From positions 1 through 42,575 of the IMG/VR virus record IMGVR_UViG_3300040801_000735: a stretch of DNA of 42,575 bases; one strand, given 5' to 3'. This DNA comes from a virus. Under the pieces are notes generated by a model. The model was not told where the DNA came from. It did not search any database and was given only the letters and a program-made list of their open reading frames with translations. Position numbers and translations under genes: made by a program. Each line of letters starts with the position of its first letter. Position 1 is the stretch's first letter. Positions 1 through 42,575 of this stretch are shown in pieces.

Positions 1-2139
1 ACTGCATATAATCCTACAGTAAGTACAGCCACTGCTGTTACTGCTGATGCTGGTAATGCTTCAGGTGCAGGCGCGGCCTACAATCCGACAGTTAGTGCAG
101 TCTCTACTACAGATGCCCCAGCGCAGACAGCTATAGTAACCGGTGCAGCTTACAATGCTACGGCATCTGCAGCATCTATTGCGGATGCTACTACGGCAAC
201 AGCTTCTATAGTTACGCACAGCCCATCAATCCAGATCGCCTCCCCTGTGGTCTCTGCGAATGGCACGGGGGCGGCCTATAATCCAACAGTCCTAACTACA
301 GGTAATACAGAAGCTTCTGCAGGTAGCGCCTCAGGCACAGTAGTAACTAATAATCCTAGCATATCTATTGCCACTGTGGCAACTGAGGCTACTGCGGCTG
401 GTGTTTCACATGTTGCGTCTATTTCAGAGGCAATCAATGCTGTAAGGGCTGAAGGTAATGGAGCTGCGTATAACGCAACCGTTCAGACTACTGCTGACGT
501 ACAGGCAGAAGCAGGCAATGCTAGTGGTTCAGGATCTATCGATAATGCCTCTGTTATTGTAGCTGTAGCTGCGATTGCAGGTACGGCTATTGGTACGGCT
601 TATAATCCTACAGTCGATACTACCCCGACAGTCAATGCGTCTGCTGGACCTGCTTTGGGTAGCGGTGTAGCATATGAAGCTTCAGTACATATTGCTACTG
701 CGTCTGAGGTCGGTTCTGGTTCTGGTTCTACTGAGGCTTCTACTAGTATTACGGTCAATGCTGGCGCAGCGGTCGGTGCTGGTACAGCGTATGCGACTAC
801 TGCTAATATTGCTACTACTGCTAATATTGCTACGGGCAGTGGCACAGCGAATGATGCTACAGTTACCACAGAGACGCAGACCAACGCTAATGCTGGTGTA
901 GCTAGTGCATCAGGTGCTGCAGGTGTTGTTGTAGTTGACATTGCTACAGTTGCAAACCTAGCTACTGGTTCAGGTACTGCTAGTAATCCTTCTGTAGCTA
1001 CGGGCAGTTTTGTTAACGCTTCTGCTGGACTAGCTTCTGGTAGTGGTGTTGCTATTCGGCCTTGGGTTGATATTGATATGGGCGGTTACAACGCCCGTGT
1101 TGATATAGACGTCAATGCCGTAGAAGCAGTTGGTACTGGTACTAGTACTGATAGTTCAGCTGCTCTTACCTTGTCTGCAGGGTCTGCTACCGGTTCAGGT
1201 ACTGTAGATAATGCTACTGTACTTACTAATCCTGCTGTCAATGCATTTGCTGGAGTAGCAACTGGAACTGGAGTTGCTAATAATGCCTCAACGCACATTG
1301 AGGTAATGGCAGATGTTGCACAACTAGCTGGAACTGTAAGTAATGCAACAGTTAGTACTGCAGTTAGCACTAACGCGCCAGCTGGTGTAGCGACTGGTTC
1401 GGGTGCGGCTATTGAGGCTGCTGCGGATATTGAGACACTAGTTACGATAGCTACGGGTTCTGGAACGGCTTATAATGCGGTTATCCAGACTAGTGGCTAT
1501 ACGAATTCTCCGGCTCAGGCAGCTACTAGTGTCGGCACTGCTTATAATCCAACTATTCAGGCCGTTAGTAATATTGAAGCATCAGCACAAGTTGCTGCTG
1601 GTACTGGTACTGCGAATGATGCCTCAGTAACCACTGTAGAAATAGTTGAGGCTCCTGCCGGTCAAGCAAGCGGTAGCGGTACTGCATATAATGCAACAGT
1701 GGTTGCTAGTAGTAACGTTTCCGTAGAGGCCATAACGGCTGTTGGTAGTGGTACTGCAAATACTCCTATCGTTACTACTTCTGCTAATGTCTTTGTAAGT
1801 GCTGGGGTTGCTACTGGCAATGCAGCAGAGCTTGATGTCAAAGCTAGCATTGCGCCTGTAGTTGAAGCCGCTGTGGCTGCTGTTGTTACTAATAATGCTA
1901 CGCTCTCTCTACTTGTTCGTACTATAATTGCTACTGCGCAGGGCCTTGCTTACAATCCTGTTGTTGTTGGTCAAGCGGCTCCTGTAATTATTGTCGAAAT
2001 TTATGGACTATTCTATAAGTGGTATATTGAACAGCTAGAGACTGGATGGACTGTAGAAAGTCTAGACCACAAGTGGGCTGCAGGACAATCAGATAGTAAG
2101 TGGGAAGCCGCACAAGCAGAGGAGAAGTGGTATGCCTAA
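1..2139 (+). CDS. Repetitive Ala/Thr/Gly-rich phage structural protein (5' partial)
   Basis: The frame is open from base 1, so the start lies outside the window and 712 residues are visible. The protein is built from degenerate repeats of roughly 25-30 residues around a core like ATGSGTAYNATV, separated by short Thr/Val/Ala-rich segments. This low-complexity, beta-prone pattern is typical of extended virion fibres or surface proteins. The last 45 residues differ: they are aromatic and charged, with KW dipeptides about ten residues apart (HKW, SKW, EKW), and look like a separate folded or anchoring tail. The stop overlaps the next gene by 8 bases. Position just upstream of the head protease is unusual for a tail fibre, so a head fibre or virion surface protein is equally possible. 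Role is inferred; no catalytic motif is seen. Confidence 0.7.
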   Translation, partial: TAYNPTVSTATAVTADAGNASGAGAAYNPTVSAVSTTDAPAQTAIVTGAAYNATASAASIADATTATASIVTHSPSIQIASPVVSANGTGAAYNPTVLTTGNTEASAGSASGTVVTNNPSISIATVATEATAAGVSHVASISEAINAVRAEGNGAAYNATVQTTADVQAEAGNASGSGSIDNASVIVAVAAIAGTAIGTAYNPTVDTTPTVNASAGPALGSGVAYEASVHIATASEVGSGSGSTEASTSITVNAGAAVGAGTAYATTANIATTANIATGSGTANDATVTTETQTNANAGVASASGAAGVVVVDIATVANLATGSGTASNPSVATGSFVNASAGLASGSGVAIRPWVDIDMGGYNARVDIDVNAVEAVGTGTSTDSSAALTLSAGSATGSGTVDNATVLTNPAVNAFAGVATGTGVANNASTHIEVMADVAQLAGTVSNATVSTAVSTNAPAGVATGSGAAIEAAADIETLVTIATGSGTAYNAVIQTSGYTNSPAQAATSVGTAYNPTIQAVSNIEASAQVAAGTGTANDASVTTVEIVEAPAGQASGSGTAYNATVVASSNVSVEAITAVGSGTANTPIVTTSANVFVSAGVATGNAAELDVKASIAPVVEAAVAAVVTNNATLSLLVRTIIATAQGLAYNPVVVGQAAPVIIVEIYGLFYKWYIEQLETGWTVESLDHKWAAGQSDSKWEAAQAEEKWYA

Positions 2140-2443
2140 GCCCCTAAGGATTTCTAGTACATCTCTTGAGTACATCCGGTCGAAGGTAACTGCAGAGGAA
2201 AATGGTGTAGCAGTTGATCCTACTAGCTATGCCGTGTCGTTCGCTTTTGCTACTGTGGGCGAGGATCCGATTACCTTCTATTCTGGTACCTGGGAGCAAG
2301 ATGGTACTGAGTATTACGCTCGTTGTTTGGTTGGTCCTGCAGGTACTGCTACCTTGACTGACGGACGTTATGATGTGTATGTCAAGATCCAGGCAGGAAC
2401 GGAGATTCCAGTCAAATACGTTGGCCTACTCGTTGTAGAGTAA
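2132..2443 (+). CDS. Small beta-rich structural protein, unknown
   Basis: A 103-residue protein starting at an ATG inside the end of the repetitive protein gene, with GGAG 7 bases upstream, so the two are translationally coupled. It has alternating hydrophobic residues and ends in a run of beta-strand-like sequence (PVKYVGLLVVE), suggesting one beta-sandwich domain. No family is recognised. Coupling suggests it acts with the repetitive protein, perhaps as an attachment or capping domain of the same virion structure; this is inference. Confidence 0.7.
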   Translation: MPKPLRISSTSLEYIRSKVTAEENGVAVDPTSYAVSFAFATVGEDPITFYSGTWEQDGTEYYARCLVGPAGTATLTDGRYDVYVKIQAGTEIPVKYVGLLVVE

Positions 2444-2509
2444 CAGTTATATAAGTAAACGTTTCCTTCCTTGAAGGTAAGCGTTAGTATAGAAGAAAGG
2501 AGGGCATTC

Positions 2510-3622
2510 ATGGCGCAGACGCTCGGTTATATGGTCGACTTGTCAGGGTACAAGTTCGATGATGGTGCGGGTTGGATTCATGCTGTGCCTCTAGGTAAGT
2601 GGCAGCATCCCCAGTATGGGGAGATCGACATCACGCCGGACCGTGTTCAGCGCTTTGCTGACAACATCAAGCGAGGTGTTCGGGGACAGGATCTCGACAT
2701 CGATTATGACCACAAGGCAAAGGGTGGTGAGGCGGCAGGTTGGGTTAAGGATGCAGATGCCCGAGGTGACGGACTGTGGCTTCTCGTTGAGTGGACTCGA
2801 AGTGCTTGGGCCAAGATCAAGGAGAAGGCGTACCGTTACTTTTCGCCGGAGCTTGTCGACGAGTGGACACACCCGCAAACGGGTGAGAAGTACCAGGATG
2901 TCCTATTTGGAGGAGGTCTGACTAACAGGCCTTTCCTTAAGGGCATCCTTCCTATTAACCTGTCGGAGCTCCTGAGTGAGCACGACGCGACCGAGTCCGT
3001 AGGAGGACAAATGGATCCCAAGCTGATTCGTCAGCTGCTGGGGCTCCCCGAGGATGCGACGGATGACCAGGTCACGTCGCAGATCCAGGAGCTTACTAGC
3101 AAGAAGGAAGAGAAGAAGCAGGTCGATGGTCAGCTCGTGCTGGCTTCGGAGATCAAGAAGCTGGCCGAAGAGAATCCGGCAGTCAAGGAGCTTGCCGAGG
3201 CTCTCAAGGAGACCCAGCAGCAGCTGGCAGAGGTTAAGGCTTCTGCTAAGCTGTCTGAGGCAACCAGCACTGTCCAGCGCCTGACTGAGCCTGTTGAGGA
3301 CAACGGCACGAGGATCGCCTTTAGTGAGCCTGTGCGTGAGGCTCTCAAGGACGTCCTGCTTCTGGCTGAGGGCGATCTGCAGGAGAAGGTCGTCAAGCTG
3401 TTTGACGAGCTCCGTAAGGGCATCGTGCCTCTGGGCGAGACGGGCAGCTCCAAGGCACCTAACGGTGACACCGAGGGCAGCGCTGCTATTAAGCAGTTCG
3501 CAGATGCTGTCCAGACCATTATGACCGAGCGGGAGCTTTCGTACGGTGAGGCTGCTAGTGCGCTTGCGCGCGAGAAGCCGCAGCTGTTCGCTGAGTACCG
3601 CGAAGCCACGACCAACGTTTGA
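2510..3622 (+). CDS. Head maturation protease with scaffold-like C-terminus (Mu gpI-like)
   Basis: The N-terminal 160 residues resemble the phage Mu gpI protease family: a signature around DIDYDHKAKGGEAAGWV, followed by YRYFSPEL and a GGLTNRPFLKG segment. These proteases cut scaffold and capsid proteins during head maturation. The C-terminal half is highly charged, rich in Lys, Glu and Gln and predicted helical (coiled coil about residues 185-260), as expected for a fused scaffold. The ATG at 2510 is preferred over the upstream TTG at 2471 because AAAGGAGG lies 7 bases before it. It sits directly before decoration and major capsid genes, the standard order. Confident on family; catalytic residues not assigned. 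Confidence 0.85.
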   Translation: MAQTLGYMVDLSGYKFDDGAGWIHAVPLGKWQHPQYGEIDITPDRVQRFADNIKRGVRGQDLDIDYDHKAKGGEAAGWVKDADARGDGLWLLVEWTRSAWAKIKEKAYRYFSPELVDEWTHPQTGEKYQDVLFGGGLTNRPFLKGILPINLSELLSEHDATESVGGQMDPKLIRQLLGLPEDATDDQVTSQIQELTSKKEEKKQVDGQLVLASEIKKLAEENPAVKELAEALKETQQQLAEVKASAKLSEATSTVQRLTEPVEDNGTRIAFSEPVREALKDVLLLAEGDLQEKVVKLFDELRKGIVPLGETGSSKAPNGDTEGSAAIKQFADAVQTIMTERELSYGEAASALAREKPQLFAEYREATTNV

Positions 3623-3635
3623 GAGGAGGTAAGTC

Positions 3636-4034
3636 ATGGGTCAGGGTCCGAACTACGTTCTGAACAAGGGCTATGTGGCTGGCGGTAGCACCGCTTTCAA
3701 GCTTGGCGAGGTTGTCACGCTCGATGGTGATCAGCTGGTTAACCGTGCCGTTACCGCTGATGACACCCCAGTCATTGGAATCTGCACCGAGGATGTCGAC
3801 GCTACCAAGGTGGCCACCGGCAAGGTGGTTGTCGGGGTTGCTGTTCATGGCATCTGCAAGGCTATCGCGGGAGCTGCAATCACCCGAGGTGCCAAGCTCA
3901 CGAACGATACGTCCGCACGCGTCGTCACTCAGGCAGGAGCAGCTGGTTCGGCTGTTCACGCAGTTGCGCTGGAAAGTGCTTCTGCAGCCGGTGAGCTGAT
4001 CGACGTTCTTCTTACCCCGTTCAACACTAAGTAA
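3636..4034 (+). CDS. Capsid decoration protein (DUF2190-like)
   Basis: A 132-residue protein rich in Gly, Ala and Val, with a beta-barrel-like pattern of short strands (VVTLDGDQLVNRA, GVAVHGICKAIAG, GAKLTNDTSARVV). This matches the DUF2190 type of head decoration or capsid-cement proteins. It lies between protease and major capsid protein, where these proteins are normally found. AGGAGG lies 7 bases before the ATG. It probably binds the outside of the expanded head and stabilises it. Confidence 0.75.
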   Translation: MGQGPNYVLNKGYVAGGSTAFKLGEVVTLDGDQLVNRAVTADDTPVIGICTEDVDATKVATGKVVVGVAVHGICKAIAGAAITRGAKLTNDTSARVVTQAGAAGSAVHAVALESASAAGELIDVLLTPFNTK

Positions 4035-4049
4035 AGGAGGTGATCTGAG

Positions 4050-5045
4050 GTGGCTGTTTGGTCTCCCACCGGTTCTGGTGATGTCCATGTCGATCAGGTC
4101 CTCACGAACATCTCGCTCGAGTGGTCGAACGAGGGCATGGTTGGCAATCGACTCTTCCCACAGGTTACTGTGAGGAAGCAGTCCGATAAGTACTACACGT
4201 TCGGCCGAGAGGCTTGGGTCCCCGAGACCACTGACGTCCGTGCTCCTGGCACTGTGGCGAATGAGATCCCGGGTCGTAAGCTCTCGACTGACACCTACTA
4301 CGCTCAGGAGCACATGCTCCAGATCGCGGTTACTGACGAGGAGCGTGAGAACGCTGATTCCCCGTTGGCACCGGATCGCGATGCTACTGAGCTGGTGACC
4401 AGCAAGATCATGCTGGCTCGCGAGGTTGCTATGAAGGACCTCGTGCAGACGGCAGCTAACTATGCCACTGGAATGTCCACGACTCTCTCGGGTACGGACC
4501 AGTGGAGCGATCTTGATAACTCCGATCCGATCGGCGACATTAAGACTGGTCGCTTCACGATGCACTCGAAGGTGTTCTTCGAGCCCAACACGGCGCTGAT
4601 TCCTTACCAGGTTATGTCCATTCTCGAGGACCACCCGGACTTCCTGGCACGTATTCAGTACTCCGAGCGGGCTATTCTGACGCCTGATCTGATCGCTGCA
4701 GTTACCGGTATTCCGAACCCGATCATTCCTGGTCTGGGTGTCGGCTCCGGTGGCTACGGTACGCCGATCACGACCTCTTACCTGTGGGGTAAGGACGTCC
4801 TGCTGGCTTACGTGCCTCCGCGCGCAGGCCTCCGCGTTCCTGCCTTCGCGTACGAGTTCGTGTGGGGCTATGGTGGTTCTGGTGCGCAGCAGGTGGATCG
4901 TTGGCGCGAGGGTCAGCGCAAGAGCGATCTGGTGCGCGTCGGACGTCGGTATGATCTCAAGCTCGTTGGCAAGGAGAACGAGGTTGGGCACACCGATGAG
5001 GGCAAGGTCATCACTGCCTACCTGATCAAGGCTGCGGTGGCGTAG
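4050..5045 (+). CDS. Major capsid protein
   Basis: A 331-residue protein with features of phage major capsid proteins: an N-terminal arm, an extended loop segment (YYTFGREAWVPETTDVR), and a C-terminal region with many aromatic and charged residues ending in ITAYLIKAA. Size, position after the decoration protein, and very strong translation signal support the call. The upstream AAAGGAGGTGATC is a full complement of the 16S rRNA 3' end, 9 bases before a GTG start. It forms the icosahedral shell, presumably with the HK97 fold (inference). No separate cleaved delta domain is obvious; scaffold function is likely in the protease C-terminus. Confidence 0.88.
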   Translation: MAVWSPTGSGDVHVDQVLTNISLEWSNEGMVGNRLFPQVTVRKQSDKYYTFGREAWVPETTDVRAPGTVANEIPGRKLSTDTYYAQEHMLQIAVTDEERENADSPLAPDRDATELVTSKIMLAREVAMKDLVQTAANYATGMSTTLSGTDQWSDLDNSDPIGDIKTGRFTMHSKVFFEPNTALIPYQVMSILEDHPDFLARIQYSERAILTPDLIAAVTGIPNPIIPGLGVGSGGYGTPITTSYLWGKDVLLAYVPPRAGLRVPAFAYEFVWGYGGSGAQQVDRWREGQRKSDLVRVGRRYDLKLVGKENEVGHTDEGKVITAYLIKAAVA

Positions 5046-5047
5046 CG

Positions 5048-5239
5048 ATGAAGCTCGTAGCCACTACTACCATCCAGCACGGTATGGTTGTTGACGGAAA
5101 GGTCAAGCGTTTCCGTTTTCAGCCTGGTGCGGTAGTTCCTAAGGCTACGGTCGGCGACTCCTTGGAGGCACTGCTGGAAAGTGGTGCCCTCAAGGAGGTT
5201 GCCGAGCCTGCACCTAAGAAGCCTGCCGCGAAGGAGTAA
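5048..5239 (+). CDS. Small head protein, unknown
   Basis: A 63-residue protein beginning 2 bases after the capsid stop. It has a short beta-rich N-terminal part (VVDGKVKRFRFQPGAVV) and a Pro/Lys/Ala tail (EPAPKKPAAKE). Small proteins with this layout are often found between capsid and connector genes, but no defined function is recognised. Close spacing indicates co-translation with the capsid gene. Confidence 0.7.
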   Translation: MKLVATTTIQHGMVVDGKVKRFRFQPGAVVPKATVGDSLEALLESGALKEVAEPAPKKPAAKE

Positions 5240-5242
5240 GTC

Positions 5243-5689
5243 ATGGCCTATCTCACCGTAGAGTCTGTACAGGCTTGGTTGGAGCCGACCAAGCTGACTA
5301 TTGGTGAGGTAGAGTCCGAACTGGAAACTCATATCGCTTCTACTGTCCTCGGTAACCTAGCTCAGGTGTACGATACAGATACGTGGCTTGACAGTGCCAC
5401 TACACCTCAGCTAGTACTTACCATCATGAGCATGAAGTACGCGTCGGCCTTCTATGCTCGTGCATATTCTGAAGACCCGGGGGACTCGTCCTACGCCGAC
5501 CTGCTCAGCAAAGATGCAGCTGCACTTCTATCAGGGGTGGTAGGCAAAGAGCTGCACCTTGCTGGAGTGGACGAGTCTTCCGATCTTCAACCCGCTTTCT
5601 ATCCGACAGACGCTTCCAGCGCACAAGAGCCTACTGAATACGATCCGAGTCTCGGTCCTGCCTCCTTTACCATGGGGAGGGTATTCTAA
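5243..5689 (+). CDS. Head-tail connector/adaptor protein
   Basis: A 148-residue, mostly helical protein starting with MAYLTVESVQAWL, followed by a helix-rich stretch typical of gp6/gp15-like head-tail adaptors (LVLTIMSMKYASAFYARAYS). It lies between the capsid and the completion protein genes, where ring adaptors that join the portal to the neck are encoded. AAGGAG precedes the ATG. The stop overlaps the next gene start. The family call rests mainly on position and the helical pattern. Confidence 0.65.
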   Translation: MAYLTVESVQAWLEPTKLTIGEVESELETHIASTVLGNLAQVYDTDTWLDSATTPQLVLTIMSMKYASAFYARAYSEDPGDSSYADLLSKDAAALLSGVVGKELHLAGVDESSDLQPAFYPTDASSAQEPTEYDPSLGPASFTMGRVF

Positions 5690-6150
5690 TGCCTTTCGTT
5701 AATGGTTGGGGAGCGGCTTTCATTCCTACAGGATTCTTCCTAGGTAATGCTGTAATGCGTATCTCTGACGGACTTCAGGATCGTAAGGAGGTCCTTGAGC
5801 AGTGCATCAGAGAGGTTATGGTTCCCAGTATTGAAACCAACTTCCGAGTAGGCGGCCGTCCTATGTGGGCTCCCTACTCTCCACAAACGCGCAACACCTC
5901 AGGCCAGATGCTGGTCAATACCGGCGAACTAAAAGACGCTGCCACCTCAGAAGGTATCTGGACTGTTTCTGATGAAGCTGCAGAAGCCAGACTACCTGAT
6001 GGTGTAGACTACGGCGCCTTTCACCAGTTCGGTACCTACAAGATGTCTGCACGACCCTTCATTGTTATGCAGCGTGAAGATGAGAATGCTATCGAGGACC
6101 GTTTCACTTACTGGGTTGAAGATACAGTTCGAACGTCAGGTTTGATATGA
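5689..6150 (+). CDS. Tail completion / virion morphogenesis protein (Mu gpG or HK97 gp10-like)
   Basis: A 153-residue protein with the family hallmarks: MWAPYSPQTR followed by MLVNTGELKDA, then DYGAFHQFGT and SARPFIVM near the C-terminus. These proteins sit at the head-tail interface or neck and are needed to join tails. GGGAGG lies 8 bases before the ATG. The end overlaps the next gene by 4 bases (ATGA), showing translational coupling with the tail terminator gene. Confidence 0.8.
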   Translation: MPFVNGWGAAFIPTGFFLGNAVMRISDGLQDRKEVLEQCIREVMVPSIETNFRVGGRPMWAPYSPQTRNTSGQMLVNTGELKDAATSEGIWTVSDEAAEARLPDGVDYGAFHQFGTYKMSARPFIVMQREDENAIEDRFTYWVEDTVRTSGLI

Positions 6151-6590
6151 CACTCGACACGACTAGACTTAGTGACGTAGGTGAATACCTCTTTGATCTG
6201 CTAGAAACCAACGCTGCCGAACTAGGTCTTGGCGCTGTCTATTACGGAGATCAAGAAAGACTTCCCGTTACACCTGCTGCTTGCATCGAAACAGGACGAA
6301 CAACTAAAGAGCTTGTAGCCATTCCACGACGCGTTGATACAGAATTTGAAGCGTTCATTATCCTCTACCACAATCCGGTTCAGGATGTGTCAGCAACGCG
6401 CCGTGAAGTAGAACGTCTAGCCGAAGCTGTAGAAGACCTAGTGCATACTAAGCCGACACTTGATGGATTGGTCATCCACGCCTTTGTATCTATCCTGGAA
6501 CATGGTTACGTAACTAAGGGCGGTACAGTTGTACGAGCATCTCGTCTACTAGTAACTAGCAAGTCCAAGCAGAACTTGCCAGGCTTCTAG
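6147..6590 (+). CDS. Tail terminator protein
   Basis: A 147-residue alpha/beta protein: an N-terminal helix (VGEYLFDLLETNAAELGL), a strand pair (VDTEFEAFIILYHN), a central helix (TRREVERLAEAVEDLV) and C-terminal strands. This pattern and size fit the lambda gpU / tail terminator fold, which caps the tail tube and binds the head. It lies directly upstream of the tail tube gene and overlaps the completion gene by ATGA. Identification is by pattern and position. Confidence 0.65.
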   Translation: MTLDTTRLSDVGEYLFDLLETNAAELGLGAVYYGDQERLPVTPAACIETGRTTKELVAIPRRVDTEFEAFIILYHNPVQDVSATRREVERLAEAVEDLVHTKPTLDGLVIHAFVSILEHGYVTKGGTVVRASRLLVTSKSKQNLPGF

Positions 6591-6598
6591 GAGGAATA

Positions 6599-6814
6599 GT
6601 GAGAATCAAGGTAGACCTACCCGAGTACCCAGAAGGTACTGAGGTGAGCATTACAGGCCTGGGCGCTTTTGCTAACGGAAGTACCGCAGAGGTTTCCTCC
6701 CAAGACGTTGCAGCGTTTGAGGCCTATAGCGGCAAGCCCCTCCGCGAGGCACTCGCCAATGCTAGGGGTGTTAGTATTGTCAGTACACCCAAGAAGAAGG
6801 AAGGTGACGAGTAA
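6599..6814 (+). CDS. Small protein before tail tube, unknown
   Basis: A 71-residue protein starting at GTG with GGAGG 4 bases upstream. It has an N-terminal beta-like part and a helix (QDVAAFEAYSGKPLREALANA), ending in a charged tail KKKEGDE. Its stop overlaps the start of the tail tube gene (TAATG), so it is co-translated with it. No function is recognised; a neck or tail assembly accessory is possible. Confidence 0.65.
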   Translation: MRIKVDLPEYPEGTEVSITGLGAFANGSTAEVSSQDVAAFEAYSGKPLREALANARGVSIVSTPKKKEGDE

Positions 6815-7749
6815 TGGCTGTCGGCATTGGCGCAAGCGGGCAACTCGGTCTGGCGTTTGAGTCCACTCCTGGTACGTATGTTGCTCCTACAATCTTTGTG
6901 CCGTTCGAGAGTGAGAGTCTGAATCACCAGCAGGAGACCGTCTGGCGTCGTCCCATTCGTCAGGCTGCTGATATCGTCGGCGCGGTCGATGGTAACGCAC
7001 ATGTCTCTGGTGACATTGAGATGGAGCTGTTTGGGGATGCGCTTGTTTACTTCCTCTACGCCTCTCGTATGTCTCTGACTAAGGGTGGTTCTGCTCCTTA
7101 CAGCTACGAGTACAAGACAACGGCAGCTGCGGTGCCTAACAAGACGCTGTCGATTACCGTTGTCAAGAACGGCGAGGCCTTCGGCTTCGTTGGCTGTGTG
7201 ACTAGCTCACTGAAGATTTCTACCGCTGATGGGATGGCTAAGCTTTCCGTTAGCATCGTCGGTCAGGATGAGGCGACTCAGACCGAGCCTACTGCTACGT
7301 GGGCTGGAATGCTTCCATACGGTGCGGGTGCATACGACGTTCAGATTCCTACTAGCTCCTCCGTTCTGGACGCTGACACATTCGAGTTCACGTACAACTC
7401 GAATGCTGAGCCTCAGTTCCGTCTGAAGAACACGGGCCGCGGTGCACAGTTCGTCAAGTTCGGCGAGAATGAGACCTCGCTGTCCGTTGAGCGAGACTTC
7501 GATGGCCGTACCGACTTCGATGCTTACAAGGCACTGACTGCACAGAGCATCACGATTGAGATGGCCAACGATACTGATGATGCCGTAACCATTCTGATGC
7601 CTGTTGCGATCAAGGACAGCTACGAGATCAGCTTGGGTGGCCAGGGCGACTTGGTGCGCGCATCGGTTAGCTACATGGGAACTCTGCACTCTGACGGTAC
7701 TGCTTGTACTATTACCATTCTCTCCAACACCAACATCGCCACCACCTAA
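6814..7749 (+). CDS. Major tail tube protein
   Basis: A 311-residue beta-rich protein beginning GIGASGQLGLAFESTPGTYV, a start typical of siphovirus tail tube proteins. It continues with several strand-rich segments (HVSGDIEMELFGDALVYFL, GFVGCVTSSLKISTADG) and an SLGGQGDLVRASVSYMG stretch near the end. It lies between the tail terminator and the frameshifted chaperones, the conserved position of the tube gene. Hexamers of this protein stack to make the tail tube. Codon use is strongly biased, as in the capsid gene, consistent with high expression. Confidence 0.85.
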   Translation: MAVGIGASGQLGLAFESTPGTYVAPTIFVPFESESLNHQQETVWRRPIRQAADIVGAVDGNAHVSGDIEMELFGDALVYFLYASRMSLTKGGSAPYSYEYKTTAAAVPNKTLSITVVKNGEAFGFVGCVTSSLKISTADGMAKLSVSIVGQDEATQTEPTATWAGMLPYGAGAYDVQIPTSSSVLDADTFEFTYNSNAEPQFRLKNTGRGAQFVKFGENETSLSVERDFDGRTDFDAYKALTAQSITIEMANDTDDAVTILMPVAIKDSYEISLGGQGDLVRASVSYMGTLHSDGTACTITILSNTNIATT

Positions 7750-7758
7750 GGAGTGGTC

Positions 7759-7920
7759 ATGCGTCGTGCTCTCGTTGCGGCCATCACTGCAACTGCTATT
7801 GTCCTCGTTCCAACTCTCGCCGCTGCCGGGCCTCCTCCTGGTGCAGACCAAGTTCAGCGTCTCGATCAGATCAAGGCGAAGTCCAAGGCCCCAAACGTTG
7901 TTCCACCACCCAACCGTTAG
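7759..7920 (+). CDS. Tiny secreted peptide precursor in the tail operon
   Basis: A 53-residue ORF with AAGGAG 5 bases before its ATG, starting 9 bases after the tail tube stop. The N-terminus reads as a clean signal peptide: MRR, a hydrophobic core (ALVAAITATAIVLVPTL) and an AAA-G cleavage site near residue 23. The predicted mature part is only about 30 residues, begins GPPPGADQVQRLDQ and ends VVPPPNR. No lipobox Cys is present. It lies just before the repeat element at 7928-8043. Possible roles are a superinfection-exclusion or envelope-active peptide made late in infection; this is inference. Confidence 0.7.
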   Translation: MRRALVAAITATAIVLVPTLAAAGPPPGADQVQRLDQIKAKSKAPNVVPPPNR

Positions 7921-7927
7921 TGACACC

Positions 7928-8056
7928 CTGTGGTCTTTGAAAACTGAGGGAGGTGAGTCTAAACCTAGGTCTAACCCGCTTAGACTACTGTTAGACCACA
8001 GAAGAGGGCTAGCTGAATACCTCAATACCCAGCGAAAGTCTAACAAGGAATCCTGA
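7928..8056. promoter_or_regulatory. Repeat element copy A (GTCTAA/TTAGAC half-sites)
   Basis: This gap holds a CTGTGGT box (7928-7934), then half-sites GTCTAA at 7957 and 7969 and TTAGAC at 7980 and 7991, then a 41-base spacer and GTCTAA at 8038. The first four half-sites are 12, 11 and 11 bases apart, so they fall on one face of the helix. GTCTAA-CCCGC-TTAGAC is a perfect palindrome. Copies B and C share the layout. The right arm is weaker here than in B and C, and no clear -10 is seen in the spacer. It sits inside the late operon between the secreted peptide and the tail chaperone. Confidence 0.8.
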
Positions 8057-8069
8057 GGGAGGATCCGAA

Positions 8070-8444
8070 ATGCCTAACGCAGTTGTGAATCTGGAAGACA
8101 CAGAGCGGTTCGACCTTAAGTCGCTGCCTGAAGGTTATGTCGTTCTGCGTCGTCTGTCTTACGGTGAGAAGCTCAAGCGACGTGCCATGACAACGCATAT
8201 GACTATGAAGACGCAGAAGGGTAAGAAGGACCTGGAAGCGCAAATGCAGCTGATCAATGAGGCTGCGTCCCAGTTCGATTTTGCGCATTGCGTTGTAGAG
8301 CACAATCTCGAGGATGCTAATGGCTCGTTGCTGAACCTGGGTTCTGTTGCTGACCTTCAGCGCCTCAATCCTCGTGTAGGCGATGAGATCGAACAGCTCA
8401 TGGACCAGATGAACAACTTCGAGGAGAACGATTCGGGAAACTAG
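8070..8444 (+). CDS. Tail assembly chaperone, short form (gpG-like)
   Basis: A 124-residue protein translated from the ATG after GGGAGG. It is mostly helical and charged, as are lambda gpG-type chaperones, and lies between the tail tube and tape measure genes. These chaperones coat the tape measure protein before tube polymerisation. The gene ends in TCG GGA AAC TAG, which contains the heptamer used to make the longer form. Confidence 0.85.
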   Translation: MPNAVVNLEDTERFDLKSLPEGYVVLRRLSYGEKLKRRAMTTHMTMKTQKGKKDLEAQMQLINEAASQFDFAHCVVEHNLEDANGSLLNLGSVADLQRLNPRVGDEIEQLMDQMNNFEENDSGN

Positions 8445-8686
8445 AGGGCCGGATCCGTGCTAGCGTTGTTCTAGAACGTGAGATGGATCCAGACGTACGA
8501 GAGCTGGTAGAGATGACGAGCCTATGTAAAGAGCTTCACGTCCTACCTCGAGCAGGCGGGCTACTAGATCAGGACTCGTATCACGTCTACGGCATGGGCC
8601 TCGTCTTGGCGGCCTTCAATGAACGCCAACAACTAGAACACCGGAGGATGGAAGCAGAGCAGCGTACAAAGGCTAGGAGGAGATAG
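8070..8686 (+). CDS. Tail assembly chaperone, long form by -1 frameshift (gpGT-like)
   Basis: The slippery heptamer GGGAAAC lies at 8435-8441 in the phase G GGA AAC just before the stop TAG (8442-8444). A -1 slip continues as GGG AAA CTA GAG with no stop through 8683, joining the frame that contains MDPDVRELVEMTSL. The fusion would be 205 residues: 8070-8441 joined to 8441-8686. This matches the conserved G/GT arrangement of siphoviruses, where the T extension recruits the tube protein. The T frame has no good ribosome site of its own before the ATG at 8483, supporting frameshift expression. Its stop overlaps the tape measure start (TAGTG). Confidence 0.88.
8435..8441 (+). promoter_or_regulatory. 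Programmed -1 ribosomal slippery site GGGAAAC
   Basis: Canonical X-XXY-YYZ heptamer, correctly phased in the chaperone frame and followed immediately by that frame's stop codon. The -1 frame is open on both sides of the site. Confidence 0.88.
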
Positions 8687-11600
8687 TGGCTCTAGGTGCA
8701 CGCGAAGTCCTTCTCGTCATTCGCGCTCGTGACGAAGCAACACGCTCACTTCGTTTCCTCTCTGGGAACCTCAGAAACCTGGATAAGGATGCAGCGGCTG
8801 CTGCCTCGGGTATGATTGCTCGAGGCACAGCCCTGTTTTCTCTTGGTGCTGGTCTGACAGCAGTTGGTGGTGCTATTGCAGGTGCTCTTGCGCAAGCTAC
8901 TACACTTGCCGAGGAATATGACCGCCTAGCGCGAATGACTTTGACTCAGGTTGATGGTGTTAAGATCGGCCTGCAAGAGTTGAAGGACATGGCAATCAAC
9001 GTCGGTAGAGATATTCCCGTCCCGCTTAATGAATTGCAAGGCGCTTTGTACGATATCTTCTCCACCATTGATGTTACTGCACCAGAAGCGCAACTACTTC
9101 TTGAGGCCTTTGCTAAAGAGGCAGTAACTGGTCAGGCAGATATTCGTAGAGCAGCAATGACCACGATTGCTATCCTGAACGCTTTCGGCTTGCCTGTATC
9201 CGAAATTACCAGACTTCAAGATATTCAGTTCCAGGCTGTTCGTAAGGGTGCTATGACTTATGAAGAGCTGTCTGAGAACATTGGTAAAGCTATTCCTGCG
9301 TCTGTCCAGGCTGGTCAGGAATTCAGTACTCTTGCAGGTATGATGTCGTTCTTGACTCGTGGTGGTCTGAACGTTTCCATGTCTGCTACGTCTGCAGCGC
9401 GCGCCCTGGAAGCTATGTCGCACCCTAAGACGGTTGAGCGACTTGAAGAGATGGGTGTTAAGGTAACTGATGCGCAAGGTAACTTCCTGCCTCTGGTTGA
9501 TATTTTTGGGCAGCTGAACGAGAAGCTAGAAGGTCTAGGACAGGCTGAACGTAACAAGGTTATCCAGGAACTGCTCGCTGGTGGTGGTAACAGGATTCAG
9601 GCACGTCGATTCTGGATTCGAGCCTTGGATGACTTTGACGGTCTTAAGCAACACCTAGACTGGATGGTTAATTCACAGGGTGCTTTCGAAGAGGCTTACC
9701 AGACAATGCTAGGAGCACCTGTATCCAAGATTCAGATCCTAAAGAACAACTTCGAAGCAATGCGTCTTGAGATCGGTGAGAGGTTGCTTCCTGTTAAGGT
9801 CAAACTAGCAGAGATCGCCTTGAAGCTTCTGGAGGCCTGGGAACGTCTAGATCCTAAGACTAAGGACTTGCTTGTTAAGATGGCTGCTCTTTCAGCTGTC
9901 TTCCTGATTATCTTTGGCGTCATCACTATGATTGCCGGAGTGTTCCTACTCCTTAGTGCTGCTGCTGCTATTGTAGGAGTTAGCCTTGGTGCGGTAGTAG
10001 CTATTGCTGCTGGAGTAGCTGCAGCTATTATAGGTCTTGTAGCTGTCGGTTACTTGATCATCGCTAACTGGGAAACTATCAAGGCTAAGGCAGCTGAGAT
10101 TTGGGAAGGCATTAAGCAGGTAATCCAGAACGTAGCTGAGTGGTGGAATACTAACATCGTACCTATTTGGCAGGGTGCTGTTGATGAATTCCAGCGGATA
10201 TGGGAACGCTTCAGGGAAGGCGTTACCAATGCCTGGAATAGCATCAAGGAAGGCATCCAGTCCGCTATTGACAGTATCAAGCAAGGTATTGACGGGTTCG
10301 TAGAGAAGATTCAGCCTATCAAGGATTCCATCTCTGAGATGGCCGATTACATCTCTGAGCGGTGGGCTTACGTACTTCCAGGTATCCAGACCTTCATTGA
10401 GAATGTTGCTAAGGTCTTTGAGGATCTGTACAACAGAGTTATGCCTATCATCGAGTGGATAGGCGATGCTCTAGGCACGGTCTTCGAAGCCGCTGGTGCC
10501 TACCTAGGTCCTATCATTGAAGGTATTGGTAGCCTTATTGCCGGTATATGGGAGGCTATCTCGGAGTTCGTTGAATTTGTTGTGGCCATCTTTACGGGCG
10601 ATTGGCAGCATGCTTGGGAATCGGCGCAGGCTGGTGTGCAGGGTCTAGTTGACGGTGTTAAGGGCCTCCTCGAAGGCCTGAAGCAAGGCTTTACCGACGC
10701 AATGGATGTCTTGGTAGCAAAGGTGACTGAGTGGTGGAATTCTATCTACACCACGGTAGTTGAAAAGGTCACTATGATCCGAGATGCTGTTGTGCAGTGG
10801 TTTAGCGAACTGCCTGGTAAGGCTGCAGAGTTCTTCTCTCAGATGGTAACTAACATCGCCAACTTCCTTAGTGAGCTACCAGCTAAGGCTGGAGAGTTCC
10901 TTGGCCAGCTTGTTTCGACTATAATCGTCTTCCTAGCCGAACTTCCTGGAAAAGCTATTGAGTACGGATCGCAGTTCATCGCAGCTATGATTACATGGCT
11001 TGGCGACATGGTAACTAAGGCTATCGAGTACGGATCGCAGTTCATTACTAACACTATCAGGTGGCTTGGCGAGCTGCCCGGTAAGGCTTCAGAGTTCTTG
11101 AAGCAGATGGTGGCGAATATTGTTAAGTTCCTACAGGAGCTGCCTGGTAAGGCGCAAGAGTGGTTCAGTAGGATGGTCGAAACGATTAAGGCTTGGTTTG
11201 GACGAGGAAAGGATGAGGCTGGTAGGCAAGCTTCTAGCCTAGTTACAAATGTAATCGACTTTGTAAAGCAGCTACCGGGACGTATAGGACAGGCTATCAG
11301 CGGTATTGTTGGTGTTTTCCGTAACAAGATGAACGACGCTAAAGATGCCTTCCTGCGGAGTCTAAGTAGCGGTGCTCGAGAAGCTATCCGTGAGGCTAGG
11401 AATATTCCAGGTAAGATTGCTGCTGCTATTGTCAGAATGGGTTGGGCTCTGTATAATGCCGGTACTAACATTATTCGCGGACTTATCAACGGTATTAAGA
11501 GCATGGTAAGTGCAGTAGTTACAGCGGCTCGTGACGTTGTTAGGAGTGCCATTGATGGTGCTAAGAGACTTCTTGGCCTTGCATCTCCTTCGAAGGTCTT

Positions 11601-11919
11601 CATGGAGATCGGTAAGAACACCATGCAGGGCATGGTAATCGGACTTGAATCTCAGAAGAAGTACGTGGACCGAGCAATTGATGACATTCAAGGCAGCGTT
11701 GATCGTCTTGATCCTTCTGTTACGATACCAGGACAGTTTGCACGTACTTATGAAATGGGCGGCTACAGGTCGGATCAGACATTTGCAAACACACCTACTG
11801 CTACTCAAGAGCAGGCTCCAGTCGAGGTAACTGTAAATGTCTACACTCAGGAAATCGATCCTGCTAAGCACGCCTCTGATCTTGCTTGGGAACTTTCTCG
11901 AAGGATGGCGGTGCGCTGA
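8686..11919 (+). CDS. Tail tape measure protein
   Basis: At 1077 residues this is the longest gene here, starting at GTG after AGGAGG. It sets tail length and is threaded into the cell on infection. The N-terminal 350 residues form a TP901-type tape measure domain (GLNVSMSATSAARALEAMSH, then LAGGGNRIQARRFW). A long hydrophobic segment, about residues 400-460, would span membranes. Residues about 700-830 carry repeats of roughly 20 residues built on ELPGKAxEF. The C-terminal part includes ARDVVRSAIDGAKRLLGLAS, then SPSKVFMEIGKNTMQGM, a motif common in tape measure proteins. Its stop overlaps the distal tail gene by one base. Confidence 0.92.
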   Translation: MALGAREVLLVIRARDEATRSLRFLSGNLRNLDKDAAAAASGMIARGTALFSLGAGLTAVGGAIAGALAQATTLAEEYDRLARMTLTQVDGVKIGLQELKDMAINVGRDIPVPLNELQGALYDIFSTIDVTAPEAQLLLEAFAKEAVTGQADIRRAAMTTIAILNAFGLPVSEITRLQDIQFQAVRKGAMTYEELSENIGKAIPASVQAGQEFSTLAGMMSFLTRGGLNVSMSATSAARALEAMSHPKTVERLEEMGVKVTDAQGNFLPLVDIFGQLNEKLEGLGQAERNKVIQELLAGGGNRIQARRFWIRALDDFDGLKQHLDWMVNSQGAFEEAYQTMLGAPVSKIQILKNNFEAMRLEIGERLLPVKVKLAEIALKLLEAWERLDPKTKDLLVKMAALSAVFLIIFGVITMIAGVFLLLSAAAAIVGVSLGAVVAIAAGVAAAIIGLVAVGYLIIANWETIKAKAAEIWEGIKQVIQNVAEWWNTNIVPIWQGAVDEFQRIWERFREGVTNAWNSIKEGIQSAIDSIKQGIDGFVEKIQPIKDSISEMADYISERWAYVLPGIQTFIENVAKVFEDLYNRVMPIIEWIGDALGTVFEAAGAYLGPIIEGIGSLIAGIWEAISEFVEFVVAIFTGDWQHAWESAQAGVQGLVDGVKGLLEGLKQGFTDAMDVLVAKVTEWWNSIYTTVVEKVTMIRDAVVQWFSELPGKAAEFFSQMVTNIANFLSELPAKAGEFLGQLVSTIIVFLAELPGKAIEYGSQFIAAMITWLGDMVTKAIEYGSQFITNTIRWLGELPGKASEFLKQMVANIVKFLQELPGKAQEWFSRMVETIKAWFGRGKDEAGRQASSLVTNVIDFVKQLPGRIGQAISGIVGVFRNKMNDAKDAFLRSLSSGAREAIREARNIPGKIAAAIVRMGWALYNAGTNIIRGLINGIKSMVSAVVTAARDVVRSAIDGAKRLLGLASPSKVFMEIGKNTMQGMVIGLESQKKYVDRAIDDIQGSVDRLDPSVTIPGQFARTYEMGGYRSDQTFANTPTATQEQAPVEVTVNVYTQEIDPAKHASDLAWELSRRMAVR

Positions 11920-12776
11920 TGGCTGCTCCCACGCTTACTGACTATCAATTTCAGTATAAAGAAGGCGGCCTACTACTTAATGGCCCACACACCAGCAGGC
12001 CCTTCTTCGATGTGCACAAAGTTGAGGGACTAGCATTCCCGAGCTTTTCCACTTACCACAAAGATAAGGATATGAGCCACGGAGATAGTGTATGGACGAA
12101 GTGGTCTAAGGCGAAGCGTATCTCTCTTCAGGGTATACTATACCTAGATCCTAGTACACTAGCCATCTTTGATACTCTGGCTACCAGCTTCCTACCTGAT
12201 GGCGTCGAATATCCTTTCTACTACAAATATCCCGGACTTACTCAGCGCTACATCATGTGTCAGCCTGATGAGTTTCCGATCCAGATTGACCTGGAAACAG
12301 CAATGCGTACGGGGCAGACACCATTTAAGATCAACCTCATAGCACGTTATCCTGTCAGCTATGTGAATCTGTCTAACTTGTCTCTCGGTGATGGTACGTG
12401 GCACTCTATAACTAATGCAGGTAATGCACCCACCTACGTATCGCTATTTATGGACTTTCCGGCCACTGCAGTTACTATGTCTGGCTGGGAGTTCGGTATT
12501 TACAGCACTAATACTGTAGGTGGCTATATTACCTCACTTAGAGTTACCAAGACCTACACTAGCACAGTTGTAACCGATACCACACTGGATATGCAGAATC
12601 GTACCATTACGGGCGGTTTTACTCTTAATGATTGCGAGTATGGAGAGACTGGTGTTTCACCATACCGTTGGTGGTCACTTCCTCCTGGAACGTGGTACTT
12701 GCGCTGGGATATCTATCAATCTGCAGGAACTACCCCAACAACAACTGCTTATTGTAAATCCGGATATTGGAGTTAG
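11919..12776 (+). CDS. Distal tail protein (Dit-like)
   Basis: The start is the ATG in TGATG at the tape measure stop; 285 residues. The first 150 residues (LLLNGPHTSRPFFDVHKVEG, then LDPSTLAIFDTLAT) match the N-terminal ring domain of Dit-type proteins of actinobacterial siphoviruses. The rest is a beta-rich galectin-like or carbohydrate-binding-like part. Dit hexamers join the tail tube to the tail tip. Position right after the tape measure gene is diagnostic. Confidence 0.75.
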   Translation: MAAPTLTDYQFQYKEGGLLLNGPHTSRPFFDVHKVEGLAFPSFSTYHKDKDMSHGDSVWTKWSKAKRISLQGILYLDPSTLAIFDTLATSFLPDGVEYPFYYKYPGLTQRYIMCQPDEFPIQIDLETAMRTGQTPFKINLIARYPVSYVNLSNLSLGDGTWHSITNAGNAPTYVSLFMDFPATAVTMSGWEFGIYSTNTVGGYITSLRVTKTYTSTVVTDTTLDMQNRTITGGFTLNDCEYGETGVSPYRWWSLPPGTWYLRWDIYQSAGTTPTTTAYCKSGYWS

Positions 12777-12778
12777 TC

Positions 12779-13909
12779 ATGGGTACTCCTGGGCCAGTAG
12801 AATGGCAATTCTACACACAGAGTAAGACTGGTGTATTTTATACTTGGCTGAATGGCGCCTACGATATTCAGGGCGAGTGGTTTGTTAGTAGGGCAGGCGC
12901 ATTGAGGATAAAGATTCCCTTTGACGGTTTAGATTCAGGTCTGAGCTTGTCGCCTACTCTAGGTATACCTAGAAGCTGGAGTCTTCACGAATCTATCATG
13001 CCAATGCTAGCTGAACTTGTTGCTGTACGTAATGGCGTGATTGTTTTTGCTGGTCCTATTTTGGATGTGACAGTTTCTACAAAGGAGCATCACCTAACAA
13101 TTCAAGCAGGTAGTCTAGAAACTTACATGGATTTTACTTTCGTACAAAATACCTGGTCACATACAGCTGCAGACCCGCAGGAAATTGCTTGGTCTGTTCT
13201 TTCCAATTCTCTCTATACCACGATGCTTAATATCACACAAGGATCGAAGTATAACACACAAGTCTATACTGCCGATTTCTCTTGGCCTACAAATTCAGGC
13301 TCGGATACAACTAGCCAGGTACTTGAAACAGTTAGACAGTTAACTTCCGCCGGATTTGACTATTCGATTGCTCCTGATACACGCAAATTCCTTACATGGG
13401 GACTAATTAAACGCAAGTATGTAGAATACTCTATTGGCGACGACAACAGAGTTCCTACAACTAGTATCAGCATCCAAGTCAATGGTGCTAGCCTAGTCAA
13501 TAAACTAGAGTGGACTGGACCAGCAGGTAGCGGTGATATAGCTAGCGCTGCTAATGTTTGGTTTCCTCAAGCCAAGGCAACTATGTCCTTCTCTAGTTAC
13601 GGTACACCAAGTGCCGCAGCAGGAGCCGCACAATCATACGTGAATAGATATAGTAAACCACAGAACTGGCTCCAATTTGTAACTACGGATAATATACTCG
13701 ATCCGTGGGGAGATGCTGTTGTTGAGGGTACTGAACAGCCCGTCATGACCGGACACAACATGACTATAGGACTAAATGTCGATGGCGGTGATTTTGCGCC
13801 GTATCGAACAGACAGCACGTATGAAACATTCACTATAAATGGATTCCAGGTGACAGTAAGTGCATCAGGCGCTGAAACTGTCCAATGGTACTCCAGGCTG
13901 TCAGGGTGA
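12779..13909 (+). CDS. Minor tail protein (tail-tip, gp37-like)
   Basis: A 376-residue protein. The ATG at 12779 has GGAG 6 bases upstream and is preferred over a TTG 12 bases earlier. The N-terminal half has the LNGAYDIQGEWFVSRAGALR and FAGPILDV pattern of ReqiPepy6 gp37-type or Tal-like tail-tip proteins, which form the hub closing the tail. The C-terminal part ends in FTINGFQVTVSASGAETVQW. It follows Dit and precedes the receptor-binding candidate, as in other siphoviruses. Confidence 0.7.
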   Translation: MGTPGPVEWQFYTQSKTGVFYTWLNGAYDIQGEWFVSRAGALRIKIPFDGLDSGLSLSPTLGIPRSWSLHESIMPMLAELVAVRNGVIVFAGPILDVTVSTKEHHLTIQAGSLETYMDFTFVQNTWSHTAADPQEIAWSVLSNSLYTTMLNITQGSKYNTQVYTADFSWPTNSGSDTTSQVLETVRQLTSAGFDYSIAPDTRKFLTWGLIKRKYVEYSIGDDNRVPTTSISIQVNGASLVNKLEWTGPAGSGDIASAANVWFPQAKATMSFSSYGTPSAAAGAAQSYVNRYSKPQNWLQFVTTDNILDPWGDAVVEGTEQPVMTGHNMTIGLNVDGGDFAPYRTDSTYETFTINGFQVTVSASGAETVQWYSRLSG

Positions 13910-13915
13910 TTTGTT

Positions 13916-14425
13916 ATGTCCTATAATCAGCGACCTAACAACCTACTTGAAGAGGTTGTTAATCTCAGTAGAGAACGCATATTCCTTGAAACATTCACAA
14001 ACAGACTAAGAGGCATTTCAGTCAGCCAGTCTAGCCAGTACAACGTCACTACTGGTACAACTACAAATATGTCTTGGAATGTTACAGGTTGGAGTAGTGG
14101 AGGCTACTCTTTAGCTTCCGGTGTTCTTACTGTGGGTGTAGCAGGGTACCACCGCATTAACCTCTTTTGTCATATGACTGCCAATGCAACCGGTTACCGC
14201 CGTATGACACTACTGATCAATGACGTAAACAGCGGCATTAGCGAAGTAGGTGGTCATGCTAGCAGCAGGAACGGACCAGCATTAGAACTGGTAAAATTGC
14301 TAGACGTTGGAGATCAGGTAAGAGCAACAATTTACCAGTCATCAGGAACCACTCTTGGCGTCATTAACTCCGGATCAGCCTTGAACGGATTTACTCTTGT
14401 ACATTTCGGAGGTGCATTAGCATGA
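13916..14425 (+). CDS. Minor tail protein with C1q-like jelly-roll end; candidate receptor binder
   Basis: A 169-residue protein. The N-terminal 50 residues include a coiled-coil-like helix (LLEEVVNLSRERIFLETF). The rest follows the C1q/TNF jelly-roll pattern: SGVLTVGVAGYHRINLFCHM, RRMTLLINDVN, LLDVGDQVRATIYQSSG and a terminal FTLVHFGGA strand. Such trimeric heads are common on phage receptor-binding proteins. It is the last tail gene before lysis genes. Family assigned by pattern. Confidence 0.7.
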   Translation: MSYNQRPNNLLEEVVNLSRERIFLETFTNRLRGISVSQSSQYNVTTGTTTNMSWNVTGWSSGGYSLASGVLTVGVAGYHRINLFCHMTANATGYRRMTLLINDVNSGISEVGGHASSRNGPALELVKLLDVGDQVRATIYQSSGTTLGVINSGSALNGFTLVHFGGALA

Positions 14426-14658
14426 CGCTCTATGGTCCTGATACTACTCCTGAACAGGATGAGCGTATCCTAGCCGCTGTACGTATAGGCTTCCCCGAAG
14501 CTACTCCCGCCCAAGCAAAGCAGATCGTAGATAGGGTAGTACGTGGAGCAATAATCAAGCAAGTACGTGTATGGGAACTGGTACGTGCACAAGCAATGGC
14601 ACAACAAGTACTAGACCAAGAGATAGGTCAGATCGACGTTATCTTTCCTGACGAGTAG
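14422..14658 (+). CDS. Small protein between tail and lysis genes, unknown
   Basis: A 78-residue, largely helical protein overlapping the previous stop by ATGA, with GGAGG 9 bases upstream. It has an N-terminal acidic part and a helix rich in Arg, Gln and Ala (ATPAQAKQIVDRVVRGAIIK). No family is recognised. It may be a tail or lysis accessory. Confidence 0.65.
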   Translation: MTLYGPDTTPEQDERILAAVRIGFPEATPAQAKQIVDRVVRGAIIKQVRVWELVRAQAMAQQVLDQEIGQIDVIFPDE

Positions 14659-14669
14659 AGGAGGCTCTG

Positions 14670-16007
14670 ATGGTTAATCCAGTACCGGGCTATTCTGTAA
14701 CAACTCCGTACGGGAAGAAACCTAACAACAACACTTACTGGCAGGCATGCGGATTCCATACCGGAGCCGACTTCGCCGCACCCGAAGGTACGTGGGTGGT
14801 GGCGTCTATCTCTGGTGATCTCCGCGTACGGAACTACGGCCCAGCATTCGGCATTCAGTGTGCGATCAGTCCTGACCCTGGCGACCCGTTCGCTGACGGT
14901 GAAGTATTCTACGCACATCTATCCTGGCTCGATCCGAACCTGATCAATAAGCGCGTCGAGGCAGGACAGCGCATCGGAAAGGTTGGCTCAACAGGAGGCG
15001 ACTGGGGTCCACATCTTCACTACGAGCAGCACACCGTTAAGACTCGTTGGGGATGTGATGTAGTAACCGATCCTATGCCGAGCATCCTGTGGTCTCCGCA
15101 GCACAAGTGGGCGTTTCCTAGTGGGACAAAGGTGTACTTGTCTTACCTGAAGGTCGATGGCCACTTGGCGAACAGCGATGGCTGGTCGCAGTCGATCAAG
15201 TGCTTGCAGGAGATGCTGAACGTCCACCTCGGGTGTGAGATACCTCTGATCGGGAAGTTCGGACCACAGACGGATGAGTGTACACGCGAATGCCAAGACT
15301 TGCATCTACCACCGGCTGATCCTGCAGGTAAGTCTTTCGTAGGACCAAAGCAGGGCCAGCACCTCATCGATGTTACTAAGGCTCCCTACGTCCTTGAAGA
15401 CGACCGCGAAACAACTCCCGAGCCTGATCCAACTCAACCTGTAATCAAGCCTTGGCCAGCTAAAGCCTTGGTCACTCTACGCCAGCAGGTCGACCAACTC
15501 TATCCAGGTAGAGATAAGGCTACGGACGGTTGGATTGGAGACCTGGCACACTGCGGACCGGGAGCGCCTCCTTCAGAGCACTGTCCTGATGAGGCCTCTG
15601 AGCCTCCAGGTGTTGTGCGCGCTCTGGATATCGATGCCGATCTTGTTCCAGGAGAGGCGCGAGGAGAATCGCAGCGTCTCGCAGACATGATCGTAGATGC
15701 CGGACGTGCAGGAGATAAGAGACTATGGTACGTTATTCACAACGGTGTTATCCGTTCAGTTACCTATGGCTGGGTTGATCGTCCATACACCGGCAGTAAC
15801 CCGCATGAGTCGCACATCCATGTCTCTTTCAAGCCTGAGGGTGACCAGAACGGTACTCCGTTTGTTCTTAAGACTGAGCCAGAGCCTGAACCCGAGCCAA
15901 CACCGACAGAGGTGACACGCGAGGAGTTTGACGCACTTAAGCTTCATGTCGATGCACTAGATACGGCTTTCAAGAACCACAGGCATGAGACGGAGGGCCC
16001 GAAATGA
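14670..16007 (+). CDS. Endolysin with M23 and M15-like peptidase domains
   Basis: A 445-residue cell-wall hydrolase. Residues 1-125 form an M23 zinc peptidase: HTGAD (His30, Asp34) and HLHYE (His115, His117). A peptidoglycan-binding-like segment follows at about 150-225 (SIKCLQEMLNVHLG, GKFGPQTDECTRECQ). After a Pro/Glu linker, about 265-405 looks like an M15/VanY-type carboxypeptidase: SEH, then VRALDIDAD, then SHIHVSF as third metal ligand. A second EPEPEPEPTPTE linker leads to a short C-terminal helix. No signal peptide is seen, so export would need a holin. AGGAGG lies 6 bases before the ATG. Confidence 0.85.
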   Translation: MVNPVPGYSVTTPYGKKPNNNTYWQACGFHTGADFAAPEGTWVVASISGDLRVRNYGPAFGIQCAISPDPGDPFADGEVFYAHLSWLDPNLINKRVEAGQRIGKVGSTGGDWGPHLHYEQHTVKTRWGCDVVTDPMPSILWSPQHKWAFPSGTKVYLSYLKVDGHLANSDGWSQSIKCLQEMLNVHLGCEIPLIGKFGPQTDECTRECQDLHLPPADPAGKSFVGPKQGQHLIDVTKAPYVLEDDRETTPEPDPTQPVIKPWPAKALVTLRQQVDQLYPGRDKATDGWIGDLAHCGPGAPPSEHCPDEASEPPGVVRALDIDADLVPGEARGESQRLADMIVDAGRAGDKRLWYVIHNGVIRSVTYGWVDRPYTGSNPHESHIHVSFKPEGDQNGTPFVLKTEPEPEPEPTPTEVTREEFDALKLHVDALDTAFKNHRHETEGPK

Positions 16008-16216
16008 GCAGAACTGTACTAGCATCCTGGTTGCGCGTCTTTGGAGCGGCTCTTCTTACAGCCTTCCTTATTGATCTGACGCAGGGAGGCTCTCTGGATG
16101 TCTTCTCCAACTGGGGAACGTGGGTAGTAGCAGGACTTGTCTCTGTACTGCCTGTTATCATCAACTGGCTGAACCCTAACGACCCGCGTTATGGTAGGGT
16201 ACATGAAAACCCTTAA
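16004..16216 (+). CDS. Holin candidate, two membrane segments
   Basis: A 70-residue protein overlapping the endolysin stop by 4 bases (ATGA), with GGAGG just upstream. It has two membrane segments (about residues 10-26 and 38-55, the second WVVAGLVSVLPVIINWL) and a charged tail. Size, topology and position fit a small class II holin that permeabilises the membrane for the endolysin. Confidence 0.75.
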   Translation: MSRTVLASWLRVFGAALLTAFLIDLTQGGSLDVFSNWGTWVVAGLVSVLPVIINWLNPNDPRYGRVHENP

Positions 16217-16568
16217 ACACACCAGACTCAATCCGGTTAACATCGAGCTTGTACATATATTGTCTCTGGCTCTGCTGTTTGGCTTGGGGACCTATACTAT
16301 TTACTATGCCGAACTAGTATCTGGGTCCGAACTCCTAGTTCACGAGGTTGCTCTAGTCTGGTCAGTAGCCGCTGCAGCTTTACTGATCTGGGGCCAATGG
16401 AATGCTCGAGTGCTGACGCTTGCAGGCGCTCTGAGTATGGGCCTTGTCGCAGGCCATATTCTATATGCAGTTATTAGTTTCCAGGCACCGCTAACCTTCG
16501 GCTTTTCGAGCGGGTGTGAATTCATTGTTGCCTGGATGCTAACGCACACAGAAGCTAGAGATCCGTAG
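16203..16568 (+). CDS. Four-helix membrane protein, possible second holin
   Basis: A 121-residue protein with four hydrophobic segments (ELVHILSLALLFGLGTYTIY; a VALVWSVAAAALLIW core; LAGALSMGLVAGHILYAVI; a weaker one near the end). The ATG at 16203 is preferred because AGGG lies just upstream; an in-frame ATG at 16191 lacks a ribosome site. It overlaps the holin gene by 14 bases. A second holin, antiholin or superinfection-related membrane protein is possible. Confidence 0.65.
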   Translation: MKTLKHTRLNPVNIELVHILSLALLFGLGTYTIYYAELVSGSELLVHEVALVWSVAAAALLIWGQWNARVLTLAGALSMGLVAGHILYAVISFQAPLTFGFSSGCEFIVAWMLTHTEARDP

Positions 16569-16570
16569 AT

Positions 16571-16759
16571 ATGGATGAAAAAAGTCTATGGTGGCAAGAG
16601 ATAACCCATAACACCGGATATAACCCTGTTGTAGTCGGTCTGGCTTTCATGCTAGCACGTGCAGTCATTCGTGCAGTCCTTCCGCCAGGTACCTACTTCC
16701 GTTTCATGGACAGGGTACTCAAGCGCTATAACGGTAATGGTGACAACACCGAAAAGTAG
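16571..16759 (+). CDS. Small membrane protein at end of lysis cassette
   Basis: A 62-residue protein with one hydrophobic segment (VVVGLAFMLARAVIRAVLP) and a basic C-terminal part. It is the last plus-strand gene before the bidirectional terminator. There is no strong ribosome site, so it may be expressed by reinitiation after the preceding stop 2 bases away. Confidence 0.55.
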   Translation: MDEKSLWWQEITHNTGYNPVVVGLAFMLARAVIRAVLPPGTYFRFMDRVLKRYNGNGDNTEK

Positions 16760-16762
16760 ACC

Positions 16763-16816
16763 GCTAACCCCCTACCTGCCGTGTTCTCCTCCGGTCCCTC
16801 CAGGTAGGGGGTTAGC
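16763..16816. terminator. Bidirectional terminator between convergent blocks
   Basis: A perfect 16-bp inverted repeat (GCTAACCCCCTACCTG and its complement) with a 22-base loop between the plus-strand lysis genes and the minus-strand resolvase. It overlaps the resolvase stop codon. Its position where two transcription units converge makes it the terminator for both. Confidence 0.85.
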
Positions 16817-17312
16817 TCTTCCATCTATCCAGGAAGCTATAGTCATGCAGAACATTCACTTGGTAGTACAGTAGGTGCCGAGTTGCATCATTAGCATGAG
16901 GTGCTCCTGGACGCCACAAACCAAGTCGCTTGATCTTACTATCAGACACAAAACCTTTAGCACTGGCAGGTGTCTGCAAAGCAATTGACACTCGACTGGT
17001 GTTCATAGTAGCAAAGAGTTTAGCGACACCAATATACTCTAAGCTGTCTAGAACAATATTAGCGCGCTGCCTGCCTTGCCGAAATTGAAACGACTCTACT
17101 ACAAGGTGCAGATGCTGTGTACTATCACGCCAATCGAGTAATGCATCCCATAGCTTCTTGTGATGCTGCTCGGGTCCTATTTGGCCGGCAGTGTAGACGT
17201 AGTCTTCGTTGACACGCAAGCTGCCACGTTCATCAATCGATTGGGCAACCTCCTTTATCTCACAACATGCCCAACCAGTTGTACCTCCAGGATCTAGTGC
17301 TACAATCAACAT
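16812..17312 (-). CDS. RuvC-like Holliday junction resolvase
   Basis: A 166-residue RNase H-fold nuclease. It begins LIVALDPGGTTGWA (Asp7), has a strand LHLVVESF with Glu73, and ends with PHANDATRHLLYY (Asp142), the acidic residues expected in RuvC-type enzymes. It would cut branched DNA before packaging. It is the last minus-strand gene before the convergent terminator. Repeat element copy B lies directly upstream and provides a likely promoter. Confidence 0.8.
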   Translation of the reverse strand: MLIVALDPGGTTGWACCEIKEVAQSIDERGSLRVNEDYVYTAGQIGPEQHHKKLWDALLDWRDSTQHLHLVVESFQFRQGRQRANIVLDSLEYIGVAKLFATMNTSRVSIALQTPASAKGFVSDSKIKRLGLWRPGAPHANDATRHLLYYQVNVLHDYSFLDRWKS

Positions 17313-17324
17313 GATGTCTACTCC

Positions 17325-17438
17325 CTGTGGTCTCTGTAACTCCGTGAAGCGCTTAGACTCCTGTTAGACTTTTGCCCCGTATCCTTATATTAGGGGAGTC
17401 GGGAAACTCAGTCTAACAAGAGTCTAAGCACGTTAGAC
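17325..17438. promoter_or_regulatory. Repeat element copy B with candidate overlapping promoters
   Basis: Contains CTGTGGT (17325), TTAGAC at 17353 and 17364, a 41-base spacer, GTCTAA at 17411 and 17422, and TTAGAC at 17433. The inner arms TTAGACTCCTGTTAGAC and GTCTAACAAGAGTCTAA are inverted with one mismatch. In the spacer TTAGAC is followed 16 bases later by TATATT on the plus strand, and 18 bases later by TAATAT on the minus strand. The minus-strand promoter would serve the resolvase. Copy B lacks the two outer left half-sites seen in A and C. Confidence 0.8.
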
Positions 17439-17455
17439 TTTAAGTGAGACCAATC

Positions 17456-17764
17456 TCACTCGTTTACAAGAGAGTTCACGTAGTCCAGCTCTGCTTGTAG
17501 TTCTTCGATACGCGCCTCGAGGGTAGCTTTACGTCGACGTAGGCTAGCCTTTCCCTTCTTGATCACCTTGATGTTACTAGGTGCAAGGTTTCGCCTATTG
17601 CCATCTACGAACTTCGTACGCTCATCTTCTGCAAGCGAGCGACCTAGTTCCTGCTCTGCAATGATGTGATGCGTTAGACGCCAACCCTCTGTCGTCTTAG
17701 TGTAGTGGTAGCCATTAGGAGCTACACGCGTATCTCCAACCCTCGACTGCCTACCTTTAGCCAT
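17456..17764 (-). CDS. HNH-like protein with degenerate motif
   Basis: A 102-residue protein from the ATG at 17764 with AGGAGG upstream. The centre follows the HNH frame: LTHHIIAEQELGRSL, then a DGNRRNLAPSNIKV stretch. However, the usual second His pair before DGN is replaced by Lys-Phe (TKFVDGN), so cleavage activity is doubtful. The C-terminus is a basic coiled coil (RRRKATLEARIEELQAELDY). It may be a DNA-binding protein derived from an HNH nuclease. Confidence 0.65.
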   Translation of the reverse strand: MAKGRQSRVGDTRVAPNGYHYTKTTEGWRLTHHIIAEQELGRSLAEDERTKFVDGNRRNLAPSNIKVIKKGKASLRRRKATLEARIEELQAELDYVNSLVNE

Positions 17765-18026
17765 TTCGCCTCCTAGTAGAATACCAAATACTAACCCAAT
17801 CATCAACCTGCACGAAATCGTAGATGCTAGTACGCTTATGCACGTAGACAGGTTCAGGGAATCCTGTAACCTTTCTCCGCTCAGCCCAGCGATGCATTCG
17901 GCTCTCTGGGATGCCTAGACGCTCAGCTGCATCCGTAAGTGTACACATCTTCGTAATTCGCATTGTCGCTGAGTAGTCCAATGAGCTCTTCGACATCTGC
18001 GGATATTCAGGCGGCACTGAGATCAC
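17757..18026 (-). CDS. MerR/excisionase-type HTH protein
   Basis: An 89-residue protein with a small winged-helix DNA-binding pattern: LTDAAERLGIPESRMHRWAE followed by FPEPVYVHKRTSIYDF. This is the layout of excisionase and AlpA/MerR-like helix-turn-helix proteins. The GTG start at 18026 has AGGAAAGAG upstream and overlaps the polymerase stop by 20 bases; internal ATG starts are possible. A regulator or DNA-bending protein is likely. Confidence 0.7.
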   Translation of the reverse strand: MISVPPEYPQMSKSSLDYSATMRITKMCTLTDAAERLGIPESRMHRWAERRKVTGFPEPVYVHKRTSIYDFVQVDDWVSIWYSTRRRNG

Positions 18027-20370
18027 CCCAACTCTTTCCTACTTCCACGTCTACCTTAAACTGAATGTAGTCACCAACAATGTTAGCCGCTGAGCCAATC
18101 ATCTCCTCTGTTAGAATGTCAGCCATCCACTGCTGACGCTCAGCTGGTCCTTCAAGCAGGATGGAGTCGTGTACGATATTACGAACGAAACAACCTGTAC
18201 CTACAAGCTGCGGTCTAATAGCTACCATAGCATTTAGGCAGATATCCGATGCTGTTGATTGCGGAAGAAAAGCAAGAGCCTCTTTCTCCAACTCTTCCCG
18301 GTTCTCCTTGGTAATGAGGTAGAAACGCCTATGTCTTCCGAAGGGAGATATCAGGTCTTCTCCTCTATGGATACGCCGCAGTACATCTTTACGGAACTCT
18401 ACAATCTCCGGGATGACATCGAAGAAGCGTTCGCGCATAGCCTTAGCTTCATTAACAGGCAGGCCATACTCTCTGGCGATGCTGTACTCCGTGCGTCCGT
18501 AGTTCAAGCCGTACACAAAGGCCTTAACTCTAATACGCAGTTCCTTCCAATCTTCAGGTGACATCAGTTCCTTCCTCGCACCTGGGTACAAGATAGGTGT
18601 CAGATCGTCAAAGACGTCAACCTGTCCATCATTGAAGATTTGCGTAAAGTACTGATCACCAGCTAGCCAAGCCAGGACTCGCAATTCTGCTTGACCATAG
18701 TCTGCTTGGACAAAAATGTTACTCTCTTTCGTAGGAACGTACATACGACGCATACGCTTGTCTCGAGGAACATTCTGGAGATTGGGATTGCGACAAGATA
18801 GACGTCCTGTAGTAGTTCCATGAAGGAGGAAGGTTGGATGGACTCTTCCTGCTCTGGCACGTTTCCTGACTCCCTTCACGTAGGTACTAAACTGCTTATG
18901 CTCGAACCTGTAATGCAACAAAGCATCGATGAAGTCCTTACGCGGATCACCTTCAAGACGCTCTCGCAGTCCTTCTAGTGTTTCCGCGTTGGTAGAATCT
19001 ACCGTAATATTCATTGCTGCTAGTGCTTCTTTGACTTGCTTAGGCGATCGAGGGTTTAGAGATTCCACCTTTCCGCCAGTTGTACGCGCCGTGACTTCAT
19101 CAAGCGTCTGTTCAAGCGCCTGTAGTCTTGCTGTAAATTGTTCAGTGAGCTCGTCGATGTATCGGAGGTCAACTCCGATGCCGTTGTACTCCACGAAGAT
19201 AAGCTCCTGACTAGCTCTAAGAAGCATGTCATGCACAGGCCTGAGTTGTTGCGCATCCAGACGGGTAACGAACATCTGGAACAGCGCGAATGTACAGCAC
19301 ACGTCGAAGGCATTATAGCGATAAAGAACGTCTCGCGGGATAACACCATAACCATCGTTTGGTCCGACATACCGTTTAATCTCCTCGTCATAGCGCGGGG
19401 CACCTAGAAACTCAACAGCCATATGCTTCAGACCGTGAACGCCCTGACGCTCATCAAGACAGTAAGAAGCTAGCATAGTGTCGAAGAACAGCTTCTGTTT
19501 GCCTATATGGGGTAGCAATCCTGCTAGATCAAACTTACCATTCTGGGCGATAAGCTTCTTGCTCTTTGCCAACTCGGAAAGCGCGTCCATGACATCTTCA
19601 GAACCACAGGCCGTTTCTCCGATGACGATGGCCTTATTACGTGCATAAGCAAGTCCGACACATAGTAGATGGTAGTTCTGGGGGTGGTCGAATGACTTGT
19701 CCTTGTCGATATCGACCTCGATGTCTATAGCAACATATTCTCTCGGATCGTCCCGCAATGAATGAAGAGCCGCAATAGCTTCTCTTGGATCTTCGAAGAC
19801 GCGGTAGTCTGGAGTTTCCCAACGCGGTGGCTGAGAGAAGAGCTTCCCGATATCCGTGACCATGTCAGGAAACATCTCTGCTCTGCGAAGGCAGGCGGCG
19901 GGATGAAATGTAGGGACAATTCGGTGTCCTTCTTTATTGTACCGTCCTGGTCCCACACGTAGCTTTGTGACTCCTTCTCGACTTCCAAGAAGGGACTGGG
20001 TAGCGGTATTTCCCAGAGCCGCCACTTCAGTGACATTTGCCTCTTCCAGCTCTTGGAAGAGCCTCGGCCTACAGGCGAGAATAGCGGTCTGGGCTGGTGT
20101 GGCGTTGTCTGGTGGTCTACATGCAACCGCATTGCCTAGAAACACCTCTTCCCTTGAGGCTCCGTAATGAGCCAATACTCTGTCCAGAAGCTGTCCGCTT
20201 GGACCGACAAATGGTTCGCCCTTCCGAGCCTCTTGAAGCCCGCCAGCCTCTCCAATAAACGCATAACGACTCTCTCCTGTCTTAGCTGGACGAGATGGGA
20301 TGAACTTTCCTACCTCGTAGAGCGGACACTCTTCACACTTGGCGGCTGGATGTTTACGTTGAACTTCCAT
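18007..20370 (-). CDS. Family-4 UDG-like domain fused to family A DNA polymerase (SPO1 type)
   Basis: A 787-residue replicative polymerase from the ATG at 20370. Residues 1-185 are a family-4 uracil-DNA-glycosylase-like domain: GEPFVGPSGQLLD, FHPA near 155, and Cys12, Cys15, Cys84 and Cys100 spaced for a 4Fe-4S cluster. A 3'-5' exonuclease follows (Asp216/Glu218 in DIEVD; QNGKFDLAG; YNAFD). The polymerase part has motif A DYGQAELRVLA near 556, motif B around FVYGLNYGRTEYS and motif C VHDS near 734, with Ser in place of the usual Glu. The architecture is known from phage SPO1. The UDG motif GEAGG differs from the usual GEAPG. The gene lies just after the DpdA-like gene. Confidence 0.9.
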   Translation of the reverse strand: MEVQRKHPAAKCEECPLYEVGKFIPSRPAKTGESRYAFIGEAGGLQEARKGEPFVGPSGQLLDRVLAHYGASREEVFLGNAVACRPPDNATPAQTAILACRPRLFQELEEANVTEVAALGNTATQSLLGSREGVTKLRVGPGRYNKEGHRIVPTFHPAACLRRAEMFPDMVTDIGKLFSQPPRWETPDYRVFEDPREAIAALHSLRDDPREYVAIDIEVDIDKDKSFDHPQNYHLLCVGLAYARNKAIVIGETACGSEDVMDALSELAKSKKLIAQNGKFDLAGLLPHIGKQKLFFDTMLASYCLDERQGVHGLKHMAVEFLGAPRYDEEIKRYVGPNDGYGVIPRDVLYRYNAFDVCCTFALFQMFVTRLDAQQLRPVHDMLLRASQELIFVEYNGIGVDLRYIDELTEQFTARLQALEQTLDEVTARTTGGKVESLNPRSPKQVKEALAAMNITVDSTNAETLEGLRERLEGDPRKDFIDALLHYRFEHKQFSTYVKGVRKRARAGRVHPTFLLHGTTTGRLSCRNPNLQNVPRDKRMRRMYVPTKESNIFVQADYGQAELRVLAWLAGDQYFTQIFNDGQVDVFDDLTPILYPGARKELMSPEDWKELRIRVKAFVYGLNYGRTEYSIAREYGLPVNEAKAMRERFFDVIPEIVEFRKDVLRRIHRGEDLISPFGRHRRFYLITKENREELEKEALAFLPQSTASDICLNAMVAIRPQLVGTGCFVRNIVHDSILLEGPAERQQWMADILTEEMIGSAANIVGDYIQFKVDVEVGKSWGDLSAA

Positions 20371-20372
20371 TG

Positions 20373-21125
20373 CTACCCCCAACTTAGGAAGTCTTGCACG
20401 TTGAAGTTGATGGTGTTGTGCTGCGATGCTGATAGATCCTTGACGCCAAAGTAGCTATAGGACCTACCAAAAGAACGTTCAGAATGCAGCAGCCAATTAT
20501 TCATCCCGTATACGTAGGGCGCTGACGTATCCATACCGCGCACGTTCGGATGCCGAGAAGCATACGAGCCTTCTCTAATCCAAAGAGGACTAGCACCTAG
20601 AAAGTGCATTGGAATAGCTGCCAGATATTCAGCCAGCTTCAGCCTGATAGCGGGGTCGTGACAAGTCTCCAAGAGATGACGCGGGACACCCCAGACACCA
20701 ATGAACCCTTCCTTGTCTAGATCCATTGCAACGCGAACGAAAGCTGTAATCTGCGACCAGCTTCTACCCTGAATGACAGCCATGTAGTTAAAGGGCGAGT
20801 CTTGTGGGCGCTCATACCTAGTCCGGAGGAAGTCTAGAGCGTGATCAAGGCGCTCTAGAGTCGACTCCATGCCTCTCAGCTCGTCAGGCAGAACAACCTC
20901 ATTCACCTGGTAGTGTTCAGCTAATTCATGCAGACGTTCGATATCCCACTCATCCCCCTCAGCAGCACCGTTATCCAAGATGACGTACTGATCCTGGTCT
21001 ACGCAGTGTCCCTTATACGTGACACTGTAATCCCAGTTCGTTACCAGCTGGGGAAGCATAAGCTGATAGTCTGTCCTCTTAGTATCCTGGAGGCGTAGAA
21101 ACGGTGGAATCAGAGCTGTCTTCAC
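20373..21125 (-). CDS. dpdA: DpdA-like DNA guanine transglycosylase
   Basis: A 250-residue TGT-superfamily protein that would exchange guanine in DNA for a 7-deazaguanine base. Visible motifs are ILDNGAAEG (Asp51), LPDELRG, AVIQG, GVWGVPR, HFLGAS and VRGMDTSAP (Asp199), the pattern of phage DpdA proteins. It is shorter than tRNA TGTs and lacks their C-terminal zinc site. GTG start with AGGAGG upstream. Its placement with queC, queD, queE and folE makes DNA rather than tRNA the likely target. The subfamily (DpdA1, 2 or 3) cannot be assigned by eye. Confidence 0.85.
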   Translation of the reverse strand: MKTALIPPFLRLQDTKRTDYQLMLPQLVTNWDYSVTYKGHCVDQDQYVILDNGAAEGDEWDIERLHELAEHYQVNEVVLPDELRGMESTLERLDHALDFLRTRYERPQDSPFNYMAVIQGRSWSQITAFVRVAMDLDKEGFIGVWGVPRHLLETCHDPAIRLKLAEYLAAIPMHFLGASPLWIREGSYASRHPNVRGMDTSAPYVYGMNNWLLHSERSFGRSYSYFGVKDLSASQHNTINFNVQDFLSWG

Positions 21126-21466
21126 TAGTCCTCCTTGGTAGCTGTAACGTACGTAACTGTATGCGCACCAACAAGCTGCTGTAGCAAGATGTCGACATTG
21201 TCTATAAGTATATGACGATCATGCGGTTGACCGTAAAGGCCTCGACGCAAGAGATCCGCGTAAGTGATAATTCGCTTGGCTCTATCTTCTTGAGCACGCT
21301 GAGCCTGAGAGCCTTTCAGTTCAACAACAAGAGGCAGCAGTTTCTTGAGGAGGCGACCCCGTTCCTGCTCGCTATGCACTACCAAAATAGCCTTCGGATC
21401 TTCTATTAACATATGCAGAAGATCCGTCGTCTTACCTTCACCTCTACCACGGATATCGAATCTCAT
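21125..21466 (-). CDS. Mini P-loop protein, possible small ATPase
   Basis: A 113-residue protein with a Walker A-like loop near the N-terminus (GRGEGKTTDLLHML), a VHSEQERGRLLKKLL segment, a Walker B-like ILIDNVD and a sensor-like TYVTATK at the end. The loop lacks the first Gly of a classic Walker A. The whole ASCE core seems compressed into one small domain. The ATG at 21466 overlaps the previous stop (ATGA). It lies directly upstream of the DpdA-like gene and may assist it; no family recognised. Confidence 0.65.
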   Translation of the reverse strand: MRFDIRGRGEGKTTDLLHMLIEDPKAILVVHSEQERGRLLKKLLPLVVELKGSQAQRAQEDRAKRIITYADLLRRGLYGQPHDRHILIDNVDILLQQLVGAHTVTYVTATKED

Positions 21467-21759
21467 TGCCACCCTTCTCCTACACCACGAAACGCCTGGG
21501 CACCAATCTGATCTGAAGGATCGATTCCTGCCTCTTGAACTCTGCGCTCCATCATCATGAGCTTGACAGCTTCCATACGTGCGTAGTTAGCCAAGTCAGC
21601 TAGTTCCTCAACCATCATACGCACAACATCGTTATCCAAGAAGGCAATAGGCCCATACTCCTCGGAGCCCCGTTCATGTCGATGTACGCAGAGACCGTCA
21701 AACATCTCTGCCAGCTCGTTGATCTCTCGCATTGCCTCTGTCAACTCAGGCCTCGGCAT
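21463..21759 (-). CDS. MazG-like helical protein (second)
   Basis: A 98-residue helical protein with the pattern VRMMVEELADLANYARMEAV, the EExxD-like helix seen in all-alpha NTP pyrophosphohydrolases, preceded by REINELAEMFDGLC. GGAG lies upstream of the ATG at 21759, which overlaps the previous gene. It may pair with the neighbouring MazG-like protein to clean up nucleotide pools. Classification is tentative. Confidence 0.6.
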   Translation of the reverse strand: MPRPELTEAMREINELAEMFDGLCVHRHERGSEEYGPIAFLDNDVVRMMVEELADLANYARMEAVKLMMMERRVQEAGIDPSDQIGAQAFRGVGEGWQ

Positions 21760-22066
21760 TTCCGAATCTCCTCTCGTTCTCAGCACGCTTCTGTTCGTAC
21801 GACTTATCCAGGTCTACGCCCAACAACGCTGCAAGGTTGAGCACGTAGATGTAGACATCAGTCAGCTCCATGATAGCCTTATGACGCCACACAGCCTCGT
21901 TCAGATCGATTGAACCTCTATCAGCCTTCTTAATCAGGTTGGCAAGCTCACCTACCTCTCCAGTCAGACCTAGCATATGGTGTACGACACTGTGTGCTAC
22001 TGAAGGAAACCATCGTTCGGAGTCCTTGATGCACTCCAGTGTGCGCTTGCCTGCCTCACTCAACAT
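21746..22066 (-). CDS. MazG-like nucleotide pyrophosphohydrolase
   Basis: A 106-residue all-alpha protein. LTGEVGELANLIKKADRG gives the ExxE metal motif and MELTDVYIYVLNLAALLGVD the ExxD helix; KRAENERRF near the C-terminus is also typical. These enzymes hydrolyse NTPs or dNTPs to monophosphates. Start at the ATG at 22066, 9 bases after GGAGG. In this cluster it may adjust dNTP pools during base modification. Confidence 0.8.
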   Translation of the reverse strand: MLSEAGKRTLECIKDSERWFPSVAHSVVHHMLGLTGEVGELANLIKKADRGSIDLNEAVWRHKAIMELTDVYIYVLNLAALLGVDLDKSYEQKRAENERRFGNAEA

Positions 22067-22223
22067 CTCGACCATCCTCCATCGCGACGATCATGTAATA
22101 GCGGCCCTCTGGTTTAGGCTCATTAGTAACATGGTGAATAGCTATCTTATCGCCTGGCCAGACAAGCTCTACGCCATCATTCAGCTCCAGACGCAGGTAG
22201 CGTACATTCTCAACCAGAGGCAT
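22056..22223 (-). CDS. 55-residue protein between folE and the MazG-like gene
   Basis: Reads MPLVENVRYLRLELNDGVEL, continues with VWPGDKIAIHHVTNE, and ends with a strand YYMIVAMEDGRDVE. It looks like a small SH3-like or beta-barrel domain. It starts one base before the folE stop and overlaps the MazG-like gene, so it is embedded in the operon. Function unknown. Confidence 0.6.
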   Translation of the reverse strand: MPLVENVRYLRLELNDGVELVWPGDKIAIHHVTNEPKPEGRYYMIVAMEDGRDVE

Positions 22224-22807
22224 TAGGCCCTCCGAATGTGCTGAAGGAATTCCGCCTTAGCTGTACGAGAGTGATCTGCGAATACACCGCGCATAGCGGC
22301 TGTTGTTGTTCTAGCTCCAGGAACCTGAACACCTCGCATCGTCATGCAGAGATGCTCCGCCTCCATAACGACTGCCAAGCCCTTAGGCTCCAGATGCTCC
22401 TCTAGATAGTCTGCAATCGCGATCGTCAGGTGCTCTTGCACCCACAGACCCTTTGCGGTCTCACGAACGACTCGTGCAAACTTGCTCAAGCCTACGAGGA
22501 GCTGATCAGGCACATAAGCAACGTGGGCGACACCGAAGAAGGGGATGATATGATGGTTGCAGAAGGTATAGAACTCGATGTCCTTAACTACAACCATCTC
22601 GTCCACCTCCTCAGTGTTACTGAACGTTGTGAACTTAATCTCTGCCGGGGTCGTCAACTCGCGGAGCATCTTGACAAACCTTGTAGGTGTGTCGTAACCG
22701 TGCTCACTGTCGACGTCGAGCCCTGTGGTTCTCTGGAGCAGCTCAGAGGCGATTTCCTCATCGGAAAGTTCGCGCTCAGGCCAGTCACCATCGACAAGCT
22801 GTGCCAT
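22223..22807 (-). CDS. folE: GTP cyclohydrolase I
   Basis: A 194-residue enzyme making dihydroneopterin triphosphate from GTP, the first step of preQ0 synthesis. Visible motifs are GYDTPTRFVKML, FCNHHIIPFFG (Cys and His zinc ligands), VGLSKFARVV, QEHLTIAIADYL and HLCMTMRGVQVPGARTTT. The ATG at 22807 is preferred because GAGGGG lies just upstream; it follows the queE stop. Slightly short compared with bacterial FolE at the N-terminus, otherwise complete. Confidence 0.93.
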   Translation of the reverse strand: MAQLVDGDWPERELSDEEIASELLQRTTGLDVDSEHGYDTPTRFVKMLRELTTPAEIKFTTFSNTEEVDEMVVVKDIEFYTFCNHHIIPFFGVAHVAYVPDQLLVGLSKFARVVRETAKGLWVQEHLTIAIADYLEEHLEPKGLAVVMEAEHLCMTMRGVQVPGARTTTAAMRGVFADHSRTAKAEFLQHIRRA

Positions 22808-22808
22808 C

Positions 22809-23510
22809 TTAGATTCCCCTCTGCGTGCGATCCCACACATAGTTGTGTACCTGCATGTTGTGTCTCCACGGAAGATTCTCCTGGAGTACCCATTCGATCA
22901 GCTTGGCATCTGCCAGCTTACCCCACACCACACCGTAGTAGATGGGTATGTGCGTTAGTTTCTTAGCCCGTAGCTGGTCATAGACTTCAAGAGCCACTTC
23001 AAAGTCGTCTCTGCCAGTAATGGTGAACTTGATTGCATTGTGCCTGCCATAGTCCTTATTCATCCGGTTCAGGTTAAATGCATTCGCCCAACGCTCCTCA
23101 ACGTCGGTCGCTTCTCCTGATCCAGGAAGCTTCCAGTCCATGACGATATCTACATGCCAATACACACTACGAGGGTACAGGAGCGTTCCGTTAGAGAACA
23201 TCTCCATATGGTAGCCTGAATTGTCAAGAGTAGCAATCAGACCCTGCATTCCCGTACGTAGCTGCAACATAGGCTCTCCGCCGGTGAAGCAGATGTTATT
23301 CGTACAGAACTGCGTGATCCGCTCTGTCAATACTGTCTGTCCCGTTTCAATCCACTCTTGTCGGTAGTTCTTAGCATCGATGGCGTGCGGCGTATCGCAC
23401 GGCCACTTAGCACACTTCAGATTGCAGCCGCCAAAACGGACGAAGACTGTAGGTATGCCTACACGCGGCCCTTCACCCTGAACGGATAGGTAGACCTCAC
23501 TTACTCTCAT
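22809..23510 (-). CDS. queE: 7-carboxy-7-deazaguanine synthase (radical SAM)
   Basis: A 233-residue radical SAM enzyme converting carboxytetrahydropterin to 7-carboxy-7-deazaguanine. VQGEGPRVGIPTVFVRFGGC leads into the cluster-binding site Cys29, Cys33, Cys38, followed by FTGGEPML. The spacing is C-x3-C-x4-C rather than the common C-x3-C-x2-C. The ATG at 23510 has AGGAG 6 bases upstream and overlaps queD; a TTG 15 bases earlier is less likely. Confidence 0.9.
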   Translation of the reverse strand: MRVSEVYLSVQGEGPRVGIPTVFVRFGGCNLKCAKWPCDTPHAIDAKNYRQEWIETGQTVLTERITQFCTNNICFTGGEPMLQLRTGMQGLIATLDNSGYHMEMFSNGTLLYPRSVYWHVDIVMDWKLPGSGEATDVEERWANAFNLNRMNKDYGRHNAIKFTITGRDDFEVALEVYDQLRAKKLTHIPIYYGVVWGKLADAKLIEWVLQENLPWRHNMQVHNYVWDRTQRGI

Positions 23511-23994
23511 AGGACTCTCCTGCAAAGATGGCTACAGACGTAGGTGTCTCGTACACCTTGACGTACTCGACTTTGATGTCGTACCTTCCTGTTGGCGGTC
23601 CGAAGTGGATCTCTTCCGGAACGTTAAGTATAGCAGACATGTCATCGAAGATACTTCTGGCCATATTCTCAGCTGTAGGTACCCATCCCACAAGGATGAG
23701 TTTCATTCCATAACCATCCTCGCCGATAACTCGTTCCAGATCACCTAGCGGATCATCCGTATAAAGGATCATCCCATGATCATAGAGGTCGTGGACGTGC
23801 TTACTGAGGGCCTCTTTGATTCGACTGAAATCGATAACCATCCCTGTCTCTGCTCCAGATGATCGGAGTGGACCGGATACGCCAACCACCACTCGATACC
23901 GGTGTCCATGGAGATTCCAGCACTTGCTGTCGTGGTCTGGTACGCGATGCCCTGCATCGAACTCGATCTCCTTCTCAACAATGAACCTATCCAT
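23497..23994 (-). CDS. queD: 6-carboxytetrahydropterin synthase
   Basis: A 165-residue T-fold enzyme. Zinc ligands His16, His29 and His31 and catalytic Cys25 are visible in FDAGHR and KCWNLHGHRY; VIDFSRIK, YDHGMIL and PTAENMAR are further family motifs. It converts dihydroneopterin triphosphate to carboxytetrahydropterin, the second step of preQ0 synthesis. Start at ATG after AAGGAGCAGGTAA, which also encodes the end of the upstream gene. Confidence 0.92.
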   Translation of the reverse strand: MDRFIVEKEIEFDAGHRVPDHDSKCWNLHGHRYRVVVGVSGPLRSSGAETGMVIDFSRIKEALSKHVHDLYDHGMILYTDDPLGDLERVIGEDGYGMKLILVGWVPTAENMARSIFDDMSAILNVPEEIHFGPPTGRYDIKVEYVKVYETPTSVAIFAGESYESK

Positions 23995-24631
23995 TTACCT
24001 GCTCCTTCCCCTTTTCAGCAGCCTTTACGACCCTATCCCAACCTGGTAACGGTTTACGCTCATTGCCCCTGGGAACAAATCCAGAATCCGTTAGAGTGTA
24101 TTCTGTCTCTTTACCCTCCAGCATATTACAAAACTCTTCTGCCCACATCTGAGATGCCATCTGATGCTCTGCCGTTACCAGATTTTCATCGCGTGTCAGA
24201 GCAACAGTCTGCAGGACAGCACCGGCATCTCCTAGCAGCTGGCGCGAGCGAACCAGCGGAAAGAAGGAAACTTTCTTTCCACTAGCTACCTCGCGCACTG
24301 TAGGTACAGAACAACAGATTGCAGCGATGGGTTGATTAGCTTCATTCGCCTCTCTAACGTACTTAAGTACTTGATCATTCTTCCAGTAGGCTTCTGTATC
24401 TGCCATGTTTCCAGACACAATCATGAAACCATCGTACTGAGATGGATCATATGCTAGAACATCTGCAACAGTCTGTTTGATTCTGTTTGGCTGCATGGTG
24501 ATCTCATCCTGAATGATATAATCAGTAGAGATCAAGTTGAAGGTGTGTCCACGCTGCCTTAACACTCCGAGAGCTGTCCAGAGTTCATGTCCGTTATATC
24601 TTCGTGCACAGACAACAAGAACATGAGCCAT
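23987..24631 (-). CDS. DJ-1/PfpI-superfamily protein in the preQ0 cluster
   Basis: A 214-residue protein with a DJ-1/PfpI-type class-I amidotransferase fold: HVLVVCARRYNGHEL with Glu16 in the conserved acid position, YDGFMIVSGNMADTEAY, then the nucleophile elbow PIAAICCSVPT with Cys106. The usual AICHG is AICCS, so a second Cys replaces His. It sits between queD and an unknown gene and ends EKGKEQVNG, the same last residues as QueC. It might act on the preQ0 nitrile or its products (for example amide formation or hydrolysis), but this is inference. Confidence 0.75.
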   Translation of the reverse strand: MAHVLVVCARRYNGHELWTALGVLRQRGHTFNLISTDYIIQDEITMQPNRIKQTVADVLAYDPSQYDGFMIVSGNMADTEAYWKNDQVLKYVREANEANQPIAAICCSVPTVREVASGKKVSFFPLVRSRQLLGDAGAVLQTVALTRDENLVTAEHQMASQMWAEEFCNMLEGKETEYTLTDSGFVPRGNERKPLPGWDRVVKAAEKGKEQVNG

Positions 24632-25053
24632 TATTTGGTACTCAGGTTCTTCTCGACACCAAAGCGAGCTTCCACTTCAACGTCATCTACCTCAGGAATT
24701 TCATCGGCTACTCTCAAGAGCTCTTCTGGTGCTTTTCCTACCGGATCTACCTTTCGAGAGAATGAGTCAATGCCGACAGGACTGACACTACCTCCTTCAT
24801 CGATATCAGTACGCATCAAGTAGATTTCCCCTCTGCGCTGGAAGAGCTTAACAGGCAGTTCGTGGTTACGAATATAGGCACCCAGACTGGAGCTAAGTGA
24901 CTGTAGGCTTTGCTGAACGCCCGTTCGATCCAGCTGAACAAGAGGCTTTCCTGTCTCGAGAAAGGACTTCAGAATTGGATAGCTAACTCTACCCCTTCGT
25001 GACTCCCTGAAGTTGGGAACTTCATTAGGGTCTACGTCAATGAACTTAACCAT
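24631..25053 (-). CDS. Unknown 140-residue protein of the preQ0 cluster
   Basis: Begins MVKFIDVDPNEVPNFRESRR, has RGRVSYPILKSFLETGKPL and YIRNHELPVKLFQRRGEIYL, then an acidic variable end. The first two thirds read like a compact DNA-binding or adaptor fold (SYPILKSFLE resembles a recognition helix; RRGEIYLMR a wing). No family is assigned. The stop and the DJ-1-like start overlap (TAATG). Confidence 0.65.
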   Translation of the reverse strand: MVKFIDVDPNEVPNFRESRRGRVSYPILKSFLETGKPLVQLDRTGVQQSLQSLSSSLGAYIRNHELPVKLFQRRGEIYLMRTDIDEGGSVSPVGIDSFSRKVDPVGKAPEELLRVADEIPEVDDVEVEARFGVEKNLSTK

Positions 25054-25804
25054 TTACCTGCTCCTTCCAGAACTCGGTGTCGGCGTAGCGTGTAGGATCC
25101 GTAAACTCTGGATGCCAATTCTTAATAGCACCTTGGATGGCCTCGATGCGTTCCACACACGTACCACACCTACCACAGTGGATGCCTTCGCCCTTGTAGC
25201 AAGACCACGTCAGCTCAAGAGGAACTCTGAGCTCGATAGCCTCTCTAGCGATCTCCTCCTTGGTCATATGGATGTACGGAGTAACTAGGAAACTATCGGG
25301 CAGAGCGTTTTCAGGCTGCTCTCGAATGGTTCCGAACCCCTCATTACCGTAAACCAGAGCAGCATTGAGATTGGCGACAAATCTCGGACGGCAGTCAGGA
25401 TAGATGAAATGGTCTCCAGCGTGCATACCAGCCATCACTATATCCGCATCGGCCGAGATTGCCACTCCAGCCGCAATGGAGAGCATGATCATGTTACGGT
25501 TAGGTACTACCGTCTGCTTCATGTTCTCATGCGCGTAGTGGCCGTCAGGGACAGCGTGGTCTGAGTTAACCAACACTGAGTGCGAACCGAGATTAGAGAA
25601 CAGAGGCGCAAGGAAGCTAACATCAACACGTCGCCATTCTAGATCGAGGCGGTGTGCTGTCCCTTGCGCAAAGAGCAACTCCTTGCTGTGCCTCTGTCCG
25701 TAATCGAATGACAGCGTGATGACATCGTAACCGTCGAATACAGCACGATACACAAGTGTGGTGCTGTCGAGGCCGCCGCTGTTGATGATTACTGCCTTCG
25801 TCAT
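25046..25804 (-). CDS. queC: 7-cyano-7-deazaguanine (preQ0) synthase
   Basis: A 252-residue PP-loop ATPase. SGGLDST (residues 9-15) is the PP-loop; VVPNRNMIMLSIAAGVA and GMHAGDH are family motifs; four Cys in SCYKGEGIHCGRCGTC bind zinc near residues 202-218. It makes preQ0 from 7-carboxy-7-deazaguanine, ammonia and ATP. Start ATG overlaps the primase stop with GGAGG upstream. It is the first gene of the modification cluster in transcription order. Confidence 0.95.
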   Translation of the reverse strand: MTKAVIINSGGLDSTTLVYRAVFDGYDVITLSFDYGQRHSKELLFAQGTAHRLDLEWRRVDVSFLAPLFSNLGSHSVLVNSDHAVPDGHYAHENMKQTVVPNRNMIMLSIAAGVAISADADIVMAGMHAGDHFIYPDCRPRFVANLNAALVYGNEGFGTIREQPENALPDSFLVTPYIHMTKEEIAREAIELRVPLELTWSCYKGEGIHCGRCGTCVERIEAIQGAIKNWHPEFTDPTRYADTEFWKEQVNG

Positions 25805-27999
25805 CTAATTCCTCCGGATTTTGGTCGCGCTGGGTACAGCTGTTCGGTCTTTCCTGACTTCTGTCGGATAATCAATCCTCGCTGCTCTAGGGTAGAGAAG
25901 GTCGCTTCAGCATCGCGTGCACTGAGGTGGTAGTTACGCATTAGCGTTGAACGTGTAATGCCGGGGTGCTTCTCAACCTGGCGAGCCACGTTCTCCATCT
26001 GACGTTCATTACCCGTCTTACCAACGTTGGACATGATCTCACGAGCATGAAGACGCCACTTTTCCCCGTAGTAAGCAGCTCGAATAATGTCCACCTCCTC
26101 TACGACTACTTCCTCATCCCTTTGTCTACAAGCGGCAATAAGGATGGCAGCTTTCAACATGCTCTTCGCTAGGCGGTCACCTACAGGTGTTGTGATCTCA
26201 GGCATTTGCGACTCCATACCTGACTTCAACATCTGAGCCTCAATGAGGTTGTACCGAGCCCATGCTTCAGGTGTAAGCCTAGCCTCCCAAATCTTCTTGG
26301 TCTCGATCACATTGTTGGTCTGCTTGACAATGATCTGCTGAGTACGTCGATAATGTTTGACCATATCTTCGAGCTCGTTGCGGATCGATTCTCGGTTGCC
26401 TTCTGAACGCTCTGTTGGTGGGCCTAGCGGCTTGAGCTTGGTAATATCCGACTCGGCAGTAATGAAGACAAACCGAGGCAAAAAGCCCGAGCTAACATGT
26501 TCGAAGGTTAACAAGCTGGTGATCTTGTTCTTGATGCCTCCTGCAAACACAATTAGGATCGGATCTCTTACTTCGATAACCTCTTTCCGTAGCACTCTCT
26601 TCTGCAGTTTACCATCGTACAGCTTTGTAAGCAGCTCAGGCATTCCTGCATAGTAGTCGCGCTTAGTGATCTGTTCCAGCAGTCCGCTGAATTCATCTCG
26701 CAGGAACACAGACGGCTTACCTGGCCGTCCCTGCATCATGGTTAGCAGACCCTCAATAGATCCATCAGTTGCTAGGATGACATCCTGATCTACTTCATCC
26801 ACAAGGTCCATTGCGATATCCATCGCTGTGGATTTCCTAGTCAACGTAGTGTCGGCCAAGATCATAAACCACAGGTTGGGTAGCAGCGTACCAAATGAGG
26901 TCGGTAGTCTGATGACTCCGGCTAAGAGGCTTGAAAGAGCCATAAAGGCTCCTGCTTGGTGATACTGTACTGCAGCGTCACCTAGCGTTCGAGCCCATTC
27001 GATGTAACGTTCAATAAAGGTATCCTCAGCCTCAACGAGCCTCCTTTCCTCTGGGGACAGAAGCGGTTCTTCTTCGTAGTCCGAAGCATACAACTGCTCT
27101 TCGTGTTGCTTGGCCTTAGCTTCTGCTCTGCAGACATCTTTCCATAGGTAGACATCAGGTAGATTGTCCCGAGCAAACTTATTACATGCTGCCTCCTTAG
27201 CTACGGCGAAGACTTCCTCGCGCGTAAAGTCTGCTTCGAATAGCAGCATCAACAAGTTCCAGAGCTTCTGGCTCCATTCCTTCTCTGCCGGCGTTTCTTG
27301 GAATAGCTGCCAGATGAAAGGGCTGATCTTAAGGCGCCTCTCATGCAGCAGTTCTGTTCCGTTAGTAGGTAGTCCTTCAGGCATAGGGATGTCTGTGTAC
27401 TCATATCCCTGAACCTGTTCGTACACGCCGAAGTCGCCAAGACGATAACGTGCATTGTAAACGTCGACTACCTTAACGGCCGGTTGATCTCTGTACTTGA
27501 AGTTGTATGTCAGAGGAACCCTTAGCAGCTGTGTAAGGTCCCAACCACTCCTATCCGCACCTTGATCTGCATGTGCATATGCGATTCGTCGGCTAACATC
27601 CTCGGCCTCGTAGGGCTCGATTCTCTTGTCAAACAACCACAGGGCTTGGAATCTTCCTGGGCTGCTCTCGATGACGAATGTCGGCTTTACCTTCAGTTTC
27701 TCAGGAGGACACGTATCCAGATCAGACCAAGCACACGGAGCAGCAACAACATTATCCTTCGAACGGCGCTTGCTCTTGTACAACTGTGCTGAGTACCAGA
27801 CATTGTGTCCTAGGTAGGCTCTATTAACAGCCTCAATAGCCTGGGGCAACTCTTCTGGGTAACGGTAAAACTCCTCCTGAAAGGACTTCTTGTACGGATC
27901 GGCATGAGCAATGCAGAGGTAGCCTTGGTTGTTACCGAATAGCAACCGAAAGAAGTCAGACCTCTTCCGGTTGTTTTCCGGCGAAACACCTATAGCCAT
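25801..27999 (-). CDS. Primase-helicase (AEP/RepB-like primase plus DUF3987-like ATPase)
   Basis: A 732-residue fusion. The N-terminal part is an archaeo-eukaryotic-type primase: WSDLD (Asp93, Asp95), VIESSPGRFQALW and a QLLRVPLTYNFKY segment. The middle (about 335-600) is a helicase-like ATPase: LWFMILADTTLTRKST (an atypical Walker A), VFLRDEFSGLL (Walker B-like) and LTKLYDG. The C-terminal 60 residues form a winged helix (HPGITRSTLMRNYHLSARDA). It should unwind DNA and lay primers for the phage polymerase. GGGAG lies 6 bases before the ATG; a strong hairpin lies immediately upstream. Confidence 0.85.
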   Translation of the reverse strand: MAIGVSPENNRKRSDFFRLLFGNNQGYLCIAHADPYKKSFQEEFYRYPEELPQAIEAVNRAYLGHNVWYSAQLYKSKRRSKDNVVAAPCAWSDLDTCPPEKLKVKPTFVIESSPGRFQALWLFDKRIEPYEAEDVSRRIAYAHADQGADRSGWDLTQLLRVPLTYNFKYRDQPAVKVVDVYNARYRLGDFGVYEQVQGYEYTDIPMPEGLPTNGTELLHERRLKISPFIWQLFQETPAEKEWSQKLWNLLMLLFEADFTREEVFAVAKEAACNKFARDNLPDVYLWKDVCRAEAKAKQHEEQLYASDYEEEPLLSPEERRLVEAEDTFIERYIEWARTLGDAAVQYHQAGAFMALSSLLAGVIRLPTSFGTLLPNLWFMILADTTLTRKSTAMDIAMDLVDEVDQDVILATDGSIEGLLTMMQGRPGKPSVFLRDEFSGLLEQITKRDYYAGMPELLTKLYDGKLQKRVLRKEVIEVRDPILIVFAGGIKNKITSLLTFEHVSSGFLPRFVFITAESDITKLKPLGPPTERSEGNRESIRNELEDMVKHYRRTQQIIVKQTNNVIETKKIWEARLTPEAWARYNLIEAQMLKSGMESQMPEITTPVGDRLAKSMLKAAILIAACRQRDEEVVVEEVDIIRAAYYGEKWRLHAREIMSNVGKTGNERQMENVARQVEKHPGITRSTLMRNYHLSARDAEATFSTLEQRGLIIRQKSGKTEQLYPARPKSGGIR

Positions 28000-28016
28000 A
28001 CATTACTCCCCTAGGT

Positions 28017-28054
28017 GGGGGCCCCTGCCCCATCGTGCGGAGGCAGGGACCCCC
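28017..28054 (-). terminator. Strong hairpin between SSB and primase genes
   Basis: On the minus strand a 13-bp stem (GGGGGTCCCTGCC pairing with GGCAGGGGCCCCC, one mismatch) with a 12-base loop lies after the SSB stop and before the primase ribosome site. No U-tract follows. It may partly terminate transcription or stabilise the 3' end of the SSB message, so that downstream genes are made at lower level. Confidence 0.65.
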
Positions 28055-28075
28055 GGTCTAGTAGTTCAGCGGATG

Positions 28076-28528
28076 CTACGGAAGCAGGCTAGAAGAGCCC
28101 GAAGAGGCGCTGATAGCATCGGGCTTCATGATGCCCTTGACCTCGTTACGCTTCTCACCCTCGTACTCTCGCTGAATGACGTTGATCACGACGGCCTCAC
28201 CGATGAACGCATCGAGCGGCGGCACGACACCGTCCTTCAGCGAGTCCTCGTGTCCCGTCGCCTTCAGAAGCTGCGACAGGCTGTAGAGAGCGCCGTCAAA
28301 GAGCATGACGTTGGTCCACACGCGCCGATCGGCGTAGTTACCCTCCTGAACAGTGAACTCGATATTCCAGTAGGGCCTACCCTCATTCTTACCGGACTTG
28401 ACTTCGCGAAGCTCGCCGTCGGTGATCTTCACCGGGTACTTGCCTCGGGGCAGCGGGTCGAAGCTACGCGCCTCGCTGCTGGCCTCGTCGTCGGTGAAGT
28501 TGACGTGAATCGGGGTGTAGTCGGACAT
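28076..28528 (-). CDS. Single-stranded DNA-binding protein (DUF669-like)
   Basis: A 150-residue protein with an OB-fold-like pattern: FDPLPRGKYPVKITDGELRE, GRPYWNIEFTVQEGNYADRR, VVINVIQREYEGEKRNEVKG, then a short flexible Ser-rich tail. This matches the DUF669 group of phage ssDNA-binding proteins, usually found beside Sak4-type ATPases. AGAGGAG precedes the ATG. Confidence 0.75.
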   Translation of the reverse strand: MSDYTPIHVNFTDDEASSEARSFDPLPRGKYPVKITDGELREVKSGKNEGRPYWNIEFTVQEGNYADRRVWTNVMLFDGALYSLSQLLKATGHEDSLKDGVVPPLDAFIGEAVVINVIQREYEGEKRNEVKGIMKPDAISASSGSSSLLP

Positions 28529-28531
28529 TTG

Positions 28532-29296
28532 TTACTCCTCTGTAGTGTTCTGTTGGATCAGTGGGAAGATGTCAGCCATGGTTGGCTCTTCCATTACGGT
28601 GGGCAGTCGTCCTGTGCGGTCCTTAGCTACGTGACTATCTGTAGCTCCGGTAAGCAGGAGACGTTGGAAGCCTTGGTCCTTGCTCACTTGCTTGACGTAG
28701 TAGTAACCCACGATGTCAAGGAACGCGGCAACCTCATCGGCCAACTTACCAGATAGTGAGGGCCGATACTTAGTTAGACCTGAACGCTTATCCTGATCTT
28801 GCTTGACGAGCGCCGTGAAAACCGTGTTGATCGGAAGATCACGGAACCCTCGGACGAACCGGCGCATGTGCTCGAGGTTCTTACCCCACTCGCGCATGCT
28901 AGGAATGTCCGGATCGAGGTCCGGTCGCTGCCTTGCCAAATCCGCCATGATATTGTACATGTCGAACTTCTGAATCTCTGTCAGCGAGTCTAGCACAACT
29001 GTTTGGAAGTCATGTCGACCCGCATGAAGATCATCATAGACAGCTTGCATCTCGTGCCAGTTTTGTACACGAACATGCTCGACCTCGGGATAGGAATGCC
29101 GAAGCGATTCCGTCCCTCCCTCGATGTCCACAACTAGAACAGGACGCATACTCGGCACAGCATCAGCAGAGCCTGCGAGAGTCGTCTTTCCTACCCCACT
29201 ATCCCCATAGATCAGGATGTTGAGTAGGGCTGCACGCTCTTGAACAGGAAGCACCTGAATGCCGCCGAGTCTACGTACCTCTTGAGTAACGGTCAT
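28532..29296 (-). CDS. Sak4-like RecA-fold ATPase (recombination)
   Basis: A 254-residue AAA_24-type ATPase. Walker A GDSGVGKTT at 31-39, a strand VLVVDIEGGTESLRH, Walker B-like TVVLDSLTE near 100, and PSLSGKLADEVAAFLDIVGY. Sak4-type phage proteins act with an SSB in single-strand annealing and replication. It lies between a RecB-like nuclease and the SSB gene, the typical set. AGGGAGG precedes the ATG. Confidence 0.85.
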   Translation of the reverse strand: MTVTQEVRRLGGIQVLPVQERAALLNILIYGDSGVGKTTLAGSADAVPSMRPVLVVDIEGGTESLRHSYPEVEHVRVQNWHEMQAVYDDLHAGRHDFQTVVLDSLTEIQKFDMYNIMADLARQRPDLDPDIPSMREWGKNLEHMRRFVRGFRDLPINTVFTALVKQDQDKRSGLTKYRPSLSGKLADEVAAFLDIVGYYYVKQVSKDQGFQRLLLTGATDSHVAKDRTGRLPTVMEEPTMADIFPLIQQNTTEE

Positions 29297-30451
29297 TTAT
29301 TCACCTCCCTTCGTTTCTGTCGATGCCTCTGTACGGACCCAGTAGTGCTCTCGCCTATCAAACAGGCTGTCAAGAGCGTACTGGTAATCTCCGCCACCGT
29401 TCTTCTCCAGACACGGCTGGCGGAAGGCACACGAGCCGCAACTAAAGCGGCCGGGGTTGGGATAGAGCCGAGTATAAGGGCTCACCATATCCAGAGCCTC
29501 GTCATACAGATTACGACCGATTTGCTCTAGCTCTGCAGGCGACCTGTGCTTCTGGAACCGCTCATGGAAGGGTCTGCCATCGTTCTCCAGGAACTGGATG
29601 TAGTCATCGTACAGTCCCTCATCGAAGGCTTCTCTGTCCTCTTCCATAAAGGTCTTGGTAGCCAGCTCAGCAGTAGTAGCCTGGTTCTTATTGGTCGAGA
29701 AGATACGACCTTTATATCTGCGTGTTAGCTTCTCAGGCTTCTGCGGGTATGCCTTATACTGCTCGTGGTAGATAAACCCCCGGACTGGGCGCCCCAGCTG
29801 GTTCATAGCCCAGACATAGGATCCCACCTGGTCATCCAGATCCAAGAACTCATCTCGATCCGTCGACAACCTAGCAGAAGTCTTCCAGTCTTCGATCCAA
29901 AGATCGCCGTACTGGTCCTCTGCCAAGAGGTCAATACGACCAGCAAAGACAACAGGTGCGGGACCTTCTGGATGCTGGCGGCAATTCGGAATGTGGCACC
30001 AAAGCTGTTCGCCCGTATCTGGATTGACGATCGGGACCTCGAAGCGAACCTCGACTGCAAGAGGTGTGATCTTCGGATCCTCTACAGGTGCTACCTTGCT
30101 AAAGTGGTACAGAAGCATGCCCTCGCCAAGACGCATCCGCTCTTCATAGTCATCACGGACTGCATCATAGTCAGCCAGCTCAGCCTCAGGCGTAGTAAGG
30201 AACTTGTCCCACTGCTCCTGACACTTAGCGCGAAAGGCTTTGAGTGCTAGATCACGACGCACATCGAGCGGGTAGCCCCAACGTTGAGGGTCGTACCCTA
30301 CTTCCATAGCCTTGTGATAGGCTACACCAAACTCGAGTGGCTTAGCTGTGATGCGTGGGTAGTAGTTCTCACGAAAGACCCAGGCCCACCTACGCCTGCA
30401 CCCTCTGAAAGATTTACGTTCCGATGTATGAATTTCGTGCACCCCTGCCAC
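29297..30451 (-). CDS. Cas4/RecB-like PD-(D/E)XK exonuclease
   Basis: A 384-residue nuclease from a GTG at 30451 with AAGGAG 6 bases upstream (an ATG 30 bases earlier lacks a site). The catalytic core is VFAGRIDLLAEDQYGDLWIE with DWKTS, the GxxDxxxxxxxxxxxxDWKT pattern of RecB-type nucleases; QVGSYVWAMNQLG follows. The end FSCGSCAFRQPCLEKNGGG carries three Cys and may, with an N-terminal Cys (FRGCRRR), hold an Fe-S cluster as in Cas4/AddB. It probably resects DNA for recombination. Confidence 0.85.
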   Translation of the reverse strand: MAGVHEIHTSERKSFRGCRRRWAWVFRENYYPRITAKPLEFGVAYHKAMEVGYDPQRWGYPLDVRRDLALKAFRAKCQEQWDKFLTTPEAELADYDAVRDDYEERMRLGEGMLLYHFSKVAPVEDPKITPLAVEVRFEVPIVNPDTGEQLWCHIPNCRQHPEGPAPVVFAGRIDLLAEDQYGDLWIEDWKTSARLSTDRDEFLDLDDQVGSYVWAMNQLGRPVRGFIYHEQYKAYPQKPEKLTRRYKGRIFSTNKNQATTAELATKTFMEEDREAFDEGLYDDYIQFLENDGRPFHERFQKHRSPAELEQIGRNLYDEALDMVSPYTRLYPNPGRFSCGSCAFRQPCLEKNGGGDYQYALDSLFDRREHYWVRTEASTETKGGE

Positions 30452-30500
30452 ATTTATCTCCTTGTCTAACGTGGCCCACAAGCTTTTCAGCTATAGGTCA

Positions 30501-30529
30501 ATTATAGTAGGTCTACGAGGAAATCTCAA
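30501..30529 (-). promoter_or_regulatory. Promoter P1 (TTGAGA-17-TATAAT)
   Basis: On the minus strand a -35 TTGAGA (30524-30529) and a perfect -10 TATAAT (30501-30506) are separated by 17 bases. It lies 50 bases upstream of the exonuclease start and would drive the recombination, primase and modification operon. A single TTAGAC half-site lies between the -10 and the ribosome site. Confidence 0.8.
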
Positions 30530-30714
30530 GAGGATGAACCTACTTTTCCTTTTTGCTCACGGTCAAACTCTGCCCAACAGAACTCGCAGTAGCGTCTGTG
30601 ATCGCTATGACTACGTTGCCAGCTAGGGAAGCGATTGCACACTTCTCCGCTAGGCAGAATGTTGAGGCATCTCGTTGCTACTTGCGGGTCCTTCTTGGGC
30701 ACCGACTTCGGCAT
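30526..30714 (-). CDS. Small zinc-ribbon protein
   Basis: A 62-residue protein from the ATG at 30714 with GGAGGG upstream. Cys16, Cys26, Cys43 and Cys46 with nearby His suggest one zinc-binding module. Tail ends KGKVGSSS. The 3' end overlaps promoter P1. Function unknown. Confidence 0.6.
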   Translation of the reverse strand: MPKSVPKKDPQVATRCLNILPSGEVCNRFPSWQRSHSDHRRYCEFCWAEFDREQKGKVGSSS

Positions 30715-31078
30715 TGGGTCGTCCCTCCACGGGGTTGAGTTCCACGCTCTCTCCTGCATTGATGATCTCCTCCAACAAGTTATTCGCCTGCACCATGACA
30801 GCTAGAGGCTTGTCCTTAAGCGGAGCCTCAGGCTTGCCACACATAGCACAAACCCACCATCCAAACCTCTTGCCGCGCGTATAGCCAGAGGCACGACGTC
30901 GGCCTCGGTGACCATCGCCAGGAGTACAGAACTGAGTCGGCTTGCCGTACACAGCATCTATCTCGTATTCAGGCTGGCTCATGTCAAGCGAACGCCCTTC
31001 GAGACGCGCCTGGTATTCCAGCACGAAGTCTTCTGCGTCGGCGTTACTGCTGAAGCTAAGGAGTACGTACCTTGCCAT
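30650..31078 (-). CDS. Hypothetical protein with CxxC motif
   Basis: A 142-residue protein from the ATG at 31078 (GGGAGG 7 bases upstream). It starts ARYVLLSFSSNADAEDFVLE, a beta-alpha pattern, then a basic segment RGRRRASGYTRGKR and Cys77-x2-Cys80 in WWVCAMCGKPE. The tail is acidic and probably disordered. Possibly nucleic-acid binding. Confidence 0.65.
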   Translation of the reverse strand: MARYVLLSFSSNADAEDFVLEYQARLEGRSLDMSQPEYEIDAVYGKPTQFCTPGDGHRGRRRASGYTRGKRFGWWVCAMCGKPEAPLKDKPLAVMVQANNLLEEIINAGESVELNPVEGRPNAEVGAQEGPASSNEMPQHSA

Positions 31079-31265
31079 CGTAAGTCCTCCCATCGATGTA
31101 CGTTACACACTTATTGTCTACAGGACACTTGCCCTTGCTATGCGTGTGGACAACATAAGGCACACCGGGACTCTTTGTCGACTTGCGGTATGCCTCATCA
31201 TGTACCTTAGCCATGTCGACAATACCAGCAACGTACCAGTACTCATGCGTGTGCGTGTGCGTCAC
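31056..31265 (-). CDS. Small His-rich protein, unknown
   Basis: A 69-residue protein from a GTG at 31265 with AGGAGG upstream. It opens with alternating THTHTHE and has a later VVHTHSKGKCPVDNKCV segment; the His and Cys residues may bind metal. Overlaps the next gene. No family. Confidence 0.6.
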   Translation of the reverse strand: MTHTHTHEYWYVAGIVDMAKVHDEAYRKSTKSPGVPYVVHTHSKGKCPVDNKCVTYIDGRTYDGKVRTP

Positions 31266-31273
31266 TAATCCTC

Positions 31274-31495
31274 CTAGTGAGTTCGGCCCAACCAACGGCG
31301 GGCGATGTATAGATGAAATAGCCCCTTACCAGTATCACGGTGTCCCACCCTCCGGCCTATCTTAAAGGCCCCCACCGCGCCCAGGCCCAGTACAAAGACC
31401 ACAGGGAGGCTTGGTGGTGTGATCGCCGCTTGAGTTTCTGACAGGAACCAGATAGTAGCTGCGCAAGCGCCTGCGAGAAGCAGCCCTGCCATCAT
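31274..31495 (-). CDS. Small membrane protein
   Basis: A 73-residue protein with two hydrophobic segments (MMAGLLLAGACAATIWFL and SLPVVFVLGLGAVGAF) and a basic C-terminus. GGAG precedes the ATG; it overlaps the helicase stop. Function unknown. Confidence 0.6.
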   Translation of the reverse strand: MMAGLLLAGACAATIWFLSETQAAITPPSLPVVFVLGLGAVGAFKIGRRVGHRDTGKGLFHLYIARRWLGRTH

Positions 31496-32892
31496 ACTAG
31501 ACTCCTCTGCACGGTCTCTGGGTCACCAACGAGCTGACGAACCCATTCGGCCTTACGTTCGATCTTCTGAAGGCGTCCTAGGTCTACGGTGTTACGGGCA
31601 ATCAGATCGATTACTTGGACAGCTTCCTCTTGCCCAATCCTGTGTAGCCGGTCCTCAGCTTGGCGGTTCGCTGAGTGCCTCCAGGCCCTATCAAGGAAGA
31701 CTACCGTGCTAGCTCGAGTTAGCGTAATGCCTTCTCCGGCTGTCGCGATCGTTCCCATGAATACCTGGAGCTTACCAGCTTGGAAATCTTGGACAGCTGC
31801 TGTCCTCTCCGCCTTCTTAATGTCACCTGTTGTTATACCATATGAGATTCCCTTCTTCTCTAGACGGCGAGCTAGCATTACTAGAATGGACTTGAACTGG
31901 CTAAACACTACGATGGGCTCATCTGGGTTATCCGTGATGATCTCCATCAGAGCGTCTAGCTTAGCAGAAGGCTCGGCTATAATCCACTTGTTCCTATCCG
32001 AATCAAAGGACATGTAGCCCAGAGCAAACTGCTGTAGCCGAGTCAGCTGTGCTACCACTTGACTGGCAATCAGAGGCGTCTCCAACTCAGCATCGGTCTT
32101 ACTTTCGAGCCAGGCGATCATTTCCTTCTTCATCTGGTCGTAAGCTCGACGCTGCTTGCCATCTAGCTCTACCACCATTCGGGTGTAGTAGCGAGGAGGC
32201 AACTCAGGCAGCACGTCTGCCTTAAGCCTCCGAATGAAGAACGGCCTCATCTCTTCATGCAGACTCTCTACATTCTGCACACCAGTAACTCGATAGTAGC
32301 CCTTGTAGTCATCCATCTCGTAGGTGCAGTAGTGCTTGAAGAAGCGCCAATACGAGGTGTAATAGCTAGGCCACAACCAGTTAAGGATCGACCACAAGTC
32401 TTGCGGCTTATCGTCGGCAGGCGTTCCAGATAGCCCCGTCTTGAAGGTAGTCCGAAGCTTCTTGAGCGCCCGTGTCTGCTGCGCCTTCTTGTTCTTAGCC
32501 CTGTGAACTTCGTCCGCAATGATGTGGAACCACGGCACCCTAGTCAACTCAGGCATAAGCCGAAGAGCATCCCAGTGCATGACGAAGTAACCATAACGCT
32601 TAGGATCAAGAGCCAGCTCAGCGAACGCCTGCCTGTTCTTAGGATCAAGAACATACACAGGCAGGTCTGTCTGCTGAGCAAGTTCAGGCGCCCAAGCGTT
32701 GGACACCACAATCAGCGGAGCCACAACGAGCGTCTTCTTGAAGCGACCATTCTCAGCGTCGCGGCGATTAATCCTGTCAAGGTCGATTGCGGTCAGAGTC
32801 TTACCCAAACCCATCTCGTCCCCAACAAGGCGCGAACGCTGCTTATACAGCTTCTCTACAGCCTTCTTCTGGAAGGGATACAGTTCCTTCAT
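31492..32892 (-). CDS. SNF2-family DNA helicase/translocase
   Basis: A 466-residue superfamily 2 enzyme with Walker A DEMGLGKT (25-32), DEVH (127-130), motif III TGLSGTP, and the C-terminal lobe with VFSQFK, TATAGEGITL-like GTIATAGEGITL and motif VI QAEDRLHRIGQ. These ATP-driven translocases remodel protein-DNA complexes; phage versions probably support replication or transcription. It starts at an ATG overlapping the previous stop. Confidence 0.9.
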   Translation of the reverse strand: MKELYPFQKKAVEKLYKQRSRLVGDEMGLGKTLTAIDLDRINRRDAENGRFKKTLVVAPLIVVSNAWAPELAQQTDLPVYVLDPKNRQAFAELALDPKRYGYFVMHWDALRLMPELTRVPWFHIIADEVHRAKNKKAQQTRALKKLRTTFKTGLSGTPADDKPQDLWSILNWLWPSYYTSYWRFFKHYCTYEMDDYKGYYRVTGVQNVESLHEEMRPFFIRRLKADVLPELPPRYYTRMVVELDGKQRRAYDQMKKEMIAWLESKTDAELETPLIASQVVAQLTRLQQFALGYMSFDSDRNKWIIAEPSAKLDALMEIITDNPDEPIVVFSQFKSILVMLARRLEKKGISYGITTGDIKKAERTAAVQDFQAGKLQVFMGTIATAGEGITLTRASTVVFLDRAWRHSANRQAEDRLHRIGQEEAVQVIDLIARNTVDLGRLQKIERKAEWVRQLVGDPETVQRSLV

Positions 32893-33194
32893 AGGTATCG
32901 CTCTCCGACTACATCGCTAGAGACCGGACAGAGCCACATAAGCACCCAACGGTAGATGGGCTCACCAGTCTCTACATGTCTAGATGTTCTCCTCTTCTCG
33001 TACGAAACTCCTAACGTCATGTAGCCATGGAACTTACGGCACTGCCTACACCACTGTCCGTCATCAGGATCTGCGGACATCGAACGGGGCGTCCACGTAG
33101 CTCCTTGGTACTTCTTCTTTCGCCTAAAGGGCCTCTTACGCGTTCCACTGATGTCGTAGTTAGCCCGGGGGTAGACACCCTCCTCTTCAGGCAC
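32889..33194 (-). CDS. Small basic protein with zinc-knuckle-like Cys
   Basis: A 101-residue protein starting at GTG within TAGTG at the HTH gene stop. A strongly basic run (TRKRPFRRKKKYQG) precedes WCRQCRKFHGY (CxxC with His) and a later WLCP. It may bind DNA or RNA near the helicase. Unknown family. Confidence 0.6.
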   Translation of the reverse strand: MPEEEGVYPRANYDISGTRKRPFRRKKKYQGATWTPRSMSADPDDGQWCRQCRKFHGYMTLGVSYEKRRTSRHVETGEPIYRWVLMWLCPVSSDVVGERYL

Positions 33195-33439
33195 TAGTCT
33201 CTACCCCATCTTTCCTCGAAGAACGCATCTGCTTCTGCTACGTCAATCACACGTCGACCACAGATACAAGTCTCGTCCTTGAGCTTGCCATTCCGGATGT
33301 AGTAGTACACCAGCTGAGGGGAGAGCTTAGGGTACAACTTTCGCCTCAGCTGGACGTACTCTCGAGGTGACAATTTCTCAGCATCCGATAGCTCGTCTTG
33401 CTTGACCCGCTCTAGGAACTGGTCGAAGTTTTCTGCCAT
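33194..33439 (-). CDS. HTH protein, paralog 1 of the PQxxYxY family
   Basis: An 81-residue protein with an HTH core KLSPQLVYYYIRNGKL followed by ICGRRVIDVAEADAFFEERW. The same core occurs in the genes at 35625, 38488 and 42293. AGGAG precedes the ATG. The fold resembles AlpA/excisionase proteins, so DNA binding and regulation are likely. Confidence 0.75.
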   Translation of the reverse strand: MAENFDQFLERVKQDELSDAEKLSPREYVQLRRKLYPKLSPQLVYYYIRNGKLKDETCICGRRVIDVAEADAFFEERWGRD

Positions 33440-33469
33440 GAGGTCTCCTGACCTGAGAGGGCTGTTGGA

Positions 33470-33922
33470 TTAGTTCTCGTACACAATCTGGTGGTCACCA
33501 GGGATGCTGATCTCCAGGATGGTACCAGCTACGACGTGGTAGTGATAGAGCAGGTGGTCCAAGCTCGGCCAACCCTTTGCAGGACAGGTAGCTCCAGTAG
33601 TAAACCACCTGTCGATCTTCTCGACGTAGATGGCGGCGTAGGTGTAGGTCTTGTTGTTCCCACCAACACCATCAAACCTAACAGCGAACTGGATGACGCT
33701 ACCTTCAAACACGATAGCCTCTCGGCCACCCTGAATAGCGTCGTCCAACGCTTCGGTGATCTCTGTCATACGCGCGAGTGCACGAACCAGCTTAGCGTAC
33801 TCATCGTACTGAAACTTATCTCTGGTCTGTGAAGACGCATTGATAGTAACTACGCCTGTCTGAATAGGTCCGAACGGTGAGCGCTGCCTCATGCTCTCCC
33901 AGTAATCGAATTCGTAGCCCAT
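33470..33922 (-). CDS. Hypothetical protein
   Basis: A 150-residue protein from the ATG at 33922 (AGGAG 8 bases upstream; an ATG 6 bases earlier is also possible). Helical N-terminal half (YDEYAKLVRALARMTEITEA) and a beta-rich second half (TYTYAAIYVEKIDRWFTTGA). No family recognised. Confidence 0.65.
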   Translation of the reverse strand: MGYEFDYWESMRQRSPFGPIQTGVVTINASSQTRDKFQYDEYAKLVRALARMTEITEALDDAIQGGREAIVFEGSVIQFAVRFDGVGGNNKTYTYAAIYVEKIDRWFTTGATCPAKGWPSLDHLLYHYHVVAGTILEISIPGDHQIVYEN

Positions 33923-33924
33923 GA

Positions 33925-34218
33925 TCATTTCTCCTTCTTGATAGTCACGTGGCTGAAGTCTGAACGAAATTCACCCTTAAGTGTAACTTGACCTCCTCTG
34001 GCCAAAGCCTTCAGGTAGTTATCGACACGAACTTTCCTCGTGTCTCGGCCTCCAGGACCACTTGCAAGGTAGCTCTTCAGCTTCCGAAGCTTCTCTCTGG
34101 TCGTAAGACCCTTAAGAGAGATCCGAAACTCTTGCCACCCTTGATCGTCGACCGCCGAAGCAATCTGGCGCGACCTCTCCGTCTTGCCCTGTTTGGGATT
34201 GCGGATGGTGTTCGGCAC
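33925..34218 (-). CDS. Small basic hypothetical protein
   Basis: A 97-residue protein from GTG at 34218 with AAGGAGG 5 bases upstream. It is Lys/Arg-rich (NPKQGKTERSRQIAS, RDTRKVRVDNYLKAL) and may bind nucleic acid. Promoter P2 and repeat element C lie upstream, so it is the first gene of a leftward unit. Confidence 0.65.
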   Translation of the reverse strand: MPNTIRNPKQGKTERSRQIASAVDDQGWQEFRISLKGLTTREKLRKLKSYLASGPGGRDTRKVRVDNYLKALARGGQVTLKGEFRSDFSHVTIKKEK

Positions 34219-34249
34219 TCCTACCTCCTTAGATAATCGCTCTACTATA

Positions 34250-34278
34250 ATTATATAGCAGACATAAGGCACAATCAA
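34250..34278 (-). promoter_or_regulatory. Promoter P2 (TTGATT-17-TATAAT)
   Basis: Minus-strand -35 TTGATT (34273-34278) and -10 TATAAT (34250-34255), 17 bases apart, 30 bases upstream of the GTG at 34218. The -10 lies in a palindromic AT-rich run. It adjoins the CTGTGGT box of element C. Confidence 0.75.
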
Positions 34279-34286
34279 CTGACCCT

Positions 34287-34424
34287 CTGTGGTTCCTCGA
34301 GAATACGATGGGAAAGTCTAAACCCACGTCTAACCCGATTAGACTCTTGTTAGACTGCATTCGTCATACTCTCCAATATAACTCCGTTAGGGGAAAGTCT
34401 AACAAGAATCTAATCGCTTCAGAC
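34287..34424. promoter_or_regulatory. Repeat element copy C with candidate internal promoter
   Basis: Contains CTGTGGT (34287), GTCTAA at 34316 and 34328, TTAGAC at 34339 and 34350, a 41-base spacer, GTCTAA at 34397 and degenerate half-sites to 34424. TTAGACTCTTGTTAGAC and GTCTAACAAGAATCTAA are inverted with one mismatch. On the minus strand TTAGAC is followed 16 bases later by TATATT, as in copy B on the plus strand. The minus-strand direction leads into P2 and the gene at 33925. Confidence 0.8.
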
Positions 34425-34425
34425 A

Positions 34426-34566
34426 TTACCTCAATGGGATGTGCGGGAGAGCCTTCGCGATCTCCACACACGAGGCAATAGTCTCAGTACCCGACCTCGG
34501 ATTGCCGATAATATCTACCAGCACCTTGGACAGCTTGATACGCGCCTCTAGGTTGTCACCCTGCAT
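34426..34566 (-). CDS. 46-residue hypothetical protein
   Basis: Reads MQGDNLEARIKLSKVLVDII, then GNPRSGTETIASCVEIAKAL and ends PHIPLR; helical. It overlaps the upstream gene stop by 11 bases, with GGAGGTGA 8-12 bases before the ATG. It ends right at element C. Confidence 0.5.
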   Translation of the reverse strand: MQGDNLEARIKLSKVLVDIIGNPRSGTETIASCVEIAKALPHIPLR

Positions 34567-34882
34567 TGGGATTTCTCACCTCCACCCCTCCTTGTTGCTG
34601 CGCCCGCCGGTCCTCCCGAACGGCCTCCGCTATCTGCTCCGCCTGCGCGGCCAGTATTGGATTCTCCGGGAACTTCTTCGGCTCGGACTTGGAATACTCC
34701 TTGCTTGGGATGCTGCCATCGCGATTGACCTGCACCAGCCAAGAGGTGTTATACCATCGGCACAGATCGTTGCGGCAGTATATTACATGTACAACAGCAC
34801 CATTAGCTGCCGGAACTCTAGAAGTATCCTCTCCGGGTAGTTTACAGCGAGGACATCTCTTGGCCTCTTCTAGCGTTGTCAT
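34556..34882 (-). CDS. Zinc-ribbon protein
   Basis: A 108-residue protein with CPRC (Cys10, Cys13) and Cys36/Cys41 in VIYCRNDLCRWYN, a treble-clef or ribbon-like set, and a charged helical C-terminus. AGGAGG precedes the ATG. Function unknown. Confidence 0.7.
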   Translation of the reverse strand: MTTLEEAKRCPRCKLPGEDTSRVPAANGAVVHVIYCRNDLCRWYNTSWLVQVNRDGSIPSKEYSKSEPKKFPENPILAAQAEQIAEAVREDRRAQQQGGVEVRNPNAG

Positions 34883-34883
34883 A

Positions 34884-35321
34884 TCAGCCTCCTAGCGGGA
34901 TATCTAGAGCCTTTTCCAGCCTGTTAACACGCTTCTGTAGATCGGCCACCATAGCCGTAAGCTGCTCAGTAGCACTTACCTGACTAGCATACAGGCGTGC
35001 CGACTTCCTGTCCAGCTTAGCCCACAGTTCTGGAGTGGGCGGCTTAATGATCTCCCACTCAGACTCTGCAGTACCACCACCACGCTTGATTTGCCTGATG
35101 CAACCCATGCGCTTAAGTGCACGCACGACACCTGTGTAGTAGGGCGTCGAGAGATGCAACTGGCTAGCAATCAGCTTCGTGAGGTGACCCGTCCACAACA
35201 TGGCGGGCTCACCATCATCGAACTGTACCTCTGTAGCCTCGGCCTCCATTAGCTCGTAGGCCTTAACCGCGTGTAGGTACAGCGCTGGGGTAGGAGGTGT
35301 TTCAGACGACTCGTTCGACAT
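34884..35321 (-). CDS. Winged-helix protein with coiled-coil tail
   Basis: A 145-residue protein. Residues about 45-95 form a winged helix (LTKLIASQLHLSTPYYTGVV, RALKRMGCIRQIKRGGG), and 115-140 a coiled coil (LTAMVADLQKRVNRLEKAL) for dimerisation. Probably a transcription regulator. Confidence 0.7.
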   Translation of the reverse strand: MSNESSETPPTPALYLHAVKAYELMEAEATEVQFDDGEPAMLWTGHLTKLIASQLHLSTPYYTGVVRALKRMGCIRQIKRGGGTAESEWEIIKPPTPELWAKLDRKSARLYASQVSATEQLTAMVADLQKRVNRLEKALDIPLGG

Positions 35322-35514
35322 GAAGTTTACGCCTCACTCCCTCTAACACTTGCAGATCCGTCTCATACCCAGCCATAAGCGTCAGAAGCTGCTCGGCCGA
35401 GTTGATAGTAGGATCGGTCATTGTAGGCTCGCGGGACTCCTGCAGGCCTGCTTCGTGAATCTCTAGCACTTCCAGGAGGAAATCTATCTCCTCGGCAGTA
35501 AACATAATGGCCAT
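35302..35514 (-). CDS. Small helical protein, unknown
   Basis: A 70-residue acidic, helical protein (FTAEEIDFLLEVLEIHEAGL). GGAG 5 bases before the ATG. Overlaps the winged-helix gene by 20 bases. No family recognised. Confidence 0.6.
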   Translation of the reverse strand: MAIMFTAEEIDFLLEVLEIHEAGLQESREPTMTDPTINSAEQLLTLMAGYETDLQVLEGVRRKLHVERVV

Positions 35515-35566
35515 TTGGACTCCGCTTCTTTAGGTCATACAAGGTAACACATGACGTGGAAGCGAA

Positions 35567-35611
35567 CGCCCGAGACTAGGAGCTAAGGGGGGGTCGCTCT
35601 AGTCTCGGGCG
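35567..35611 (-). terminator. Terminator hairpin after HTH paralog 2
   Basis: Perfect 13-bp inverted repeat (CGCCCGAGACTAG and its complement) with a 19-base loop, 13 bases beyond the stop of the minus-strand HTH gene. No clear U-tract. Confidence 0.75.
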
Positions 35612-35624
35612 CCCGCAGTCTGTG

Positions 35625-36110
35625 TTACTCGACCTCTTCGACGGCACCCTCAGCCACGCCGGCCTCAGCCTCAACGGCCTCAGCCTTCTCCGCAGCCTTG
35701 CGGGCCTTCTTCTCGGCCTTCTCAGCTGCGTTAGCCTTCCGCGCCTGGACTCGCTCGTTCTTACGCGTCCACCAGTCGAGACCCTCCTCGAGGTTCAGCG
35801 CCGAGCGGGTCTTGCCAAGGCTGTCCTCGACCTCCTGCAGCGGGAAGGGGTCGTCCTTGGGGGCGTTGCGGATGTAGCTGTACACCATCTGCGGGCGAAC
35901 CTCAACAACCTCGCCAGCACGGTTCGTGTGCATGCCACGCTCCGTCAACACCTTGGCGAGCCCGATCGGGGTAACGAAACCCTCGGGCAGCTCGCCACGG
36001 GCAGGCTCCTTCTTCTTCTTCGGCTCAGCGCCCTCCTCAGGGGTGCTGTAGTCGACCTCTTCGACCTCAACGGCCTCGACGTCGACATCCGGCTCGCGAG
36101 TGCGTGCCAT
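35625..36110 (-). CDS. HTH protein, paralog 2, with Lys/Ala/Glu tail
   Basis: A 161-residue protein. The core is TPIGLAKVLTERGMHT then VRPQMVYSYIRNAPK, the PQxxYxY motif of this family. It is flanked by an acidic N-terminus and a long Lys/Ala/Glu helix (AEKAEKKARKAAEKAEAVEA). The layout suggests an abundant nucleoid-type or regulatory DNA-binding protein. It forms a single-gene unit with promoter P5 and its own terminator. Confidence 0.8.
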   Translation of the reverse strand: MARTREPDVDVEAVEVEEVDYSTPEEGAEPKKKKEPARGELPEGFVTPIGLAKVLTERGMHTNRAGEVVEVRPQMVYSYIRNAPKDDPFPLQEVEDSLGKTRSALNLEEGLDWWTRKNERVQARKANAAEKAEKKARKAAEKAEAVEAEAGVAEGAVEEVE

Positions 36111-36178
36111 AGTTTGACCTCCTCCGGTCTACGTGCCAGGACTCCCTAATGAGCCCCAGCTCTCTGCTCTTGAATCTA

Positions 36179-36207
36179 AGTATAGTTGATCCAAGAGGAC
36201 AAAGCAA
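36179..36207 (-). promoter_or_regulatory. Promoter P5 (TTGCTT-17-TATACT)
   Basis: Minus-strand -35 TTGCTT (36202-36207) and -10 TATACT (36179-36184), 17 bases apart, 70 bases upstream of the HTH gene at 36110. The -35 is inside one arm of a 10-bp inverted repeat (AAGCAAGCGG at 36202-36211; complement at 36260-36269), a likely operator. Confidence 0.7.
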
Positions 36208-36269
36208 GCGGAATCTAGGAGAGATTTCGATCACTAGTCTCTTCCCCTCTTAGGAAACCCCGCTTGCTT
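36202..36269. repeat. Inverted repeat overlapping promoter P5
   Basis: Perfect 10-bp arms AAGCAAGCGG and CCGCTTGCTT separated by 48 bases. One arm contains the -35 of P5. It could be a pair of repressor sites or a terminator for the gene ending at 36292. Confidence 0.6.
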
Positions 36270-36291
36270 AGCCACCTGTGTCAACTACCTC

Positions 36292-36600
36292 TCAGTACGG
36301 GTAGTCATCAGGTTCCGACTCCATGTACCACGGCTTCGGCTGATCGGTCGGTAGAACTTGGTCTCGATGCTTCCACGCCGTCACTTGCTTGGCACGCCTC
36401 GTCATAAGCATCCCTAGAGGGACACCCGAGAACAGCATCAAGCCAATGCCTGGCAGGATCCCCCAGATGGTGAACAGTAGAGCAAAACCACCCACCAAGA
36501 AGGGAACACCAAGAAGCACCGCTCCAGTAGCCAGAGCCATGAAGCCCGCAATGTTCATGGGCTTCTTGGGCTGCTCGCGTCGGATCGGTTGGTTCGTCAT
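36292..36600 (-). CDS. Two-segment membrane protein
   Basis: A 102-residue protein from the ATG at 36600, overlapping the previous stop. Hydrophobic segments near residues 18-45 (GFMALATGAVLLGVPFLVGG) and 47-65, then a basic region and an acidic Pro/Tyr end. Unknown role. Confidence 0.65.
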   Translation of the reverse strand: MTNQPIRREQPKKPMNIAGFMALATGAVLLGVPFLVGGFALLFTIWGILPGIGLMLFSGVPLGMLMTRRAKQVTAWKHRDQVLPTDQPKPWYMESEPDDYPY

Positions 36601-36884
36601 GACAGACCCCCAGCCACCGACAGAAGGAAGGTGCACGTCAACGCGTACAGCAACAGCTGCCCGGTCTCGGTAGCAGCGATACCGACGAAAGCCTCCATAC
36701 CAGGGTTCAGGAAGCCATCCCGCTCCAGAGCCATCGACACGTACTCGAGGAGGAAGTCCTCGAAGGCCTCTCCAGGCACATCCAGGTGTCCCTCGTGCGG
36801 CACTGCCTTCGGCAGCAACTCCAACACTGCCATCTCCTTGAAGTCATCCGGCAGCATTCCAGCCATCTCACTCAAGATCGTCAT
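36597..36884 (-). CDS. Hypothetical protein with C-terminal hydrophobic segment
   Basis: A 95-residue protein; ATG at 36884 overlaps the previous stop. Helical acidic body and a hydrophobic end (GQLLLYALTCTFLLSVAGG) that may insert in the membrane. Confidence 0.6.
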   Translation of the reverse strand: MTILSEMAGMLPDDFKEMAVLELLPKAVPHEGHLDVPGEAFEDFLLEYVSMALERDGFLNPGMEAFVGIAATETGQLLLYALTCTFLLSVAGGLS

Positions 36885-37225
36885 GTGTACCACTGCCTCA
36901 CATCCAGCTTGAACTGACCACGACTTGTCAACACGAAGGTGACACGGTATTCAGTGTCTCCCCACTTCTTGGCGGCATACACCTTGTCGCCAAACCGATC
37001 GCTCTCGACCTTCCAGTCCAGCTCCTGCGGGTCGTCGGTCAACATGTTCTTGATCTTGACCCACATCGGCTTCATGTTCCCGCCCTCAGCAGCGGTGTCA
37101 GCGATCTCGTCGCCTCCACATGCCTTGTAGGCGTACTCGATGGCCTCAAGAGCGAACTTGAAGAACTCCAACGACGCCTCTGTTGCGTCGCCGAAGAAGC
37201 CCTTACCAGGCTTGAACTCAGCCAT
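36881..37225 (-). CDS. Hypothetical protein
   Basis: A 114-residue protein; ATG in TAATG at the upstream stop. Helical N-terminal half (ASLEFFKFALEAIEYAYKAC) and a beta-rich end (DTEYRVTFVLTSRGQFKLDV). No family recognised. Confidence 0.65.
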   Translation of the reverse strand: MAEFKPGKGFFGDATEASLEFFKFALEAIEYAYKACGGDEIADTAAEGGNMKPMWVKIKNMLTDDPQELDWKVESDRFGDKVYAAKKWGDTEYRVTFVLTSRGQFKLDVRQWYT

Positions 37226-37521
37226 TAGTAGTCCTCTCCTGACATGATCATGTCAATCTCGTAGGGGTCGAGCCCCTTGTCTTCCAGGTTCTGCAGCACG
37301 TCGTGCCAGTAGGCAGAGGTGAACTCCGCCCTGTCACCGCACTCGCCTGCCTTGTGACCGCAGCAGGGGTAGTCTTCACAGTACCCCGACGAGGTCACAA
37401 ACTCAGACTGGCAGACGTGATCTTTAACGTCTGCCAGCCGCATGGTGGCACCGCATTCCTCACACTGGGTGACGAGGATGCCACGCTCGTCCGTGTAGGT
37501 CCTACCGCTGAAGTCCATCAT
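37225..37521 (-). CDS. Zinc-binding protein with YPCCGH motif
   Basis: A 98-residue protein with CEEC (Cys20, Cys23) plus His35/Cys37 as one zinc site and GYCEDYPCCGHKAGECGD as a second Cys/His cluster. The latter motif recurs in small proteins of actinobacteria and their phages. Function unknown. Confidence 0.7.
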   Translation of the reverse strand: MMDFSGRTYTDERGILVTQCEECGATMRLADVKDHVCQSEFVTSSGYCEDYPCCGHKAGECGDRAEFTSAYWHDVLQNLEDKGLDPYEIDMIMSGEDY

Positions 37522-37804
37522 CCACCGTCTTCAGCACTTCGGCGGTGAGGACATCTAGAGCCGTCGCCGCGTCGTCAGACACAGAAAGCCCCAGGTCAAC
37601 AATACCCTGCAGCGCTTCCGTTGCCAACGCGATCAAGTAGTCACCTCGCCGCGTGATGATAGAGTGCATACGCGCTCCGTCGAGGTCGAGCGAGACGAAA
37701 TCTGCCGTCTCCGACGTAACAACGGACGCCTTCGGCATGCACTCCTTCTTGTCGTCTGGGACCAGACGGTCAACGTGCAGTATCACCGAAACCGTTGCAG
37801 CCAT
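37502..37804 (-). CDS. Hypothetical protein
   Basis: A 100-residue protein from the second ATG at 37804 (GGGAGG upstream). Beta-rich start (ATVSVILHVDRLVP) and a helical end (EALQGIVDLGLSVSDDAATA). No family recognised. Confidence 0.6.
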   Translation of the reverse strand: MAATVSVILHVDRLVPDDKKECMPKASVVTSETADFVSLDLDGARMHSIITRRGDYLIALATEALQGIVDLGLSVSDDAATALDVLTAEVLKTVDDGLQR

Positions 37805-38031
37805 CATTCCTCCCTTCCGAATGCTTCGTTCTGGCACTTCTGGCACAAGCCACTGATCTCGTACTCCTTGAGGCTCGCCTCGTCGTCAAACTCGGTAGCC
37901 CCGTTACCACAACCGATCGGGGGCCGCATGCAGAGGCCCATAGCAATGGCCTCCCTACGACCCGCGAAGATGTGGTCAACTGGCCGCATCGGCGGGAGCT
38001 CTCCTGTTGGCCTTCGAATGATCTTGGCCAT
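37804..38031 (-). CDS. Zinc-ribbon protein
   Basis: A 75-residue protein from the ATG at 38031 (AGGAGGAG upstream). Four Cys in GLCMRPPIGCGN and ISGLCQKCQN form a zinc ribbon with an EYEISGLCQ end common in actinophage zinc ribbons. Confidence 0.7.
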   Translation of the reverse strand: MAKIIRRPTGELPPMRPVDHIFAGRREAIAMGLCMRPPIGCGNGATEFDDEASLKEYEISGLCQKCQNEAFGREE

Positions 38032-38222
38032 CACTCCTCCTCGCCTGCGAACTCTGCCAAGGTTGCACCACGAGCACACGCCGGGCAGTCAGCCACACAC
38101 TGCGCCAAGGCGTACACCTTGTAGCGCAGGTCCGGCGCACGATCCGACTGGTACTCAGGTGCGACCATTACGTGGCCGTTGAAGGCCGCGTAAGGCTCGC
38201 TAGTACCAACCTGCATCGCCAT
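38031..38222 (-). CDS. Small Cys-rich protein
   Basis: A 63-residue protein with Cys in AQCVADCPACARG. GGAAGGGG lies upstream of the ATG. It is the first gene of a leftward group after the hairpin-rich gap. Function unknown. Confidence 0.6.
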   Translation of the reverse strand: MAMQVGTSEPYAAFNGHVMVAPEYQSDRAPDLRYKVYALAQCVADCPACARGATLAEFAGEEE

Positions 38223-38231
38223 AGGAACCCC

Positions 38232-38425
38232 TTCCTGTTCCTTTCGACGAACGTCCTAATACGTTCGTGCGACAGGAACCACTTCAAGCCTCTTGCAAGG
38301 TAAGGGTCAAACCAGCTTGAAGTGGAACCAACCTCACAAACTGAGGTTACCATGGGCGCCATTACAGCGCCGGACGCATCGGACTCACCTCCTCTGTTGC
38401 AACATCAGCCCTATCTGCGTAGGGC
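38232..38425. repeat. Hairpin-dense noncoding region
   Basis: At least five inverted repeats: TTCCTGT/ACAGGAA (38232-38278) around ACGAACG/CGTTCGT; CCACTTCAAGC and its complement (38279-38325); AACCTCA/TGAGGTT (38330-38348); GGCGC/GCGCC (38355-38371); GCCCTA/TAGGGC (38408-38425). No ORF with a ribosome site was seen. It must contain the promoter for the group starting at 38222, and may encode a structured RNA. Confidence 0.65.
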
Positions 38426-38429
38426 AGGA

Positions 38430-38472
38430 GGTGGCTCGAAGGTCAAAAGGAAGAAAACCCCTTCGAGCCACC
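38430..38472 (-). terminator. Terminator hairpin after HTH paralog 3
   Basis: Perfect 13-bp stem (GGTGGCTCGAAGG and its complement) with a 17-base loop, 15 bases beyond the stop of the HTH gene at 38488. Confidence 0.75.
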
Positions 38473-38487
38473 CCCAGCCTCACGAGA

Positions 38488-38868
38488 TCAGGCTTCGATC
38501 TCGGCCTCGACCGGCTCCTGGCTCTCGCCCTCGCCGGCCAGCTCGGCCTCGATCTTCGCCTGCCTCTTCGCCTCACGCTCCACCTTGCGGCTGAGGTAGC
38601 CCTCCGCGAAGGCGTTCGCGACCGCGAGGTCGATGACCTTCTTCTGCGTGCTGTTCGTGCCAACGGGCTGCTCGTGGCCCTCGAGGACCGGGAGCTTGCC
38701 CTTGCTGATGTACTGGTACAGCATCTGCGGCCGCACCCCCATCAGTTCCGCGAGCACGATGGGGTTCACGATCCCCTGCGCCGACTGCTCCTCGAAGCGG
38801 TCACGCGTCTTCACGCTCACCGTGGCAGCGAGCTGCTCAAGGACGCTCTTGCTGGTCTTGGTCGTCAT
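38488..38868 (-). CDS. HTH protein, paralog 3
   Basis: A 126-residue protein from the ATG at 38868 with AAGGAGAG upstream. Core: VNPIVLAELMGVRPQMLYQY followed by ISKGKLPVLEGHE. The C-terminal part is a charged helix (YLSRKVEREAKRQAKIEAEL) with an acidic end. Single-gene unit with promoter P3 and its own terminator. Probably an abundant DNA-binding regulator. Confidence 0.8.
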   Translation of the reverse strand: MTTKTSKSVLEQLAATVSVKTRDRFEEQSAQGIVNPIVLAELMGVRPQMLYQYISKGKLPVLEGHEQPVGTNSTQKKVIDLAVANAFAEGYLSRKVEREAKRQAKIEAELAGEGESQEPVEAEIEA

Positions 38869-38950
38869 GTCTCTCTCCTTGTCTGCTGACGACCTTCCCG
38901 AGGACACCTTTATGCCCTCGTCGCGAGCTCTTTCTCTCGCTCTTGATTTT

Positions 38951-39008
38951 ATTTTAACAGAACCTCTAGGGCACCTTCAAGGACCAACTAGCGGTGCTTT
39001 TTAGGTGC
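38951..39008 (-). promoter_or_regulatory. Promoter P3 with paired GCACC boxes
   Basis: Minus strand: -35 TTGAAG (38975-38980), 18-base spacer containing GAGGT, -10 TAAAAT (38951-38956). GCACCTAAAAAGCACC lies 28 bases upstream of the -35 counted from its first base. Same architecture as P4. It serves HTH paralog 3. Confidence 0.75.
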
Positions 39009-39017
39009 TTTTTGCGG

Positions 39018-39311
39018 TCACCATCCCTCATCGCTGGCCGTCGGGTACTCCCTGTCGGCCTTCCTCATCGCCTTCTCCGCCTTGTTCATAGCGGCCGTCG
39101 GCGTGGAGGCCTCCCCGTAGCTGTAGAGCTCCGGAAACTCGCACCGCCTGCCACTTGGCTTCACCGCGTACCACCACAACATTTGCGGGCCACGCCGCTT
39201 CCTGCCATCGTCTGCCAAAGGTTCCTCCAGCCGGCCTACGTCGCCGTAGATACCGCTGAGTTCGGCACTCCACGCAAACTCGTCGTACTCGTACCAATCG
39301 ATGGTCTTCAC
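39018..39311 (-). CDS. Hypothetical protein
   Basis: A 97-residue protein from GTG at 39311 (GGAGG upstream), overlapping the previous stop. Starts KTIDWYEYDEFAWSAELSGI; contains RRGPQMLWWYAV and a helical basic part (AMNKAEKAMRKADREY). No family recognised. Confidence 0.65.
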   Translation of the reverse strand: MKTIDWYEYDEFAWSAELSGIYGDVGRLEEPLADDGRKRRGPQMLWWYAVKPSGRRCEFPELYSYGEASTPTAAMNKAEKAMRKADREYPTASDEGW

Positions 39312-39517
39312 AGAACCTCCACCTCCCAATCGTGAGTGCAGTCCTCCAGCACCCACATGTCCAGACCGCTGTCGTAGGACATCATCTTGGGGCAGGCGAA
39401 CTTGCTGAGGTCAACCTCCCAGCGACCCGGAATCTCCGTCGGAACCAGAAACTCTGCAGTGTCGCTGTCCGGCTGCAGCGGAACATCGTGGAACCTGCAC
39501 CTGATCTTGAGAGTCAT
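39308..39517 (-). CDS. Small hypothetical protein
   Basis: A 69-residue protein from the ATG at 39517 with GGAAGGAG upstream. Beta-rich with Cys and Trp (CRFHDVPLQ, FACPKMMSYDSGLDMW). May bind a metal. Function unknown. Confidence 0.6.
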   Translation of the reverse strand: MTLKIRCRFHDVPLQPDSDTAEFLVPTEIPGRWEVDLSKFACPKMMSYDSGLDMWVLEDCTHDWEVEVL

Positions 39518-39638
39518 TTCAGACTCCTTCCTTTCTGTACTGGGCCTTTCCCTTGTGGAAACCGCCTCAGGTAACCCCCAATACCACAGGGCTTGTGTCT
39601 TGCTGCCGGCCGCGGTATTGAGGGCGATCCGATTCGGT

Positions 39639-39797
39639 TTACTGCAGGAGCGCCTCGGCCTCTTCGATGAGGGCCTTGCCCGCCCTGATCCAAAACCCTT
39701 CAAGCGTACCTGCAAGCCGACCTTGCGGTGACTTGAGGTAGTGCTCAGCCTCCTTCACGGGGTTGTACTGCCTGCCGAAAGTGATCTCGATCCTCAT
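39639..39797 (-). CDS. 52-residue hypothetical protein
   Basis: Starts MRIEITFGRQYNPVKEAEHY after a strong GGAGGTGAAACC; ends LIEEAEALLQ. Strand then two helices. Function unknown. About 120 bases downstream to the next gene have only weak inverted repeats. Confidence 0.6.
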   Translation of the reverse strand: MRIEITFGRQYNPVKEAEHYLKSPQGRLAGTLEGFWIRAGKALIEEAEALLQ

Positions 39798-39801
39798 GGT
39801 T

Positions 39802-40017
39802 TCACCTCCCGATCTGGTCGTAGGCCTCCCAGCAAAGGTCCCGCTGGGCCGTCAGCCTCTCCACTCTCTGTTCCAGCACACGCACTTGTGCGGCGTGTCC
39901 AGCTTGCTCCACACGCAGGTCTGCACCTGCTGCGAAGTAGCCACCGCCATAAGCTACTATGACGGCAAATCCAGCCATCGCGGCACACAGCTTGACATCC
40001 GGTCCCGTCGTCTTCAC
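39802..40017 (-). CDS. Small membrane protein with coiled coil
   Basis: A 71-residue protein from GTG at 40017 (GGAGG upstream), overlapping the previous stop. A hydrophobic segment (LCAAMAGFAVIVAYGGGYFA) is followed by a coiled coil (AAQVRVLEQRVERLTAQRDL). Topology is spanin-like, but it lies far from lysis genes. Confidence 0.6.
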   Translation of the reverse strand: MKTTGPDVKLCAAMAGFAVIVAYGGGYFAAGADLRVEQAGHAAQVRVLEQRVERLTAQRDLCWEAYDQIGR

Positions 40018-40481
40018 TTGAGCACCTCCAGACTTCCAATTCCGCACTTGCACTCGTGCAGGCCCGACATCGCGGATGCCCACACACGCTTGAACTTGAT
40101 GTCGTCCGTTCTAGGGGTGGTGTCGTCGACGACGTCGATGTAGCCACCGCTGAAGAAGATGCTGCGTGCACCGATGTACGAGATGTTCTTCGTGTGCCAC
40201 CGCAGGTTCGGGTGGTTCTTGCACGTCAGCATGATGTGTTCGCCCCACGGCTGTTCGGGGTCGATAGTGTCCTCACGCTGCTCGCGTTCGATCCAGTTCT
40301 GTTGCGCTTCCTGACAGTCGGGGCAGTAGCGCTGGCGCGCCGACCGCACGTCCATGAGGATCCTGTCCGCTCGCGCGCACGTCGCACACTTCCAGCCTGC
40401 TGCCAGTTGCATCCTGTCGAGGTGTGTGCACTTGACCTTGGGGAATCCCTCCTCAAAGTGCCTGTGGCAAACGATTGCCAT
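40014..40481 (-). CDS. Cys-rich zinc-binding protein
   Basis: A 155-residue protein with Cys5, Cys18, CATC (32-35), CPDC (53-56) and a later CKCG, enough for two or three zinc sites. GGGAG lies 8 bases before the ATG. No family; a nucleic-acid or protein-binding scaffold is possible. Confidence 0.65.
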   Translation of the reverse strand: MAIVCHRHFEEGFPKVKCTHLDRMQLAAGWKCATCARADRILMDVRSARQRYCPDCQEAQQNWIEREQREDTIDPEQPWGEHIMLTCKNHPNLRWHTKNISYIGARSIFFSGGYIDVVDDTTPRTDDIKFKRVWASAMSGLHECKCGIGSLEVLK

Positions 40482-40571
40482 GATGTCAGCTCCCTTCCTT
40501 TGGTTGCTTGTGCTGACATAGCCTAACTGGAACGTCGATCGTTCGCTCCAGTCAGACTAAACCACCACAAC

Positions 40572-40973
40572 CTACCTGAGGTCTTCGCACTCTTCGGCCA
40601 TCGCGAACCGAAGCTTCTCAACCTGGCTCACCTGTTCAGCAAGCCACATGATGTCCTCTTCCGCCCTGAACTGGCCGCCCCCATACCTGGGGTAGCCCTG
40701 TGTCCGCCGGACTGCTGCCGGGTGGCTGTAACCCTTCTTCACCAAGATCCTGATCGCGACCTGACGGTAGCTCAGGTGCTGACGCTCGTACTCCAGAACC
40801 TCCTCGATGTCAGCCAAGAGGCGATCCCTGTAACCCTTCAATGCCGCGTCCACGTTCAGTAGCATCGTAAGGTCGAGGTTCTCGATGGAGTACCGCTCGT
40901 CCCGAATCTGGTCGTCGTACTCATCTGTGTACTCCAAGACAGTACTCGTGACTGTCGGTGCCGTTGTTGTCAT
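40572..40973 (-). CDS. Hypothetical helical protein
   Basis: A 133-residue protein from the ATG at 40973 (GGAG upstream). Acidic N-terminus, long helices (LLADIEEVLEYERQHLSYRQ) and an HTH-like segment VAIRILVKKGYSHPAAVRRT. It may bind DNA. Confidence 0.6.
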   Translation of the reverse strand: MTTTAPTVTSTVLEYTDEYDDQIRDERYSIENLDLTMLLNVDAALKGYRDRLLADIEEVLEYERQHLSYRQVAIRILVKKGYSHPAAVRRTQGYPRYGGGQFRAEEDIMWLAEQVSQVEKLRFAMAEECEDLR

Positions 40974-40978
40974 GGTGT

Positions 40979-41188
40979 TCAACTCCACTTCTGGTACAGG
41001 TCGTAGTCAACCAACGTCAAGACCTGAGGAAGGGTGCAGTACGTGTCTTGTGTGTACGCTGCAACCTGGCTGAAGGTCTTGAGCATGTCCTCGGCTCCGG
41101 ACTCGTAGTCCTCCGGGCCGATGCCGTACTCTTCCTTGTACGCCTGCCTAACCTCTTCGGCCGTCCACCTTCTGGTAAACCTTGGCAT
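40979..41188 (-). CDS. Small hypothetical protein
   Basis: A 69-residue protein: MPRFTRRWTAEEVRQAYKEE, then an acidic middle and a helical end. AGGAGG lies upstream. Function unknown. Confidence 0.6.
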   Translation of the reverse strand: MPRFTRRWTAEEVRQAYKEEYGIGPEDYESGAEDMLKTFSQVAAYTQDTYCTLPQVLTLVDYDLYQKWS

Positions 41189-41196
41189 GACTCCTC

Positions 41197-41592
41197 CTAG
41201 TTCGGTAGTGTTGTGTTGGGGTTTGCCCTCACTGCCCAGTCGAACTGACTTGCTGGGATGAGGTCGCGCTGCCGTTCGAACGACAACGTTACTGCACCGT
41301 CAACCAACGGCATCCCTGCTGCCTCCTCGTCAGCACGTTGTGGTGCAACGACTCGGCGGTAGGAGCGCCGTTCTGCCTTGTGCTGGTTGTACGAGCGGCG
41401 TCCTTGACGTGCATATGTGCCCTTAGCACGCCTCTTGCTGGTGCTGTTAGGCGGCGTTGTCAAGGTGATGGCCTCGCCTTCCGTTGTCAGAGCCGTTGTC
41501 ATTGGGTTTACATCCGTTGGCCTTGTTGGTCTCTGAACATTAAGAACACGACCATCACTCAGAACGAGTGTGATATTTTCCGCCCTTGTCAT
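41197..41592 (-). CDS. Basic hypothetical protein
   Basis: A 131-residue protein with a strongly basic centre (SKRRAKGTYARQGRRSYNQH, then KAERRSYRRVV). GGAGGTGAACC precedes the ATG. First gene downstream of promoter P4. Possibly DNA- or RNA-binding. Confidence 0.65.
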   Translation of the reverse strand: MTRAENITLVLSDGRVLNVQRPTRPTDVNPMTTALTTEGEAITLTTPPNSTSKRRAKGTYARQGRRSYNQHKAERRSYRRVVAPQRADEEAAGMPLVDGAVTLSFERQRDLIPASQFDWAVRANPNTTLPN

Positions 41593-41648
41593 TTTTGGTT
41601 CACCTCCTTCCTATGCCCTTTGGTCTCTCTATATTTTCCTACATTTTT

Positions 41649-41706
41649 ATTATATGGGGACCTCATAGAGCCTTTCAAGTGACCGGGGCAGGTGCTTTTG
41701 AGGTGC
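41649..41706 (-). promoter_or_regulatory. Promoter P4 with paired GCACC boxes
   Basis: Minus strand: -35 TTGAAA (41673-41678), 18-base spacer containing GAGGT, -10 TATAAT (41649-41654), GCACCTCAAAAGCACC upstream. Spacings equal those of P3. Drives the gene starting at 41592. Confidence 0.8.
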
Positions 41707-42234
41707 TCTTTTTGTTCCTATGGGTTTCCACATAGACTTCATGACTTCACATGACAAAACCCGAAGAGATCGCCCGAAGGTGCAGATCGGCTCGTGGTGG
41801 TAGGAAAATAAGGTATTACTCTATTTAGGAATATATAATATATGTTATAAGATATAAAGAATGGAAGAACATTCATGTTCTCTTCTTATAGTCTTACGTG
41901 TATAGAACCCCCCTGTTTTGAGATAAAGCCTCATCCTCATTGTGGCTATTATATAACACTTTCGTTGCCTCATTAGCCCTAATTCAAAAACAGCCGCCCT
42001 GGTCGTACCCCAGAGGCCCTCCGGCCCGCCCCTCCCACCGCCGCCGCCCCCGTCCCGAATCCAGCCGACTTCCCTGTGGTTTGTCCTCGAGACACGGCTG
42101 CGCCGTTTGGCCATTCGGACCTTCAAGCGCATGCGAGTGCCCGTCTGCCAAGGGTCCTTTCCTTATGGAAGAATCTTCTGCGGGAAGGAAGTTGGCGGAA
42201 AGTAGGGAAGGGTCCGGACCCTGGTAGGGTAGAA

Positions 42235-42273
42235 GAAACCCCCGTTAGGAAGTGTCTTCCTAACGGAGGTTTC
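42235..42273 (-). terminator. Intrinsic terminator after HTH paralog 4
   Basis: 18-bp stem (arms 42235-42252 and 42256-42273, one mismatch) with a 3-base loop, followed on the minus strand by a T-rich run. It lies 20 bases beyond the HTH gene stop. Confidence 0.85.
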
Positions 42274-42292
42274 TTGACGGGTTAGAAGCTAG

Positions 42293-42529
42293 TTACGAAA
42301 GCTTCTTCGTCAGGTACTTCTCTGTCCACCGAAGAGCCTCTTCCGGGGAGATTCTTCCGTCGACAGTCTTGAGGTAACCCTTCTTGCTGTAGTTGTAAAA
42401 CATTTGAGGGGGAAGAGTCTGCTCGATGCCGGCCTCTTTGAGAAGACGGTTCACGATTTGGCAGAGACCGTACGGAGTAAGAGACTTCGTGGGGATGTAG
42501 CTTCCGACGTCGATAGTCAGGGTTTGCAT
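42293..42529 (-). CDS. HTH protein, paralog 4
   Basis: A 78-residue protein. Core: LTPYGLCQIVNRLLKEAGIE followed by LPPQMFYNYSKKGYLKTVDG, then ISPEEALRWTEKYLTKKL. Its compact form shows the minimal family domain without acidic tails. AAGGAAG lies upstream of the ATG. Single-gene unit with its own terminator; promoter probably at or beyond the window edge. Confidence 0.8.
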   Translation of the reverse strand: MQTLTIDVGSYIPTKSLTPYGLCQIVNRLLKEAGIEQTLPPQMFYNYSKKGYLKTVDGRISPEEALRWTEKYLTKKLS

Positions 42530-42575
42530 GATTCTTCCTTTCGAAGATACTTGGTTAGGACGGGAGTGGATCCAA

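Follow-up and report, generated by a model that had tools for sequence, protein, structure and literature searches.

A conserved, ordered set of small, probably MerR/BldC-type proteins and a phased A-tract promoter element in a clade of uncultivated viruses

The 42,575 nt of IMG/VR record IMGVR_UViG_3300040801_000735, referred to here as the window, encode four small proteins, designated A to D (Table 1), that are homologous and related by common descent. The four classes that they represent are an ancient set, held in the order D-C-B-A across a clade of uncultivated viruses, and they probably constitute a phage family of small winged helix-turn-helix (wHTH) proteins of the MerR/BldC type, predicted to bind DNA and to serve as early-region transcription factors. 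Family-gene promoters also have a phased A-tract element that is new here, and the GCACC repeats of the window are one instance of it.

Table 1. Genes, hairpins, promoters and direct repeats located in the window
Feature	Position	Strand	Details
Class A gene	33194..33439	-	81 aa; predicted winged HTH (SPQLVYYYIRNGKL), CxCGRR wing
Class B gene	35625..36110	-	161 aa; K/E-rich N-terminal arm, predicted winged HTH (RPQMVYSYIRNAPKDDPFP), K/A/E-rich C-terminal tail, end EVE
Class C gene	38488..38868	-	126 aa; predicted winged HTH (RPQMLYQYISKGKL), long C-terminal helix
Class D gene	42293..42529	-	78 aa; predicted winged HTH, longer helix 1 and loop (PPQMFYNYSKKGYL)
Stable hairpin 3' of gene B	35562..35616	-	-40.6 kcal/mol, z -7.1
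Stable hairpin 3' of gene C	38418..38484	-	-46.1 kcal/mol, z -6.1
Stable hairpin 3' of gene D	42233..42275	-	-31.9 kcal/mol, z -6.4
Likely gene B promoter	36179..36207	-	TTGCTT, 17 nt, TATACT
Gene C promoter	38951..38980	-	TTGAAG, 18 nt, TAAAAT; 9/12, extended -10
Two 11-bp direct repeats upstream of C promoter	38993..39013	-	AAAAAGCACCT AAAAAGCACC
Strong promoter P41678	41649..41678	-	TTGAAA, 18 nt, TATAAT; 11/12; drives block 41592-39018 between D and C
Two 11-bp direct repeats upstream of P41678	41691..41713	-	AAAGAGCACCT CAAAAGCACC

All four ORFs were confirmed on the minus strand and, among the 505 stop-to-stop ORFs of at least 40 aa in the window, the sequence PQxxYxY is confined to them. 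In pairwise BLASTP and phmmer comparisons the remaining three paralogs are the top or near-top matches, individually weak (best E ~1e-3, for B with C). A profile of the family constructed from 33 relatives, with the window proteins left out, retrieves exactly A to D from the window ORFs (E-values of 1.7e-22 for C, 2.6e-20 for D, 1.9e-19 for B and 4.7e-14 for A, with the next ORF at 0.27), as expected from the first-pass annotation, which had grouped the four as related PQxxYxY proteins; 20 shuffled copies of all ORFs gave no E-value below 1.4. The G-K/Y-L turn that the same annotation had assigned to all four is confined to A, C and D, with YIRNAPKDD in B instead.

The class A gene is part of an operon, with a 1-base overlap with the neighbouring gene (32889-33194), and residues C58, C60, G61 and R62 of its product are invariant across 9 viruses. 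Class B has 31 invariant columns in 9 viruses and was located at 43 IMG/VR loci; the class A alignment is too variable to serve in a locus scan. Translation of gene C most likely starts at the ATG at 38868, preceded by AAGGAGAG, rather than at the GTG at 38907. The computed pI values are acidic for A, B and C (5.5, 4.9 and 5.3, respectively), and D is the sole basic protein (9.3). Most genes of classes B, C and D stand as separate units, each under a sigma-70-like promoter of its own. Three of the four had been described as single-gene units with strong terminators, and very stable hairpins do follow B, C and D in the window, but they have no clear U run; they presumably function as terminators. 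No stable hairpin follows gene A (z -2.0). Class D genes are followed by a stable hairpin in 17 of 18 cases, the sequence of which varies.

The four genes had also been interpreted as a fourfold expansion in one phage, which is contradicted by related IMG/VR genomes that share the same ancient, syntenic classes. These genomes have 2 to 5 family copies each in the order D-C-B-A, with at least two copies in 31 of the 33 records of at least 42 kb, and the family tree divides by class and not by virus (support of 1.00 for the class A clade). The residue between the two tyrosines is Y in class A, S or G in class B, N, Q, S or G in class C, and mostly N or T in class D. Class D in the relatives is the first early gene, positioned head-to-head with the TerS-TerL terminase operon. 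Searches of 50,697 phage records, by megablast with half of the window and by tblastn with the four proteins and three relatives, returned nothing significant, and a protein-based locus search with C as the sole query returned no loci. Scanning 84,980 prokaryote genomes by sequence pattern gave 14 matches, none of them convincing; those that the profile scored were due to chance, and most of them represent a single protein from Lachnospiraceae that has a CxxxCxxC radical-SAM-like motif.

PQxxYxY is predicted to be the recognition helix of a MerR/BldC/Xis-type wHTH. AlphaFold2 models of C (mean pLDDT 85.5, with a core above 90) and D (87.1) both have helix 1, a recognition helix, a two-strand wing and a further helix in that order, the arrangement of the MerR/BldC/Xis winged-HTH superfamily, in agreement with the HTH assignment made from the sequence. 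With the C model, Foldseek identified BldC (probability 1.00, TM-score 0.75 by target, 2.1 A), Pukovnik Xis (0.96), RacA (0.94), SoxR and NmlR, together with phage MerR-like, HTH and excisionase proteins at probability 1.00, all with E-values above 0.005 and not significant (best 0.07 in the PDB and 0.006 in BFVD). The D model matched EF-hand proteins and no HTH, also without significance (E at least 0.2). Among 37 family members, Pfam HTH_17 is recognized in 11 (best 1.1e-6) and MerR in 7; at the curated cut-offs C alone of the window proteins scores, below both (MerR 18.7 bits against 28.2, HTH_17 15.9 against 27), and family profiles found nothing meaningful among the sequences of solved structures. 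Classical MerR regulators, which have a C-terminal dimerization coiled coil plus an effector domain and act in promoter spacers of 19-20 bp, were considered and rejected, as A to D have 78-161 aa without an effector domain and the promoter spacers are mostly 17-18 bp.

The four proteins had been named as candidates for binding GCACC elements, and a regulatory role involving these elements is supported by two pairs of 11-bp repeats with the same placement before strong promoters (Table 1). GCACCN6GCACC occurs twice in the window, versus 0.02 expected, each time before a strong promoter, one of which is that of gene C, and the GCACC distances at P41678 equal those at the C promoter, where the A-tracts of the repeats start ~46 and ~57 nt upstream of the -10. 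Across 17 records the GCACC pair is present in the window only and is not a clade-wide motif. At ~-57 and ~-68, with a period of 11 bp, the promoters of family genes have half-sites headed by an A-tract (AAAA followed by 3-4 nt and then pyrimidines), and the recognition bases vary from virus to virus. In a first virus set 13 of 25 A-tracts fall into the two phased windows, 44-47 and 55-58 nt upstream of the -10, and in an independent second set 17 of 27 do so, versus 3.6 expected (P = 3e-9). A pyrimidine occupies position 9 in 26 of 31 half-sites, with a period of 11, and AAGATCTTG lies 41-45, 52-54 or 64 nt before TATAAT in 12 cases in 36 records, versus 0 for a reversed control pattern. The phased A-tract is missing from ~60% of family promoters, that of gene B in the window included, and a general direct-repeat scan before B, C and D revealed no clear excess.

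The distal A-tract of an UP element falls at the same place as the -57 A-tract, so that an A-tract on its own could be part of the promoter, and every site precedes a strong TTG-TATAAT promoter. The phased A-tracts might then be UP elements contacted by the alpha subunit of RNA polymerase, with the four proteins targeted elsewhere, and at non-family promoters 8 of 36 A-tracts, versus 4.8 expected, indeed lie within one or other of the two windows. Family promoters are, however, more strongly phased (Fisher P = 0.008), the UP consensus does not extend to the second A-tract at -68, no W/T run but pyrimidines or fixed words (GCACC, GATCTTG) come after the A-tracts, and the spacing of AAGATCTTG conforms to helical-turn steps. 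We consider this explanation unlikely. GTCTAA, also proposed as a binding site of the four proteins, occurs in real and conserved arrays that do not have the promoter-phased A-tract layout; virus G018 has such arrays without classes A and C. The proposal is thus unsupported, the arrays being tied to none of the four proteins, and class A, absent from G018, is rejected as the sole GTCTAA binder.

For A to D as early-region transcription factors, one of the closest known systems is BldC, a MerR-like protein of Streptomyces (PDB 6ama/6amk) that binds head-to-tail on direct repeats with the half-site AATT-N4-C (PMC5859096). BldC is the best specific fold match of C and is likewise a small, single wHTH without an effector domain, and its half-site is similar in layout to the AAAA-N3/4-pyrimidine of the phage promoters. 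In an inferred register, BldC Lys26, Thr29, Arg30 and Trp31 align with Q, Y, x and Y of PQxxYxY. The two differ in that the repeats are 9 bp for BldC but 11 bp in the phage clade, the phage sets have up to five paralogs with the PQxxYxY core and, in A, B and C, extra wing or tail segments, and BldC has no significant sequence match to the phage family. By analogy, A to D would regulate their own, each other's and neighbouring early promoters, as activators or repressors, assembled BldC-like on the half-sites head-to-tail with a single subunit for each helical turn. The recognition helix would be kept on the DNA by the conserved P-Q and Y-Y, and the variable residue between the tyrosines may sit where Arg30 of BldC reads bases.

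Nucleoid coating had been suggested from the sequence. A coating function, in which nucleoid-like wHTH polymers with little sequence preference serve replication, packaging or takeover, is consistent with the high expression suggested by own promoters plus hairpins, with the long K/E/A-rich tails of B and C, and with the oligomerization of BldC and RdfS-like wHTH proteins on DNA (PMC5859096, PMC11963761). Gp94 of mycobacteriophage Alexphander, for which such a role has been proposed, is a MerR-like wHTH required in lytic growth that forms large complexes on DNA (PMC11242194); it resembles A to D as a phage-encoded MerR-like wHTH but is a single gene of a temperate phage, has a DinB/YfiT domain and shows little sequence preference. 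Coating is nevertheless disfavoured for A, B and C by their acidic pI, D alone being basic, the recognition residues are specific to each of the four old classes, which points to different targets, and the phased sites cluster at promoters. It appears decidedly improbable.

Phage excisionases (Xis/Cox; Pukovnik Xis 4j2n, PHROG 66, Pfam HTH_17) resemble the family in fold and size and by weak profile matches (phrog_66 in 7 members, best 1e-4), and Pukovnik Xis is among the fold matches. A role as recombination directionality factors of a temperate phage is very unlikely because neither a tyrosine nor a serine integrase (Phage_integrase, Resolvase) has a match in 17 related records, the majority of them 42-80 kb long, and the 3-4 ancient early-region paralogs per genome exceed the need of one integrase. 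RdfS of ICEMlSym(R7A), also a winged HTH, forms oligomers on DNA and binds the promoter region of its own gene (PMC11963761), but is the excision factor of an integrative element and partners an integrase. That D, next to TerL in most relatives, is the terminase small subunit is scarcely credible, although 6 members match phrog_57 (TerS) weakly: D lies on the strand opposite TerL with its own promoter and has no oligomerization domain, and a separate gene of 105-128 aa directly precedes TerL on the TerL strand in 4 of 4 relatives checked. In 3 of the 4 this gene has a TerS-like RxDAxKYxxxRxLG segment, and its designation as TerS comes from position and appearance rather than from any profile match.

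If the four are transcription factors, the best candidate for an early/late switch is D, which adjoins the terminase operon. More speculatively, and with considerable doubt, D-C-B-A could be a stepwise early-to-late cascade made up solely of paralogs of one BldC-like domain, in which each class reads a related 11-bp half-site at the promoter of the next class, the residue between the tyrosines sets specificity and D functions as the switch at the terminase junction. Phages commonly encode small MerR-like HTH proteins, most of which are annotated singly, as excisionase-like or unknown. Here a clade to which the phage collection searched has no close relative retains an ancient, ordered set of predicted wHTH proteins together with a helically phased promoter element, which makes their function directly testable and provides related domains and sites, in a naturally occurring series, from which to determine how BldC-like proteins read direct repeats.

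The PQxxYxY core, the predicted recognition helix of a family of small MerR/BldC/Xis-type winged helix-turn-helix proteins, occurs in exactly four of the 505 stop-to-stop ORFs of the window, genes A to D, which lie on the minus strand at the positions given in the first-pass annotation. Pairwise scores among the four are weak; a profile built from proteins of other viruses alone recovers exactly these four in the window (E ≤4.7e-14; next ORF, 0.27), and they are therefore paralogs, as had been proposed, and not look-alikes. The G-K/Y-L turn described after the core is absent from B. Strong terminators had also been described; each of the genes B, C and D is followed by a hairpin of very high stability (z -6.1 to -7.1), without a clear U run, and A is an operon member. 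Translation of C most likely starts at the ATG at 38868.

Features of the window
Feature	Position	Strand
GTCTAA/TTAGAC array	7957-8043	
GTCTAA/TTAGAC array	17353-17438	
GTCTAA/TTAGAC array	34316-34402	
DNA polymerase A, UDG-superfamily domain at N-terminus	18007-20382	
GTP cyclohydrolase I, radical SAM, PTPS/QueD-like, DJ-1/PfpI and QueC-like genes	22223-25804	
Gene A	33194	-
Protein encoded between B and A	34884-35321	
Gene B	35625	-
Gene C	38488	-
P41678, strong promoter of the block 41592-39018 between D and C	41649-41678	-
Gene D	42293	-

The window, an IMG/VR virus record of 42,575 bases, is from a siphovirus-like phage that encodes a Mu-type head protease, a phrog_1005 capsid protein, a tail tube, a tape measure, a DNA polymerase A fused to a UDG-like domain, an SNF2 helicase and Sak4. 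A 7-deazaguanine (QueC-like) gene set is also encoded, and probably serves 7-deazaguanine modification of DNA. No close phage record was found: in the records listed, the capsid protein matches with an identity of at most ~31%.

When IMG/VR was searched with a degenerate DNA pattern encoding PQM[hydrophobic]YxYIxxG, nine stretches were returned, several with more than one copy, and a second pattern added to them. Instead of the fourfold expansion in one phage originally suggested, a 37-member profile identified two to five copies in nearly all long related records. With 19 further records scored beyond this first survey, at least two copies are present in 31 of the 33 records of at least 42 kb with a confirmed member. 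A tree of 51 domains splits by class rather than by virus (support 1.00 for A, 0.92 for C, 0.91 for D and 0.78 for B), so the duplications are older than the clade's spread; class D is duplicated again in some viruses. For class B alone, 43 IMG/VR loci were found. Searches of cellular genomes and INPHARED gave no convincing relatives. Wherever the classes are present in the records mapped, their order along transcription is D, C, B, A, with SNF2 helicase, PDDEXK nuclease and Sak4 genes 3′ of the series.

TerL was found in 14 of 17 records; class D, the first early gene, is usually a near neighbour of it, encoded on the other strand. That D is itself TerS is unlikely, as a separate TerS-like gene directly precedes TerL in the four records checked. 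A stable hairpin, different in sequence each time, lies 3′ of the class D gene in 17 of 18 cases. A search of 17 related records gave neither an integrase nor a resolvase. Nearly all class B proteins end, after a low-complexity tail, in EAE or EVE, a possible interaction tag. The class B mRNA 5′ leader (7825-7890 in the related record L086) has a hairpin with an AGAGG loop, the sequence word CGATCAAGGGG and then another hairpin; similar leaders, with stem sequences that differ among viruses, are present in L088, L092 and L095, and the leader has no Rfam match.

AlphaFold2 models of D and C (mean pLDDT 87 and 85.5) share the order helix, recognition helix, wing, helix, in agreement with the HTH assignment. 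For C, the best specific PDB matches are BldC (probability 1.00), Pukovnik Xis, RacA, SoxR and NmlR, and the BFVD matches are phage MerR-like, HTH and excisionase proteins, all with modest E-values. The D model matched only EF-hands, non-significantly, so the winged-HTH fold of D rests on homology and element order. Pfam HTH_17 matches 11 of 37 members and MerR 7 of 37.

We assume a register of PQxxYxY on the BldC helix from the MerR motif and the BldC sequence, rather than from residue-level superposition; the family Q would then correspond to Lys26, the residue between the tyrosines, which varies, to Arg30, and the tyrosines themselves to Thr29 and Trp31. In the BldC structure, Lys26 and Arg30 contact bases, Thr27, Thr29 and Lys33 contact the backbone, and Trp31 makes a backbone contact with a kink (PMC5859096). 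The residue between the tyrosines, Y in A (9/10), S/G in B, N/Q/S/G in C and mostly N/T in D, is a plausible specificity position.

GCACCN6GCACC occurs twice in the window (0.02 expected), equally far before two strong promoters, the gene C promoter and P41678. This paired word was not found in the relatives searched, several of which have AAAGATCTTG at the corresponding place. In 12 cases AAAGATCTTG precedes TATAAT by 41-45, 52-54 or 64 nt, distances that are steps of a helical turn (reversed pattern, 0), and in the related record G036 both words are joined in one 11-bp series, AAGATCTTGA-AAGAGCACCTA-AAAAGACCC. When family promoters are aligned on the -10, A-tract starts concentrate at 45-46 and 56-57 nt. 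This spacing was noticed in a first virus set and then checked in a second, where 24 of 34 A-tracts fall in the same two distance ranges; without similar promoters the count is 17 of 27 (3.6 expected), with p 3e-9 somewhat flattering because the exact edges of these ranges were chosen after viewing pooled data. The main rival explanation is that the A-tract at -57 is part of an UP element; among the remaining promoters of these genomes, 8 of 36 A-tracts are so placed (4.8 expected), some of the eight at early promoters between family genes. The half-site consists of AAAA, 3-4 nt and C/T at positions 9-10 (26/31 each); it closely resembles AATT-N4-C, the half-site published for BldC, but its period is 11 bp rather than 9 bp.

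GTCTAA elements had been proposed as targets of the family. The arrays are real: the window has four spaced pairs where none are expected, and two of the three arrays have identical spacing (12, 11, 11, 47). They are also conserved, since 13 of the 23 records have them (0 for the control), with spacing (11 and 46-59) maintained in about ten relatives; their presence does not track that of class A or C. The protein encoded between B and A is conserved across 13 partial loci from related viruses and has no profile match; judged from its sequence, it is probably a winged-helix protein, possibly with a trimer coiled coil, and is another candidate binder of these arrays.

The fold is known, and its type of DNA reading probably is as well; the arrangement of the four classes is, as far as libraries and literature were searched, unreported. 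Descent, predicted fold, gene order and phased sites are computed results, whereas DNA binding by A to D, the direction of regulation and the sites at which each class would act are inferred. The simplest account is a set of BldC-like factors that would act on their own promoters and on early promoters nearby.
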